This document shows, one piece after another, positions 1 through 64,000 of a stretch of 64,000 bases of DNA. The first letter of the stretch is position 1; the number at the start of each line of letters is the position of its first letter. Location: the NCBI GenBank assembly GCA_037447655.1, contig JBBHKE010003204.1:24600-88599 (forward strand), read 5' to 3'. This DNA is from Zygnema cylindricum (Eukaryota; Streptophyta; Zygnematophyceae; Zygnematales; Zygnemataceae). Below the pieces are notes generated by a model that saw only the letters and a list, made by a program, of their open reading frames with translations, did no database searches and had not been told where the DNA came from. The position numbers and the translations under genes are program-made.

Positions 1-1088
1 TTTTTTTCTATAGAGTGGGAAGTTTATATAGACCGGTTACCCAGAGAGGGAGGAGAAGGAGGAGGGGGGTGAAGTGGTGAGGGACGGGGGGGAGGGCTAG
101 GTGACTGTTAAAGTCAAGGGTACCTATGTAGAGAAGGGTATGACCAGATATATTTGAAGGGTGAGATATCTTTTTTTTATTATATCCTTTTTAGTTTTTT
201 TTTTTTTTTTTTTTAAGAAAATTCTTGAATTATTTCTCCCTGTAGATCGAAACTTTTTGAAAGATTCTCTTCTCTCTCCCTCTCTCTGTCTCTCTTCTCT
301 GTCTCACTCCCTCTCCTTCCGTTCCTCTCCTTCTCTCCCTCTCCCGCCCCCTCTCTCGCTCCCGCTCCCTCTGCCTCTCCCTCTCCCGCTCCCTCTCTCT
401 CTCCCTCTATCTCCCTGTCCCTCTTCTCGTCCTCTCTCCCCCTCTCCCTTTCCCCCTCCCTCTCCCTCTCTCCCTCTCCCTCTCCCTCTCCCTCTCCCTC
501 TCCCTCTGTTTGTACAGTTTTCATGAAAATCACTCCTTGTCTCAGGCACTCAGCCTCTTTTTTCTCTTTTTCTACACCCTTATGGCTGACCTTGTAGATT
601 ATTTTTTTATTGTTGCTGTCGTGGCAACCTCTCTTTTCTGCAGCTTGACAGACTCCCTTCCTGAGCCGGTGCCTATAATGATCTCTTTTTTGTCTTTTCT
701 TTGTCTTCTCTCTGTTTTTTCTGTCCTCATTTGTCTTATTGTCTTTTTCTGTCTTTTTGCCTTTTTGCCTTTTTGTCTTTTTGTCCTTTTGTCTTTCTGT
801 CTTTCCTGTCTCTTCTGTCTTTACTTTGTCCTTTTCTGCACCTTCTCGCCGACGTTGTCTCTTTCTACAATCTTCTTTTTTGTCCTTTTCCGCATCTTGC
901 TGCTGACGTGTCAATCCCTCTTTTTCGTCCTTTTCTGCATTTGTCATTTCCTACATTCGTCTCTTTTCTGCACCTTGCTGCTGACGTGTCAGTATACCCT
1001 TTTGTCCTTTTTTGTATTTTGTCGTTTTCTGCTATTCTTTATCTTTCTTCTGACGTGTCAGTCTCTCTTTTTTTGTCGTTTTCTGCAG
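1..1088. repeat. Low-complexity pyrimidine tract and T-rich minisatellite upstream of the YicC-like exons
   Basis: No gene is supported here. Positions about 265-510 are an almost pure C/T tract (CTCCCT-type units). Positions about 700-1080 are a T-rich degenerate tandem array in which a unit containing CTTTTCTGCA followed by a TGACGTGTCA-type palindrome recurs (about 905, 980, 1050). Long reading frames on either strand (Leu/Ser/Pro-rich, or Glu/Arg/Gly-rich) are products of the simple sequence. The end of the array supplies the polypyrimidine tract and CAG acceptor of the exon starting at 1089. The missing N-terminal exons of that gene are not recognisable here. Confidence 0.75.
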
Positions 1089-2832
1089 GCTATCCGACGC
1101 CCTTGCTGAGCTGGCGGCGTCGCGTCGCAGCGAGGGCGCCAGGCTGGCGGCCATGATGGACTGCCAGCTGGCGGAGCTGGAGGGGCTAGTGGGGGAGGGG
1201 AGGGAGAGGGAGGGGGGGGGGGGGGAGAAGGGGAGGGAGAGGGGGAGGGAGCGGGAGGGGGGGGGGGGGGGGGGGGGGAGGAGGGGGGAGAGGGAGCGGA
1301 ATGGGGAGACGGATAGTAGGCGAGATTTTTTTTTCTTCCTTTGGTTTTTATTTTATTTTTTTTGTTCTTTTTTTTTCCCAGTTCTCAGATGCCTTTCTAT
1401 TGGCACACCTGAAGTTTTTTTTTTTCCCTCGTAATGATCGTCTCCTTCCTTGATCTTCCGCTGACCTTTTTTTTTTTCTTTTTCTTTTCGTTTTTTTTTT
1501 CCCGGGCTGCCCTTAAAAAAAAAGGTGACGGACCTGATGCGATTGGATGAAAATTTACATTCGGGGAGACTGGAGCAGGAGGCCGCCCTGCTGGCCTCCA
1601 AGGCGGACGTCAGGGAGGAGGTAGGAGGGGGGGGGGAGGGAGGGGGAGGGGAGGGGGAGGGGGAGGGGGAGGGAGAGGGAGAGGGAGAGCCTATGTCACT
1701 GCTGACGTCATCACCCACTCCATTGCTGAAGTACATTGCCGACGTCATCTCAGATGATGTCATCGCCGCCCTCATGCTGACGTCACCACCCGCCTCAATG
1801 ATGACGTCATCACCATTCGGCGCTGACGGCATCACTTTGTTGCTGAGATCATCACCGACCTAGTGCTGACGTCATCAGCACTGATGCTGACGTCACTACA
1901 CCTGTGGGCTGGCAGCTGGAGCGCTTGGAGTCTCACGTGGAGTGGGCGCGAGATCTCCTCCAATCGGGAAGTGCCAGCTCAGCGGTCGCTGATGTGGCGC
2001 AGAAAAAAACAAAAACGGCGTCGGCAGGGCGGTCTCTGGAGTTTTTGGCGCAGGAGTTTATGAGGGAGGCGAATACTTTGTGTGCGAAGGTAAAAGAAAA
2101 AACACTTTTATGCAAATAAACCATAAAAAGAGATAAAGTGAATATATAAATAAAACTAATACAATAAGTTAATAAAGGCAAATTATTTATTATTCGGGAT
2201 GCGGATCGACGGGCGTCACATTTTGATATATCGGTGGACCAATGTGGTTTTGCGATTCTGATGATGTCTCCGATTCACGATACGTATTTGAATGTGAGAT
2301 ATTCGTTTTTGTTTATTTCAATTTCCATTCCATTCCTTTACATTCCTCCATTTCCCCATCGTTTCCTTCCTTCCCTTCCCTTCCTTCCTTCCTTCCCCCT
2401 TCCTCCTTCCCTCCCTTCCCTTCCCTTCCTTCCTTCCTTCCTTCCCTCCCCTTCCTTCCCCCCTCCCTCCCTCCCCTTCCCTCTCTTCCCTTCCCTTCCC
2501 TTCCCTTCCCTTCCCTTCCCTCCTTCATTCCTTCGCTTCCTTCCTCCCTCCCCTTCCTCCCTTCCCTTCCTTCCCCTTCCTTCCTTCCCTTCCCTTTTCT
2601 TCATCCCTTCCCTTCCCTTCCCTTCCCTTCCCTATCGTAATAACCATAACGATAAAAACGATAACCAATACTTTATCCACAGTAATAAACTTTTAAGTAA
2701 CTTTTTACCCGTAACAAGAAAACATTAAAATAATTAGTTACCCATATAGTAATTAATTAATAGTTACCAGTATTAATGATTTACCCAAAACCATGAACTT
2801 TTAAGTACTTTTTTGTTACACTATTACGATGA

Positions 2833-2863
<31 letters not shown>

Positions 2864-4596
2864 CCCTTCCCTTCAATTCCAAAAATATTAAATTTTAAAG
2901 AATCAGTTTTGAAATTTGAAATTTTGAAATTTTGAAAGATCAAATTTTCGAAACGGCAAACGAGGGAGAAAGGAAGGAGGGAGAGTTGAAGGAAACAAGA
3001 TGAAGGGAGGAAGAGGGAGAGTTGAAGGAAACAAGATGAAGGGAGGAAGAGGGAGAGAGTTGCCACCCTCCCTCTTCCTCCTCCTCTCCTTCTCCCTCTC
3101 CCTCTCCATCTCCCTCTCCCTCTCCATCTCCCTCTCCCACTCCCCTTCAGGAGAGCCCCACCCTCTCCCTCTCCCCCCCTCCCCCTCCCCTTCCCCCTCC
3201 CTCTCCCTCTCCCCCACCGCCCATTGTCGAACCGTCGGTTGTCGACGGTACGACCGGTACAAATCAACGGTACAAATTGTTGTTAATATTAATGTCCACT
3301 TTAATCGGCTTTTTCTTTATTAATCTGACGGTTGTGATGGAAAGCGAAGGATCTTACCTTCTGATTGAGAGTGTCCAAACGGAAATTGGAGATGTGTGTA
3401 TGTAAAACTGATAAAAGTGGGGAAAAAAACATTGACCTTATTATCGATTTACGGGGTACGGAAGGAACTGTGGTTAGTGAAAATGTAAATTATCCTTTAA
3501 TATCCTTTAATATCCTTTAAATGCAGATTTTGGACGTCGGTAATGTCAGTATCTGTACTCCCTCTCTCCTACTCTCTCTCTCTCTCCCTCTCCCTCTCGC
3601 TTTCCATTTTTCCAATTATCCCAATTCTACTGTTGGTACCGGGATTACTGAAAATGTGAATGAATCACACGGGCAGAGTTTTGGATGTCATAATATCAGT
3701 ATTAAAACCTACTTCCGTACTAAAGCGTTTTTCCATACTGAATTGTTTTTCCATACTAAAAATGTACTTTCGTACGAAAGTGTACTTTACACTTACTTCA
3801 GTACTGTAACGTACTTCCGTACTAACACGTACTTCAGGTAAACGTATCCGTACTTTAACATACTTTCGTACTAAAACAAACTTTATGTAATTGTATCCGT
3901 ACTATAGTGTATGTCTGTAACAAAACGTACTTTCATGTAAACGTATCTGTATAAAAACGTACTTCCTTTGACTTGTAGGAAGTCAATCTGAGGAGTCATG
4001 GCGGTTTTTTTTTGCCGATTGGGCAGCTTAAAGGGTGGTTTGGAAATAAAAAAACAGTATACTATGATTACAGTATTGGAGTTACCGACGTTAACATTAT
4101 TATTTTTACTGTGCCTCTGGAGTATTATACTGGGAAGTATTATATTCGCGAGTAAATCCATTAGAATACACACTTATTGTTGTTTACCGTATTTTAAAAG
4201 TCTCCGAAAATTCATATATTACTGGAAATAGTAACTCCCAGTAACTCTTATATACTCATATACTTTACCCGATACTCCCTTTATATTATCTTCACCGTTT
4301 TTTCACTCATATAATTACCCCAATAACTTTGTATCTTTTCTTTTTATCTCGTTTTATCTCGTTTTGTTTTTCTTCATTCCGTAATCTTTTTCCTTTTTTC
4401 TGGTTTAACCTCTCTACCTTTTTCAGTAAACGGAATTTTAAACTTTGAAATTTCTTTGTTTTTTCGGTTTGTTGATGTCATTTTAACAAATGTGACAAAT
4501 GTCACACAGTCCAGTGACGTGGAGTTGACGAGAATCGGATTAAAAATGAAGGGAGTGATTGACCAATTTCGGGAACAATCGGCCAACATAGAATAG
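1089..4596 (+). CDS. YicC-like (DUF1732) endoribonuclease family protein, C-terminal half, 4 exons
   Basis: Four exons are read on + : A 1089 to about 1188, B 1525-1620, C 1916-2089, D 4510-4596 (TAG stop). B, C and D join in phase 0. Exon A encodes an LSDALAEL...RRSEGARLAA stretch that matches the YicC segment with the conserved R..EG..L. Exon B ends RLEQEAALLASKADVREE, exon C starts LERLESH and contains AGRSLEFLAQEFMREANTL, and exon D ends GVIDQFREQSANIE. These correspond in order to the RLEQE..LLA..DV.EEL.RL..H, GR.LDF..QE.NRE.NTL.SK and IEQ.REQ.QNIE blocks of bacterial YicC/YloC, a family with RNase activity in E. coli. The exact end of A is unsure (donor GTGGGG), and about 25 residues between A and B expected from bacterial homologues are missing, so one exon may be unseen. 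In plants such a protein could be organellar; no targeting peptide is visible because the N-terminus is absent. Exon C has a Lys/Ser/Ala-rich insert before the GR motif. Confidence 0.82.
1630..1900. repeat. G-rich tract and TGACGTCA-containing minisatellite in a YicC-like intron
   Basis: Intron B/C starts with a GGGGGA/GGGAGA purine tract (about 1627-1690). It continues into a degenerate tandem array in which GCTGACGTCATCA-like units recur about six times (near 1701, 1740, 1776, 1802, 1867 and 1888). Several contain the full 8-bp palindrome TGACGTCA. The array reads open in some frames but has no protein-like composition. Confidence 0.75.
2330..4240. repeat. Long intron with (TTCCC)n, polypyrimidine, (CCCTCT)n and GTACTT arrays
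   Basis: The intron between YicC-like exons C and D holds simple repeats only. There is a (CCCTT)n pyrimidine tract at about 2335-2635, poly-T at 2836-2865, a short 30-bp direct repeat (GAGTTGAAGGAAACAAGATG unit) at about 2973-3060 and CT-rich blocks at 3060-3220. A degenerate array of ACTTCCGTACTAAAACGT-like units lies at about 3705-3970. TATCCTTTAA is repeated three times at about 3493-3520. No coding feature was recognised in 2090-4509. Confidence 0.7.
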
Positions 4597-5125
4597 TATG
4601 GAGAGAATTATTTTAATTTTTAAGGTTTTTTTTTCTTTTCCTTTTCTTTTTTTATTTTTTTGTTACCTTTTTTTTTGTCTCCTCTTTTTGGTCTTTTTTT
4701 TTCGGTCTCCCTTTTTTTGTCCCTTTTTTTGGGTCTTGTTTTTTTGGTCTCTTTCTTTTTCCTTTTCTTTTTCTTTGCTGTTTTTTGAACTTTTATTAGT
4801 CTTTGAATGCGATGGTTAATTTTTTGTTTTTTTTTTTGAGGACCGGTTCACATCATTTTTTTTGTTTTTTTTTTTTTTTTTTGCGTTTTTTTTCTCCTTT
4901 TTTTAATCAGTTTTTAAATTAAAGAATTATAGTTCAACTCCCCCCCCCTCCTCCCCCCTCTTCTCCTTTTTTTCCTTTTTTTTCCTTTTTTTTGACAATC
5001 AGTACAATGCTATTTACAGAAAGCAAACTTGGGAGTTTCATACTCTTTACAATTGTTTTTTTATTTTTTTTTGAGCATTTCAAATAGTATTTGGACAATA
5101 ATACACACAATATATATACACACAG

Positions 5126-5189
<64 letters not shown>

Positions 5190-5208
5190 CTGTGTATATA
5201 TATATGTA

Positions 5209-5261
<53 letters not shown>

Positions 5262-5300
5262 GTATATATATAAAGGCAAATTGTAACTTCAAATATTTTT
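4597..5300. repeat. T-rich spacer and (TA)n microsatellite
   Basis: Downstream of the YicC-like stop codon is a strongly T-rich stretch (about 4620-4910), then C-rich and T-rich runs. A compound (TA)n microsatellite at about 5129-5270 is interrupted by an ACATATCTGTG segment. The Ile/Tyr reading frames here are microsatellite artefacts. No gene seen. Confidence 0.85.
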
Positions 5301-5534
5301 GAACCATGAAAACACTCAATTTCACGCAAAATTAATGGTATATGAGAGTTTGTTGCTCATATATTGCAATATGGCAATTTTTCTTGTGATAACCGTGGCC
5401 ATTGCTAATGCCACAACCTTAAAAATTTTAATGTACTATGACTTTATTAGAAACAACACGATGGTAAACCATACGAGTCTATGAGAACAAAAAAAGACGA
5501 TAGTGCCAAAATTGAAAACTACATGTGTAGGGAA

Positions 5535-5800
5535 GCAAGCGAGAAGGAAAAGCAAGGTGAAAAAGTGAACACGGAGGGAGAGGGAGGGAGGGAAAGAGGA
5601 TGGTAAGGAGGGAATGAAAGGGTAGCAAAAAGGGAGAATGGAGGGGGAAGAACAAGGGAGGGAAGGGGAGGGAAAGTGGCGGAGCGAAAGGGGAAAGTTG
5701 GGGAGAAATGCGGGAAGGATTGATGTAGGGAGGGAGGGAGAGAGGGGGGAAAGAGGGAGGGAAAAGCAAGGCGAAGAAGTGAACACGCAACAAAATGGCA
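5535..5800. repeat. Purine-rich GGGAGG/GGAAAG low-complexity tract
   Basis: The + strand is almost all purine (units such as GGGAGGGA and GGGGAAAG), giving Pro/Ser/Leu-rich frames on the opposite strand that do not resemble a protein family. Confidence 0.75.
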
Positions 5801-5869
5801 TGTTAAACATCGATACTTAGAGAAGTAACAACCGTTAAAATAAAGACACGGCAGTGGGCTTAAACTGAC

Positions 5870-8350
5870 TTCACTTAACACAGCTTAAACGTACTTAAAG
5901 ATCTACGAAAGGCACCCTAGTAAGTCCCCCAAGCTTGGGGGAGTGCGTTGAGAAAAACGCTGACGATCCATAATCACACTAATGGATCGAAGGTTGAACC
6001 AATTGTAAAGCCATAAAAAAACATTGTCAATAAAAAGAACTAAGGACCGACGGAAGAGGGCTCTTAAGTCCTCATTGCTTGAATGAGCATTAACCAGAAG
6101 AAAGATATACTCGTTTAAACCAACACCCAAATATCCCGACTGCCATCGCTTAAAGTCATCCACAGTATCTCAGTGTGCATAGTCACACTCATTCTTCTTA
6201 GCCGTGTAATGGGTGGGAGGATCTTGACAGATGACTATTTTCGAGGTAGGGTTCGACAAACAATGTCACCAAATATGTGGCGTGCACCATCAAGTGGTAC
6301 AATATCAATCGGGTGCGAAGGAAAAAAATGTGAAACATCACAACGAACAAAGTATCCCCCTCCAAAAGCGATAGTCGCAATGGCTTCACGAATAGTATCA
6401 ACGAAGCAAATGGATCCCATTGGGCTTAAGGACAAGGTCGCACGAGAAAATAAACAAGTCAAGGAAAGCTGGATAAGAGAGGCCAAGTCCGAAGTTGATG
6501 AGGTGGTGAATTGAGCAGCCGTGAGACGTAGAGAGTATAAAATAGGCGTACCTAATAGCCAAGCTCTATAACTAGGTCCACCAAAAAAAAAAAAAATCAC
6601 GAAACGAGGCAACAATAAGCGCCTTGGAAAGTCAAAATTTAATGTCGACGATAGCATGAATAGAAATTAATTCTTAGACACGTGCAATCAGTTTCGTACC
6701 AAGGGTGGAACCGGCATATCCGCTAACGCAAGAGGAGGAAGAGAAGATGACTCATCCAAAAGGACAAGAGACAAGAGTGGAGGCATTACGGCTCCAACTT
6801 CCTAGATCGCTGCGGGAGCAATAGGTGTCATGGATAGTAAACCCAATCCTCCTTCAGTGACAAGAAGGGAAGCCTAAATGCGGGCCATGGGCCTAGACTC
6901 GTGATTAAAATCCCCACAATCTGACAAATTATGAAAGAGGTCTAGAAGGTGATCATAAAAGGCGGAAAGTGATGAGACAAACGTTGGGGTGGGAGGGAAG
7001 TACGAGTAGGATGTTATGGGCGGTGGGGGAAACAACTTGTCAACAAAGAAATGGTCACTTACGGATCAAGAAGATTGGGAAGCTCGTCCTCTAGGGATAA
7101 ATTTGTTTGACCAATAAATCAAGCAATTAGAGCACGAATGTATTCCAACCATGTGAGCAACCTAACACGCAAAAGTTTGCTCGAATGCAAGAGGAATTTG
7201 AAACCAGGAGGGGCATGACCAATGCCAAACTTCGAGGGTTGGACAAGAAGATTGAGTTTTGGCGGACGATCTGTGAAAAATTTACAAGCCGATATGCCTT
7301 AGTCCATTGGGCCCATAATATGTGTATTCTCTCCAACCGAAGGGAAGTGGCAAGAAAAAAATCCTAGCGGGAAGAACGGAGGGCCTGATAATGAGCAAAG
7401 GCAAATAAAGGTTCCCCAAGATGGCCGCCTTGACAAGTGTCGGTTGTAGAGGAAAGAGGATCCAAATCACCATCAGTCGCGAAGGAGAAGTTGTTGGTCA
7501 AAGAATAAAAGGCTTTCATAAAATGGGATATTTGGACAATCGGTGAAGGGGCAACCAAAAGCTCTATGCGTTCAAATCCACAATATTGAAAGTGTTGTAA
7601 ACATCGTCTTGAATGACTGACTAATCCCGGATGGACATCTAACAAAGTTCGAACCAGGTGGAGAACGACCTTATAAAACCTTTGTTGCTAGTGCAAACTG
7701 ATGAGGAGCAAAATAATCATGAAATGCGTATTGGAGCTGGATACAAATGGCACATGCCACCAATCTGTATAATACCCCTCCCTGGACAATATGGTGGATA
7801 ACCCCATCGATTTTGGTCATAGCCACAAAGCGAGACCCCATGAGAAGATTAGAAATCTGAGGGGAATAATCGCACCAACAATAAGGGAACATACTCGAAA
7901 GAATATATCTTAACCCGGAGCACCTTATTCACTAGGCAAACCATCGTAGAATGTTCTTGACAGACCTCATGATAAAACATGTCGGGAAGTGGTAAGGGCC
8001 ATAATGAAAGCATCTCGACAAAAAATAAGACAATCCGAAGGCTCAAAGGTGTGGATAGAAAGGGAAAAAGGTGCCGGCAGATGAAGAGCTCAAAGAACCT
8101 CGACTGTTGTAGAAGACCGAGAAGCAGGGCAGGGTTGAATGGCTGGAGGGCCTGAACCACTCCAAAAACCTCACCAGCAAGACCCAAATGGGCAACTCGT
8201 CGATAAGAGGATGGTCTATCCAATGGCCTAGGAAGATCACGTGGTGTGAAAGAAACACTAGCATTACGATTGCCGTATTTGGTACGGAACGCCTTGCAAT
8301 CACCCCGAAGAAGACGCCTACAACAAGCCATAGTCTCTCGACTCCCACTA
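5870..8350 (-). pseudogene. LINE-type (non-LTR) reverse transcriptase relic
   Basis: Several short frames on the minus strand line up in N-to-C order as one decayed polypeptide. At 8331-7900 an RVAHLGLAGEVFGVVQAL-type segment matches the helical region before many LINE RTs. At 7892-7671 are LYRLVACAICIQL and DYFAPHQF, matching the RT pattern (V.RPI..G.v.yRLvak...phQFG). At about 7440-7367 CQGGHLGEPLFAFAHYQALR corresponds to the RQGDPLGGPLFAL motif. At about 7336 RIHILWAQ corresponds to the (D)D..I.G segment. The end, near 6300, has an IDIVPLDG...FGDIV block that is shared with a second copy at 40450-40690. Stops and frameshifts break every domain and the catalytic Asp pair is not intact. No endonuclease domain was recognised. 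LINE assignment is from these motifs only. Confidence 0.6.
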
Positions 8351-8420
8351 CTATAGGACCTAAAGGGAAAATAAGAGAAAGTGGTGCGAAGGAGGGATGT
8401 CTATTTAACTTCTAAGGTGG

Positions 8421-9655
8421 ACACAACAAGTTAATAGGGAGAAATCGATGTACGGTTACTCGTAGTACAAAAAAGCCACCTAAGTGAACTTCTCAAACTA
8501 GATAAGTACTCATAGAGAACGTCACATACAAGTCATAATGAGACTACTACATAATAATTATTTTTAATGGTAGTGTTGTGTATAGGGTTATTTCATAGCG
8601 TAATAATTTTGATGTCGATAAATCAAAATATCGAATGGTGAGAACGTCCCATTTATCGCTCCGAACCAACAAACATTACCAAGAGACATTTGGTGGAAGG
8701 TGGGGGCCTGCATAACCATTGAATATAATGGGGGGAGGGGGTACGAATGGGGGGGGGGGGGGGCATCAGGGGAGCCACGGAGAGGGGTGGGGCTGAGGGG
8801 GGGGGTGGGGGGCACGATTTTGGTTCTTAATTATTTCAGTCCATCCCAAACCAACGTAAGGAGGTCCTGTGATACTTATCGACCCCGATAACTTATCACG
8901 ATATATCATAATGTTATTGCAGCATAAGCCTTATCGAATATCCGACCAATATATTGATTATCGGTAGGTCCAAAAACGGTACATATCGAATATCGGCAAG
9001 GGGCTTTCGACACACAAGACTATGTAACAATGGCCATGCAACTAGTGGCAAAATCAAATAATTGACACAAAATGCAAGAATGTCACTTAACATATGTTAA
9101 TTGGGAACCCGTTATGGAGTATGTAAGGTCAACAGGCCACAGGACAAAACTGTTGTAGACCTTAGCGTTTTTACAAGCAGACACATAATTGTTTAAGCGA
9201 AAACGAAACGAATCGCTGCCAAGCTGTAAGCATTGTACGCACTTGTTGGAAATTGACGCTGCACAAATGCTTAAATGATCAATAAGTATGTTATTTGTCA
9301 ATAAATATTTTTTTCCATGGCGCCAAAATGTCATAAAAACGTAGCAAGGAAATTAGCGGATAACTCTCTCTTACACATATAATACTTTAACAACTATACT
9401 AGCCAATAACATTGTGAGACATGAACTAACTCCACTGACATGACGCAATATGACACATACACATGGTCGTTGTCAAAGTTGAAGTGCACCGCGAAATTTA
9501 AGCTTCATTTTGTTGAACCAGTGATTGTACCAATCTGGTTAAGTGAAGCATTTGCGAGGAATGCAAGCTCAACGAAACATACGTTGTCATGCCGCATCTC
9601 GTCGGCCATTTTAATTGTTTATATTTAGGTTTTAGGATGGGCAACCGACCGCTAC
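8421..9655. other. Intergenic, no gene recognised; poly-G tract
   Basis: No supported coding feature. A G-rich tract lies at about 8727-8815. ATCGATAT/TATCG-rich sequence at about 8610-9000 is related to dispersed repeats near 32770-32890 and 47810-48450. A small open frame at 9083-9334 (minus) has no recognised family. Confidence 0.5.
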
Positions 9656-9689
9656 ACTAATTTGCATTCGGGTGTATTTGGGTTTCGCA

Positions 9690-9990
9690 GGGCCGTACAT
9701 ACTTACGCTGGCCGGCCGTACATACTTACGTTGGCCGTAATTTCCGCCGACGGCGAGTTCCACCGTACAACATACATCTCCCGTGATTTCCGTCGACGGT
9801 GGATTTTGTCATTTCACGTCGACCGTACAACATATATTCTGCGCGATTTCCGCCGACGGTGGATTCGATCATTTCGCGTCACCGTACAAGTTACATTGTC
9901 CAAAATTCCTGCGACTACAAATTCGACCGTACCTTCGGTCCTACCGTACCTACTTTCATTTCCCGAAATCCCGGCCGACGACAATTTTGA
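9690..9990. repeat. Degenerate tandem repeat with TTTCCGCCGACGGTGGATT core
   Basis: A unit of roughly 65 bp (GATTTCCGCCGACGGTGGATT, then CATTTCGCGTC and ACCGTACAAC) is repeated with divergence about four times. Examples are near 9739, 9782, 9842 and 9967. The reading frames across it (up to 122 residues) repeat the same amino-acid pattern and are explained by the array. Confidence 0.7.
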
Positions 9991-10175
9991 ATCATTTCGC
10001 GTGAAGGAGCATCTCGCCCGTCGACGCTGATTTATACTCAGTTCGAAATATGGCATCCGGACCGTTGACGGACGTACAGATAAGCCGACTGTCATTTCTG
10101 ACAATGCGACGCGATTGGAATATTTTAAGGGTATGTCCCCATGTAAGCGATACTTTGAAAAAGTATTTTGGACTG

Positions 10176-10680
10176 TACACCGCGAATCGTAATTAGAGTA
10201 AATTACTCTAATTCGGTCGCTCGAAATTTCGACTCTATCACATGAAATAGAGTAAACGATTCTAATTTTTTCATTATTCTATTTTAGGTAGAGTTTAATT
10301 AGCGTTTTTAATTCTAATATAGGTTCATTTTAAATAGTGTGGAATACGGACGACCTCTGACCGTGCAAAATTGTACTTTATTAAGTAAAAAAGTACAAAT
10401 AATGATTTAATACAGGCCGTTATCATGTAACTGCGTTTTAACAAACCGCGTAGTGCAAACGTCATAGTGACGATAAACTGTACGTTTTGCCAAATTCTGT
10501 ACGAATACCTTATTTACAGTTGAGGATATTAGCGTGCCAAATTAGAGTACTTAAATAAATTAGAGTAAATTTCATAGTTGAAAAAGCTCTATCACATAAA
10601 TTAGAGTTCATTACTCTAATTGTTTTTTTTAGTTTTTGTACTCTAATTTTTTCATTACTCTAATTACGATTCGCGGTGTA
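10176..10680. mobile_element. Short inverted-repeat transposon (MITE) with perfect 26-bp ends
   Basis: The left end (10176-10201) begins TACACCGCGAATCGTAATTA, and the right end (10655-10680) is its exact reverse complement over 26 bp. TA at each outer edge could be a TA target duplication, as in Tc1/mariner-Stowaway elements. There is no coding capacity. Relatives of the TACACCGYGAATCG end occur near 32640, 36600, 36906, 37655, 51530, 55400 and 55605. Confidence 0.75.
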
Positions 10681-10689
10681 GTGAAGTGT

Positions 10690-11354
10690 TCCGTCCTACT
10701 TTGAAAAGCGTCCCTATGTGCTAAAATGAAATCGAAACTTTGAAATGTGACGGTTGTAGACGTAGGTACAACTTTGTGACGGTTGACGACGACTACGAAA
10801 TTAGTGACGCCAACAAAAACAACGACAGTTGTAGACGTCTAGATTTTTGTAATTTTGTGACATGGCATATGTTTAGGGTTTTGTAACATCGTGACGTCAC
10901 GATCACTTTTGACAACGTCGACGTCACAAATTCAAGGACTTTCGGCCGTGGATACCCAATTTCGTTTTCTCTACATTTTTCGCTCTACTTGCCATAAAAA
11001 TATACATGAAGGGTAGCCAAAATAATTATTTTTCAAATATCTTTAATTTCATACCAGTTTTGTCGTGCCTTATTTTAAAAAGTGTGAGATAAAAGTGATA
11101 GTGTGAGAGGGAGAGGGGAGAGGCGACAACAACGTAAAATTCTACCGAGGACTCATGAATGAAAGTGGAGGTCCGCGACCCCTTCAATTTTTTCCCATAC
11201 ATCCTCGTATTTTCCGCACATGCGCGTGACGGGCAAGGAGAAAAATAGCGAGTCGTCCTAAAATTTTCCCGCTCGTGTGTCACGTGCGTGGGCCGTTTTT
11301 GCATTCTTTGTTTTGGGCGGTACTTTCCCTAAAATCACCTCGCGAGGTGATTTT
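10690..11354. repeat. Repeat copy ending in a 24-bp perfect palindrome
   Basis: This stretch is related along its length to 58550-59329 in the same orientation. Shared blocks include a GTGACGTCACG/GTGACATCACG segment, CTACTTGCCAT.AAAATA, a GAGAGGGAGAG run and a run of GCGTGACGGGCAAGG type. It ends in a 24-bp perfect palindrome centred on CACCTCGCGAGGTG (11331-11354). It is non-coding and the element class is unknown. Confidence 0.6.
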
Positions 11355-13600
11355 TGATGAAGTTTTTTGACGGGCTAGAATCTCTTGCCCGAGGGTCAAA
11401 AAAAAAGAAAACACCAAAATTTGTTAAGATGACGACAAATATGAAGTACATTCAAAGTATAGACTTGACGTTTGCTGTACTTTTAAAGAATTTATTTTTT
11501 TGTACGTCTAAAGTTTTTCTCGTACGAACCTGCGTTTTGTGCGAAAACGACAGATTAAAGTCTATACCTTAACATATGGGGACGTACCCTAAGTCGTGAA
11601 CCATTTGGAGGTTCACGCATTCACATGTAGATAGGAAGGGTTTTAATCCGTATGTTATAGATTCTGTAACGTAGGGCATGGGATTCCGGCCGCCTATTGG
11701 CTGAATCCGAACTAGACGCAATATTTACATTGCACGCTGCAATCCTATTGGTTCGTTTCGCTAGGCGTAGACGTTGGTACTTAGTTGATTTTAGATCATT
11801 TTCTGCACACAATTTTCAAGTCCAGGAATTATTATTTTCAGTATTGAAGACTTTCAGCAGCCATCTTTTCCTTTGTAAAATTGTCCGGACATCTTATAGG
11901 CGATTTTTTGCCTTAGCCTAAAGCGTCTAGTTTCTATTACATTATCAATCTCTTGTAAAGCCTTACATATTAATATATAAGGCTTCGGCCAAGACCTACA
12001 CGGTTTCCCTTCAACACTTTTCGTCCGTTTGAGTGGATTCCGATCGCGTCCTCATAACACAAACTTCTTTTCCCGGCTGTGTCTGAACTTTAATTAGTGT
12101 GGAAGTTGCATGTTAAAATATCATTTTGTTGTTTTTATTTCTTGTGATTGTGTATTTATTTCTATTTGGCTTATGCGCATCTTTTGAGTTTGTTTATCTC
12201 AAACCTCATAAGTGTTTTACATATTGTCATTTTCAGTTTTTGTTTTTCCTTTTTGGTTGTTTCTGTTTTGGTTTACTTTCCTTAAGTCTAAAATCAAATT
12301 GTCATCGATAGGATAACTCCTGCAAGGAATATAAATAGACCGTAAGGCCTAGTGGCCATCCATTGGCTTAGTATTGTTGCACTTGAAAATTGTCGTCTCA
12401 TTATCCATTGTTATTTTCAATTCATTTTGTTTTTTCAGTTTCGGCTATATAAAACGAAAAAAAAATATTCAAAAATCAAAAAAATATATAATTTCTTGAC
12501 ATTGGTCAGTATTGTGTCACTTTGATCATACATTAAAGGACATTGGGTCACATTGGTGGACATTGATGTACATCCACCCTTAATTTCTCTAATTTCTTGT
12601 ACTTTTCAGACATTTTGTACAATTTTATGCAAAATTGCCACAATTTCCGCATATTTCCGGCATATTTATCCACATTGCTTGAATTTATGCACATATATTC
12701 GAAATCTCTCTACATTTCTCCATATTTCCGCACATCTCTCTCAATTTTAGCACATTCGTTTACCAATTTTGCACATTGCCTAAGCGTGTTGCAAATCTCT
12801 TGGATATTCTACTGTGCTAGTGCGTCTATTTACCACTCTAACTGTTTTTGCCTGTGGGTGTGTTTTCTTTCTCACTTGTATCCTACCACATATCGACCGT
12901 TGGACTATCACATTTGGAGAGGATTGGAATTAGAGCAGATTTGATTTGGGAGTTTGGCAAAACCCCGGTTGTAGCGATCAACCGCGGTTCTCGGTTGACA
13001 ATCACCAGATTGTTAACGGTGCTCTGTAAGTATCACAATGCCTTGCGGGTGTAGGAGCGTGTTTGGATAGTTGGTTGATCGTTAGAGGGAACGTGATTGG
13101 AGTGGATTTGCTCGAATCCGCTCATACTGAGCATTGCATTTTTCCAGCTTTCTATGCTTGCTAACTAGCCGTGAGTGGCCTTGGCTGAGTTTGCTTTGCT
13201 TGGTGTTGGATTTTTTCCTTAGATCTTGCCGTTGGTGGCATTAGTTAATTCCTTTGTGGAATTTGCCGCTTTAGATCTGCACTTGTAAGTGCTTTGATAG
13301 TAAGTTATTTGCCTTTATAGATCTGGCCCTTCGGCCTTGCCCCCTTGTTTGCAGGGTAAAAGTTTTGGTAATATGGCTTCTTGATAGATCAGGCCATCGA
13401 GGTCGTGCTAGAGATTGATTTGTTGATTGGGCAAGTGAGTGATGTGGCCTGGCATTTGAAGCATGTTGTATAGATCGATTATGCTATCTCGTCGTCATTT
13501 GGTTTTATCATTTTTATGCCCACGGATTAGAATAATCTTTATTATCCTTTCGGAACCACCCGACCATCGGCCTCGTTTAGGCCCACAGAATCAGGACCAT
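11355..13600. other. No gene recognised; may include the degraded 5' flank or LTR of the downstream gypsy element
   Basis: The sequence is A/T-rich without recognisable coding. Positions 12500-12790 contain many short CACATT/GACATTG units. Smooth, moderately GC-balanced sequence at about 12900-13600 (motifs such as GATCTGGCC and GATCTTGCC) could be LTR or leader of the element at 13618. However, no matching second LTR is present to prove it. Confidence 0.35.
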
Positions 13601-13754
13601 TAGACTTAGCTAGTCTTTTGGACCATCCTTCCCCGGATATCTTGGGTCAAATTTCCCCTTCAGTTCGATCATCTCTCACCTCAGTATCTTCCTTATCATC
13701 AGTCTCTCTTCCACACTTTTCGAGGAAGAATCTGACCACAATTCCCTTGATGGA

Positions 13755-15207
13755 TTGGATTCCAATTCATTATATTTTTGGTTCCCACAAATTACAAATT
13801 CATTATTAGCCCTAATCATTCCATTATTGGAAATAACTTCCACATCCGAAAGGGGGGGTCGTCTTCATTTCTGTTTTTCAGGAATGAAATACATAATGAC
13901 CCTATCTCATTTCCGTATGTTATTCGATACCGAAATGCGTGATCTTTTATTTCGGTACCAAGATCGGTTTGACCTACGGGTTGCTTTCTCTCTTTTAGGC
14001 CGTTACCTTCGTGGTTCGGCCCTTACTCTTTATTCCCACAAGTATGATTCCGTACTTGCGATGACAGAGTTTTCTCCAGCTTTTGCTGGGAGTCCTGCTA
14101 TTATAGAACAGCCAAAAATTCCTTATCAACAGGCTATCTCGGAAGTCCTTGATCTCAACGGCGATGTTATTACAGCAGCAGTTGCGGAAATACCGCAACA
14201 GTTTGCTATAGCCGCACGTGCTGGAATCCCGGCACGACTAGTGATGACGATCCCTATAATGGATCCGCTCTCAGTCATGTTTGAAATGTTGCAAGCAGAA
14301 TACCATATGCAAAACCTTGACCAAGTTTGAGAGTTGATGAACTTTGAACGGAAATCAGGAGAAACCGCCCCTGCCATGCGTGCTCGTATGGAAGCTCTTT
14401 CGAAGCATTGCCAGACTTAATGTCGGATGCTAAAGCTGTCCAGAAATTCGTAGGATAGTTTCCGATTCAGTCTAAGAAATTTATCTAGAGTTACTTGACT
14501 CAAACCTACGGCTTGAAGTTCACTTTCGAACAAGCCGCCCAGCATGCCGTGGAATACGAAATGCAAAATTGTTGGTGGGAAACCCATGACCGCCCTAAAG
14601 CCCAAAATTTTCTTATCAAAACCAAATTAAGAGTGGTGGCATTCGTGCTCGATTCGCAAGGCCAGTTCAACCGGTTAAAGAACCCGAAAAAGACACCACT
14701 CCACCTAAGGTATCTCAAAGAGAGAGAGAATGTTACGAAATGTAAGAGCAAATGGTGGTCATGATGAAGGATCAGTTCGCAACCTTCATGACTCAAATAA
14801 AGCCACAATTTACAGGCATGGCTCGCACCGTTGTACACATGCCCACGTTCGCAGGTCAAATCTTACGAGATTCCACCGTCCAACAACGAGAAGCTATGTT
14901 CGATAAAGGTTCGACCGATCACAGCCGTGATGGTAAAACTCCTAACACACGTATTCCGTTGTCATTTATGAAAGAACCTTCTTCTCCCTTGCCCGAAACC
15001 GCTCTTGCCATTGCGGCTGATGCTCTAAACATAGTGGATCGAACCATACATGAAGCACATTGCGTGAAAGAACGCTTGTGCATTCTATCCACTATGATTT
15101 CTGACACTCCAATCTCTCTTCTCCCTCCGATAGCTCAGCTGCAGCTGCCGCTTTACAAGCACTGCAGCTGCACAAAAATCTTGCTGCTATTCATCCTATT
15201 TTCGTAG
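13755..15207 (+). pseudogene. Gag-like region of the gypsy element
   Basis: Three blocks (13755-14330, 14495-14764, 14752-15207) are open in different frames. They together resemble a retrotransposon capsid region in composition and position just before a protease. The first block includes a FRYQDRFDLRVAFSLLGRYL-like helix-rich stretch, typical of gag capsid regions. No CCHC zinc knuckle is visible. Stops at 14328 and frame changes show that it is not functional. The assignment rests mainly on position. Confidence 0.55.
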
Positions 15208-15242
15208 AGGAGCGAAATTCTCTGGACCCTCACATCATTTTT

Positions 15243-15518
15243 TTGGAAAACGGGAAGGGATCATTGTTGATCAATGGTATTGCTCCAACCCTGCCCCTCA
15301 TGGATACGGGTGCAAAGCTAGTGATATTGGGCTCTAGCTTTGCACTCAAGCTTGGTCTGTTTTTGGACAAGCTTCAGTCTACTTCTACTCACTTGTTAAC
15401 ATCAGCGGGTAAAACCGAGCCAGTCATAGGAATCACTAAGGAAATGCTCGTTTTCGAGTTCTTGAACGGAACGACCACAAACTTTGTTGAGATCTCGGTT
15501 CACGCTCTTGTCATTTAA
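15243..15518 (+). pseudogene. Retroviral-type aspartic protease (retropepsin) and start of pol
   Basis: The frame contains LMDTGAKLVILGSSFALKLG, a retropepsin active-site motif (hydrophobic-hydrophobic-D-T/S-G-A). It is followed by the usual beta-strand pattern ending IS.HALVI. The enzyme would cut the Gag-Pol polyprotein. After a TAA at 15516 and a TAG at 15546 the same frame continues with DVIFRVGGGVD and a YRP motif. These match the conserved segment after the protease in this gypsy type (LLG...L...G..VDF...YRP), so the stops are recent point changes in a longer polyprotein. Confidence 0.75.
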
Positions 15519-15894
15519 TGTAGTGAATATGAATGCCTAGAAGGATAGGATGTTATATTTCGTGTAGGGGGTGGAGTTGACATGCATCATCGGACATTTT
15601 CTTATAGGCCCACTAACTTACTAGAACGCAAAATCTGCATTCCTCTAATTTCCGCTAGGAAACCCATGCATGTTATGGCGCATTCGGCCACCTTCATCCT
15701 TGCATTTTTAAGCAATTATATGGCGGCCGAAATATTTCATTCATTGTCAACAGAAGAAATTCTGCCCGATACTTCTTACTTGCCTGAAATTTTTAGTGAC
15801 CCCAGATTTCTTATAGATATGAGAGAATTTGACCGCATCTATAACTTAACCTTGTCAACTCCACTTTCTCCAGTCTCGCCTTCAATCCCAACAC

Positions 15895-16930
15895 CTACAG
15901 ACTCTTCTGGGTTTCTTCCCATTAATTGGATTCCGGTCCAATTGAGACCTCATCCATATGGATTGGTGATTTTCGACCTCTTCGCTAGAATTGGCATTTC
16001 CCTCCTTTCTTTTTTGCGTAATGGATTATTAATCCGATTTTATTATTGTGTCGAGATTTATCCTTTAGCACACAAAAAACAAGTACATCATTGTAATCTT
16101 TTGCATTCCCAATACCCGCATTTGTTACCAAAATCTGCAAAGAAGCATATGCATACTGCCCTCCCACAAGACATCTAGATCGTGGGCAACCATCACTTAT
16201 TGGAGATTGTTTCGATCGATCTAGTTTTCGGCGGTTGGGAGTGCCAAGGACTCTCTCGGGCCGGAAAAGGTCTCGGTTTGGCCGATCCTCGCACCAAATT
16301 ATTTTTTGAAATGGTTCTCATCATGCATTTTTTACAAACTTCAGAACATCCTATAGGATACATCTTGGAAAATGTTGCCGCCTATTATAATCCAAGACCT
16401 ACAGTCTTGGCTGATTATCAACGGATCGAACAATTAATTGGTCCGCCCCTTATTATTGACGCCGCTCGCCATGGTTCACTAGCACACCGGGTTCGCTCCA
16501 AATGGAGGAACCTAATTGATATTGGTCCACTTCGTGAGGCTAACGTGTCAGTTGGTCCTCCTCCTACAGATATTCAGGTTGACCTTCTTCCTTTCCATAA
16601 GGTGCAACCTTGGATACAAAAGGACTGTCCCCCTAATTTCAATATCAATGTCTTGGGTCAACCTCTCAAGGTTCTTCCTATCTTAGTTTCTTACCCACAT
16701 TCGCATGCATTCTCTAATGACGGTCCTGGCATGCTCTGAAACATTCATACCGGTGAGCTCAAAGAGCCTACCTCTACGGAACAACAACACCTCCTACATT
16801 TCATCGTTGGCACTACAGCCGCTTCTGGTTTTACAGAATGTCAAAGATGCACTTTATTAGGTCGTGTCATGGACCCGCAGTCTTTGGCTTTTGTTTTAGG
16901 CCTTGGGTTTGCTGCTGGTCGCCACTCTCA
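15895..16930 (+). pseudogene. Cytosine-5 DNA methyltransferase domain inside the retrotransposon polyprotein
   Basis: The motifs of C5 methyltransferases appear in canonical order. Motif I/II is LVIFDLFARIGISL...LLIRFYYCVEIYPLA (about 15963-16070; SAM binding). Motif IV is FGGWECQGLSRAG with the catalytic Cys (about 16210-16250). The DPRTKLFFEMV helix follows, then motif VI ILENV (about 16365), and motif VIII DAARHGSLAHRVRSKWRNL (about 16458-16515, RxR). A target-recognition stretch runs to about 16735, then TECQRCTLLGRVMD (about 16836-16877) in the place of motif X. Motif IV has Glu where the family's Pro-Cys-Gln usually has Pro. Two in-frame stops, TAG at 16176 between motifs II and IV and TGA at 16737, interrupt this copy. 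The frame is otherwise intact and runs on into reverse transcriptase. DNMT-bearing gypsy elements are reported from charophyte algae; their enzymes can methylate CG sites de novo, possibly marking the element's own cDNA. Confidence 0.85.
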
Positions 16931-17948
16931 GGCACATCCGTCTCAACCAGCTGGGGGGGGGAATGCATCACTAAGTAAACCATCTTTGCGTCACACTCTC
17001 AAAGGGACCACAATTCAAATTTTCCTCTTTCCTTCTCCAATTCCACTAGTTTTAGAAATCTCTATCTACGATTTCCTCAATCTTAACCATATGTCATGGT
17101 CTATTCCCGCATACATGGCTGTCCTGTCCACAAGTTCCATGCATTATCCACCCAATCCTCATTGGACTACTGCTTTTCCAACGCGCAGGTGGAATCATTC
17201 TATTAATTGCCTTAAACAGACACCAGTGGCTTACGAGTTAGGACAAACGCTTATCGCAGATGAGCAGTTAGCGTTTGCACAAGCCATGGAGGCCATGACA
17301 ACGAAGAATCTCGATGCTCTTAAATGGAAATTCGGCATCAATCTAACAAAGGCTGAACAAGAATTACTGAATGACGTAGTTTTACGGAATGTTGATGCCT
17401 TTGCTTTTTCAATGAACGATTTGGGTTGTCACACCGCTTATAAGATGTTGATAGGTCTCGAAAATGACCGCCTGATATTTAAATCGAAACATCGCTTCTC
17501 AGAAACCAAATGGGAAATGGTAGACAAACGATGTGCTGAACTAGAGGAAGCTGGCCTAATCTATCGGTCAGACTCCATATTTGCAGCTCCCACCGTCATG
17601 CCTCGGAAAAAGGATTATGAGGGTAATTTTACTGAACGTCGAATGTGCGGTGTTTATCGTGAACTAAATGCTAAGACCGTTCAAGATCTTCATCCCATGC
17701 CCCTCGCCGAGGAAATATTTGACCACGTAGGCGGGGCGAAGTATTTTAGTATCCTTGACCTCCGTGAAGGATTCAATCAAATTGAGATAGAGGAAAAAGA
17801 CTGGCAGAAAACTTCCTTTTGGGGTAGTGACAGCCAATGGGAATGGGCCGTAATGCCATTCGGAGTGAAAAACGCTCCAGCGGTATTTCAAAAAGTCATG
17901 GACTCAGTTCTCGGAGGTTGTAAGTTTGCTAGATGTTATATCGATGAC
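16869..17948 (+). pseudogene. Ty3/gypsy reverse transcriptase, cut at YIDD
   Basis: The frame is continuous with the methyltransferase. RT motifs in order are FAAPTVMPRKKD (about 17581), CGVYRELNAKTVQDLHPMPL (17647-17706), YFSILDLREGFNQIEI (17743-17790), SFWGSDSQWEWAVMPFGVKN (17815-17874) and CYIDD (about 17934-17948). The usual hydrophobic continuation after YIDD is replaced by the unrelated sequence that starts TGTCGAGCG at 17949, so thumb, RNase H and integrase are lost. The domain is gypsy-type (YRxLN, FxxLDLxxGFxQI, PFGxxNAPAxFQ). It cannot be active as it stands. Confidence 0.88.
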
Positions 17949-18238
17949 TGTCGAGCGTGCCTAATGAACGTGAGGGAAGGGCCCAAAGCACGGCGTCGTC
18001 GGCATCGGAGTCTTGCTAATAAACCCTGAATGCGAATGCTTCCCATAATAACGATCATGCCCACTGCTGCCCCCATCCCTCCTATAGACATTCATGCACA
18101 AATAGGAGGGGAAGAAGGACCAGGACTAGGAATGAAGGCATGGGAAGGCGAAAAGATCTCCCCTCCCCCTTCCTTTCCCCATCGAACCGGGGAAAGGGGG
18201 TTGGGTTTTTGGTTTGTCGGGTTGGTGCCCGGATTTCA
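17949..18238 (-). repeat. LTR-like repeat, copy 1 (290 bp, TG...CA)
   Basis: It is a 290-bp repeat almost identical to 19228-19517. On the minus strand it begins TGAAATCC and ends GCTCGACA, so it has LTR-type TG/CA ends. It interrupts the gypsy RT directly after YIDD. No target duplication is seen on its two sides, so this is not a clean solo-LTR insertion. Confidence 0.65.
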
Positions 18239-19227
18239 CCTTGACCACAGAAATAAAATATAAGATGGAAGATATAAAGATGGCGGAGCAAGCTTAACAT
18301 ACCCCGGCAATTTACGATGAAAATGAGAAAAGGCGATCTCTCTCCCAATGGCTGTGTAAATAGGTATGATACTCCTTCAACCCTCGGTGTCCGCAGCTCG
18401 GAACCGACTAGACTCTTCTCAGTTTCAAGCAACGATAAATCCAAAAATCACCCAAAAGGGAAGATAATGCCAATTACCAGCCCGAACTATGATTCCCACA
18501 ATGGACAGATCCAAAACAAAGATGGCAATAGAGTCAAAACAAAACAAAGATTCTTCCAAAAGAAGGTTTGTTGGATTTTCTGAGGGTTTTCACAGGAGTA
18601 CTGAAAAGCAACCTGTCTCCTTCGACCCCAAGTGCATTATACATCAAAGTTTGTCATATTGCAAGTCCGAAAGTCAAAGCTACGCTATTAACCAATGAGC
18701 GGCAAGCAACTGTAATTGAACTGACACAAGACAAATTAATCCGTACTACACTCGGGGCAAACAGTTGTGCTCAAGACTGCGGCTAGATCCGCGGCCGGAA
18801 GTATTTATTCGGTCCACAATTATAAGACAAAATCCTCAAAATGACACTAATTTGCCAGACTTTGACCTAACATAATAAATGGACGAAAATTCAGCTGAGA
18901 CTCAACTCAATTTCTACTGACGGCTACCAGCATAATATAAATGCAAATCCGAAAAGTTACGTGGCAATCCACAATGTACCCCCCAAAGGGGCTGGTGGCA
19001 AATGGTTCCCTGTAACGGAATCGCAATCTTTGAGACGGTAGAACTTTGTCATCCGGCCTCCGTTTGGCGCCAAATAAAGTGTGTTCCGCTCAGTTTAGGA
19101 AATACAAGGATCTCGTCCGGCTTGGTGCACTCACTCCTCCGTACTCTGAAGACCGTACAGAGTAAAAAGGGCCCGGAAATCCTTGGTGATATAAAGGTAT
19201 GCCTGAAAAGCACTTGAGTTTCACAGC
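18239..19227. other. Unassigned sequence between two LTR-like copies
   Basis: This is 989 bp lying between the two 290-bp repeats. No domain, primer-binding site or polypurine tract was recognised. Possible readings are the inside of a small non-autonomous element, or a leader or 3' region of the flanking gypsy family. Confidence 0.35.
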
Positions 19228-19517
19228 TGTCGAGCGTGCCTGATGAACGTGAGGGAAAGGCCCAAAGCACGGCGTCGTCGGCATTGGAGTCCTGCAAATA
19301 AACCCTGAATGCGAATGCTTCCCATAATAACGATCATGCCCACTGTTGCCCCCATCCCTCCCATAGACATTCATGCACAAATAGGAGGGGAACAAGGACC
19401 GAGACTAGGAATGAAGGCATGGGAAGGCGAAAAGATCTCCCCTCCCCCTTCCTTTCCCCATCGAACCGGGGAAAGGGGGTTGGGTTTTTGGTTTATCGGG
19501 TCGGTGCCCCGATTTCC
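19228..19517 (-). repeat. LTR-like repeat, copy 2; 3' LTR of the adjoining gypsy pol copy
   Basis: This is the second copy of the 290-bp repeat. On the minus strand it follows the pol region ending near 19570 and a purine run GACTAAGAGGGGGGG (complement of 19517-19531), which would be the polypurine tract. The terminal A of copy 1 is C here. A third, 5'-shortened copy lies at 21403-21549 in the same arrangement. Confidence 0.65.
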
Positions 19518-19559
19518 CCCCCTCTTAGTCAATCGTGACTGAGAAAAGGAAATAATTAT

Positions 19560-21390
19560 TCGCCCAATTCACAGTTCCCGCAGAACCATGGACGCGGGGA
19601 TGGAGAACGTGGTTCCCACGAGGAGGGGAGACAAGCTGGGTGCTAACACTGACCGCACTGATTGCAGACCAAGATGTCGTGCTGCGGGGAGGGAGGGTTG
19701 CACGATGATAAACAGGAAAGAGGATCGGTAAACTAAGTCAAGTTGAAAGTGGGCTCGTCTTCCAATCCTCGAAGGTGGCAAGGAGCCACATTAATGTGAT
19801 TCTCTTTAATTTTTGACCATCTTTCCCTTCCAAAGTCACAACCCCCTTGTTTGAAACTTCCACCACTTTCAAAATCACCCGCCCGACATAAATGTCAAGC
19901 GTATCCTTTTTCTGTTGTATTCGATACACAAAGTCTCCCGGCATAAATCATCGCAGTCGGGGCACGTAATCTTCGCTCCGGCGTTGAGAATACCACAATT
20001 GATCCCGGTGTTGTGCCGCCTGTAAATTCCCCATGGCGAGAGGTATCTCTCGGTAGAAAATTTTGGCACGGTCAGCGATCACTTTTTCGATGATTCCCTT
20101 GTCATCCATTTCCGGGAGGACCACCGATTGGGCCGAGGCAGCCGCGGGCAGAATAGGATGTCGTCCGAATAAAATGAAGTAAGGACTATAGTAGTGGAGA
20201 GAAGCGTGTCTGTTGAATCTGTATCCCATAGCAATCGAAGGCACTTTTTTGTCCCATTCCCCCAAATCCTCTTCAACTGCATATTTTCGTAGTGACCGCT
20301 TCACTGTCTGTACGCACCTTTCGGCCAAACCGTCGGCTTGAGGGTGGTCGCGGCTGGTAGGTCGATGGTCGATGAGGCATTTTTCCAAAAGGTTGGTAAA
20401 TTCTCCGGCGAATTCCGATCCTTCGTCTGTCAGAACCTCTGCTGGCGCTCCAAATTGTGACAGAACTCTTTGCAAGAAGGCGTCGGCAATGGACTTGGAC
20501 TCCTTTTGGGGCAGAACCACAAGCTCTATCCATTTTGAGAAATGTTCAATCATGACCAGATTGAAACGATTTCCACGTCGGCTGGTCGGGAGAGGTCTCA
20601 AAATATCCAAAGACCATCGGTAAAACATTCCCCGGATAGGAAGAGAATGAAGCTCAGTCCCGCCCTTTTTGTCAAAAGATGCCTTAACTCGATCGCAGGA
20701 AGAACAAGTCTGTAAAATTCGGTTGACTTGGGCCCGCAACCCGTGCCACCAATAAGAACCTGTAACTAGGGAAGAAGTCCGCTTCTGTCCGAAGTGTCGA
20801 CATTGCTTATGGAGATTGGTAATCAGAGTTTCTCGATCGGATTGAGGAGGAACCACTTTCCTTCTAGCGTCTGACCATTTCGGAAGGAGAACGCCTCGGT
20901 CCCATTCATACGCAGCCATCCGGGTCAGAACTCGGGACAATTGAACTCCACCCAAATGGGGAAGAGGGGATCCTTGTTGGATAGATTGGAGAGCTTTGGA
21001 GTCATTCCAGATGTCTTTTCGTCCAGCTCCTATGGGTGCCTGCCCCTCAACATCGGCTGCAAAGGCTGACCATGCCCCCCCAAATAGAGGAAGCCAAATT
21101 AAGGCGAAGGATGCTCAAATTAATCCAAAACTGAGTTTCGGGTCCTCGTCATGCCGAGCTCCGGTAGAATCCAGTGTAGAAGGATCAGGGTTTCGGCTAA
21201 GTCCGTCGGCATTCCCATGGATTTTCCCTGCCCGGTGGACAATGCTGAAATCATAAGGCAAAAACAGGCAGGAAAACTGATACTTTTGTGCCTGGGCGGC
21301 GCTTATTCAGTGGGGAAGTGGAAGGGGCAAATATTATCCTAGAGGCTTTGCATAGGTTGCTCATTCTGTGAGTCAATAGAGACCACATAA
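19560..21390 (-). pseudogene. Gypsy pol fragment 1: RNase H end, integrase and broken PHD finger
   Basis: On the minus strand, IVHRAGKIHGNADGLSR (about 21245-21195) is the RNase H/integrase junction typical of gypsy pol. 20955-19948 encodes an integrase. It has a zinc-binding HHCC region (NLHKQCRHFGQKR...CSSCDRVKA) and a core with MFYRWSLDILRPLP, VLTDEGSEFAGEF and RDHPQADGLAERCVQTVKRS, including the D-D-E residues. A GYRFNRHASLHYYSPYFILF segment and a GPY-like tail follow. A frameshift near 19945 separates the tail (19944-19738). The last 150 bases correspond to the PHD-finger region of copy 2 but are frame-shifted. Reverse transcriptase is absent: sequence upstream of 21390 abuts the LTR piece of copy 2. 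Confidence 0.8.
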
Positions 21391-21402
21391 TTTCAGGTTA
21401 TG

Positions 21403-21549
21403 CATGCACAAATAGGAGGGGAAGAAGGATCGGGACTAGGAATAAAAGCATGGGAAGGCGAAAAGATCTCCCCTCCCCCTTCCTTTCCCCATCGAACCGG
21501 GGAAAGGGTGTTGGGTTTTTTGGTTTATCGGGTCGGTGCCTTGATTTCC
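21403..21549 (-). repeat. Truncated LTR-like repeat, copy 3
   Basis: 147 bp match the part of the 290-bp repeat starting CATGCACAAATAGGAGGGG and ending GATTTCC. It is followed on + by CCCCCTCTTAGTCAACCGTG, the polypurine tract on the minus strand, exactly as at 19517. It is preceded by RNase H-region sequence of pol copy 1, giving a head-to-tail arrangement. Confidence 0.65.
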
Positions 21550-21587
21550 CCCCCTCTTAGTCAACCGTGACTAAGAAAAAGAAATAA

Positions 21588-22960
21588 TTACCCGCCCAAT
21601 TCACAGTTGCCGCAGAACCATGGACTAGGGGATGGAGAACGTGGTTCCCACGAGGAGGGGAGACAAGCTGGGTGCCAACACTGACCGCACTGATTGCAGA
21701 CCAAGATGTCGTGCTGCGGGGACAACAGGTTGCAGGATGATGAACAGGAAAAAGGATCGGCAGAGTAAGTCAAGTGGAAAGTGGGCTTGTCTTCCAATCC
21801 TCGGAGGTGGCCAGGGGCCACATCGATCTGATTCTCTTTAATTCTCCGACCATCTTTCCATTCCAAAGTCAGAACCCCCTTGTTTGAAATTTCCACCACT
21901 TTCAAAATCACCCGCCTGGCAAAAATGTCAAGCGTATCCTTTTTCTGTTGCATTTGATACACAAAGTCTCCCGGCATAAATCGTCGCTGTTGGGGCACAT
22001 AATCTCCGCTCCGGCGCTGGGAATACCACAATTGATCCCAGTGTTGTGTCGCCTGTAAATTCCCCATGGCGAGAGGTATCTCTCGGTGGAAAATTTTGGC
22101 ACGGTCGGCGATCAATTTTTCGACGGTTCCCTTGTCATCCATTTCTGGGAGGACCACCGATTGGGTCGAGGCAGCCTCGGGCAAAATGGGATGTCGTCCG
22201 AATAAAATGACGTAAGGACTATAGGAGTGGAGAGAAGCCTGTCTATTGAATCTGTATCCCATAGCAATCCAAGGCACCCTTTTGTCCCATTCTCCCACGT
22301 CCTCTTCAACTGCATATTTCCATAGTGACCGCTTCACTGTCTATACGCACCTTTCAGCAATACCGTTGGCTTGAGGGTGATCGCGGCTGGTAAGTCGATG
22401 GTCGATGAGGCATTTCTCCAAAAGGTTGGTAAATTTTCCGGCAAATTCCGATCCCTGGTCTGTTCGAACCTCTGCTGGTGCTCCAAATTGTGACAGAACT
22501 CTCTACAAGAAGGCGTCGGCAATGTACTTGGACTCTTTCCGGGGCAGAACCACAAGCTCTATCGATTTTGAGAAATGTTCAACCATGACCAGAACGAAAC
22601 GATTCCCACGTCGCTGGTCAGAAGAGGTCCCAAAAGCTCCAAAGACCACCGATAAAACATTCCCCGGATAAGAAGAGAATGAAGCTCAGTCCCGCCCTTT
22701 TTGTCAAAAGATGCCTTAACTCGATCGCAGGAAGAGCAAGTCTAAACAATTCGGTTGACTTGGGCCCGCAACCTGTAACACCAATAAGAACGTGTAACTA
22801 GGGAAGTGGTGCGCTTTTGTCCGAAGTGTCCGCATTGCTTATGGAGATTGGTAATCACAGTTTCTCGATCGGATGGAGGAGGAACTGCTTTCCTTGTACC
22901 GGCTGACCATTTCCGGAGGAGAACGCCTCGGTCCCATTCATACGCCGCCATCCGGGACTG
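21588..22960 (-). pseudogene. Gypsy pol fragment 2: integrase with C-terminal PHD-type zinc finger
   Basis: This is a tandem second copy of the integrase region. The zinc-binding part is at 23000-22750 (NLHKQCGHFGQKRT) and the core lies between about 22740 and 22340 with several frame breaks. 22337-21588 is one intact frame covering the core C-terminus, the MPGDFVYQ GPY-like tail and a final cysteine-rich module. The module is CSSSC-x12-CNQCGQCWHPAC-x15-WFCGNC. This is the C4-H-C3 pattern of a PHD finger, here placed where chromoviruses have a chromodomain. PHD fingers read histone H3 tails, so the module may guide integration; that role is inference. The N-terminal end is cut at 22960 by the LTR of the copia element. 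Confidence 0.82.
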
Positions 22961-24013
22961 TGAAACTCTGAGACCTCTATAAGTCCTCAGAGTAAACAGC
23001 TTCCAAAAAGCCTCTAGGATAACTCTGACCCCTTTGTGTTTCAGCAAAAACAACTGCCACCCTGGAAGACAATAACTCTAACCAACTTGACCCCTGTGAA
23101 GGCAAGACTCCCTTGAGTCGATAGCAAAAAGAATCTCTGAATTTGCTCCCTTGAGCAGTAAGTTATGGAGGGTCAAAGTTGACCGTTTATACAAAAGCTC
23201 TTTGGGAGAGAGGGTCCTATCTCCTAATTATTCTGAGTCCTATCTCTCTCACACACTCTATCTACTGATGTACGGAGCCAATCAAATTACAGTTCCGTAC
23301 ACAAAAGTACAGCTTGCGGTGTACTTTCTGTACGGACACCGTAAGACATGGCCTAAATGTCAACACGTGGTATGTCCAGATTCGCTCCGTTAATCCTCAA
23401 AGATGCCGCGATCCAATGTCATTACGCCACGTGTCATCCGATGTGGCGATGACCACAAACAGCCAAAATCCTCTTCCGCGATCTCGACGTTAATTTCGGC
23501 CGTTCGATTAAATTCACATTTAATCGTAGCCGTAATAAATACATGCGCAAAATTCGTTTCATTAAAGAAATAAATGAGCGGTATTGGTTTCATATCCGTA
23601 CCGTAATCCGTACTTTTACATTATTAGATCTATGTATTCCGTAAACACTTACAGTTAAATGAATTATCCTACCTGATAATGTTTAATTAATTATCAAATC
23701 ATATAGTATGTAACACTAGTTCTAGACTAAACGGCTAAGGCTACGGGTTACCGACTATTTGCAGTCCGGTAGGTACCAGGATCAAATCCTGTGGCCGGCA
23801 CATACCTTTTAGTAAATAAACCCCTAACTAATATATATTTCCCGTAAACCTCTGGATAGCCTAGGTAGCCATGGCTGTAGATCCCTCTCCAATTTCTCAG
23901 TGACTGCGACAAGTTTGAGAGTTGGAGAGAGAAGTTAGAGGTAGACTGCCTCGGCTTCTTTCTTATTTCTATTCAGACCTAGAAAATACTTTAAAAGACC
24001 ATTAATTTCTACA
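22961..24013 (-). repeat. 3' LTR of copia element 1
   Basis: 1053 bp, near-identical to 28364-29417. On the minus strand it begins TGTAGAAATTAATGG and ends CAGAGTTTCA (TG...CA). The complement of 24014-24030 (AGAAAATAAGGGGAG) is the polypurine tract just before it. It is inserted within gypsy pol copy 2. Confidence 0.9.
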
Positions 24014-24026
24014 CTCCCCTTATTTT

Positions 24027-24866
24027 CTAGTCAATCTTTAATTTCAGACCACACTTCTCCCTGCAGAAAATTAGCTTAGGGGAAGGCACAGGTTTGGTCA
24101 TCATATCTGCTACCATCTCACTATCTGGTCGGTTCTCTAAACTGATTATTTTGTTTTCTACTTTCTCTCTAACAAAGCTGAGTCTAATGTCCATGTGTTT
24201 GGCTTTAAAATGATGTTTAGGATTGGCAGAAATAGCGATTGCTTCCTGATTATCACAAAATATTTTCTGCACACCACTCTTAAGGTGACCAAGCTCACCA
24301 AGCAAAGACTTGACCCACATCAATTCTTTTACAGCAGAGCAAGAGGCCATATACTCAGCCTCCATGGTGGACTGAGCAATAACTTTTTGCTGTTTGCTAC
24401 TCCAACAGCAAGCTCCATCACCCACATATAATACATATCCAGAAGTGCATCTCCTCATTGGAGCATCACCATAACTGGCATCACTCCAAGTAGTGTTTTT
24501 AGTATTCTCCCCACCCAAATGCAACCATAGATCTCTAGTTCCTATCAAATATCTAAGGACTCTCTTAGCTACCTCCCAATCCCTCTTAGTGGGAGCATTT
24601 AGACTTCTACTTAGCACTCCTACAGCTGCAGCTAAATCCGGCTGGGTACAAATCATAAAATAGATTAGGCTTCCCACTACTTGCTTGTAAGGAATAGCCT
24701 GCATGAACTTCTGTTCTTCAGGAGATAATTCCTCGTCTAAGACTATGACTCCTTCTTCCTCACTCCCCTCACTTCCCTTCTTCAACTCCATTGGAGTTGT
24801 ACAAGTATTAGCTTCATCCATTTGAAATTTTTCAAGCATGTTCCCTATCGATTCCTTTTGAGTCAA
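24027..24866 (-). pseudogene. Copia RNase H region of element 1
   Basis: 279 residues. They start in the connection domain (YKQVVGSLIYFMICTQPDLA, then LSRSLNAPTKRDWEVAKRVL) and contain the RNase H motifs WSDASYGD, VIAQSTMEAEYMA (catalytic Glu), IFCDNQEAIAI and KHMDIRLSFVRE. They end with DMMTKPV, the usual copia C-terminus. RNase H removes the RNA template during reverse transcription. The frame is intact but separated from RT by frameshifts between 24867 and 24968. Confidence 0.88.
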
Positions 24867-25505
24867 TCTTATAATTTTTCTTTTTTCGGTCTCTCTCTAC
24901 TTCAATTCCCAAAATATATTTTGCTTCCCCCATATCCTTCATTTCAAATCTCCCCTTAAGATCGGTTTTCAGTTATTAATTTTTTCCATTGATTTACTTA
25001 AAACAAGCAAATCATCAACATAAATTGCAATAAATATAAAACCTTCCTCATCTTCGAAAACATAGATTGAGTGATCTGAGGTAATCCAGATATATCCTAG
25101 ACCGGTAAGAAACTCATCAAGCTTCTTATTCCACTGTCGAGGCGCATGTTTCAAACCATAAAGAGATTTAATCAGTCGATATACCTTACTCTCCTCTCCT
25201 TCTTCCACAAACCCTTCGGGTTGTCGCATGAAGATCTCCTCTTCCAATTCTCCATGCAAAAAGGCTGTTTTGATGTCCATCTGGTGCACTTCCAGGTCTT
25301 CCGCTGCTGCCAGACTGAGAAGTATGCGGACGGAGGGAAATCTGACCACCGGGGCAAAGGTTTCCTCGTAGTCAATTTCCTCATTTTGTGTAAATCCCTT
25401 TGCCACTAATCGGGCCTTGTAGCGCATGATTGTGTTATCAAGGTTCAGTTTTAATTTTAAAACCCACTTATAACCGATTGGTTTTCGGTTAGGTGGACAA
25501 TCCAC
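24867..25505 (-). pseudogene. Copia reverse transcriptase of element 1
   Basis: The sequence includes [73 protein letters not shown] and the catalytic IYVDDLLVLSK. All are diagnostic of Ty1/copia RT. A stop at 24969, caused by a one-base change of frame just after the catalytic motif, separates the last RT segment. Confidence 0.88.
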
Positions 25506-26180
25506 CAGCTTCTAAGTATCGGCTGCCATAATTGAGGCCATCTCCCCATTAATGGCTGTCTTTCACCGATTTCTTTCTGGACAAGTCATCGCCTCTCCAT
25601 AAATTTGAGGTTCATCTTGATGAGATAGTTTAGTTACCTTGTTATTAACCTGTTTTTCTTACAATCTTTTGCTACTTCTCCTTCCCCCCTCAAAATCTGA
25701 GGCCGGAATAGATGGTTCTCGTGGATTCTTTCGAATAAACTCAGCTTCTCCCCTATCCCTTGATTCCGAATCAATTTCCACCACGTCTTTCGCTTCGGGT
25801 AGAGTTGTCACTGGAGTTTCCACAGCCGAGTCCTTTTCGGTCTGATTTGTACCTGCAAGAATGTCATCTTCTCTAAAACCTGGATAGTTAGGAAGCTCAA
25901 AGTCATCGGAATTTTCTGACTCAAATCTGATTTTTATTGCCTTTGTATATTTGAAGGGATCCACAGACTTTCCTTCATCCATAACTACTACATGCTTTAC
26001 TAGGATGATATCTTCCATTTTTATATCATAAACTCTATATCCTTTAACATCCTCATCATATCCTAATAAGTATCCCGGTTTTCCTTTAGGATCTAGCTTC
26101 CAATTAGACCGATCTGTATCTAGACTGAATACTTGACTGCCGAAAACCTTTAAGTGAGATATGTCTGGTTTCCGGCTTGT
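25506..26180 (-). pseudogene. Copia integrase C-terminal and linker region of element 1
   Basis: This stretch links integrase and RT in the polyprotein order. A frame at 26018-25659 is acidic and proline-poor and ends in PSIPASDFEGGRRSSKRL, typical of the variable copia linker. Adjacent codons on both sides are in other frames, so at least two frameshifts or stops lie here. Confidence 0.6.
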
Positions 26181-27098
26181 CTAACTCTCATATGGTGTTT
26201 GATCTTTTATAGTTGAAGTAAGAACTCTATTTTTGAGGTAATTAGCACTGTTCATTGCTTCTGCCCAAAACCTTTTTCCTATCTTTTTATCTGACAACAT
26301 ACTTCTAGCACTATCACTTAGTGTTCTCTTTAACCTTTCAGCTACCCCATTCTGTTCCAGGTGTTTTGGAACTGTCTTTTGGTGTTGGACCCCATCTTCC
26401 CTCAGAAAATCCTCAAACTGGTTAGAATTATACTCTCCACCATTGTCACTCTTTATTCTCTTGATTGGAGTTTCATGGAGTTTTTCGCTCCATGCTTTAT
26501 ATTGTCTAAAACAATCTTGAGCTTCGGACTTGTTTTTCAAAAAATACACTCGGGAATACTGAGACCAATCATCAGTGATAGTCATCATAAATCTCTTCCC
26601 CCCTGGTGAGGGCACGTTAGCCGGTCCCCAAATATCTGTGTGTACTAGATCTATAATTTTTTCTCCCTTATAGGTGGTTGTTTTAGGAAAGGGTAATCTG
26701 TGTGTTTTACCTTGAGCACATCCACTACAATCACTTATATTATCATTCTCACTAAACTTAATCCCTTCCACCACTCCCATCTTTTTCATCTCTCTTAACT
26801 TGTCTAGATTCACATGCCCAAGCCTCTTATGCCACATCATAATATCATGGACACCAGCATAATAAAGTTTCTTCTTTTCATTACTTAAAACCAGCCTAAA
26901 CATCCCATGACTACCTTTCTCAGCAATGAAATAGACATCCTCCTCAAAACTAGCAGTAAAGACTCCTTCCCTAGTGCTAATAAAAAAACCCTTATCATCT
27001 AATACGAATGTAGAGATGAGGTTTTTGTTCAGCTCCGGAATAAACAATACATCGGAGAATGCTAATATGGATGTCTTTCCTTCTTCTAACACTTTCAA
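26181..27098 (-). pseudogene. Copia GAG-pre-integrase and integrase of element 1
   Basis: 305 residues. The pre-integrase zinc domain is MWHKRLGHVNLDKLREMKKM...CSGCAQGKTHRLPF. The core has LVHTDIWGP (first Asp), IKSDNGGEYNS (second Asp) and an EQNGVAERLKRTL segment carrying the catalytic Glu, followed by FWAEAMNSANYLKNR. Lys-Arg-Thr replaces the usual N-R-T. The integrase inserts the cDNA into host DNA. The frame ends at a stop near 26181. Confidence 0.88.
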
Positions 27099-27154
27099 AT
27101 CTACCGATCCTACAAGAGTAGTGGTGACTATCCTCCCATCCCCCTACTTTATCT

Positions 27155-27373
27155 CTACGGTGGAATATTTCTTATCTTAGTGAATAGGTGCCTATCCATA
27201 CACATGTGCTTGGAGGCACCTGAATCTACAATCCAGCTTGCTTCACCTTTCAATCCACCGTAAGCACATTTCTGCCTTCGTGGAAATTCGACCTCGTTTT
27301 TCGCCTCCAACTCCTCATCCAAAAGGAGCTCATCGTCCTCGTCCTCAGATTCCGCCTCATGTACCTGTGTCAC
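27155..27373 (-). pseudogene. Copia aspartic protease of element 1
   Basis: The frame contains EASWIVDSGASKHMC, the copia protease active site (D-S-G-A-S-x-H-M), after an acidic stretch (ESEDEDDELLLDEELE). It is split from the integrase frame at about 27155-27100 by a stop or frameshift. Confidence 0.82.
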
Positions 27374-27419
27374 AAGGGCCTTTTTCTTTCCTCTCGGGGT
27401 ACCACCGTCTGCCCCTCCT

Positions 27420-28359
27420 TTAACCGAAGCTTGGTAAGCTTAGTGCACTCTGCCATATAGTGCCCAGGTTTCTTACAAAAATGACATAAACCTTTGGGAG
27501 CCCTTGGTCCGAACTCGTCGGTCTGATTTTTCTACTCCCTCCCCCCATAGTTTCCGACCGGTTTCCAAGAATCCTTGTTCTTCCAATCGGTCGCAGTTGC
27601 CAAGGCTTGGCCACTCTTTCCTCCCCTTCGGATCTCAATCGTATTCTCCCGAACGAGAATCATCCCTACCACTGAGTTCCATATCCACCTTGAGTTCGGC
27701 AAGTCCTGCACACGGTTGACTATGTTCTCGAACTCATCGGGTAACTTCATCAGTAAACAGTTAACCTTTTCTTTTTCATTAAAATATTTTCCCGCACTCT
27801 CTAGCTCCATGAAGAGTGTAGCAAGCTCATTGCAAAAATCCAACATATTTCCCCCTTTGTATATATACTCCTTAACTTTCTGATCAGCCAACTGTTGTTG
27901 CTGAATCGTACCACTTCGGTACATCTCTATGAGAGCCATCCAAAGATCGGATGCCCTTTCTACCTGCAAATGAGAACATACAAGTCCTTGAGTGAGATGG
28001 CTTAGGATGAAGTGCTTTGCCGCCATATTGTTGAAGTCCCAGGTTTCAGTATCATTCTCCTCGTTCCTCGGAATAGGTGACATGAATACTGACCCAGTTG
28101 CTATTGGTGTGGTCGCCTCCTTCTCCTTTCCTTTGTCCACCACCTCTCCTTCTTTTGTTTCCTCCGTTGAAGGTGGATCCTCTTTCCTGGTGAATCTGCT
28201 TCCTCCAAACCATGGAGGAATTCCAAGACTTGATGGACGCCCCAACCGTCCACTCACTATCCCCCAAAAACTTTTTTCGCATAAAGCTCCTATCATCATA
28301 CTTTCCAAGTATATGAAGCTAGTTCCATTAAAGATTGGTACCCTAAAGGGTGGGCCCAT
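27420..28359 (-). pseudogene. Copia Gag (UBN2-type) with frame-shifted zinc knuckle, element 1
   Basis: 28359-27532 is a 275-residue frame starting close to the primer-binding site. It begins with RVPIFNGTSFIYLESMM, the N-terminal motif of copia gag polypeptides. The middle (ILSHLTQGLVCSHLQVERAS, then IQQQQLADQKVKEYIYKGGN) matches the UBN2 gag pattern. The CCHC knuckle (CHFCKKPGHYMAEC) is encoded at about 27494-27450 in another frame, so a frameshift near 27532 breaks gag. Gag forms the virus-like particle. Confidence 0.8.
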
Positions 28360-28363
28360 AACC
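28350..28363 (-). promoter_or_regulatory. Primer-binding site complementary to the initiator tRNA-Met anticodon arm
   Basis: The + strand reads GGTGGGCCCATAACC immediately before the LTR at 28364. This equals the anticodon stem-loop of plant initiator tRNA-Met (CAU anticodon within GGGCCCATAACC). The element's own strand is therefore complementary to an internal tRNA segment, as in Drosophila copia, which is primed by a tRNA-iMet half-molecule. The same site occurs at 53911-53924. Confidence 0.8.
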
Positions 28364-29417
28364 TGAAACTCTGAGACCTCGATAATTCCTCAGAGTGGAC
28401 AGCTTTAAAGAAGTCCCTAGGATAACCCTGACCCCTTTGTGTTTCAGCAAAAATTACTGCCACCCTCGCAGACAATAACTCTCACCAACTTCACCCTTGT
28501 GAAAGCATGACTCCCTTGAGTCGATAGCAAAAAGAATCTGTGAATTTTCTCCCCTGAGCAGTAAGTTATGGAGGGTCAAAGTTGACCTTTTGTACAAAAG
28601 CTTTCTGGGAGAGAGGGTCCTATCTTCTAATTATTCTAAGTCCTATCTCTCTCACAGATTTTATCTACTGATGTACAGAGCCAATCAGATTACAGTTCCG
28701 TACACAAAAGTACAGCTGCCGGTGTACTTTCTGTACGGACAATATACGACATGGCCTAAATGTCGACACGTGGTATGTCCAGATTCGCTCCCTTAATCCT
28801 CGGAGATGGCGCGATCCAGTGTCATTCCGCCACGTGTCATCGATGTGGCGATGACCAAAAACCGAGGAAATCCTTTTCAGCGATCTCGGCGTTAATTTCG
28901 GTCGTCCGATTAAATTCACATTTAATCGTAGCCGTAATAAATACATGCGCGATATTCGTTTCATTAAAGAAATAAATGAGCGGTATTGGTTTCTTATCCG
29001 TACCGTAATCCGTACTTTTACATTATTAGATCTATGTATCCCGTAAACACTTACAGTTAAATGAATTATCCTACTTGATAATGTTTAATTAATTATCAAA
29101 CCATATATTACGTAACACTAGTTCTAGCCTTAACGGCTAAGGCTACCGGCTACCGGCTATCTGCCGGCCGGTAGGTACCAAAATCAAATCCTGTGGCCGG
29201 CATATACATTTTAGTAAATAAACCCCTAACTAATATATATTTCCCGTAAACCTCTGGATAGCCTAGGTAGCCATGGCTCTAGCTCCCTCTCCAATTTCTC
29301 AGTGACTGCGACAAGTTTGAGAGTTGGAGAGAGAAGTTAGAGGTAGACTGCCTCGGCTTCTTTCTATATTTCTATTTAGACCTAGAAAATACTTAAAATG
29401 GACCATTAATTTCTACA
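28364..29417 (-). repeat. 5' LTR of copia element 1
   Basis: 1054 bp, paired with 22961-24013. On + it reads TGAAACTCTGAG...TTTCTACA. It contains an antisense tRNA-like segment (about 29125-29202) and TGTACTTTCTGTACGG-type blocks seen in all family members. Confidence 0.9.
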
Positions 29418-29999
29418 TTGTCTTAGTTTATTGGTTGAAGTAGTGACGTGAGCTTGATGTATACTATATACTGCAGAGTAGTGGGAGGGAAAAAATACAC
29501 ACTGTATGGGAGAAAAACGTTCATGAAATATATTGGCTTTTATGGACTGTCCTCTCTTGTGTGAAAATATTGGTTAATGTTTTTGTTGAATTGTTTAGAT
29601 CCTATCACAATCATAAAATAATTACCACTTCGTATTGCTTGCATTCATTTGTCTTTTCGAGATTAAGACATAGAGAAATCTTCGTGAAAGAAAATTCGTG
29701 CAACAAAATGAAATTGAAACAATTAGAGTAGAGAAAAAAAAATTATCTGGGACGTTATCCGCAAAAACTTTTATCAGGTAACGTCAGCCACGATTCGCAA
29801 AAACTTTTATCGGGTAACGTCAGCCACGATTCGCAGAAATTATCATCGGGCTCTTGATTCGTGCGTTCCTCCCTCATGTGATTCGTACCGTAAGAGTCGT
29901 GGATTCACCTCCTCCGGCGACGTCGGCTTATTTCACCAAATCATCCCCGCGAAACCCCAATGTCTTCCCATTATCTTGGTTGAAAAAATAATGTATACT
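29418..29999. repeat. No gene; 36-bp tandem repeat at 29761-29850
   Basis: Most of the stretch is unassigned. A 36-bp unit (GCAAAAACTTTTATCAGGTA start) occurs at 29761 and 29797, and a diverged partial copy starts at 29833. Confidence 0.6.
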
Positions 30000-32130
30000 T
30001 ACATCTTTAAATACTTATCGAACCCTATACAGCTTAGCACTGATCCTAGACTAAAGGATAAAGCTACCGGCTACCTTGGATAAAGGATGGTAGGTACCAC
30101 GATCAAATCCTGGGTCTCTCAAGTATATTTTGGTAAATCTACCAAAATCTACTGCATGTCGCTCTCTCTCTGAAAAAAATATGCAACCATGGCTCTAGCT
30201 CCCCTGTCTCTCTCTCTCTGGACAAAATACGCAACCATGGCTCTAGCTCCCTCTCTAACCTTCAGTAATTGCGACAAGTGTGAGAGTTGAAGAGAGGATT
30301 TAGAGGTAGACGACTTCTGCTTTTTTCTACATTTTATTTTACATGTTTAGACCTAGAAAATACTAAAAGAACCATTAATTTCTACACTCTCCTTATTTTC
30401 TAGTCACTATTCAATTTAAGACCACACTTCTCTACAAAAAATTAGTTTAGGGGAAGGTACACGTTTGGTGATCATATATGCTACCATTTTACTATCTGGT
30501 TCATAGTCTAAACTGATTATCTTGTCTTCTACCTTCTCCCTAACAAAGCTAAGTCTAATGTCCATATGTTTGGCTTTAAAGCGGTGTTTAGGATTGGCAA
30601 AATGGCAATGGCTGTCTGATTATCACAAAACACTTTCTAGACACCACTTTTAAGATGACCAAGCTCACGAAGCAAGGAATTGACCCACATTAATTCTTTT
30701 ACAGCAGAAGAAGAGGCCATGCTCTCAGCCTTAATGGTGGACTGAGCAATGACCTTTTGTTGCTTGTTGCTCCAGCAGCAAGCCACATCACCCACATACA
30801 ATACATACCCAAATGTGCATCTCCTCATAGGAGTATCCCCATAGCTGGCATCACTCCAAGTGGTGATGAGAGTATTCTTCCCACCTAAATGATGCGATAG
30901 ATCTCTAGTTCCTATGTGATATCTAAGGACTCTCTTAGCTGCCTCCAAATCTTTCTTAGTGGGAGCATTGAAACTTCTGCTTAGTACTCCTACTCCAATG
31001 GCTATATCCTGCCGGGTACAATTAATAAAATATATTAGGCTGCCCACTACTTGTATATAAGGAATTGTCTGCATAAATCTTTTCTCTTCATGACCTAATT
31101 CATCATCCAAAATTATAACTCCCTCTTCCACACTCCCCTCACTTCCCTTCTTAAGTTCTATTTTGAGTGGTACAACTATTAGCCTTGTCCATTTGAAATC
31201 TTTCTAACATGTTTCCAATAGCCTCTTTCGGAGTTAATCTTATTATCGTTCTATCTCTGTCCCTCTCTACCTGAATTCCTATAATATACCTTGTTTCTCC
31301 CTTATCGTTCATCTCAAATCTACCTTTTAGATCAGTTTTCAACTTATTTATTTTATCCATAAATTTACTTAAAACAAGCAAATCATCAACATAAATTGCA
31401 ATAAAATTAATTCCTTCCTCGTCTTCAAACAAACAAAATGATTGATCGGAGCTGATCCGAATATATCCCAAACTTGTAAATACTCATCGAGCTTCTTATT
31501 CCATTGCCGAGGCACCTGTTTCAGCCCATACAAAGATTTGATCAATCGACATATCTTGCTGTCCTCCCTTTGCTCTACAAACCTTTCGGGCTGTCGCATA
31601 AATATCTCTTTTTTCAACTCTCCATGTAGGAAGGCCATCTTGTTGTCCATTTGATGTACTTCCATGTCTTTCTGCTGCTGCTAGAATGAGAAGTACCTAG
31701 AAGCAGTGAAACCTGACGACCAGGGGAAATGTCTCCTTGTAGTCAATTCCATCTTTCTGGGTAAACCCTTTTGCCACTAACCGAGCGTTGTAGCGCTCAA
31801 TGGTGTTATCCGGGTTGAGTTTCAACTTAAATACATACTTACACCTGATTGGCTTTATGTTAAGAGGACAATCCACCAATTCCTATGTATCGGCCGCCAT
31901 AATTGAAGCCATCTCTTCATTAATAGCTGTCTTCCAACAGTTCCTCTCAGGATAGTTCATCGCCTCACCATAATTCTGGGGTACATCGGGGTGAGAAAGT
32001 TTGGTTACAAGTTGTTTACTTGTTGCTTCTCCTTCCACCCTCAAACTTTGATGCCGGAATAGATGGCTCTCGTGGATTCTTTCGAGCAGTTTCGACTTCT
32101 CTCATATCCCTTGATTCTAAGTCTATTTCC
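30000..32130 (-). mobile_element. Truncated Ty1/copia element 2 (RT, RNase H and part of the 3' LTR)
   Basis: 30000-30386 resembles the 3' part of the element 1 LTR, ending ...ATTAATTTCTACA on +, followed by the polypurine tract complement at 30387-30402. The minus-strand coding parts are RNase H-connection 31131-30637 (WSDASYGDTPMRRCT, KVIAQSTIKAESM), the RT tail 31471-31151, RT with VHQMDNKMAFLHGELKKEIF and SLYGLKQVPRQW at 31665-31369, and RT start 31879-31697 ([19 protein letters not shown]). MDNK replaces the usual catalytic MD(I/V)K and the YVDD motif reads YVDDLLVLSK. Frameshifts occur throughout and the RNase H end is missing. Everything upstream of RT is absent after about 32130. It is the same subfamily as element 1. 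Confidence 0.82.
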
Positions 32131-32450
32131 ACCACCGCCACGTGTACTTTTTATGTACAGTACAGTCTTGTGATTGGTATCATACTTCAGTAGTAGAGGG
32201 TTTAGAGAGGGGTTTAGGACTTAGAAAAAATAGTAGGTAGCCGCCTCTCTCCCAAAGTGCTTTTGTATTTATAGGCCATCTTTGTCCAGCCATAACTAAC
32301 TGCTTAGGGGAGCAAATTCAGAGATTCTTTTTGCTGCCTACTCAAAGAAGTCAAAGCTACATTGGGGTGTAGTTGGTCAGGTATTTGCATGCCAAAGTGG
32401 CGGTATTTCTAAGGAAAAGTCAAACTGTGGGAATGTATCGGACTTACACA
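32130..32450 (+). repeat. Copia-family LTR fragment, opposite orientation to element 2
   Basis: Blocks such as GGGGAGCAAATTCAGAGATT followed by CTTTTTGCTG, and GGTAGCCGCCTCTCT, match the reverse complement of the element 1 LTRs and also the copy at 39090-39420. It is truncated on the left at the element 2 breakpoint and is joined on the right to the inverted-repeat element at 32450. Confidence 0.65.
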
Positions 32451-32771
32451 TTTCCTACACTGCTATTTAAAAACTATCCAGATTAGATTTAATAACGCTA
32501 ATTAAACAGTACATGTATTAACGTAAAAAAACAATTAGAGTTATTAATTATATTTTAGGTTCATGGGTAAAAATTCGGGGGCGCCGAATTAGCGTTATGA
32601 ACGCTAATAGCAATTCAGAGTGTAGTACCATTCTCGATGAACTGTACACCGTGAATCGCTATTAGCGTTGATAACACAAATTTAGACAGTTTTTAAATAG
32701 TGTAGTGTACGAAATGTGTCAATTTATACTAAAATTGCTCGTTATTTGATACAATCGTATAGAAAGGGTGT
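32450..32771. mobile_element. Inverted-repeat element, copy a (about 322 bp)
   Basis: Near-identical to 37972-38301. The left end ACACATTTCCTACACTGCTATTTAAAAAC and the right-end block GTTTTTAAATAGTGTAGTGTACGAAATGT are inverted relatives, giving about 35-bp imperfect terminal repeats. Inside lie two head-to-head ends of the TACACCGTGAATCGCTATTAG family. Non-coding. Confidence 0.7.
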
Positions 32772-35220
32772 ATCGCGACCTTTTACCAAATATATCGCGA
32801 TAATTTATGTTAGTCTCGGTACGATATATCTAGGCCCCTGACCTATCGATATTCGATATATCGACTATCGAGATTATCGCGAAATGATTTACCCACACCC
32901 AACACTACATAGGGACACCTGAAATCCTAGTCGTCGAATCTGCGCTAAAAAACAATTTAAATTCTCTGAGTTTGATGCTTTTCAAGGTTTCGCCAGTTTT
33001 TCCCAGGGCGGATACCATAAGTATTCGATTTCGATTCCTCCATCTCTACTCTCTCTATAGTTACATGTATGTTGCTCTTCTTCATACCTCTCCTACCAGA
33101 TTGTAACATTCCATCACAAGAAAGGTTTGTCCTGGGGAGACCTCCACAAGACGGGTAAAAGGGTCATACACAAAAAAAAGGTGTAAGGGAAAAAGTTTTT
33201 TTTTGGCAAGAAGGATAGGAAGGAACGCAATAGGTATTTAATAACTAAAATAAACCACCTTCTCTTGGTCCACTTGCTTATTATTGGGGTCCTAACAAAG
33301 CCATCTTTTGTGCATTCCATTTTATATTGCTGCCAGTTTTATTTCGATGTGGACTCTTTCCAGGGTTAGATATAGACTATTTCCCAGGAGTTTCTATATG
33401 TTGTTGAAATTACAAATCCTATCTCATATTTAAGCACGATTTTTTTGATGGAGAACGTTGGTTGGTCCTTTTTTATGTCCTCGTTTTATAAAGCAGGAGT
33501 TGTCCTCGATACGTTTGGGTGTTTACTCCAAGATATGTTCCTCATCCCACAAGTTCTTTTAATCTCTTCCATGGATACCGTTGTTTTTCCCTTACACCTT
33601 TTTTTTGTGTATGGCGTCACTTTTGCGAGGCTAAGAGCTCATCTTTTAGAGGCGCACAGTTTACAAACCGGCATACTGTATATCATTTTGTACTACCCGA
33701 CGTCCACTTGATAACGAGAAAAAAGGGCACCACGTAGACGTTTTTACTAGTGTTTTGATCATCACCGTCGATATCGTTGATTTTTTTGGTCATTAGGTAA
33801 CTTACCTACCTTATCTGTACAAGAGGAGAAGGATAATAGGAAAGGACACAAAATATTTTTGTTTGTTATTGTTTTTTTTTCTAGTATTATTTGTATGTTG
33901 GTTACTTTAATGGCTAATAATTTTGCTATTCTTTAGTCTATTAAATACTGGATAATCACAGCTAATTTGTTTACATGAATTTGTTATGACCTGTCTTATT
34001 ATCAAACTTAATTACAATATAAATTGCTAATACAATTTCAATTCCAGTTTATTCGTTAGCGATATGAATGTAGTCAGACTTAGGAGGAATAAGCTTTATT
34101 AAAAATGTGTGATGATAAATCCAAAAAACAATAAAGGGGAAAGTAAAGAGGAGGAGGTGTTCCTTTTCATAGTTTTGTTATCAGTTGCAATTGTAATTGT
34201 GGAGCTTTCCATGCCGTTAATTATTGAAACGGTAATTTTGTTAAAGGCTTTTGAGACAGACATGTTGATTTATCGACTTGTGTAAATTAATTTCTGAAAG
34301 TTTTCTAAGCACCTTAAAATGTCAGCGTTATCCAAGAAAGGGAGCGACTATTTTATCGAGTAAAAGGAGACCTATTTTTAGATATATCATTCTTTAGTTT
34401 GTTTATCCAGTATAATTATGGAGCGTGTTAAAGAGAAAACTTGAATTGAAACTTATGGTCTAGTTTTATTCTGGAATCCGAGAAACTAGGAGAGATGGGA
34501 ATGTATTAGATGAGTTGTGAAGTACCTTTGTACCGTATTTTTTATTTAATATGATTGTTCACTGTACGTGACTTTGTTTTTTTTTTTTTTTGTAATTGTT
34601 TATCACAAAGCGGATAAACTTGTGAACGGTTTGAGATACTAAATCTCCTTGTTATTTGAATTTTTAAAGAAAAATGAACTTGTAAAATAAAAGGAGCACG
34701 AAGGCACAAAAAAATAAAAAAATAACTAACCAAAAGAAGAAATCTTGTGAGTGGCATGTTTTAGTCCTTTTCAGTGCACCACGTTTCAATACTTTCTCAA
34801 ATTCCAAAAAGAATCGCATATTTTTCTAGCATATTTGAAAATAAAACCAAAATTGTATATTTGTTTTTGGAGGTCTTTATTACTCTGGGCAATTTTTTAT
34901 CCCCCCTACCCCTTCCCCCCCCCCCCCCCCCCCCCCTCCCAAAAAAAAAAAAAAAATGTTTTTTTTATTGTTGTTCCTTCATGATGAAATATGATTTCAA
35001 TATGTAACATAATTCAAATATAAATAAATTTTTCGCTGAAGTTTTTGTTGTGCTGTTCGATTGTATCCAACTTTTTGAAAATTTGATTTTCTCCCTGTGG
35101 TCCTTAAGTGATTGATTTAAAAAATTGCATAGGGTATTTTAGTTTATTATTTATATATTTTATTTTCTCTTATTTGTCCATATTTCCATACTAAGGAGTT
35201 CACAAAGCTTGTGTCCTCTA
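32772..35220. other. Intergenic, no gene recognised
   Basis: 32770-32890 is rich in ATCGCGATA/TCGATAT palindromic units. The rest is A/T-rich with short open frames (for example 33114-33320 minus and 33445-33737 plus) that have no recognisable family. A C-run plus A-run lies at 34913-34956. Confidence 0.45.
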
Positions 35221-35946
35221 AGGGTCAAGTTCCATCAGTCGTTTCTGTAATCTTACGGCCAACTCTACGGGCCGGGTTAATTGATTCGATGTTCCATCAC
35301 GAAGAGTTTGTAATCGACGTGTTATACATTGAGTGGCACCACGTAGGTTTTGACTGGATATTTCAAATCTTTTAAAAATCTTCACACCAACAAATTTCAC
35401 TTCAAATCTTCAATTGTGTACCATTTGCCTGCGTACCAAATCATGATATGACAAAACTTTTGTACTTTCTTCAAACGCCACTCTTTTACGCCAGCTCATT
35501 GTTTAGGGTTCGTGTTTTCGAACATGGCGAAAATCCTTTGCCGAAAATAGTGTGACGAAAGAAATTGCGCGACGAAGGACCGTTTCAAGATTATTTTTTT
35601 AATTTTCAGTTGTATTTTGAAACGTGCATACCATGTGCAAATTTTGTCAATTTTCATTGGTTTTCCATCGTGACACGTAGGTTATTTGTCTAGCGTGTCA
35701 CGATTAATTTTTTTCTGTATCTGCCACTCTTACAGGTACATTGGCAGCTACACAGAAAAATGAATATAACGCCTCGCGTATGAACATCTGACAGTCAGTA
35801 TTACCTCCAAGACCTTTGGAGAGTATTGGCAAGATTCTCTGTACTGTTGTTTCGCGTATAAAAACAGAATAAGCGGTACGAATTGGTACGGATAGTCGCG
35901 AATTTCTGTAAACTACCCCACTTTTCGACTGATGGAACTTGACCCT
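35221..35946. mobile_element. Inverted-repeat transposon with perfect 21-bp ends, copy 1 (726 bp)
   Basis: The left end AGGGTCAAGTTCCATCAGTC(G) at 35221-35241 is the exact reverse complement of 35926-35946. Two relatives lie at 57705-58435 and 63230-63906. The open frame at 36069-35704 (minus) resembles frames in the other copies, but this reflects DNA-level similarity. No transposase. Confidence 0.8.
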
Positions 35947-37970
35947 AATTGGTGAGAAAGTGGCCTTGCACGCAACACTTTTATGTACATGTGGTCGTCG
36001 CAGTTTTGTGAGCGTAAAACTTTGCCGGCCGTTTATGAATTGTTGATTTTTATCATGGTTGACATTCACAAGCGCGACAAATATCTAACCGGCTAACGAC
36101 ACTTTTTCGCGATTGACCGTTAGATCAAAGCTCAACGGTACCAGATCTATACTACTTTATATGTAAATTGTACTATTTTGTACAGGTTTACATAGGCGTT
36201 TGCACCCAACCAAAAGACGCATGCCTTGATCATTTTCCAATTTCAAAATTAAAGATGAACGGGATGACATCGTTTGAATTAACGTTTATTGACGCTGGCT
36301 TGATGCCAGTAAAATTGGTTTGTTACCTTTTTTAACACATTTCAATCGAAATTAAATGTTGAACGGACGTCGATTTTTACACATTTAGATACTGAAAAGA
36401 CATGCAGTTTCCAAGGTGGCTTTTCTTAGTATGAAGTACGAAAGTACCGAAGATTCACCGGGCGCATAGAGGTACCAAACGTACGAATTATCACTTTTTT
36501 ACGAAAATGCGTTAATTTTTTAAGACTTTGAAATTTTCGTTAGATTCGTATACTTCTCATGTACGGAAAAATGTACAAATAAAACGTACAGAATTCTCAA
36601 AAAAAGGTTGAAAGTACACCGTGAATCGCTATTAAAGTTAAGGAATAGATACACATTCCCATGTTTTTAGGATAGCCGTGTGTTCACATATTCGATATCT
36701 AAACATGTGAGAACAAGTTAGCGCTATTTTCCTTCGTCTTTATGATTGGGAATCAAAATCTGTGAACGATTTTCTGTGCGACGCAATTAATTTCCACCGT
36801 CGACGCATTTATCTGACACTTTTTTTTGTACGACTGTACAAAATAATTTCAAGCTTTATTACGAACCAACACATTTCATACGCTACACTATTTAAAAACA
36901 TTCAAAATTACACCGCGCATCGTAATTAGAGTAAATTTCTCTAATTCTGTCGCTCGAAATTTCGACTCTATCACATGAAATAGAGTAAACGATTCTATTT
37001 TTTTCATTATTCTATTTAAGGTACAGTTTAATTAGCGTTTTAAATTCTAATATAGGTTAACTTTAAATAGTGTGGCATGACACATTTCGTATATAACACT
37101 ATCTAAAAATATGCAATGCAAGGCTAGCGGAAGCCGCGAGAAAATCTTTGACGGAAGATATAATAAAATACCCGCTACTTTCATACATGAGCACATACCC
37201 TAAGTTGTCGTAGTACTTTGGATTAAATGTTTTTTATTTTTTATTTTATTATGAAGTCAAAGTCGGTCAACGCATTTTTTTTTTTTGCATTTGTTCCGTG
37301 CGCATATATCATTATTTTTTTGACGTTTCATGCATGCGTTTAAAACGCTTGGTACCTCTATGATCGGGCGCTTCTCATGAGGTTTGGCCATGACTGTGCG
37401 CCATTTTTTTTGTCTTTTTGATCCAATATTGAGTATTACCGTACGAAAAATGTGTAAAACGTTAAAGACCATAGTACATAAGTCTTTGTACAATCTTCCC
37501 CAAAATATTGGTTACATCTCAAAGTTTCGGTTACATGGGCAAACACCCTAATTAAACCGTAACTATATTATCGTAAATAAAAAGATGATGTTATCAATTC
37601 TATTTTAAATCGAAGGGTCAACATTTAGGGTGGCTTATATAGTGTTATTGACATTACACCGTTAATGGCTATTAGCGTTAACAAATAATTAATCTAAAAA
37701 AACAATTCGTGTTATTAACTCTAAGTTGGGTTCACGACCTTTCACCAAAAAAATACTAACTCTAATTTATGGATAACTTTATTTTGAGCACATTTTTCTC
37801 ATAGTGAATCCAGTATAGCCCGTGTTCACATAGTTGACGTTTGAACATGTGAGAACAAGTTCGCGTGATTCTTCCCGCCTTTATCACTAGGAATCAAATA
37901 TGAGTACACTTTTCATGTCGACACACTCACATTTGAGTGTCGACACCTTTAATTAAGCAATTTCTGTAAG
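35947..37970. repeat. Intergenic with fragments of the TACACCGTGAATCG inverted-repeat family
   Basis: 36868-37110 closely resembles the left half of the element at 10176 (TCGCTCGAAATTTCGACTCT and following shared sequence) and is flanked by ACACATTTCATACGCTACAC and TGACACATTTCGTATA ends. Shorter ends occur near 36615 and 37655. No gene seen. Confidence 0.6.
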
Positions 37971-37971
37971 G

Positions 37972-38301
37972 ACTTACACATTTCCTACACTGCTATTTAA
38001 AAACTGTCCATATTAGATTTAATAACGCTAATTAAACAGTAGATGTATTAACGTAAAAAAACAATTAGAGTTATTAATTATATTTTAGTTTCATGGGTAA
38101 AAATTCGGGGGCGCCGAATTAGCGTTATGAACGCTAATAGCAATTCAGAGTGTAGTACCATTCTCGATGAACTGTACACCGTGAATCGCTATTAGCGTTG
38201 ATAACACAAATTTAGACAGTTTTTAAATGGTGTAGTGTACGAAATGTGTCAATTTATACTAAAATTGCTCGTTATTTGATACAATCGTATAGAAAGGGTG
38301 T
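37972..38301. mobile_element. Inverted-repeat element, copy b
   Basis: Second copy of the element at 32450-32771, differing at only a few positions over about 325 bp. It directly abuts the LTR that begins near 38302-38340. Confidence 0.7.
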
Positions 38302-38339
38302 CATGTAAAGGCATCGACACGCAAAAGTGAGTGATGTTG

Positions 38340-39425
<1,086 letters not shown>

Positions 39426-39506
39426 CATTCTCAAGCACACAAAAAGTCTTCTTTCATAGGGGTGAATCTGTATTAGGATTATGAATGTCACGGTGTCTGT
39501 CATTTT

Positions 39507-39639
39507 GGTTTAAATCAACTTGAAGTCGCCACTATCTAGATAAGCTTCTTGTGAGTTGCCTACTCGGTGTTAGTCTTTTGGGTTTAAATCAACTTGAAGT
39601 CGGCACTATCTAGATAAGCTTCTTGTGAGTTGCCTACTC
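39507..39639. repeat. Tandem duplication of a 59-bp unit (74-bp period)
   Basis: The unit GGTTTAAATCAACTTGAAGT...GTTGCCTACTC occurs at 39507-39565 and again at 39581-39639 with one mismatch (CGCC/CGGC). Confidence 0.85.
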
Positions 39640-40440
39640 TGAGGACCAATGGAAGTCTCAGGGTTTCAAGTGAGTCAACACAAAAAAGCGCACTTAGATT
39701 TTATTCCCAGTGATAAAGATGGGGGAAATCACGCGAACCTTTTATTACATGTTGAAACATCGACTATGTGAGCACAGGCTATACCGACTACACTATGGGA
39801 CAAATGTAACCAAATTAGAGATATGCATAAATTATAGTTATTTTTTTTTTGGGTATCTTTTTTTTTACTCTAATTATTCCTAAGCGCTAATATCGATTCA
39901 AGGTGTAGAGAATTTCCATCATGAAAGTTTCTCCATGTCTACAACAAAAATGTGCCTTGCATGGCTTTTGCTGGCGCCTAGGAACAGTTTTTTGAAGATT
40001 TAGAAGTAGCGTAGTTTTTTATGCTCCTTTGATATTGGCATGTTTTTGCAATTTATCTCATGCTACTTATAAAGAAAGTTTGATTGGTTCTATGGGAGAC
40101 AACTCTTTTGAAGAATGTCTCCAAGGTAATTTACTATTTAACTATAATACTTTTTTGATAGTTGGAGTAACTTTGTTGAGATATTCTTGTTTGTTCTGTT
40201 TGTTTTCCCTTCTTGAAACCTTTTTTGTCGGAAAAAGACAGACTAGTTTTCACGCTTGTAACCCTATGTTTTAAAAAAATAATAATACTACAATAAATAC
40301 CATATTTTTTTTGGATTATATGTTTTTTATACAAAAGAAGAAAGTGATTTTTATACAAAAGAACAAAGGCGTCTACTGTAGGTTTTTTTTTTGCTATTTT
40401 TTTAAAAATGAGTAATCATTTACTACAAGACGATTTCTTT
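39640..40440. other. Intergenic, no gene recognised
   Basis: A/T-rich sequence; GCGCTAATATCGATTCAAGG (about 39884) is a worn end of the dispersed inverted-repeat family. A frame at 40029-40274 has no recognised family. Confidence 0.4.
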
Positions 40441-40444
40441 GCTC

Positions 40445-41470
40445 AAGCTTGACATCCATTTACTCATGCTCTCACGAAAGAGAATTGATTAAAGCGCACA
40501 ACAGCATTCGTGACCCTATCGTGACTATCGCTCTTGGGGGGGTATCTTGTCTGTCGGAGGTTTCATGTAGTATTCCTTCGCGGGGCATTGATATTGTACT
40601 ACTCAATGGTCGTACATCTGGTGACATTGTCTTGGCGAAACCTACTTCGGCTTTAGCCGTTGGCCAAGTGGCTCGACACGTTGAGTGATCGTGACACGGC
40701 TAAGGGGAAGGAGCGTGGTTATGCACACGAGATCCTATGGATGACTTTGTTTCGGTGGTGGTCGAGATATTTGGTTGTTTGGGTGTTTCTTTAGACGGGC
40801 TTTCTCCATACTCATGATCGGCGCTCGTTTGCCCTACATGGAGTTGGGAGCCCTTAGCTTCGATCCTTAGTTCTTTTGCCGTCAATAATTATCTGTGACT
40901 TTACAGCAAATGGAAGATTCTACCCTCTTTCGATCTCGCGGTTTCTATCCTCTTCCGGTTATAGATCGTCGACGTGTTCTGAAAATCCCTCAACGTGCTC
41001 TCTTGGGCTTGAGGGACTTACGATGTTGCTTTTCGAACATGTTTTGTTATGTTGAGGTTTGGTTGGGTATTGTTGGTTTAAGTGCGATGTCGTGTCCTTA
41101 TTTTATTGGTTGTTGCCTCTTTGAGTGTCTTTGTTTTACATGCCTGTTTTTCGTGTGTCGTTTCTTCACCGCGCTTTTCTTTTTTGACTGCTACCCTCCG
41201 CTTTTAGTTTTTCGGTTTTGGCCTTACCACCCCTTTTGTTCCCACGCACTTAAATGGATTACCAACGCGCTATTCTAATTCAATTTTGTATGTTCTATAA
41301 ACACTTCAACTTATTTACTTATTTCAGTCGTCTCCTATCTATTTATGAGCTACTTGAGGTGCTTCCTTCTGAATCTTCTCGAGTCCAATTTTTCTCTTGT
41401 GCGTTTTCTTACGTCGAATTTTTCTATTTGTTATTTTCCTTGGTTTTTGAGCTTAGCTAATGGCTACTCC
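40445..41470 (+). pseudogene. Second LINE-type relic (C-terminal part)
   Basis: The frame at 40449-40688 has SIRDPIVTIALGGVSCL and IPSRGIDIVLLNGRTSGDIV. These align with TIREAIATIAFGGGYF and HPIDIVPLDGARHIFGDIV on the minus strand near 6260-6390, so the two loci carry copies of one element in opposite orientation. Sequence further 3' is open in patches to about 41460 without recognisable motifs. No RT catalytic motif is present. It is identified only through the first copy. Confidence 0.45.
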
Positions 41471-42236
41471 TATTCTTTCCACTACCCATTTGAAGTCTCC
41501 TAAATTTTCAACCACTCCATGGTTTATATGTGGCTTATTTTTTGAAAAAGCGCGATGGTAAACCATTTGAGTCCATGGGAACAAAAGGAAGTAGCAATGC
41601 TATAACTAAAAAACTCCACGGTTTAGGCTCCATTCCCTCATCCGCCCTTACTAGACTCTCGAAGCTTTTAGGTCTATCATATTAGTGAGATCGATGACAT
41701 CCATTTCTTCGTTGCTCCCACAAGGAGCGATGATTTAGGCACACGGGTGTTTGAGACATTATTGCTAGAGACACTATTGTTTGAACATTATTGTTTGAGA
41801 AACTGTTTTAGTTATGCATCGTCATTGTTGAGCTCATACATTGTCATTATTGCGGTTATACATCGTCATTGTTATTGTTATTGTGGTACATCGTCATCGT
41901 CGTGGCCATACATCGTCATTATTGCGATAATACATGGTCATTATTACAAAACAATACTTCAAGTGAGAGGCAATTCATCTCAAACATAACATGCTAATCA
42001 TCCTATATGCAAAATAGGCAACCCAAAGTCCACATTAATTACGGAGGACAAATTGTTACATTTTGAAACTCTGTAAATACTAAAATTTTCCACCCTATTC
42101 TTGAAAAAAGACCTAGAAAACCAACCGGAAACTAAGAGAAAAAAACACACAGGCACTCACACTAAAAGGAGGGTGGCCAAAGCCTAGACCGACCGCATAC
42201 TATTATTGGATTTTTTTCCAAACTTAAATGTTTTGA
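41470..42236. repeat. Intergenic with imperfect TACATCGTCATTATTG repeats
   Basis: At about 41760-41950 units of CATCGTCATTGTTATTG and related type repeat imperfectly. The block CGATGGTAAACCATTTGAGT near 41562 resembles 5460 (CGATGGTAAACCATACGAGT). It lies downstream of the fucosyltransferase-like stop codon; no gene seen. Confidence 0.5.
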
Positions 42237-45200
42237 TTAGTATTTGATTAACTGAAAATGACATGTTTTAAATCCTTTTCTCGGTTCATAAAATGCGACA
42301 ACTGTACTATTTCCGTACTGGGCGGCGCCAAGTCCAAAAGTACTCGCATACCCCAAAAAAGAGAGCAAATAAGTCGAACGACCTAATAGAAAGAATTCGG
42401 CCATAGTTGGCATTGGTGACGTATTCGGCTTTAATTTGGAAGTATGTGCAACCTGTCCCGAAGAAAAATAAACCACGTTTTTGTACTTCTTTATATTTTT
42501 CACAAAAGTTGGGCGTAATGCTTCATTATCCGTCGCCATAAAAATGTTAAGGATGGGATCTGGGTCGTCGGGGTTTTTTATCTCTTTTTTAACTTTTTTG
42601 AAAAAATCGCCTAAACAATCCCAGAATTGGGACGACAAGTATTTTTCAGTTTTGAGCCTTTCCTTTTCCTTCATGGCTTCAAATTCCTCAGCACAAAGTG
42701 TTTGATTCGCCCGACACTCTTTACTGCGCCTCTTGAAACCCTCGACAGCACTACGTCACAATAACACAGAAAAAACAACAACGACGAAAAGAAAAAAAGC
42801 AAAAACAAAAAAATATAAAATTAGATTTTCCAGGTTTTCCGGCAAACAAAAAGAAGGGGCGCAAAGACGTAATACTTGCGAGAGGAGTGCAACCATGGGA
42901 GAGTCAAATGGCAGTCGTCCATAGTAATTGCTAATTCAACTGTCTCTTTGTGACCGATGGAGGGAGGCGTGATTGTAAAGTGTTAAAAAAGGAAAAGGGA
43001 GAGGGAAAATGAGACAAAAACGAGAGGAAAGCATTACAAAAAAAAGAGGGCAAAAGAGAGTCAATTAAACTTAGCATTACGAAGAAGTGATGAATTATGT
43101 GTGTGTTTGTGTGAGGGAGAGGGAACGGGAGAGGGAGAGGGAGAGGAAGTGGGAGTGCAAGAGAGGGAGAGGGGGGAGAGGGAGAGGAGGGGGAGAGGGA
43201 GAGGGAGTGGAGGAGGGGAAGGGAGGGAGGGAGGGAGAAGGACGGAGGAGAATGGAAATGAAGATGGACAATGGAATGGATAATAAATAAGGATGAATAA
43301 GTTCTTGAGGTTAGGAACACTGGCCTTAGCGCAAGAATAAAATAACCAAATACTATTGTTTGTCTAACCATGCTTTAACTTTTCCGTTTAATGAAATAAT
43401 TGAACATGAACACAATAGTGTTTGAAATTTGTTTTCATGAACAAATTTTACATGAATTGAGATGAATTTTCACTTGGAGTTCTATGAACGCTCTTTTTAC
43501 CTGGTAGTTGTTCGAATTTGAATTCCAATATCAAACTTTAATCTATGATATTCTCCAGTTCGAATCGGAGAAACCACTCTATTCGATTGGACTCCTTGTA
43601 CGAATTCTTCCACTGTATCCCCCACCACATCTCGAGGTCCTTCTCCAATAAAATAATTCATCGCGCGCACTCGGACACAATGCTTGCTTTCGCAGTTTAG
43701 GGTTTTATAAACACAATTTTTTAGGGTTTCATTTAATGTCCAATATAAATCGAAATAGCTGGGACTATTTGATTGCAATATTGAAACATTACTATAAATG
43801 TAATTTTGAAGGTCCTCCGGTGTCGCCTTGTTGTCAATCGTTTTGGGACGGAACGTTTTCTTAATCGATTTTGAGATAAGGTCTTTTGGATCGTCCATTA
43901 TGAAATCGGAAAAACAATAAAAAGCTTTACAAAGAACATTAAGCACCTAGAAATAAAAAAACGGAAACGAGAAATGGTTACTAAAATAGGAGAGAATCAA
44001 ATTGCCTGTAATGATGATCCATCTTAGTTGTCCTTTATTGAGTTCATGATTTTTATTTTTATTTTGGTAAAGAATTTGAGGATCTTGAATGAAAAAAAAA
44101 CGCATATGTTGTCACAATAAGCTACAGCAAAACAAAGAAATTTCTTACTGATTTGTCCATTCAAATACAACATAACCTCTACAAATGTTGTAATAACCTA
44201 ATCCCTCGAAGTGTTATGATGACCTCTATTAATTTTGCCATATTTATCAATTAATTAGGATACTTATTTTACATACAAAAAGGTGAGACATTCATATCCA
44301 CATACCAAATGACACTTTGCCAAAAGTAAACAAAAAAGAAAAAAAAAGGTTTGATGGATACTAATTATTCAACAACAAAATAGATATATACCTTAAGATT
44401 TCAATACTTAAAAATACCTTAAGTTTTCAGTACTTAAGCCAAGAAAAAAATTAAAAAAGTGACACTCAAATGACAATATCTTTCTTCTCTTTCCCCATCC
44501 ATAATATTTACGAACAGTTAATAATGAGTCCCATTTTTCTTTTATTTAACTTTTCTTACCTTAGAATGGGGACCGGCACTTAGAACCACAAGTCTCCTTC
44601 CCGATAAAAGACTAAACACAAAAGCACTCGTATATCCCCTAAGACTGTTTCCGAGACCCAATCTCGGGTAGGCTATCATATATTTTGATTTTTCTATATC
44701 AAAATTATCAACTGAACCAATTGGGGCTCCAAGTTTTCCCCCTTTTTTTAACATCGCTTCTTCGGGAAGTAAAGCTCCACCACAAGCTTCGACATCCTGA
44801 AAATTGAATAAATAAAAGTAGCAATAAGAACCTCAAAACTTAAATTGTATTGATAAAAATAAGAACAACACAAAAGTTACACTGAAAAACCAAACAAATT
44901 GTAGAATACTCTCTCCCTTCCAATCTTTCCACTTTCTCTTCCTCCTTTTTCTCCATCCCTTCCCCTCCCTCACTCCCTCCTTCATTTCCCCCCCACCTCT
45001 TCCTCCCCTCCTCCCTCCATCTTCCTCCCCTCATCCCTCCCTCTTTTCCTCTCCGCCTCCCCTGCTTCTACTCCGTCCCTCCTCTCTTCCCACCAACCCA
45101 CCGACCCCTCCCCTCCACCCACCTGCTCCCCTCCACCATTATCTTCTCTGTCCCTCCTCCCACCCACTCAACCAACCACCCACCAACTCCCTCCCCTCCA

Positions 45201-46906
45201 CCAATTATCGATCATTTTACCAGATCCGGCCAATCCAGTCGTTTGTCTTTTCGCCCACTTGTGAGTCGTACTATCCTCGACTTTTCTGACTGAATTTGAT
45301 GTTGCATCACTTTTTGTTCCTGAAGTGAACTGTCGATAACAACCTCATTATCTTGTAAATGAAAATCGTTTTTGTCATTTAGTGAAGTAGCAAGCATTTG
45401 ACGTCGATGAGTTTCTTGTGAATTTGGAAATCTTAAGAAATCGAAGAACTGTCAGAGAAAATAACACCATTAATATCCCAAGTTGGAAAGGATGGACAAG
45501 ATTTCAAAGGTTAGATCCAACGATTGAAATTGCACATGCTGGTTGAGGGAGGGAGGGAGGAAGGGAGGGAGAGGAGAGGGAAGGAGAGAGAGAGAGAGAA
45601 AGAGAGAGAGAGGGGGAGCGAGAGCGAGAGCGAGAGAGAGGGAAATAGAGAGAGAGATAGATAGTGAGAGAGGAAGGGGGAGAGAAAGGGAGAGAGGGAG
45701 AAGAGAGAGAGAAAGGAGAGTGAGGAGAGAAAGGTTAAGAGTATACGAAACACATTTAACGCTACATGGAAAAATGAACAACGGCAGAGCTATAATAGTC
45801 CCATGGAAACAAATAGTTGCAATAGTCCTACAGCCTTTTCATCGATTATCAAATTTATGTTTATCACTCACTTAGTTTGCCCTCAAATCCATGTAACTAC
45901 GCGACATTGTAGAACATGTTAGAGATCTCGTTAAAATGAACTTTATAAATGCTCAAATGAAAAAAGTAATTATTAAACATTTGTGTGAGATTTTACTCCC
46001 ATAAATACTTCTAAACAAGAACGGAATTCCTATTGGGGTGGTCCGAAGGGTTGAGGATTTTTCTATTTGGCAATATTCGAAAGAATACTCAAAACTAATA
46101 CTATGCAAATTTTGACATTTTGGTGTATTCGGTAGCTAACAACCTAGAAGTATATTTATGTCGATATGGCATGGACAAAAGCAGCGATAAAACAAAAAAC
46201 CTTTGAATTGGATTCATAGTTGAGATTATGTGCTATTATCTTAAGGCACGTCAAAAGTCAACATTGGACATTGAAAATTGGAAATTGGACATTGGAAATT
46301 GGACATTGGACATTGGACATTGGAGATTTGACATTGGACATTGGAGATTGGAAATTCGAGAATAGACATTGAACATTGGAGATTCGACTTTGTTGGTTAG
46401 AGATTGAACATTCATCGGTCATTGGACATTGAATGTTGATCATTTCATGTTGGATCTTTGGCCATGCGGCATTAGACACGAGACATTGGACGCCATACCA
46501 TATCTATCATTAGCGCTAACAACACTAATTCCGTACCAATGTGTTTTGTCCTTCCACCACAAAATAGCATAAGTAATACAAATTTCATTTTTATGAACGC
46601 TGTTAACGGTTCGAACAGCCACATCATTTGTATGATTAACAACACTAATATTAGAAGCCCAGATTAATAATTTATTCACATCATTTATAATAAAAGGTGT
46701 ACTGAGCTTTATATTGAGCTAAAAATTTGAATCCCTTGTTGATGACGGTGATGACGTCATTGATCAAATGTGTACGAAGATTTTGCATGAGAACAGAATG
46801 CAAAAGCTCTTACGTGGCGATTGGAGAATGGCAAATGACCGCATCGTCCCGTAGCAGGCAGCACCAGCAGAGCCAATAGGAATGCAGCTTTCAATATAGT
46901 AGCCAT
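42237..46906 (-). CDS. Fucosyltransferase-like (GT37-type) secretory glycosyltransferase, six exons
   Basis: Minus-strand exons: 1 46906-46814, 2 46718-46499, 3 45448-45221, 4 44796-44560, 5 43946-43501, 6 42750-42237 (stop). All introns are GT-AG. Exons 3-6 join with matching phases (0, 0, 2), giving about 474 residues. Exon 1 encodes a signal peptide or anchor (MATILKAAFLLALLVLPATG). Exon 4 has CGGALLPEE and LGLGNSLRGYTSAFVFSLLS, like the GLGNR...ASAFLYALL motif of xyloglucan fucosyltransferases. Exon 5 continues VLNVLCKAF and ends FDIGIQIR (family V.IQIR). Exon 6 has ILNIFMATDNEALRPTF and PTMAEFFLLGRSTYLLSFLG followed by ASTFG, the C-terminal acceptor/donor region (AE..LLS..D...TS..STFGY). 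Such enzymes add fucose to cell-wall polysaccharides or glycoproteins in the Golgi. Exon 2 ends in phase 1 while exon 3 begins in phase 0, so a small exon may be missing or a junction misplaced. The exon 6 start was chosen at TAG/T because the phase fits and a T-tract precedes it. The exact sugar is unknown. Confidence 0.75.
43085..43260. repeat. GA-rich intron tract
   Basis: A GAGAGGGAGAGG-type purine run on +, inside the last intron of the fucosyltransferase-like gene. Frames through it are Gly/Arg/Glu-rich artefacts. Confidence 0.8.
44880..45210. repeat. CT-rich intron tract
   Basis: C/T-rich sequence (CTCCCTCC and CCCACC units) between exons 3 and 4 of the fucosyltransferase-like gene. 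No coding signal. Confidence 0.75.
45540..45735. repeat. GA-rich intron tract
   Basis: A GAGAGAGGGAGA purine run on + within the intron between exons 2 and 3. It is the third such tract in this gene. Confidence 0.8.
46258..46440. repeat. ACATTGGA minisatellite in an intron
   Basis: A short unit (GACATTGGA, GAAATTGGA, GAGATTGGA variants) is repeated about 18 times. On the minus strand it gives a QCPMSNVQ-like repetitive frame, which is an artefact. It lies just after exon 2. Confidence 0.85.
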
Positions 46907-48955
46907 CGAGTTTATTTAAAATAAAGTTTTAGGTTTTGCTTTGCGCTTCAAGCCAAGCTTTGAAATAGGTTTGGAATACCGTACGATAGCTGCGATCTGC
47001 AATATTCCATGAAGTGGCGAGTTTTCTATTCTAGACTTCTAATTTCATGACACGATTTATGTACGGACAAACTGTACAAAAAGTACAGGCGTGGGAGAAT
47101 CTGTCAGCGAATTAGAATACAACAAATTTACAAGAAAGTACAAAGCGTGGCAGACTTCTGTCAGTGAAAATAGAGTACGTGTGAATGTTTCAGTGGTCAA
47201 TCTTTTCCGAGTCTAAAACGACAATCTCACAGGTTGAGATTTTGTTGTGTACTTATGATGTACAGCTTGTCGTCTACAGTACTTTTGTACTTTTGTACTT
47301 TGTACTACCGTCATAAATTGCTGAAAGGCAAAATTTAGGGCTAAGGGTAAACCTCCATCCGGCGAAAAGTGAGGTTGTTTACTAAAAACGTACATCGTTG
47401 TACAAGTTTTACTGTTTTCTTTTTTTTATGAAACATGTATGCTTGAGACTTTGCAAGATTCTCCAAACTTTTGGGCGACAATTTTGGCCGTCCGATCTTG
47501 TGTTTTCGAAAGCAACCACTCTTTACATCGCTCATTTTAATAAACAAAATCGTCCTTTTTCTTTATTTACACCGTGTAAAGCTAATGTACTCAAAAGTGT
47601 CTTTGTCATCAACCACACACTGGGTGTGTATGATTGGATATGAAATTGTGAATTTTATAGTCCACGGAAAACTAGGGATGACAACTTATAATTGGCAAAA
47701 GGCCATGTGTCTTCGGACAGACTGGATTAAAATCCAGCAAATCCGAAGAAATAATATTTTCCGGCACAAAACGACAAATAATATTTGCCGGCAGACCCTC
47801 TCAGTGTTGTGTATCGGCAAGATACTCATCGCGATAAAACCGCTACTGATAGTTATCGGTTATCGAACGGTGAGGGGTCTCGATATATCGCTTCGAGACC
47901 AACAAATTCTTTATCGGCGATAAATAGACAAAAATATAGTACGCTATACAATAATACTATATAATATATTGTATTATATTATTTATTGTATATAGCATGG
48001 CATGCCACGAATGAAAATCTGTTCCGTATTCCTTATAACGGGAGTTCAATACAGACAGCGCAACACATTAACGTTACAAAACAAATTTAAAATTAATTTA
48101 AGAACCGTGGAGCATTTTAATTGTTAAACTGGTAAAATGTTTTTACTTTTCAATTCTTCACTATGGCTATATTTCTTTTTTTGTTTCTTTGGTGTTAAAT
48201 AATGTTAGAAAGTTTACTTTGCATCTTAAATTGACAACATTATCGAATAAAGGGAGAGGCAATCTCATTGAGAGATGTTATTTTGACACGTAATTCAATG
48301 TGAGCCACCCTAAATTTATCCCAGTGCTACGATTTTTAGTGTTGTGTATCAATCGCGATTAATCTGATATCGAAATTATCCGTGACCGAACTGTGAAAGG
48401 GAGCGATATATCGCTCCAAAGCCAGCAAATAACCATCGCGATACATCACGGAGGATGGAGGGGTGATCCGGTCCGTGAAAAAAACAATACAGATGTATGG
48501 TTATGTCGTACATATATGGAGATAATTGTCAGCTCAATAATTATCGAGTTATTTTCTCGACATATTGGTAATTTTCAATGTAATTCCTTCACCAATTTCT
48601 AAACAAATAATAGACGTTTGGTCGTAGGTCTTGACATCCATTCAAATAGGCCCGATCTGTCCGGAATGACATTCTTGTCTATCAAAAATTTTCCACAAAT
48701 AAAGAAAAGAGGATTTTCCCCACGACGATGAATTTTTTTTCTTAAAACATCATCACGAAGCTTTCATAAAAAAGATATTCGTGCCTTCATTTTTCTAAAC
48801 TTGAGCTTCGTATTCGTTATGCCGACAAAAACATGATGTGTAAACTCCTATTTACATTTCAAACGTATATTACAAATTTACAATGGACCACCTTTATAAA
48901 TATCGAATATAGTGTTTCAATTCGACATTTATGATATCAATGACAAATGCTCCCA
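46907..48955. other. Upstream region of the fucosyltransferase-like gene and intergenic repeats
   Basis: No gene seen. Positions 47050-47320 contain repeated TACAAAAAGTACA and TTTTGTACTTTTGTACTT blocks. 47800-47930 and 48345-48450 are two related blocks with ATCGCGATA and GATATATCG units, including an 18-bp palindrome at 48400-48417. 47940-48000 is TATA-rich. Confidence 0.45.
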
Positions 48956-48959
48956 GTAT

Positions 48960-49170
48960 GTCTGTATGGAAACGTCTATCTATCTATCTCTCGGGTGACC
49001 TCACCAATCGGGTAACTTTGTCCTTCAGGAGACCTCACCGATTGGGTAACTTTTAAAATAGGCCCGATTCGTTGAAAGTGGCGCAAATTGTGTAGGTGTA
49101 CCGTTTAAAAATAGACCCGAATCGTCAGGCGACCTCACCGACCGGGTAACTTTTAAGGTTGAAACTTTGT
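48960..49170. repeat. Degenerate repeat with CGACCTCACCGATCGGGTAAC core, block 1
   Basis: The motif GACCTCACCRATYGGGTAACTT occurs three times (about 48999, 49032, 49130), with AGTGGCGCAAATTGTGTAGG between. A related block lies at 50110-50270. The two blocks flank the LTR remnant at 49240-50040. Confidence 0.65.
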
Positions 49171-49239
49171 GGCCTCCATTATCATAGAGAATATACAGCG
49201 TATATAAGACCTATAAGATAATGCTTGCCCCTTCTTCTT

Positions 49240-50040
49240 TCCCACTAAATAAGTGCCACCCTGGCACACAAATATTATGACCAGCGTCACCCTTCTGAGG
49301 GCCCGAATCCCTTGAGCCAAACGCAAAATGAATCACTGAATTTGCTCCCCTGAGCAGTAAATTATCAATGGTAAAAGATGACCTTTATAAATACAAGCTC
49401 TCTCAAAGAGAAGTGGCTAAATTTCACTTACCTAGTCTACCTACTCACAACTACCTACAACTAAACCCTAGACCAATACGAATACTGTACACTACAAAAA
49501 GGTACAAAAGTTACACTGGCCGATGTACTTTTTAAACGGCCATTGTATGACATGGCCTTCCTTGTGACATCTATCAGATCGCGAGCCATGGTTTCTCCTC
49601 CCATCTTCTCCGGTGTCTAATAATGTGATGGCACATGGCATCGCGTGACGGTATCTCCGAAAGCCGCCAAAAGTTCATTCCGAGTTGGCGGCTGCAACGA
49701 CGGCCGTCATAACAAATATATTTACATGGTTATTATTCGTGTATGTGCATGATGTCACATGTCGTCGTTTCACATGTGCCTCTTTATTAGTTTGTTCCAT
49801 TAAATGAATTCGTTGTTGCGTAACTGTTTATTACAATGTCAAACCTGTATCTACTCCACAACGACTACACATATAGGGCGGAAGACTACTATAGACTTTG
49901 CAAGACCCAGGATCAAATCGAGACGAACCCAACATTTTGGAAAAAAATGTCCTTTGTTCTAGTCTGCCACCTTTTGACCAAAGGAGGCAGTCATGGTTTC
50001 TTGTATCATTGACCCTTTCACTCTCTTTAGAGTCTAACAA
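49240..50040 (-). repeat. Diverged copia-family LTR remnant
   Basis: TGCCACCCTGGCACACAA, CTCCCCTGAGCAGTAAATTA, TACAAGCTCTCTCAAAGAGA and a TGTACTTTTTAAACGG block follow the order of the element 1 LTR. A CAGGATCAAATCGAG box is near 49910. It is more diverged than the other copies and has no internal region. Confidence 0.6.
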
Positions 50041-50109
50041 ATAATAGATAAGTGAACTACGCGTAACCTTTTTTCAACAAAGGTAGGACCGGTTTGTCTT
50101 TGTGCACGT

Positions 50110-50270
50110 CAGTATGGAAACATGTGTTCATATGTCCCTCGGGCGACCTCATCGATCGGGTAACTTTTAAAGTCGGCCCAATACGACAAAAGTGGCGCAA
50201 AGTGTGTAGATGTCCCATTTTTTAGTGGGCTGGGTTCATGAAAGTGGCGCAAATTGTGTAGATGTGAGAA
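50110..50270. repeat. Degenerate repeat with CGACCTCATCGATCGGGTAAC core, block 2
   Basis: Resembles 48960-49170: CAGTATGGAAAC, then CTCGGGCGACCTCATCGATC and two AGTGGCGCAAA.TGTGTAGAT units. Confidence 0.6.
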
Positions 50271-51716
50271 GCGTACGTTAATATAATTTTGCCACACAAT
50301 TATCTCTTTCGCGAGACATTCTTGCACTTTGGAAGTGTTTGTGATGTGTATGCGTTGTTGGTCAAATCACCTTATGTTTGTAATTCTCATGTACAGTGAA
50401 GAGAGACTGTTTATATTTATTGCATATCTTAAAATTAATCATTGAACACATAAACGTACGATGGTTGTATACTTTGTTTATGACAAAAGAAAGCGTGATA
50501 AGAAAAGACACAGTCCATGCCCGTGTAATGGCAAGGGTCGCAAAAGTCAACATTTCATATACCCGAATCCTATATATATATATATTTTAAATTTGAACAC
50601 CTGAAATTCGGTCAGGTTATGTCACACTTCTAAATTGTTACGCGGTACCCCGTACTAGTTTACGAAAAAAATGTTAACCAAAATTGGATTTCTCGTGACT
50701 ACCCTTACTTGCTCGTACCCGAATAAGTACCAAACTAGTGGTACATCTCCCTTATACCTTCCACGATATCAAGAGGAAATGGTACAATGTTGTTCGGTAG
50801 TATGGACACTACAGTACTAAAGTGGAACGTACCTACAAAACCTTCAATTATTTATGTCATTTTTTGCTTACCTGGCCGTACCCGATTTTTTTTTTTGAAT
50901 CGCCCGATCATATCCGGCTGGCCCCCAAAATTTGGTAGCGGAATCCGTTTCAAATGCGACGTGGCTGGTCTAGTACGGATCGGGTACGAATTCGGGTACC
51001 CGATTGCGACCTCTGTGTAGCGCGCATGAGAAAATAGGACACGACTACTGTACAGTACAGACTCGTATTGAACAAGCCTCCATACAAGTGTGGGACCTTC
51101 GGTACCCCTTCGACACTCCTCGACGCCTTCGGCACCTGGCGTGATTGGGTATGCGAATAGGGTTCATATGTTTAGGGTCATTTATTATTTGTAATGGTTG
51201 TTTTATTTAATATTAAAAAAGAAAAACAAGATAAAATAAGCCCTGCACATATGGTCGTGCGGAGAATACGGGTGACGTAGATGCCTTCGCCACCCTTGTA
51301 TTGTACAATACTGTAGTTTCGAAAGCTATCCCATGAATTGCTTTTAGCGTTCATAACGCTATTTACGTGCACCATAATTTAGACCGAAATTCTGAAATAG
51401 AATTAATAAAAACCCTTTGAAAAACAAATTAAAGTAAATGATTTCCTTGAAAACCCCAAAATTCCCAATTAGTTTAACAATTCTAATTATTTTTCAACCC
51501 TAATTATTTCATAACGCTAATAGCGATTCACGATGTAAAGTATCTATCGATAATCGCAGGGAGGGGTCACAATTCAGTTACCCGAACCTTTCAGTACCCG
51601 ATTTTATTTTCTCGTTTTCTTAGTCACCTGGCCGAATCTGGCCGCCCCCCAAAATTTGGCACCCAAATCCGTTCCGGATCCGACGTTGCCCGTTGGGTAT
51701 TGATCGGGTAAGGATT
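50271..51716. repeat. Intergenic; two copies of a TACCCGATT repeat
   Basis: 50700-51020 and 51580-51716 share the order ACCCGATTTT, GGC..CCCCCAAAATTTGG, AATCCGTTYC, GCGACGT and GATCGGGTA. The second copy is split by the LTR element at 51717 and resumes after 55281. 51300-51545 holds worn ends of the inverted-repeat family. No gene recognised. Confidence 0.55.
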
Positions 51717-53074
51717 TGTTGTTCTTTGGTCTAAAATAGACCGCAGAAGCGACCCAAACTATCATGCAAGAAGCTAAGCAAAAATAGGTCGACGAACAAT
51801 CATTTGAAATGTATCCTCCATATTAACATACAACAACATTTAGGGTTTTATGGAATAATCAACATAAATAAACCCTATGACAACATCTAAGGTTTGATGG
51901 AATAATCGACATAAACAAACCCTAGGACAAATGCATAAACAATGCATATCAAACATATATAAAACAACATAAATAAATAATAAAGACAAATGCATTTCAC
52001 ATAAACAAAAGTATAATCAAAGTATAATTAAATAATCATTATATCATTCAAAGTGCATGACCTAATCGACAACCCTAAAAGTCTACATCTTCGGTCCCCA
52101 CTTTACTAACCAGCATTGATGATTATTCTAATGAAGCTCAAACCTATATATACACTTGTGAGCTGTTAACAAATCACTAAGTGTCAAAATAACCAACGTA
52201 AATTACATAACTGTCATTAAATAAAACTAATCGTAAGCGTACACCTGAAAGTTAAGCAATCGTAAGCGTACACTTGTCTGCAAATACGACACATAAATTA
52301 AAGTGTCGATATCCTCATTAATCACGTAAAATATAACTATTTTAATCAACACTAAATCATTAATTCAAATAAGACAAAACATTGATGCTTCAAATATTTA
52401 CACCGACGCATCCAAAAATCCGCGTCATAAGTGACAACTTGCTTAGTCACTTGTCGATAAGTCCACGTAGTGAACCGACATCGCATATGTACGGTCCACT
52501 AGATAATGTGTCATAAAAACAATGTGGTCCCTTAAAAAATCGGCTGACGCCATCCGCCTTCCACGTGTACCACGAATCACTTGTCAAACAATCCGTACCA
52601 TACAAATCTTGTCCGTACCGAAATCACGTACTTCGTCATAAATGTCGCGTGTCAAATACGACGCTCCGTACCGGCGGCGTCACATTTAATAAATGCGGTC
52701 TGTCGCATTATGTTTCATATGGCCGGCGTACTTTTCAAATTCTTCGAATATTTCAAATCGAATCGCGAAGCGATCCGCCGTCCATTTCCATTTCGTATTC
52801 CGTATTTTTCGTACGCTTCTTCGCGTCACTTAATTTGTACTTTTTCGTCACCTTAAATTCATATTTCATATCGGATCGCTTCGCGATCCGCCGTACATTT
52901 TCAAATGTTTGTTCGCGCCACTCACACGTAACTTTAATTTTGCTCGTACACTTACTCCCCCAATCCACAAATCCTTTCGAACCTCCACAGTATATAACGT
53001 AAATATATACGCACGAAACGTCGCGTGCGCATCAAATTTCACATACGCACGAAACTAAATCTTCAAAAACAACA
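51717..53074 (-). repeat. 3' LTR of the non-autonomous LTR element
   Basis: 1358 bp. On + it begins TGTTGTTCTTTGG and ends CTTCAAAAACAACA; it is near-identical to 53925-55281. The complement of 53075-53090 (TTTCGGGGGAG) is the polypurine tract. Open frames inside (for example 52565-53002) recur identically in the other LTR and are LTR sequence, not genes. Confidence 0.92.
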
Positions 53075-53924
53075 CTCCCCCGAAAATTTAGTTTTGTGCA
53101 TCCATTATGCCACGTCATCAGATGTCACACTGTCACCTCCATCTGAATCCGCCAAATGCCTCCGACAGAATTTTCCACTTGTTCCACCATCGCTTCCGCT
53201 GCCTTCATATGCCTTCCAAGTTTCATAATACATAATATATATTTTCATTTTCCGATTACAACAAAATTTTATCTTTTCTCAACAATATCTAAATCTGAAT
53301 CTACTTCTCACAATTCTGTCACAAATCAACTAAGAATTAAAACCAAACGATCACACTAATAATATATCCCAACTCAAAATTTATACCTCAACCATATCAA
53401 ATCTAGATTTCAAAATTTTTTCTTTTCTTTTCATTTAATAATCTGATCCCAAAATTTCCCATTAAAAATACACTTAACAAATAGTATTTTCCCAAAAATT
53501 CTAATAATATCACAATCTACATTACAAATCCAATTTTCAACAATCATCGATCCACAAAATTTGGATCTCTCCAAATGCCACAACTCCACCTTTCGGATCT
53601 CTCTCCCCCAAACGTCGAATCTCCACCTTCCACATCTCTCCATCAAACGAATATGTATTTTCCAAAAATAAAATATCATTTATCATAATTAATCATTTTC
53701 ATTGAGGGTAGACATTTCGGCACTCTCACTAAGTTAACCCTTGGGGCGATGCAAGATTAAACTCGGCACATACCAACACTATGATAAGGCCGATCTCATG
53801 GGTACACAGACACCATTACTGCAATACAACCAGCAAGGACAATATTAACCCGCTACAATGCGTGTGACAAAAACCTACATCGACTTAACCTAACATATGA
53901 TAGATGGGGTGTGGGCCCATAACC
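53075..53924 (-). other. Internal region of the non-autonomous element, non-coding
   Basis: A/T-rich sequence. The longest frame (53679-53431 minus, 82 residues, start of a Trp/Arg-rich peptide) has no recognised family. The primer-binding site is at one end and the polypurine tract at the other, as expected of a replicating template. Confidence 0.75.
53911..53924 (-). promoter_or_regulatory. Primer-binding site complementary to the initiator tRNA-Met anticodon arm
   Basis: The + strand reads GTGGGCCCATAACC directly before the LTR at 53925. It is identical to the site of copia element 1 (28350-28363) although the LTRs of the two elements are unrelated in sequence. Confidence 0.82.
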
Positions 53925-55281
53925 TGTTGTTCTTTGGTCTAAAATAGACCGCAGAAGCGACCCAAACTATCATGCAAGAAGCTAAGCAAAAATAGGTCGA
54001 CGAACAATCATTTGAAATGCATCCTCCATTTAACATACAACAACATTTAGGGTTTTATGGAATAATCAACATAAATAAACCCTATGACAACATCTAAGGT
54101 TTGATGGAATAATCGACATAAACAAACCCTAGGACAAATGCATAAACAATGCATATCAAACATATATAAAACAACATAAATAAATAATAAAGACATATGC
54201 ATTTCACATAAACAAAAGTATAATCAAAGTATAATTAAATAATCATTATATCATTCAAAGTGCATGACCTAATCGACAACCCTAAAAGTCTACATCTTCG
54301 GTCCCCACTTTACTAACCAGCATTGATGATTATTCTAATGAAGCTCAAACCTATATATACACTTGTGAGCTGTTAACAAATCACTAAGTGTCAAAATAAC
54401 CAACGTAAATTACATAACTGTCATTAAATAAAACTAATCGTAAGCGTACACCTGAAAGTCAAGCAATCGTAAGCGTACACTTGTCTGCAAATACGACACA
54501 TAAATTAAAGTGTCGATATCCTCATTAATCACGTAAAATATAACTATTTTAATCAACACTAAATCATTAATTCAAATAAGACAAAACATTGATGCTTCAA
54601 ATATTTACACCGACGCATCCAAAAATCCGCGTCATAAGTGACAACTTGCTTAGTCACTTGTCGATAAGTCCACGTAGTGAACCGACATCGCATATGTACG
54701 GTCCACTAGATAATGTGTCATAAAAACAATGTGGTCCCTTAAAAAATCGGCTGACGCCATCCGCCTTCCACGTGTACCACGAATCACTTGTCAAACAATC
54801 CGTACCATACAAATCTTGTCCGTACCGAAATCACGTACTTCGTCATAAATGTCGCGTGTCAAATACGACGCTCCGTACCGGCGGCGTCACATTTAATAAA
54901 TGCGGTCTGTCGCATTATGTTTCATATGGCCGGCGTACTTTTCAAATTCTTCGAATATTTCAAATCGAATCGCGAAGCGATCCGCCGTCCATTTCCATTT
55001 CGTATTCCGTATTTTTCGTACGCTTCTTCGCGTCACTTAATTTGTACTTTTTCGTCACCTTAAATTCATATTTCATATCGGATCGCTTCGCGATCCGCCG
55101 TACATTTTCAAATGTTTGTTCGCGCCACTCACACGTAACTTTAATTTTGCTCGTACACTTACTCCCCCAATCCACAAATCCTTTCGAACCTCCACAGTAT
55201 ATAACGTAAATATATACGCACGAAACGTCGCGTGCGCATCAAATTTCACATACGCACGAAACTAAATCTTCAAAAAGAACA
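53925..55281 (-). repeat. 5' LTR of the non-autonomous LTR element
   Basis: 1357 bp, partner of 51717-53074. On + it begins TGTTGTTCTTTGG and ends CTTCAAAAAGAACA. Confidence 0.92.
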
Positions 55282-55391
55282 GGATTTGGTTACCCGATTG
55301 TGACCTCCGTGGCTAGGTCTGAAAAGGTACATATCGGTTTTCAGTAAGATGTTACCGATTCACAACACTTACTTTTAAGGCTTCAGTTATG

Positions 55392-55617
55392 TACATTGCG
55401 AACCGCTATCAGCGTTAACAAACATTTAGTGTTAACGAACAATTAGTGTGGTTGACGCTAATTGGGAATTTGGGGATTTGTCGCTCTAATTAGGAAATTA
55501 GTCTCTCTAATTTGTTTATTAAAGTTTTTTTTAGTCACTCTATTTAAGAATTTGGGTACAAAATTAGGGGCGCTGAATTAACGTTACTTACCCTAATAGC
55601 GATTCACCGTGTACAGT
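55392..55617. mobile_element. Short inverted-repeat element of the TACACCGTGAATCG family
   Basis: The left end TACATTGCGAACCGCTATCAGCGTTAA and the right end CCTAATAGCGATTCACCGTGTA are imperfect inverted repeats. It is about 225 bp and non-coding. Confidence 0.6.
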
Positions 55618-55654
55618 ACACCGTTTATCCGATAAATGTTCAATTCATAGTTAA

Positions 55655-55952
55655 TAAGTAGGCGTTTTTATGGTAGGCCTTTGGTCGGCGCCTTTGTCGT
55701 AAGTTGTGTCTTGGGCTTTTCATGTGATCTTCTTAGATCGCTACTTTGATCAGCGACCGTCCGATTGTCCGAATCTAACGATGTAAATAAAAATTTTTGG
55801 TTCGAATGTTTTAATTTGTCCAAATTTTGGTCTGAATGTTTTAATTGGTCCGAATAGGTCCGAATACAGTATGGGTCTTAAGGTCATATTGTATGTTTTG
55901 CATACAACAGGCATATTGTATGGGCCTACTTTCACCTACTTTTGAACTGTGG
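55655..55952. repeat. 295-bp repeat, copy 1
   Basis: Matches 56362-56660 in direct orientation. Shared blocks are TAGGCCTTTGGTCGGCGCCTT, GCTACTTTGAT.AGCGACCGTC and TTAAGGTCATATTGTATG. The ends CAAAAGTAGGCG and CCTACTTTTGAAC are inverted relatives, so it may be a MITE. Confidence 0.7.
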
Positions 55953-56361
55953 TCCAATTTATACGGATTTGATTTTTTTCCCGAAACTACCTAGTATTCG
56001 CTTGTTTAATAATTTTTGTAAATTTCGTATGTTTCACACTGTACGGAAAATTGTACGGACAAAAAAAAAGAGAACGTTGCTTCATTTGCGCGCACGTATG
56101 TTTTACCTGTCCTCCACTCCGTCTTCAGAAAGAAGCCGCCGTTGGAGACACCGTAAATTCCGCCGCTCGCCGCTATTGTAGTTCATTGCACTTTTCAGTT
56201 TTTTCTGGTATTGAATATATATATTTTTTGAAATTTGAAAGTCAAAATAAGGTACGATTTTTAAAAATTCCGAAACCGATTGATGCGCACTGTACGTAGT
56301 AATCATAAGTTTAAACCGTGCGTGTTATGCGCATAGGACATCTATGGTTTATCGCATAGTT

Positions 56362-56660
56362 CAAAAGTAGGCGGTTTTATGGTAGGCCTTTGGTCGGCGC
56401 CTTCATTGTAAGTTGTGTTATGGGCTTTTCATGTGATCTTCTTCGATCGCTACTTTGATTAGCGACCGTCCGATCGTCTGAATCTGACGGTGTAATGTTT
56501 TTTTTTTGGTCCGAATGCTTTAATTGGTCCATTTTTTGGTCCGAATGTTTTAATTGGTCCGAATAGATCCGAATACAATATGGGTCTTAAGGTCATATTG
56601 TATGTTTTGCATACAATAGGCATATTGTATGGGCCTACTTTCACCTACTTTTGAACTATG
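56362..56660. repeat. 295-bp repeat, copy 2
   Basis: Second copy of 55655-55952, about 410 bp downstream. Its edges TTCAAAAGTAGGCGG and CCTACTTTTGAACT form an inverted terminal repeat of at least 11 bp. Confidence 0.7.
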
Positions 56661-56691
56661 GTTTATCGCTATGAGTGTTAATAATTTTTTC

Positions 56692-56842
56692 GCCACTTAA
56701 AACATCTTTTCTCCGTACACACCTGCTGTCGGGTTGTAGATCTGACGGCTGCTATTAAAAGGTTAGATTCCCAGCTTCCGATTGGTAGTCTCAAATTGAA
56801 AACCCGACTAGTGTGTACGGAGAAAATAATTTGTTAAGTGGC
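56692..56842. mobile_element. 151-bp MITE with about 35-bp inverted ends
   Basis: The left end GCCACTTAAAACATCTTTTC followed by TCCGTACACAC matches the reverse complement of GTGTGTACGGAGAAAATAAT followed by TTGTTAAGTGGC at the right end, with a few mismatches. It sits inside an older element of the CACCGTGAATCG family (right end near 56860-56884). Confidence 0.72.
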
Positions 56843-57112
56843 ACAAAAAAAGCATGAACAACCTAATGGCGATTCACGGTGGACTTACCACACCGTCTAA
56901 CGTTTTTAACTGAATTTTGAGCGTTTGGTATGCAAAGTCAACGGTCAAACCTTCTGCCGTGTAAAATTCCGTATGAAACTGTCGTCCTTCCAGTGTGAAA
57001 AATAGAATCGAATCAAATGATGGAAAACGACGAAGACCTAATCATGATTATGCTTGTCGGTTCCTCAGGGCCCGGCTCCATTGGAATTGGAGCCGTGTTC
57101 TGTCAACCGAAA

Positions 57113-57177
57113 ACTTTTAGGGTTTTTGAGGGTTTTTAGGATTTTTAAGGGTTTTTCAGGGTTTTCTAGGGTTTTTT
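57113..57177. repeat. Degenerate telomere-like TTTTTAGGG tandem repeat
   Basis: Seven consecutive units of GGGTTTTT type (TTTTAGGG, TTTTTGAGGG, TTTTTAGGA, TTTTTAAGGG, TTTTTCAGGG, TTTTCTAGGG). Confidence 0.7.
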
Positions 57178-57704
57178 ATTTCGGTAAAACAAGCGCAAAT
57201 TCCGGTTAGAATCTGACGGCTGTAATAGCTTAAGCCTGCGTTATGAGAGAATTTGTCGGCTAAAGTTTGTGACACGTGGCAGATGATTGACACTGACGGC
57301 CAGGCGGCAAGATGAAAGAGAAACAGAAACTGCGTCAGAAGTAAATCGGACGGCCAGAAATTGCTTTTGGCAGTATCGCTGACCCAAAAAAAAGGGAGTC
57401 AACGAAGAGGCCCAATGAGGACAGATCAAGGTTATTGTAACTAGAGTGGATTTACATGATTTAATCGAATTTCTATCTCAAGTCACGACAAATTTAGACG
57501 AGAGTCTGACCGTTTTTTCAGAATCTAGAATGGCATTTTACACTTTGTCCTATTTTACAATTTAAAAAAAAAACGTGAAAAACCACTATCAAATGAATAA
57601 TAGTTTCTACACGTGTAAAAATTTTCCACATTCTAGCCGAAAACATTTACCTGTCTGCCACGCTGTAGAAAAGACAAAAAGGTCAACGAAATTTTTTGTC
57701 GTTT
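57178..57704. other. Intergenic, no gene recognised
   Basis: Nothing recognised. A 62-residue minus frame (57429-57241) is without family resemblance. Confidence 0.4.
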
Positions 57705-58435
57705 TAGGGTGAAGTTCCATCATACGTTTTTGTAAATGTACGGCCAACTCTACAGACCGGGTCGATTGAGTTGAAGTTCCATCATGTAGAGTTTGTAAGC
57801 CACGTGTTCTAAATTGAATGGCGCCACGCAAGCTACGATCCGATATTGAATATCTTTCAGATTTTTAGCACCGACAAACTTAACTTCAAATCTTGACTTG
57901 CGTACCATGTACCTGCGTACGAAGTAATCATACGACAAAACTTTTATACTTTTTGCAGACGCCAGTCTGTACGCCAACTCATTTTTGAGGGTTTCAGTTT
58001 TCGAACATAACGAAAGTCCTTTGAGAGAAATAGTGTGACGAACAAAAGTTACTGAAAATAGCGTGACGAGAGAATGTTACGAAATTTCGTTTTTATTTTC
58101 GGTTGTATTCTGGAAAGCGCGTGTCATGTGCAAATCTAAAGATTTTTCGTTAGTTTTCCATCACGACACGTTGCTTAATCGTACAGCGTGTCACGGTTTT
58201 ATTTTTCTTTATCTGCCAACCCACCTCCTCGAGGTGGGTTGACAGTTACAGAAAAAAATGAAGCGAACTCCTCGCAGATGAACATCTGACGGCCAGTATT
58301 ACCTCCAAGACCTTCGGAGAGTATCGGCAAGATTCTCTGTAATGTTGTTTTTCGTATAAAAACAAAATATGCGGTACGATTTGGTTCGGAGGGTCGCGGA
58401 CTACGCCACTTTTCGCCTCATGGAACGTCACCCTA
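57705..58435. mobile_element. Inverted-repeat transposon of the TAGGGT(C/G)AAGTTCCATCA family, copy 2 (731 bp)
   Basis: Begins TAGGGTGAAGTTCCATCATA and ends TCATGGAACGTCACCCTA. It is related throughout to 35221-35946. It contains an internal hairpin CAACCCACCTC-CTC-GAGGTGGGTTG (58217-58241). No transposase. Confidence 0.75.
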
Positions 58436-58549
58436 AGTAAGCATTCTCCCAAGGCGTATGGGTGTTTCAATGAGAGAACGTGGTTAGGTTGTTGAATGGT
58501 TTTACAAGAGTTTTAACGTTTTTTTTGTTGGAAAGATATCGATGTTGCT

Positions 58550-59329
58550 AAGGGCACTTTCCCATGTAACCGAAACTTTTATCTTATAACTTTGTTTCTA
58601 GCGAAGATTCTCCGTACAACTTTCAGAGCATTCCGATGTAAGCGCAAATAACTTGTTACTTCAAAAAGTGACAAGCGTAGACGTGTACGAAACATGTGAC
58701 ACATAATCGGTACACAAAATGTTGCGAAACTTCCACTCGGCTTCAATTTCAGACGTCCACCCGCACGCCGTACAGTTTCTGTCACTTCGCAGTATTTGCA
58801 TGCCACATTGTCGACGTGGAGGTATTACAGATGTTTAGGGTTTGTGACATTGTGACATCACGCTCGTCACGCTCAACTATGCCAGCGCCCACGTCACAAC
58901 TTCTAAAACTTTCCGCCATGGTTTCCCGATTGTTGTTTTTTGTCTTTTCTTAGTCTACTTGCCATCAAAATACGCCCAAAGATAGTCAAAAGAAATCGTT
59001 TTCAGAGATCTTCCATTTGATACCATTATAGACGTTTTTCGTTGCAAAAATTGTGAGATAGACGGGGTAGTGGGAGAGGGAGAGAGAGAGAGGCGCTTTC
59101 ACAAACTTCGCTTTTGCGAAATGGTGTCCGTTGGTCAAGACTCCTCAACGGCCCCTGTACGGAAAAAAGCGCACGGAAAAAAGTCAGGCACAGGCTAGAA
59201 ACGTGCAGTGGTTTTTTTTTTTGTACTCTGTGCATAAAAATTTGTAAAAAACTTCCGACACGTGCGACAACATCTACCTATTCGCTCACCTCCTGGAACT
59301 ATATTTAAAATCACCTCGCGAGGTGATTT
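58550..59329. repeat. Repeat copy ending in a 22-bp palindrome
   Basis: Related to 10690-11354 in the same orientation and ends with the same palindrome core (CACCTCGCGAGGTG, 59308-59329). Non-coding. Confidence 0.6.
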
Positions 59330-59493
59330 AAAATATACTTTGAAGATGAGTTGAAAGGTTCGTTACACTTGGACGATAGACACGTGCGTCGATGAAAAAT
59401 GAAAATTTTCACACGCCCCCAAAGTCACGTGCCTTCGGGCAAGGTGACCGTAAAATCTTTGCCGAAAAGAAATACGGTTTTTTCCTGAAAGTC

Positions 59494-59625
59494 AGCAGAG
59501 TGAAGGAGATCTCTGAGGTACATTGACGCGGTACACTTGTGAAGTACACGTGCGAAGTAAGCAGAGTGAAGGAGATCTCTGAGGTACATTGACGCGGTAC
59601 ACTTGTGAAGTACACGTGCGAAGTA
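59494..59625. repeat. Exact tandem duplication of 66 bp
   Basis: 59494-59559 and 59560-59625 are identical, starting AGCAGAGTGAAGGAGATCTC. The minus frame across it simply repeats the same 22 residues. Confidence 0.92.
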
Positions 59626-61320
59626 CGCAAGTACGGATTTGCATACGAAAATGGTCGGTTTTCAAATCTTTGCGATTTTAGAGATTTGATCGTTGACTTA
59701 CGTGGAGCCACTCAAAAACCAACACGTATGTAAAAACTTATTTACAGACGATACGCGATGTAACCGAGGCCTCTGTAATACAGAAATTTTGATGTCCGTA
59801 CTATTACAGAGACCTCCTGATGTAACCATGCCCTTAGTCTCACCTATGTGTGATCGCGGCAAAAAATCAATCTAGGGTTTGAAATTCGAACTTGATTTTC
59901 CCGCCAAAAAAAAAATCTTCGCAACTCAATTATTTTCCAGGTGCCAGGTGTCAAATTAAGATTGGAATAAACACGGAATTTCCGCCTTCCATTTTTTTTT
60001 TTTCGAAATCTTTAGAATTTTAAATTTGATGAGTTTGGCCGTCTTTAAAAAAACCGGCTGTAGTCTAGCCGGCCGTCAGACATCCAATTTTTCAAAATTT
60101 TGCACGTGTCAATAGATGACGTGTCATGTTTTTAGTGGACCGGAAAAAAATGGTTTCGACAGATTATAGAACCTCCCAAATTATATATTTAATTACTTAA
60201 TTACTTCTTTATTCCTCGGGTGCCGTATTGGATGATTGTTGCACCTCGAAATTTTGTCGTTAGTGACACGTGTTTCTCTTTCGTTGGGCAAACAGTCAAA
60301 CAGACAAAAAATTCGAGCATGCATTGTCCGTACATAAAAAAGTACGATCGGACGGACAGGATAGCCTCCGCAAATTTTGAAGGTGAAATTTTGAAGGTCT
60401 TGGTCACATACGACAAAAACTGAAAATATAGTACAAATCCGTACCGGTCAAACCCCAGAGTCAGTCAAACATTGTCCCACTTGTACCACTGTAAAAGATC
60501 CTGTGTGAGACGCTAAACGACAAAATATCCTAAAACCCGATTGGATGTCGTCTTCCGCCTACCATATTTTGTCCGTTTTCGGTCCCGCAAAAAGACAAAT
60601 TTGCCGACTTTTTTTATTCGAAAGGAAAAAAAAAATGCTATCCTCACGAAATTCAGGCTGCCCTCTGAAAAAAAAATAAAAAATGTGTACAAATTATTTT
60701 TTTGGGAAACAATTAAACAAAGCTTTGTAAAATACGCACGGAAATACCGCACTATAAATTCGTACTTTATACATGGGCTGAATAAAAATATAGTAGAACT
60801 TATTACCGTGGAAACTTTGGACGGTCAGGATTCTCTAAAACGACAAGAATTTTGATAATTGCCGTCCGATGAAAATTAAAAAATAAAAAATTAAAAAATA
60901 AAAATATTATATTTTTTCAAAAATTACATAAATTACTAAAAAAAAAAATCCCATTTGTCGACGGTCACCAAATTTTCTGTCCAAAAACTTGAAAGAAAAT
61001 ATTGAAAAGTTTTTTTACACAATAGCCAAAAACCAAAAAAAAAAAAAAAAACAAACAGCCAAATTCAAAAACTAAAAAAATTAAAAGATAAAATCCAAAA
61101 AAAAAAACTGTACTTTTCCTTTTATAAAGTACGAAAATACGAAACCATATAAACCGAACCGTCGAATCTAAAAAAGATCTTAAAAAAAGAAAAGAAGAAA
61201 GTAAGAAAGAAGGAGACAAAAAAAACAAAACAGGCTTAAACTAACCGTACACCGTCCTTTTACCAAGTCATGCCTCCCTTTCCCCTCCGTCAACCAAGCC
61301 GTGACACTTGTCACAGGGCA
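59626..61320. other. Intergenic, no gene recognised
   Basis: A/T-rich with many A- and T-runs (60590-60680, 60860-61110). Short frames (for example 60541-60855) match no family. It lies upstream of the kinase gene and may contain its promoter. Confidence 0.45.
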
Positions 61321-61324
61321 GCCA

Positions 61325-61479
61325 GAGGGACAGAGAGAGAGGGAGGAAGAGCGAAGGAAAAGGAAAAAAAGGACTCCGAGGGAAGGAGAGAGAGGGGGGG
61401 GAGAGAGAGAGAGAGGGGGTGGAGAGAGAGAGAGAGACAGGGGAGGAGAGAGAGAGGAGGAGGTGGAGGGAGAGGAGAG
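61325..61479 (+). repeat. GA-rich tract just upstream of the kinase start codon
   Basis: A GAGAGAGGGG/GGAGAGAG purine run ends directly before the ATG at 61480. It probably forms the 5' untranslated region or core promoter; (GA)n elements near transcription starts are common in plants. Confidence 0.55.
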
Positions 61480-62675
61480 ATGCTGAGATGGCTGAGCTGT
61501 TTCATGTGTACGGATGATCCGGAAGAGGGTAAGGAGCTGAAGAGGACGAGGAGGGAGAGGGAGGAAGAGGGGGAGAGGGAGAGAGAGAGAGAGAGAGGGA
61601 GAGGGATTGGGAAGCAGATGTGAGATGGGAGGATGGTTGAGAGGAGGAGGGAGGGAGGGAGGACAGGAGGGAGAGGGAAGAGGGATAGGGAGTAGAGGGG
61701 GAGAGCAGGAAGGAGGAGGGAGCTGAAGATAAGGGAGGAGGGATGAGGGAGGAGGGAGGAGGGAGGAGGGAGAGGGAGGAGATAGGAGGAGGGAGAGAGA
61801 GGAGAGAGAGGGAGAGAGACACTTATTTATCTTGAAGTGTTTTTGTGACAGACCCCCGGGATCTTGCGGAGAACCCCACGGATTTGGATGTTCCCATATC
61901 GGAATTACCGCCCACAACTTTCACTTATTGTGAGTCACATGCAAATTCCGTTCCGTTCTCCGTTTTTCTGTTCCGCTCCCCAGTTTCGCTCCGTTCTCTG
62001 TTTTTATTTTTCCATTTTTATGGTTTTTTTCTCACTTTACCACTTCCTGTTCCACTTTGGTTTTTAACACTTCCTGTTTTCTTTTAATTTCCGTATCTTT
62101 TTGTTTTCCGTATTTTTTTTGTCACTTTTTTTTTCTTTTCTTTTCTCCGAATTTTCCCACTTCCTGGATTCTCCCATTTTCCGTATTAAAATATCTTATA
62201 AAAAAAGGGACAAGGAAAAGGAAAACAAAGAAAATGAAAACATAACCATGACAGGAAGAAACTGACATTTTTATAATCCCAGAAAAAAGTAATTAACTAA
62301 TATGAGGACCGTAATCACTTGCCGGCTTTTTTATTTATTTTTCTTTAATTTAAACCAAAAAAGTTTTTTTTTATTTAACTTCTTTCTCCTTTTATTTCTT
62401 AGTGTCTGAATTCTGAACTGTCTTTATTCACTTATTTATTCATTATTGTTTTTTTTCTTATTTTTTTAGCTAAATCCCAAGAATTAGTAAAATTTACGTG
62501 GGGAGAATTGCAAATGGCAACTTTAAATTTTCGAGATCCCGAAAGAGTTCTCGGGGAAGGAGGATTTGGAAAAGTTTTTAAAGGGTATTTTTGTAATCCA
62601 TTGACAAACAAAGTTTTACAAGTTGCAGTAAAACAATTAAATCCTGAGAGTTTTCAAGGAGAAAAAGAATGGAAG
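61480..62675 (+). CDS. Receptor-like cytoplasmic kinase (RLCK-VII/PBL-like), first three exons
   Basis: Exons: 1 61480-61528, 2 61852-61929, 3 62470-62675. All have GT-AG introns with matching phases (1, 1, then 0). The reading is 111 residues so far. The N-terminus (MLRWLSCFMCTDDPEE) has two Cys suited to membrane anchoring by palmitoylation; there is no Gly2 for myristoylation. Residues 51-63 (FTWGELQMATLNF) precede the kinase. The Gly-rich loop is LGEGGFGKVFKG (70-81) and the ATP-binding Lys is in VAVKQL (Lys97). The exon ends after GEKEWK, the same place as the intron after GHKEWL in land-plant RLCK-VII genes. Such kinases relay signals from cell-surface receptors. The catalytic loop (HRD, DFG) exons are not found before the N gap at 63220, so the gene is incomplete here. 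An ATG and donor choice for exon 1 that restores phase and family pattern supports the start. Confidence 0.85.
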
Positions 62676-63219
62676 GTGAACTTTCCCTCTCTCCTCCTCC
62701 CCTCCCCCTTCCCCTCGGTTTTTCGTGGTTTTTTGTCTGGGGGGGGGAGAGGGGAGATAATTTCCTTTTCATGTTTTTATTTTTGATTTGTTTTTTTTTT
62801 TTTTTCTTGAATAGAGGACTGGCAACTTTTTGGAAATTCAATGGTAAACAAAATTTATCGGAAAAAGGAATTGTGAATTTGTATATTTTTTCCCAAATTC
62901 CTTTGTTTTATTTTTTTCTTTTACTAAATGTGTTAAATTTGGGTTAAAATTGGCAAATTAATTTTATTTATGGTGAAAAAAATTGACATTTCATCTCCGT
63001 TATCCCCTTCAAAAATGATCAGTTTTGTGGTTAAAATCCCCTAAAATCTTTCTTTTTAACCCCTTTTTTTCTCTGTCGGAAATTTAGTTTTTCGGTCAAT
63101 TCCCCAAAACATTTTCTTTCTCCCTTTTTCCCCCCTCTCTCTTTTTTTTTTTTTCTTCTTGGAAATTCCGGTTTCCGGTTGATCGCCTGAAATATTTTGT
63201 TTTTCCTTTTTTTCTTCTC
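62676..63219 (+). other. Kinase intron sequence up to the assembly gap
   Basis: T-rich with C-rich and G-rich runs (CTCCTCCCCTCC, GGGGGGGGAG). No further kinase exon was recognised. The gap may be larger than its 10 Ns suggest. Confidence 0.6.
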
Positions 63220-63229
63220 NNNNNNNNNN
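63220..63229. other. Assembly gap (10 N)
   Basis: Ten consecutive N. Sequence character changes across it, from kinase intron to an inverted-repeat transposon, so size and adjacency are uncertain. Confidence 0.99.
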
Positions 63230-63906
63230 CATGTACCATGCGTTCAGTTCTAAACTTCAATTCAAACAGCCACGATTTTTAGACTTTCTATAAGTTATAG
63301 CCTAGCATCGAAATATTGAATATCTTTCAGATTTTTAGCACCGACAAACTTAACTTCAAATCTTGACTTGCGTACCATGTACCTGCGTACGACGTGACCA
63401 TACGACAAAACTTTTATACATTTTGCAGACGACGCCAGCTCATTTTTTAGGGTTTCAGTTTTCGAACATAACGAAAGTCCTTTGACAGAAATAGTGTGAC
63501 GAACAAAAGTTACCGAAAATAGCGTGACGAGGGAATGTTACGAAATTTCGTTTTTAGTTTCGTTTATATTTTGGAAACCGCGTGTCATGTGGAAATCTTA
63601 AGATTTTTCGTTGGTTATCCATCATGACACGTAGCTTAATTGTCCACCGTGTCACAAATTTTTTTTTTCTGTGTATGCCAACCCACCTCGTCGAGGTGGG
63701 TTGAGTCTAACAGAGAATATTGAAGCGAACTCATCGCAGATGAACATCCGACGGCCAGTATTACCTCCAAGACCTCCGGAGAGTATCGGCAAGATTCTCT
63801 GTAATGTTGGTTTTCGTATAAAAACAAAATAGGCGGTACGATCTGGTACGGAGAGTCGCGGATTTCTGTTAGAAACGCCACTTTTCGCTTGATGGAACTT
63901 CACCCT
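63230..63906. mobile_element. Inverted-repeat transposon of the TAGGGT(C/G)AAGTTCCATCA family, copy 3 (left end lost in the gap)
   Basis: Closely matches 57841-58435. The right end GATGGAACTTCACCCTTA is present. It has an internal hairpin with 12-bp perfect arms and a 1-base loop at 63679-63703 (CAACCCACCTCG/CGAGGTGGGTTG). Confidence 0.75.
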
Positions 63907-64000
63907 TAGGGTATGGTTACATCAGACGAAAAGTGAGGTTTAATACAGAATTTTGTACTTGCCCGTACCATGCCGTACTATATTTTCGTGAGTTTCTTGA

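Follow-up and report, generated by a model that had tools for sequence, protein, structure and literature searches.

A decayed gypsy-type retrotransposon with a DNMT3-like methyltransferase inside pol in Zygnema cylindricum, and its family in the same genome

Background

Retrotransposons that carry a DNA methyltransferase (DNMT) are a known kind. In the sections of de Mendoza et al. 2018 (PMC5890265) that deal with these elements, a gypsy element of this type is described from a charophyte alga, namely KnitGypsy-Dnmt3 of Klebsormidium nitens. The same sections describe SymbioDIRS-Dnmt3 and SymbioLINE-Dnmt of Symbiodinium, which also captured a DNMT (of the Dnmt3 type in the DIRS class) but belong to other retrotransposon classes and are considered independent captures. 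De novo CG methylation is reported there for the DNMTs of DIRS-type retrotransposons, and methylation of the cDNA is proposed for DIRS elements; for the gypsy DNMT, no methylation was obtained in yeast, a result regarded as inconclusive by the authors. A passage of PMC12344493, citing the 2018 paper, also mentions LTR and DIRS retrotransposons that contain DNMT3 members.

From elements that write their own silencing mark one can learn what role DNA methylation plays for a parasite. Here we describe such an element in a stretch of 64,000 nucleotides from the genome of Zygnema cylindricum (the window). An initial annotation of the window had rightly referred to gypsy elements with a DNMT in charophyte algae as a known kind. 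Whereas the 2018 report concerned one charophyte gypsy family, two deep lineages occur here in one genome, and they differ in expression strategy (a fused open reading frame or a conserved stop) as well as in the active-site motif (ECQ or PCQ). Our main reading, to which we assign a probability of roughly 0.6, is that the locus belongs to a large gypsy family with a DNMT3-like methyltransferase in pol that would follow the working model given below (marked new copies, tuning by a Glu, readthrough). The additions to the known kind would be the recurrent exchange of Pro for Glu, the conserved stop, a PHD finger tail and two domain orders.

Results

The methyltransferase element in the window

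The stretch 13486-17947 on the forward strand is a decayed and truncated gypsy-type element with a DNMT3-like methyltransferase inside pol, and this copy is dead (Table 1). The initial annotation had placed a C5-methyltransferase between a retropepsin and a gypsy reverse transcriptase (RT), which is borne out by matches to Pfam DNA_methylase and RVT_1 and to DNMT3A in the PDB. The HMM search suggested as a check gave a DNA_methylase match for the piece 16179-16736 by itself (E 1.2e-7, 31.9 bits, cut-off 22), and the top PDB matches of this piece are DNMT3A entries (E 2.5e-6). The preceding piece 15549-16175, which contains motif I, has no DNA_methylase match of its own and nothing above the Pfam cut-off, and the piece 16740-18026 matches RVT_1 with E 8.2e-14. 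The protease match was obtained with the piece 15105-15515. Motifs I, IV, VI, VIII and X, all named before, can be aligned in linear order with those of open copies, although motif I is altered (DLFARIG vs. DLFAGIG in the open copy L023). The annotation was also right that a Glu occupies the position of Pro next to the catalytic Cys (GGWECQG). This Glu had been presented, together with the post-protease linker, as detail added by this copy; both are real, but they are family traits of better copies and the window copy itself is dead. The earlier statement that the region forms one continuous frame is wrong: the pieces share a frame, but this is broken by four stops (TAA 15516, TAG 15546, TAG 16176, TGA 16737).

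Compared to L023, the region from protease to RT (15171-17948) shows 68% amino acid identity, and everything beyond the YIDD motif of the RT is absent; only protease and RT are left of the gypsy pol domains. Beyond the first reading, gag remnants can be followed leftwards as far as approximately 13486, and on the other side the element breaks off within the YIDD codons, at 17947. In tblastn with the L023 polyprotein, the gag pieces correspond to residues 34-62 (13486-13581, 56% identity, E 0.001), 156-343 (13836-14399, 64%) and 345-411 (14402-14602, 73%). Residues 412-489 of L023, with two CCHC zinc knuckles (450-463 and 470-483), have no counterpart, and no such knuckle was found in the window frames of 13486-15300. 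Since there are in-frame stops and both the zinc-knuckle stretch and all sequence past YIDD are gone, we regard the copy as dead and truncated.

Table 1. Features of the methyltransferase element and of the reverse-oriented element adjoining it (positions in the window)
Feature	Position	Strand	Evidence
Gag remnant of the ECQ-lineage element, in pieces	13486..14602	+	tblastn with L023 polyprotein
Gag C-terminal / pre-protease region	14608..15144	+	tblastn, L023 aa 490-671, 59% identity
Retropepsin domain, DTGA at 15303	15171..15515	+	Asp_protease_2 E 3.8e-4, under Pfam cut-off; colinear with L023
Two in-frame stops closing the protease part (TAA 15516, TAG 15546)	15516..15548	+	translation
Protease-to-methyltransferase linker	15549..15959	+	colinear with L023
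DNMT3-like C5-cytosine methyltransferase, motifs I to X	15960..16901	+	Pfam PF00145; PDB DNMT3A; 73% aa identity with L023 DNMT
Motif IV Glu-Cys in GGWECQG	16239..16244	+	Glu codon GAG 16239-16241, catalytic Cys codon TGC 16242-16244
Reverse transcriptase, cut off within the YIDD codons	17289..17947	+	Pfam RVT_1; tblastn with L009 and L023
Terminal repeat B2 of the reverse PCQ-lineage element	17948..18240	-	95% identical to 19227-19519
A2-like stretch between both B repeats	18241..19226	-	L012 9076-9418 vs. 18761-18423, 77%
Internal repeat B1, reverse element	19227..19519	-	95% identity with B2
Integrase and PHD-like end of the reverse pol	19507..21255	-	Integrase_H2C2 1.8e-13, rve 2.9e-11; 76% nt
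Second, partly duplicated integrase-PHD copy	21400..23017	-	19369-20924 = 21400-22956 at 91%

At 17947/17948 the YIDD codons abut the terminal repeat of a second methyltransferase-gypsy in opposite orientation. The end of this repeat is GGCACGCTCGACAG, the same as the ends of the B repeats of the genomic copy L012. Since the integrase end of the reverse element is 85% identical in amino acids to the copy L009 across 484 residues, it appears that one methyltransferase-gypsy was inserted into another. In the second integrase-PHD copy, the PHD match (21588-22340, E 1.1e-4) lies slightly under the curated cut-off. Neither the DNMT part of the reverse element nor the far side of the target site was found within the window.

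Several other repeats were seen in the window. A pair of direct repeats, each approximately 1.36 kb long (51717-53074 and 53925-55281, 99.6% identical), is separated by 2.2 kb and resembles a young LTR-type element whose interior is short. The stretches 24160-25510 and 30531-31834 are, by eye, similar in DNA to a part of the locus L010 with a copia-like RT reading frame; 23850-25784 and 30216-32135 are 79% alike. Repeats of 332 bp (32440-32771 and 37970-38301, 98.5% identical) lie among less similar ones. Strong strand asymmetry was observed at 1-1000 (AT skew -0.553, GC skew -0.320) and at 61001-62000 (GC skew 0.423, AT skew 0.405).

Related copies in the genome

A search of the genome (352.8 Mb, 2689 contigs) with the window piece resulted in 151 matches including its own, that is 150 besides (1410 candidates, 150 scored), and a search with Pfam DNA_methylase in 123 matches (782 candidates, 123 scored); both counts are lower bounds. 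Among the listed matches of the window piece the identity is 64-87%, with 85-87% for the nearest ones (approximately 87% in DNA). From the 123 DNA_methylase places, 22 were taken as long loci (L009-L030) and read; L015 turned out to be a different methyltransferase. Two lineages are prominent, one with ECQ in motif IV (the window copy, L010, L014, L023 and L024) and one with PCQ (L009, L012, L013, L020, L026, L027, L029 and others). A further methyltransferase exon of a different type (L007 1498-1797, GGPPCQGASG) resembles by eye a plant chromomethylase, which would fit a streptophyte genome.

L023 is a single open reading frame of 2395 amino acids with the order gag, protease, DNMT, RT, RNase H, integrase and PHD finger. 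RVT_1, RNase H, H2C2, rve, DNA_methylase and the PHD finger (E 1.5e-9) are above the Pfam cut-offs; the protease is outside the Pfam matches and was identified through its DTGA motif. L009 has an open reading frame of 1520 amino acids (DNMT, RT, RNase H, integrase), and its tail shows a PHD-like Cys/His pattern that is not reported by Pfam as a PHD at E 0.001. ADD and PWWP domains are absent among the Pfam matches of L009 and L023. The gypsy pol set of protease, RT, RNase H and integrase is present in one element (L023), and in L009 and L023 the DNMT lies ahead of the RT within the pol frame.

Instead of ordinary LTRs, L023 has split direct repeats in the DIRS-like order A1-ORF-B1-A2-B2, with one copy being complete when its upstream neighbour L031 is included. 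A1 (L031 2115-3001, 887 bp, continuing into L023 1-88) and A2 (8625-9555, 931 bp by coordinates) are 100% identical, and B1 (8381-8622) and B2 (9556-9798) are 99.6% identical. A1 begins with TGTC and B2 closes with GACA (TG...CA), a G run precedes B1, and two extra bases lie at the joint of B1 and A2. In a self-comparison of 12 loci, split repeats were seen in L023, L024 and L012 (B1 and B2 94.8% identical in the latter) and in none of the other nine within the stretch covered; L027 has no repeat in its flanks of 3.0 and 2.5 kb. They are not visible in the window copy, which is truncated.

Selection on the methyltransferase and its fold

The dN/dS ratio of the DNMT domain was calculated for 15 pairs (Nei-Gojobori) and amounts to 0.12, 0.10, 0.22, 0.25 and 0.13 in five PCQ pairs and to 0.11 for L023 and L010. 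Judged from these 6 of the 15 pairs (0.10-0.25), the DNMT is under purifying selection; among the remaining nine, two pairs are identical, five have no computable dS and two have an extreme one (4.3 with a ratio of 0.05 and 5.0 with a ratio of 0.04). The fold was examined with the homologous protein P0083, which has ECQ and is related to the window lineage, and not with the window copy itself. Its model (24-row alignment) has a mean pLDDT of 70.3, with low values in the first 161 residues and mostly 90 or more in the methyltransferase part. There are 165 PDB matches with E <= 0.001, and the best 50 are all DNMT3A, DNMT3B or DNMT3C entries, some complexed with DNMT3L, where the matching chains of the complexes are not told apart. 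The DNMT diverges approximately three times faster than RT and integrase, with tree paths of 1.16 vs. 0.31 between L009 and P0001 and of 1.13 vs. 0.41 between L023 and P0004.

The residue beside the catalytic Cys

The canonical Pro preceding the catalytic Cys is not found in the window lineage, and since Glu stands where Pro is expected, we speak of a DNMT3-like enzyme and not of a canonical DNMT3. Twenty further genomic copies were read: the catalytic Cys is kept in all of them and 19 have ECQ, with the Glu codons GAG and GAA, while L071 has PCQ and looks like a member of the other lineage. The same variation is seen in retrotransposon-type homologues, where motif IV is readable in 120 of 124 proteins (all except P0040, P0115, P0123 and P0124): ECQ occurs 62 times, PCQ 51 times, PCE twice, and DCA, PYQ, PCM, SCQ and PCG once each. 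The catalytic Cys is kept in 119 of these 120. The lower-scoring C5-methyltransferases, in contrast, have PCQ in 77 of 77 cases and ECQ in none; the total of 201 proteins was split by a score gap (<=58 bits vs. >=97 for the others listed) and not protein by protein. The underlying protein searches scored candidate lists of 7992, 4553 and 8000, and one of them gave the best 120 of 250 matches. Decay of the window copy is thereby ruled out as the origin of the Glu. Since the copies are related, none of these counts represents independent events.

In the alignment of homologues, all 53 ECQ rows have EN in motif VI, as do 24 of the 26 Pro rows, the other two having EH. The Pro/Glu state changes at least ten times on the DNMT tree, which was built from 109 rows without the motif columns, and at least five times on the tree of RT and integrase (53 rows). 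Carriers of ECQ include Closterium NIES-53 and NIES-54 and Haematococcus lacustris, and those of PCQ include K. nitens and Marchantia polymorpha. Closterium is a zygnematophyte and Haematococcus a chlorophyte. The recurrent Pro-to-Glu active site is an addition to the known kind.

A conserved stop between protease and methyltransferase

In the PCQ lineage the protease frame closes at a stop, which is followed by CAATTC and then by the DNMT frame. The stop is TAG at 16 of 16 junctions in the long loci, with CAA next in 15 (L017 has TAA instead of CAA), and 20 of 20 further copies have a stop as well (18 TAG, 2 TAA). All 36 located junctions therefore carry a stop (34 TAG, 2 TAA), with CAATT next in 35; some of the 36 are near-identical (L011/L012, L027/L028, L045/L046), and L018 and L025, whose junctions were not located, are outside this count. 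In the whole genome there are 184 exact matches of the downstream pattern (1 in the reversed control), of which 170 have TAG before them (1 in the reversed control) and the other 14 a mostly unread preceding codon. The DNMTs of L009 and L026 share 58% DNA identity, with dS not computable, yet across the eight types compared TAG and CAA do not vary, whereas most adjoining codons do. In 9 junctions checked, the open stretch upstream of the stop measures 24 to 582 codons; several copies are thus decayed themselves. No AUG is conserved past the stop in these 9 junctions. L020 (reverse complement) holds two PCQ-lineage elements in 9.9 kb, both with TAG CAA TTC at the junction (3794 and 7468).

The candidate readthrough site of the PCQ lineage is UAGCAAUUC. 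The consensus of plant-type or tobamovirus readthrough is given as UAG CAR YYA in the parts of PMC3542737 and PMC2754532 that describe it, and CAAUUC agrees with CARYYA in 5 of 6 downstream positions, the last base being different. Since the coding pattern continues as far as the stop, a conserved AUG is missing behind it, the downstream frame is under selection and the consensus agrees in 5 of 6 positions, occasional readthrough of the stop is the most probable interpretation; its main rival is partial splicing. A 5-bp hairpin past the stop was considered too weak (14 sequences, -4.9 vs. -0.67, s.d. 1.22, in 100 shuffles of columns irrespective of codon structure). A variant code in which TAG specifies an amino acid is excluded, as the frames of 1520 and 2395 amino acids are open with TAG as a stop.

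Domain order in homologous proteins

Among 81 homologous proteins, the DNMT stands before the RT in 14 (including Klebsormidium and Closterium) and after it in 47, so that the domain order rests on 61 of the 81; nine have DNMT and integrase without RT, and 11 have the DNMT only. A PHD-like match occurs in 53 of the 81. The order changes once on the DNMT tree and once on the tree of RT and integrase, and the dividing branches have SH-aLRT values of 84-90. Given this single change on each tree, the split in domain order is old and might go back either to one capture that moved or to two captures. The trees are quick and unrooted (no outgroup row met the length filter) with SH-aLRT support only, and therefore gain is not separable from loss on them; seven near-identical rows were dropped, and P0041 and P0100 have long branches.

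Three proteins from M. polymorpha (P0003, P0011 and P0015, 1159-1278 amino acids) contain a retrotransposon-type DNMT, and no RT was found in them; they are element remnants or possibly domesticated genes. A viral origin was considered for free-standing homologues on long contigs and rejected, as P0090 has no relative in viral contigs (13 pattern matches, none confirmed). P0090 is probably an element fragment, since its tail resembles the stretch ahead of the RT in the K. nitens protein.

Discussion

In our working model, the DNMT would be made within the Pol polyprotein and then enter the particle, where it could methylate the new cDNA and/or, de novo, the insertion site. The PHD finger at the integrase is possibly a chromatin reader, and it might steer the integrase according to the state of histone tails, so that new copies would be born already marked. 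In the ECQ lineage, where everything lies in one fused reading frame, selection would retain the Glu beside the catalytic Cys, which probably tunes catalysis or substrate rather than abolishing activity. In the PCQ lineage, the conserved UAG followed by CAAUUC ends the protease frame, and DNMT, RT, RNase H and integrase would probably be reached by occasional readthrough, a dependence that would keep these enzymes scarce. As a hypothesis, the DNMT might in this way hide, tame or protect the element's own copies. The footprint of methylation in the sequence is weak and mixed. The ratio of observed to expected CpG is 0.94 in the approximately matching stretch of L023 vs. 0.85 in the window copy, and that of CHG is 1.18 vs. 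0.90 (whole window: 0.94 and 0.83); in the PCQ lineage, open copies have CpG values of 0.63-0.65, below the 0.87 of the decayed window piece.

One might object that a host methyltransferase gene or pseudogene was merely hit by a retrotransposon and that the neighbourhood is due to chance, all the more as this region of the window is crowded with nested repeats and transposable elements. The probability of this is practically negligible: the genome contains 150 further matches of the DNMT piece, a single open reading frame unites DNMT, RT and integrase in L009 (1520 amino acids) and likewise in L023 (2395 amino acids), and the DNMT accompanies the RT, before it in 14 and after it in 47 of 81 homologous proteins. 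The methyltransferase thus belongs to the retrotransposon, as first annotated, and the open copies, in which a single frame holds all domains, already rule out a stand-alone host gene. A more serious question is whether the ECQ enzyme is catalytically dead and kept for another job, such as binding of cDNA or DNA or as a scaffold. DNMT3L, for example, acts without catalysis, and both the Pro in 77 of 77 lower-scoring homologues and the faster divergence of the DNMT relative to RT and integrase (1.16 vs. 0.31 between L009 and P0001) would fit such a role. Nevertheless, the catalytic Cys persists in 119 of 120 readable motifs, motif VI is EN in all 53 ECQ rows and dN/dS is low, and we therefore consider a dead enzyme unlikely.

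With regard to the stop of the PCQ lineage, it could be removed by partial splicing, with TAG as the end of an intron; partial splicing has reportedly been observed in Ogre elements, and TAG, which is nearly invariant here, is usable as a 3' splice site. Yet the codons vary synonymously up to the stop and the protein pattern D-I-A is mostly kept, which makes the stretch look coding, CAATT in 35 of 36 junctions exceeds what an acceptor needs, and two copies have TAA. Splicing is therefore an improbable explanation, though a better one than re-initiation or an internal start behind the stop. The latter could use the in-frame ATG 19 codons past the stop in the four L009-type copies checked, but in three L013-type copies (codon 96) and two in L020 (codons 144 and 148) the first in-frame Met lies past motif I, and we hold such a start to be very unlikely.

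A bolder idea, doubtful but worth stating, is that retrotransposon DNMTs repeatedly trade the near-universal Pro for Glu under selection and thus might possess a second, element-specific active site of C5-methyltransferases, e.g. one adapted to nascent cDNA, to RNA:DNA hybrids or to a less strict sequence context. Together with the PHD reader at the integrase and the rationing by readthrough in one lineage, this would amount to a self-contained system of a mobile element for reading and writing chromatin. The two lineages of this genome and the homologues in Haematococcus, Closterium, Klebsormidium and Marchantia offer natural pairs for testing the role of Pro and Glu and that of enzyme dosage.

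Comparison with known systems

In the titles and abstracts of the open-licence literature, we recognised no report of ECQ, a PHD finger or readthrough in DNMT retrotransposons. The nearest relative in kind is KnitGypsy-Dnmt3, which, according to the sections of PMC5890265 on these elements, likewise has a Dnmt3-type DNMT with unrearranged motif order inside the gypsy Pol frame, is likewise under purifying selection and shows a DIRS-like repeat arrangement (Fig. 4 legend there) as in L023; these main-text sections do not mention readthrough, a PHD finger or a Glu in motif IV. The K. nitens protein P0034, which is marked as partial, has the same order of DNMT, RT and integrase as L009 and L023. 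It carries PCQ where the window lineage carries ECQ, and no PHD finger like the one closing the L023 integrase was found in this partial protein. Closest in sequence and fold is the catalytic domain of DNMT3A and DNMT3B, from which the window lineage differs by GWECQG in place of the Pro-Cys motif and by the location of the DNMT inside a Pol polyprotein.

The junction of the PCQ lineage shares with Type I readthrough, as outlined in the relevant parts of PMC3542737 and PMC2754532, the in-frame UAG, the following CAA UU and a selected coding region downstream. It differs in ending with UUC and not with YYA and in its place between protease and DNMT. Candidates for readthrough were found earlier among gypsy-type retrotransposons of rice, as stated in PMC2754532, which means that gypsy elements with readthrough are no novelty in themselves. 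In the gag-UAG-pol arrangement of gammaretroviruses, as described in PMC3542737, an in-frame UAG restricts the amount of Pol relative to Gag, whereas the stop of the PCQ lineage is placed after the protease instead.
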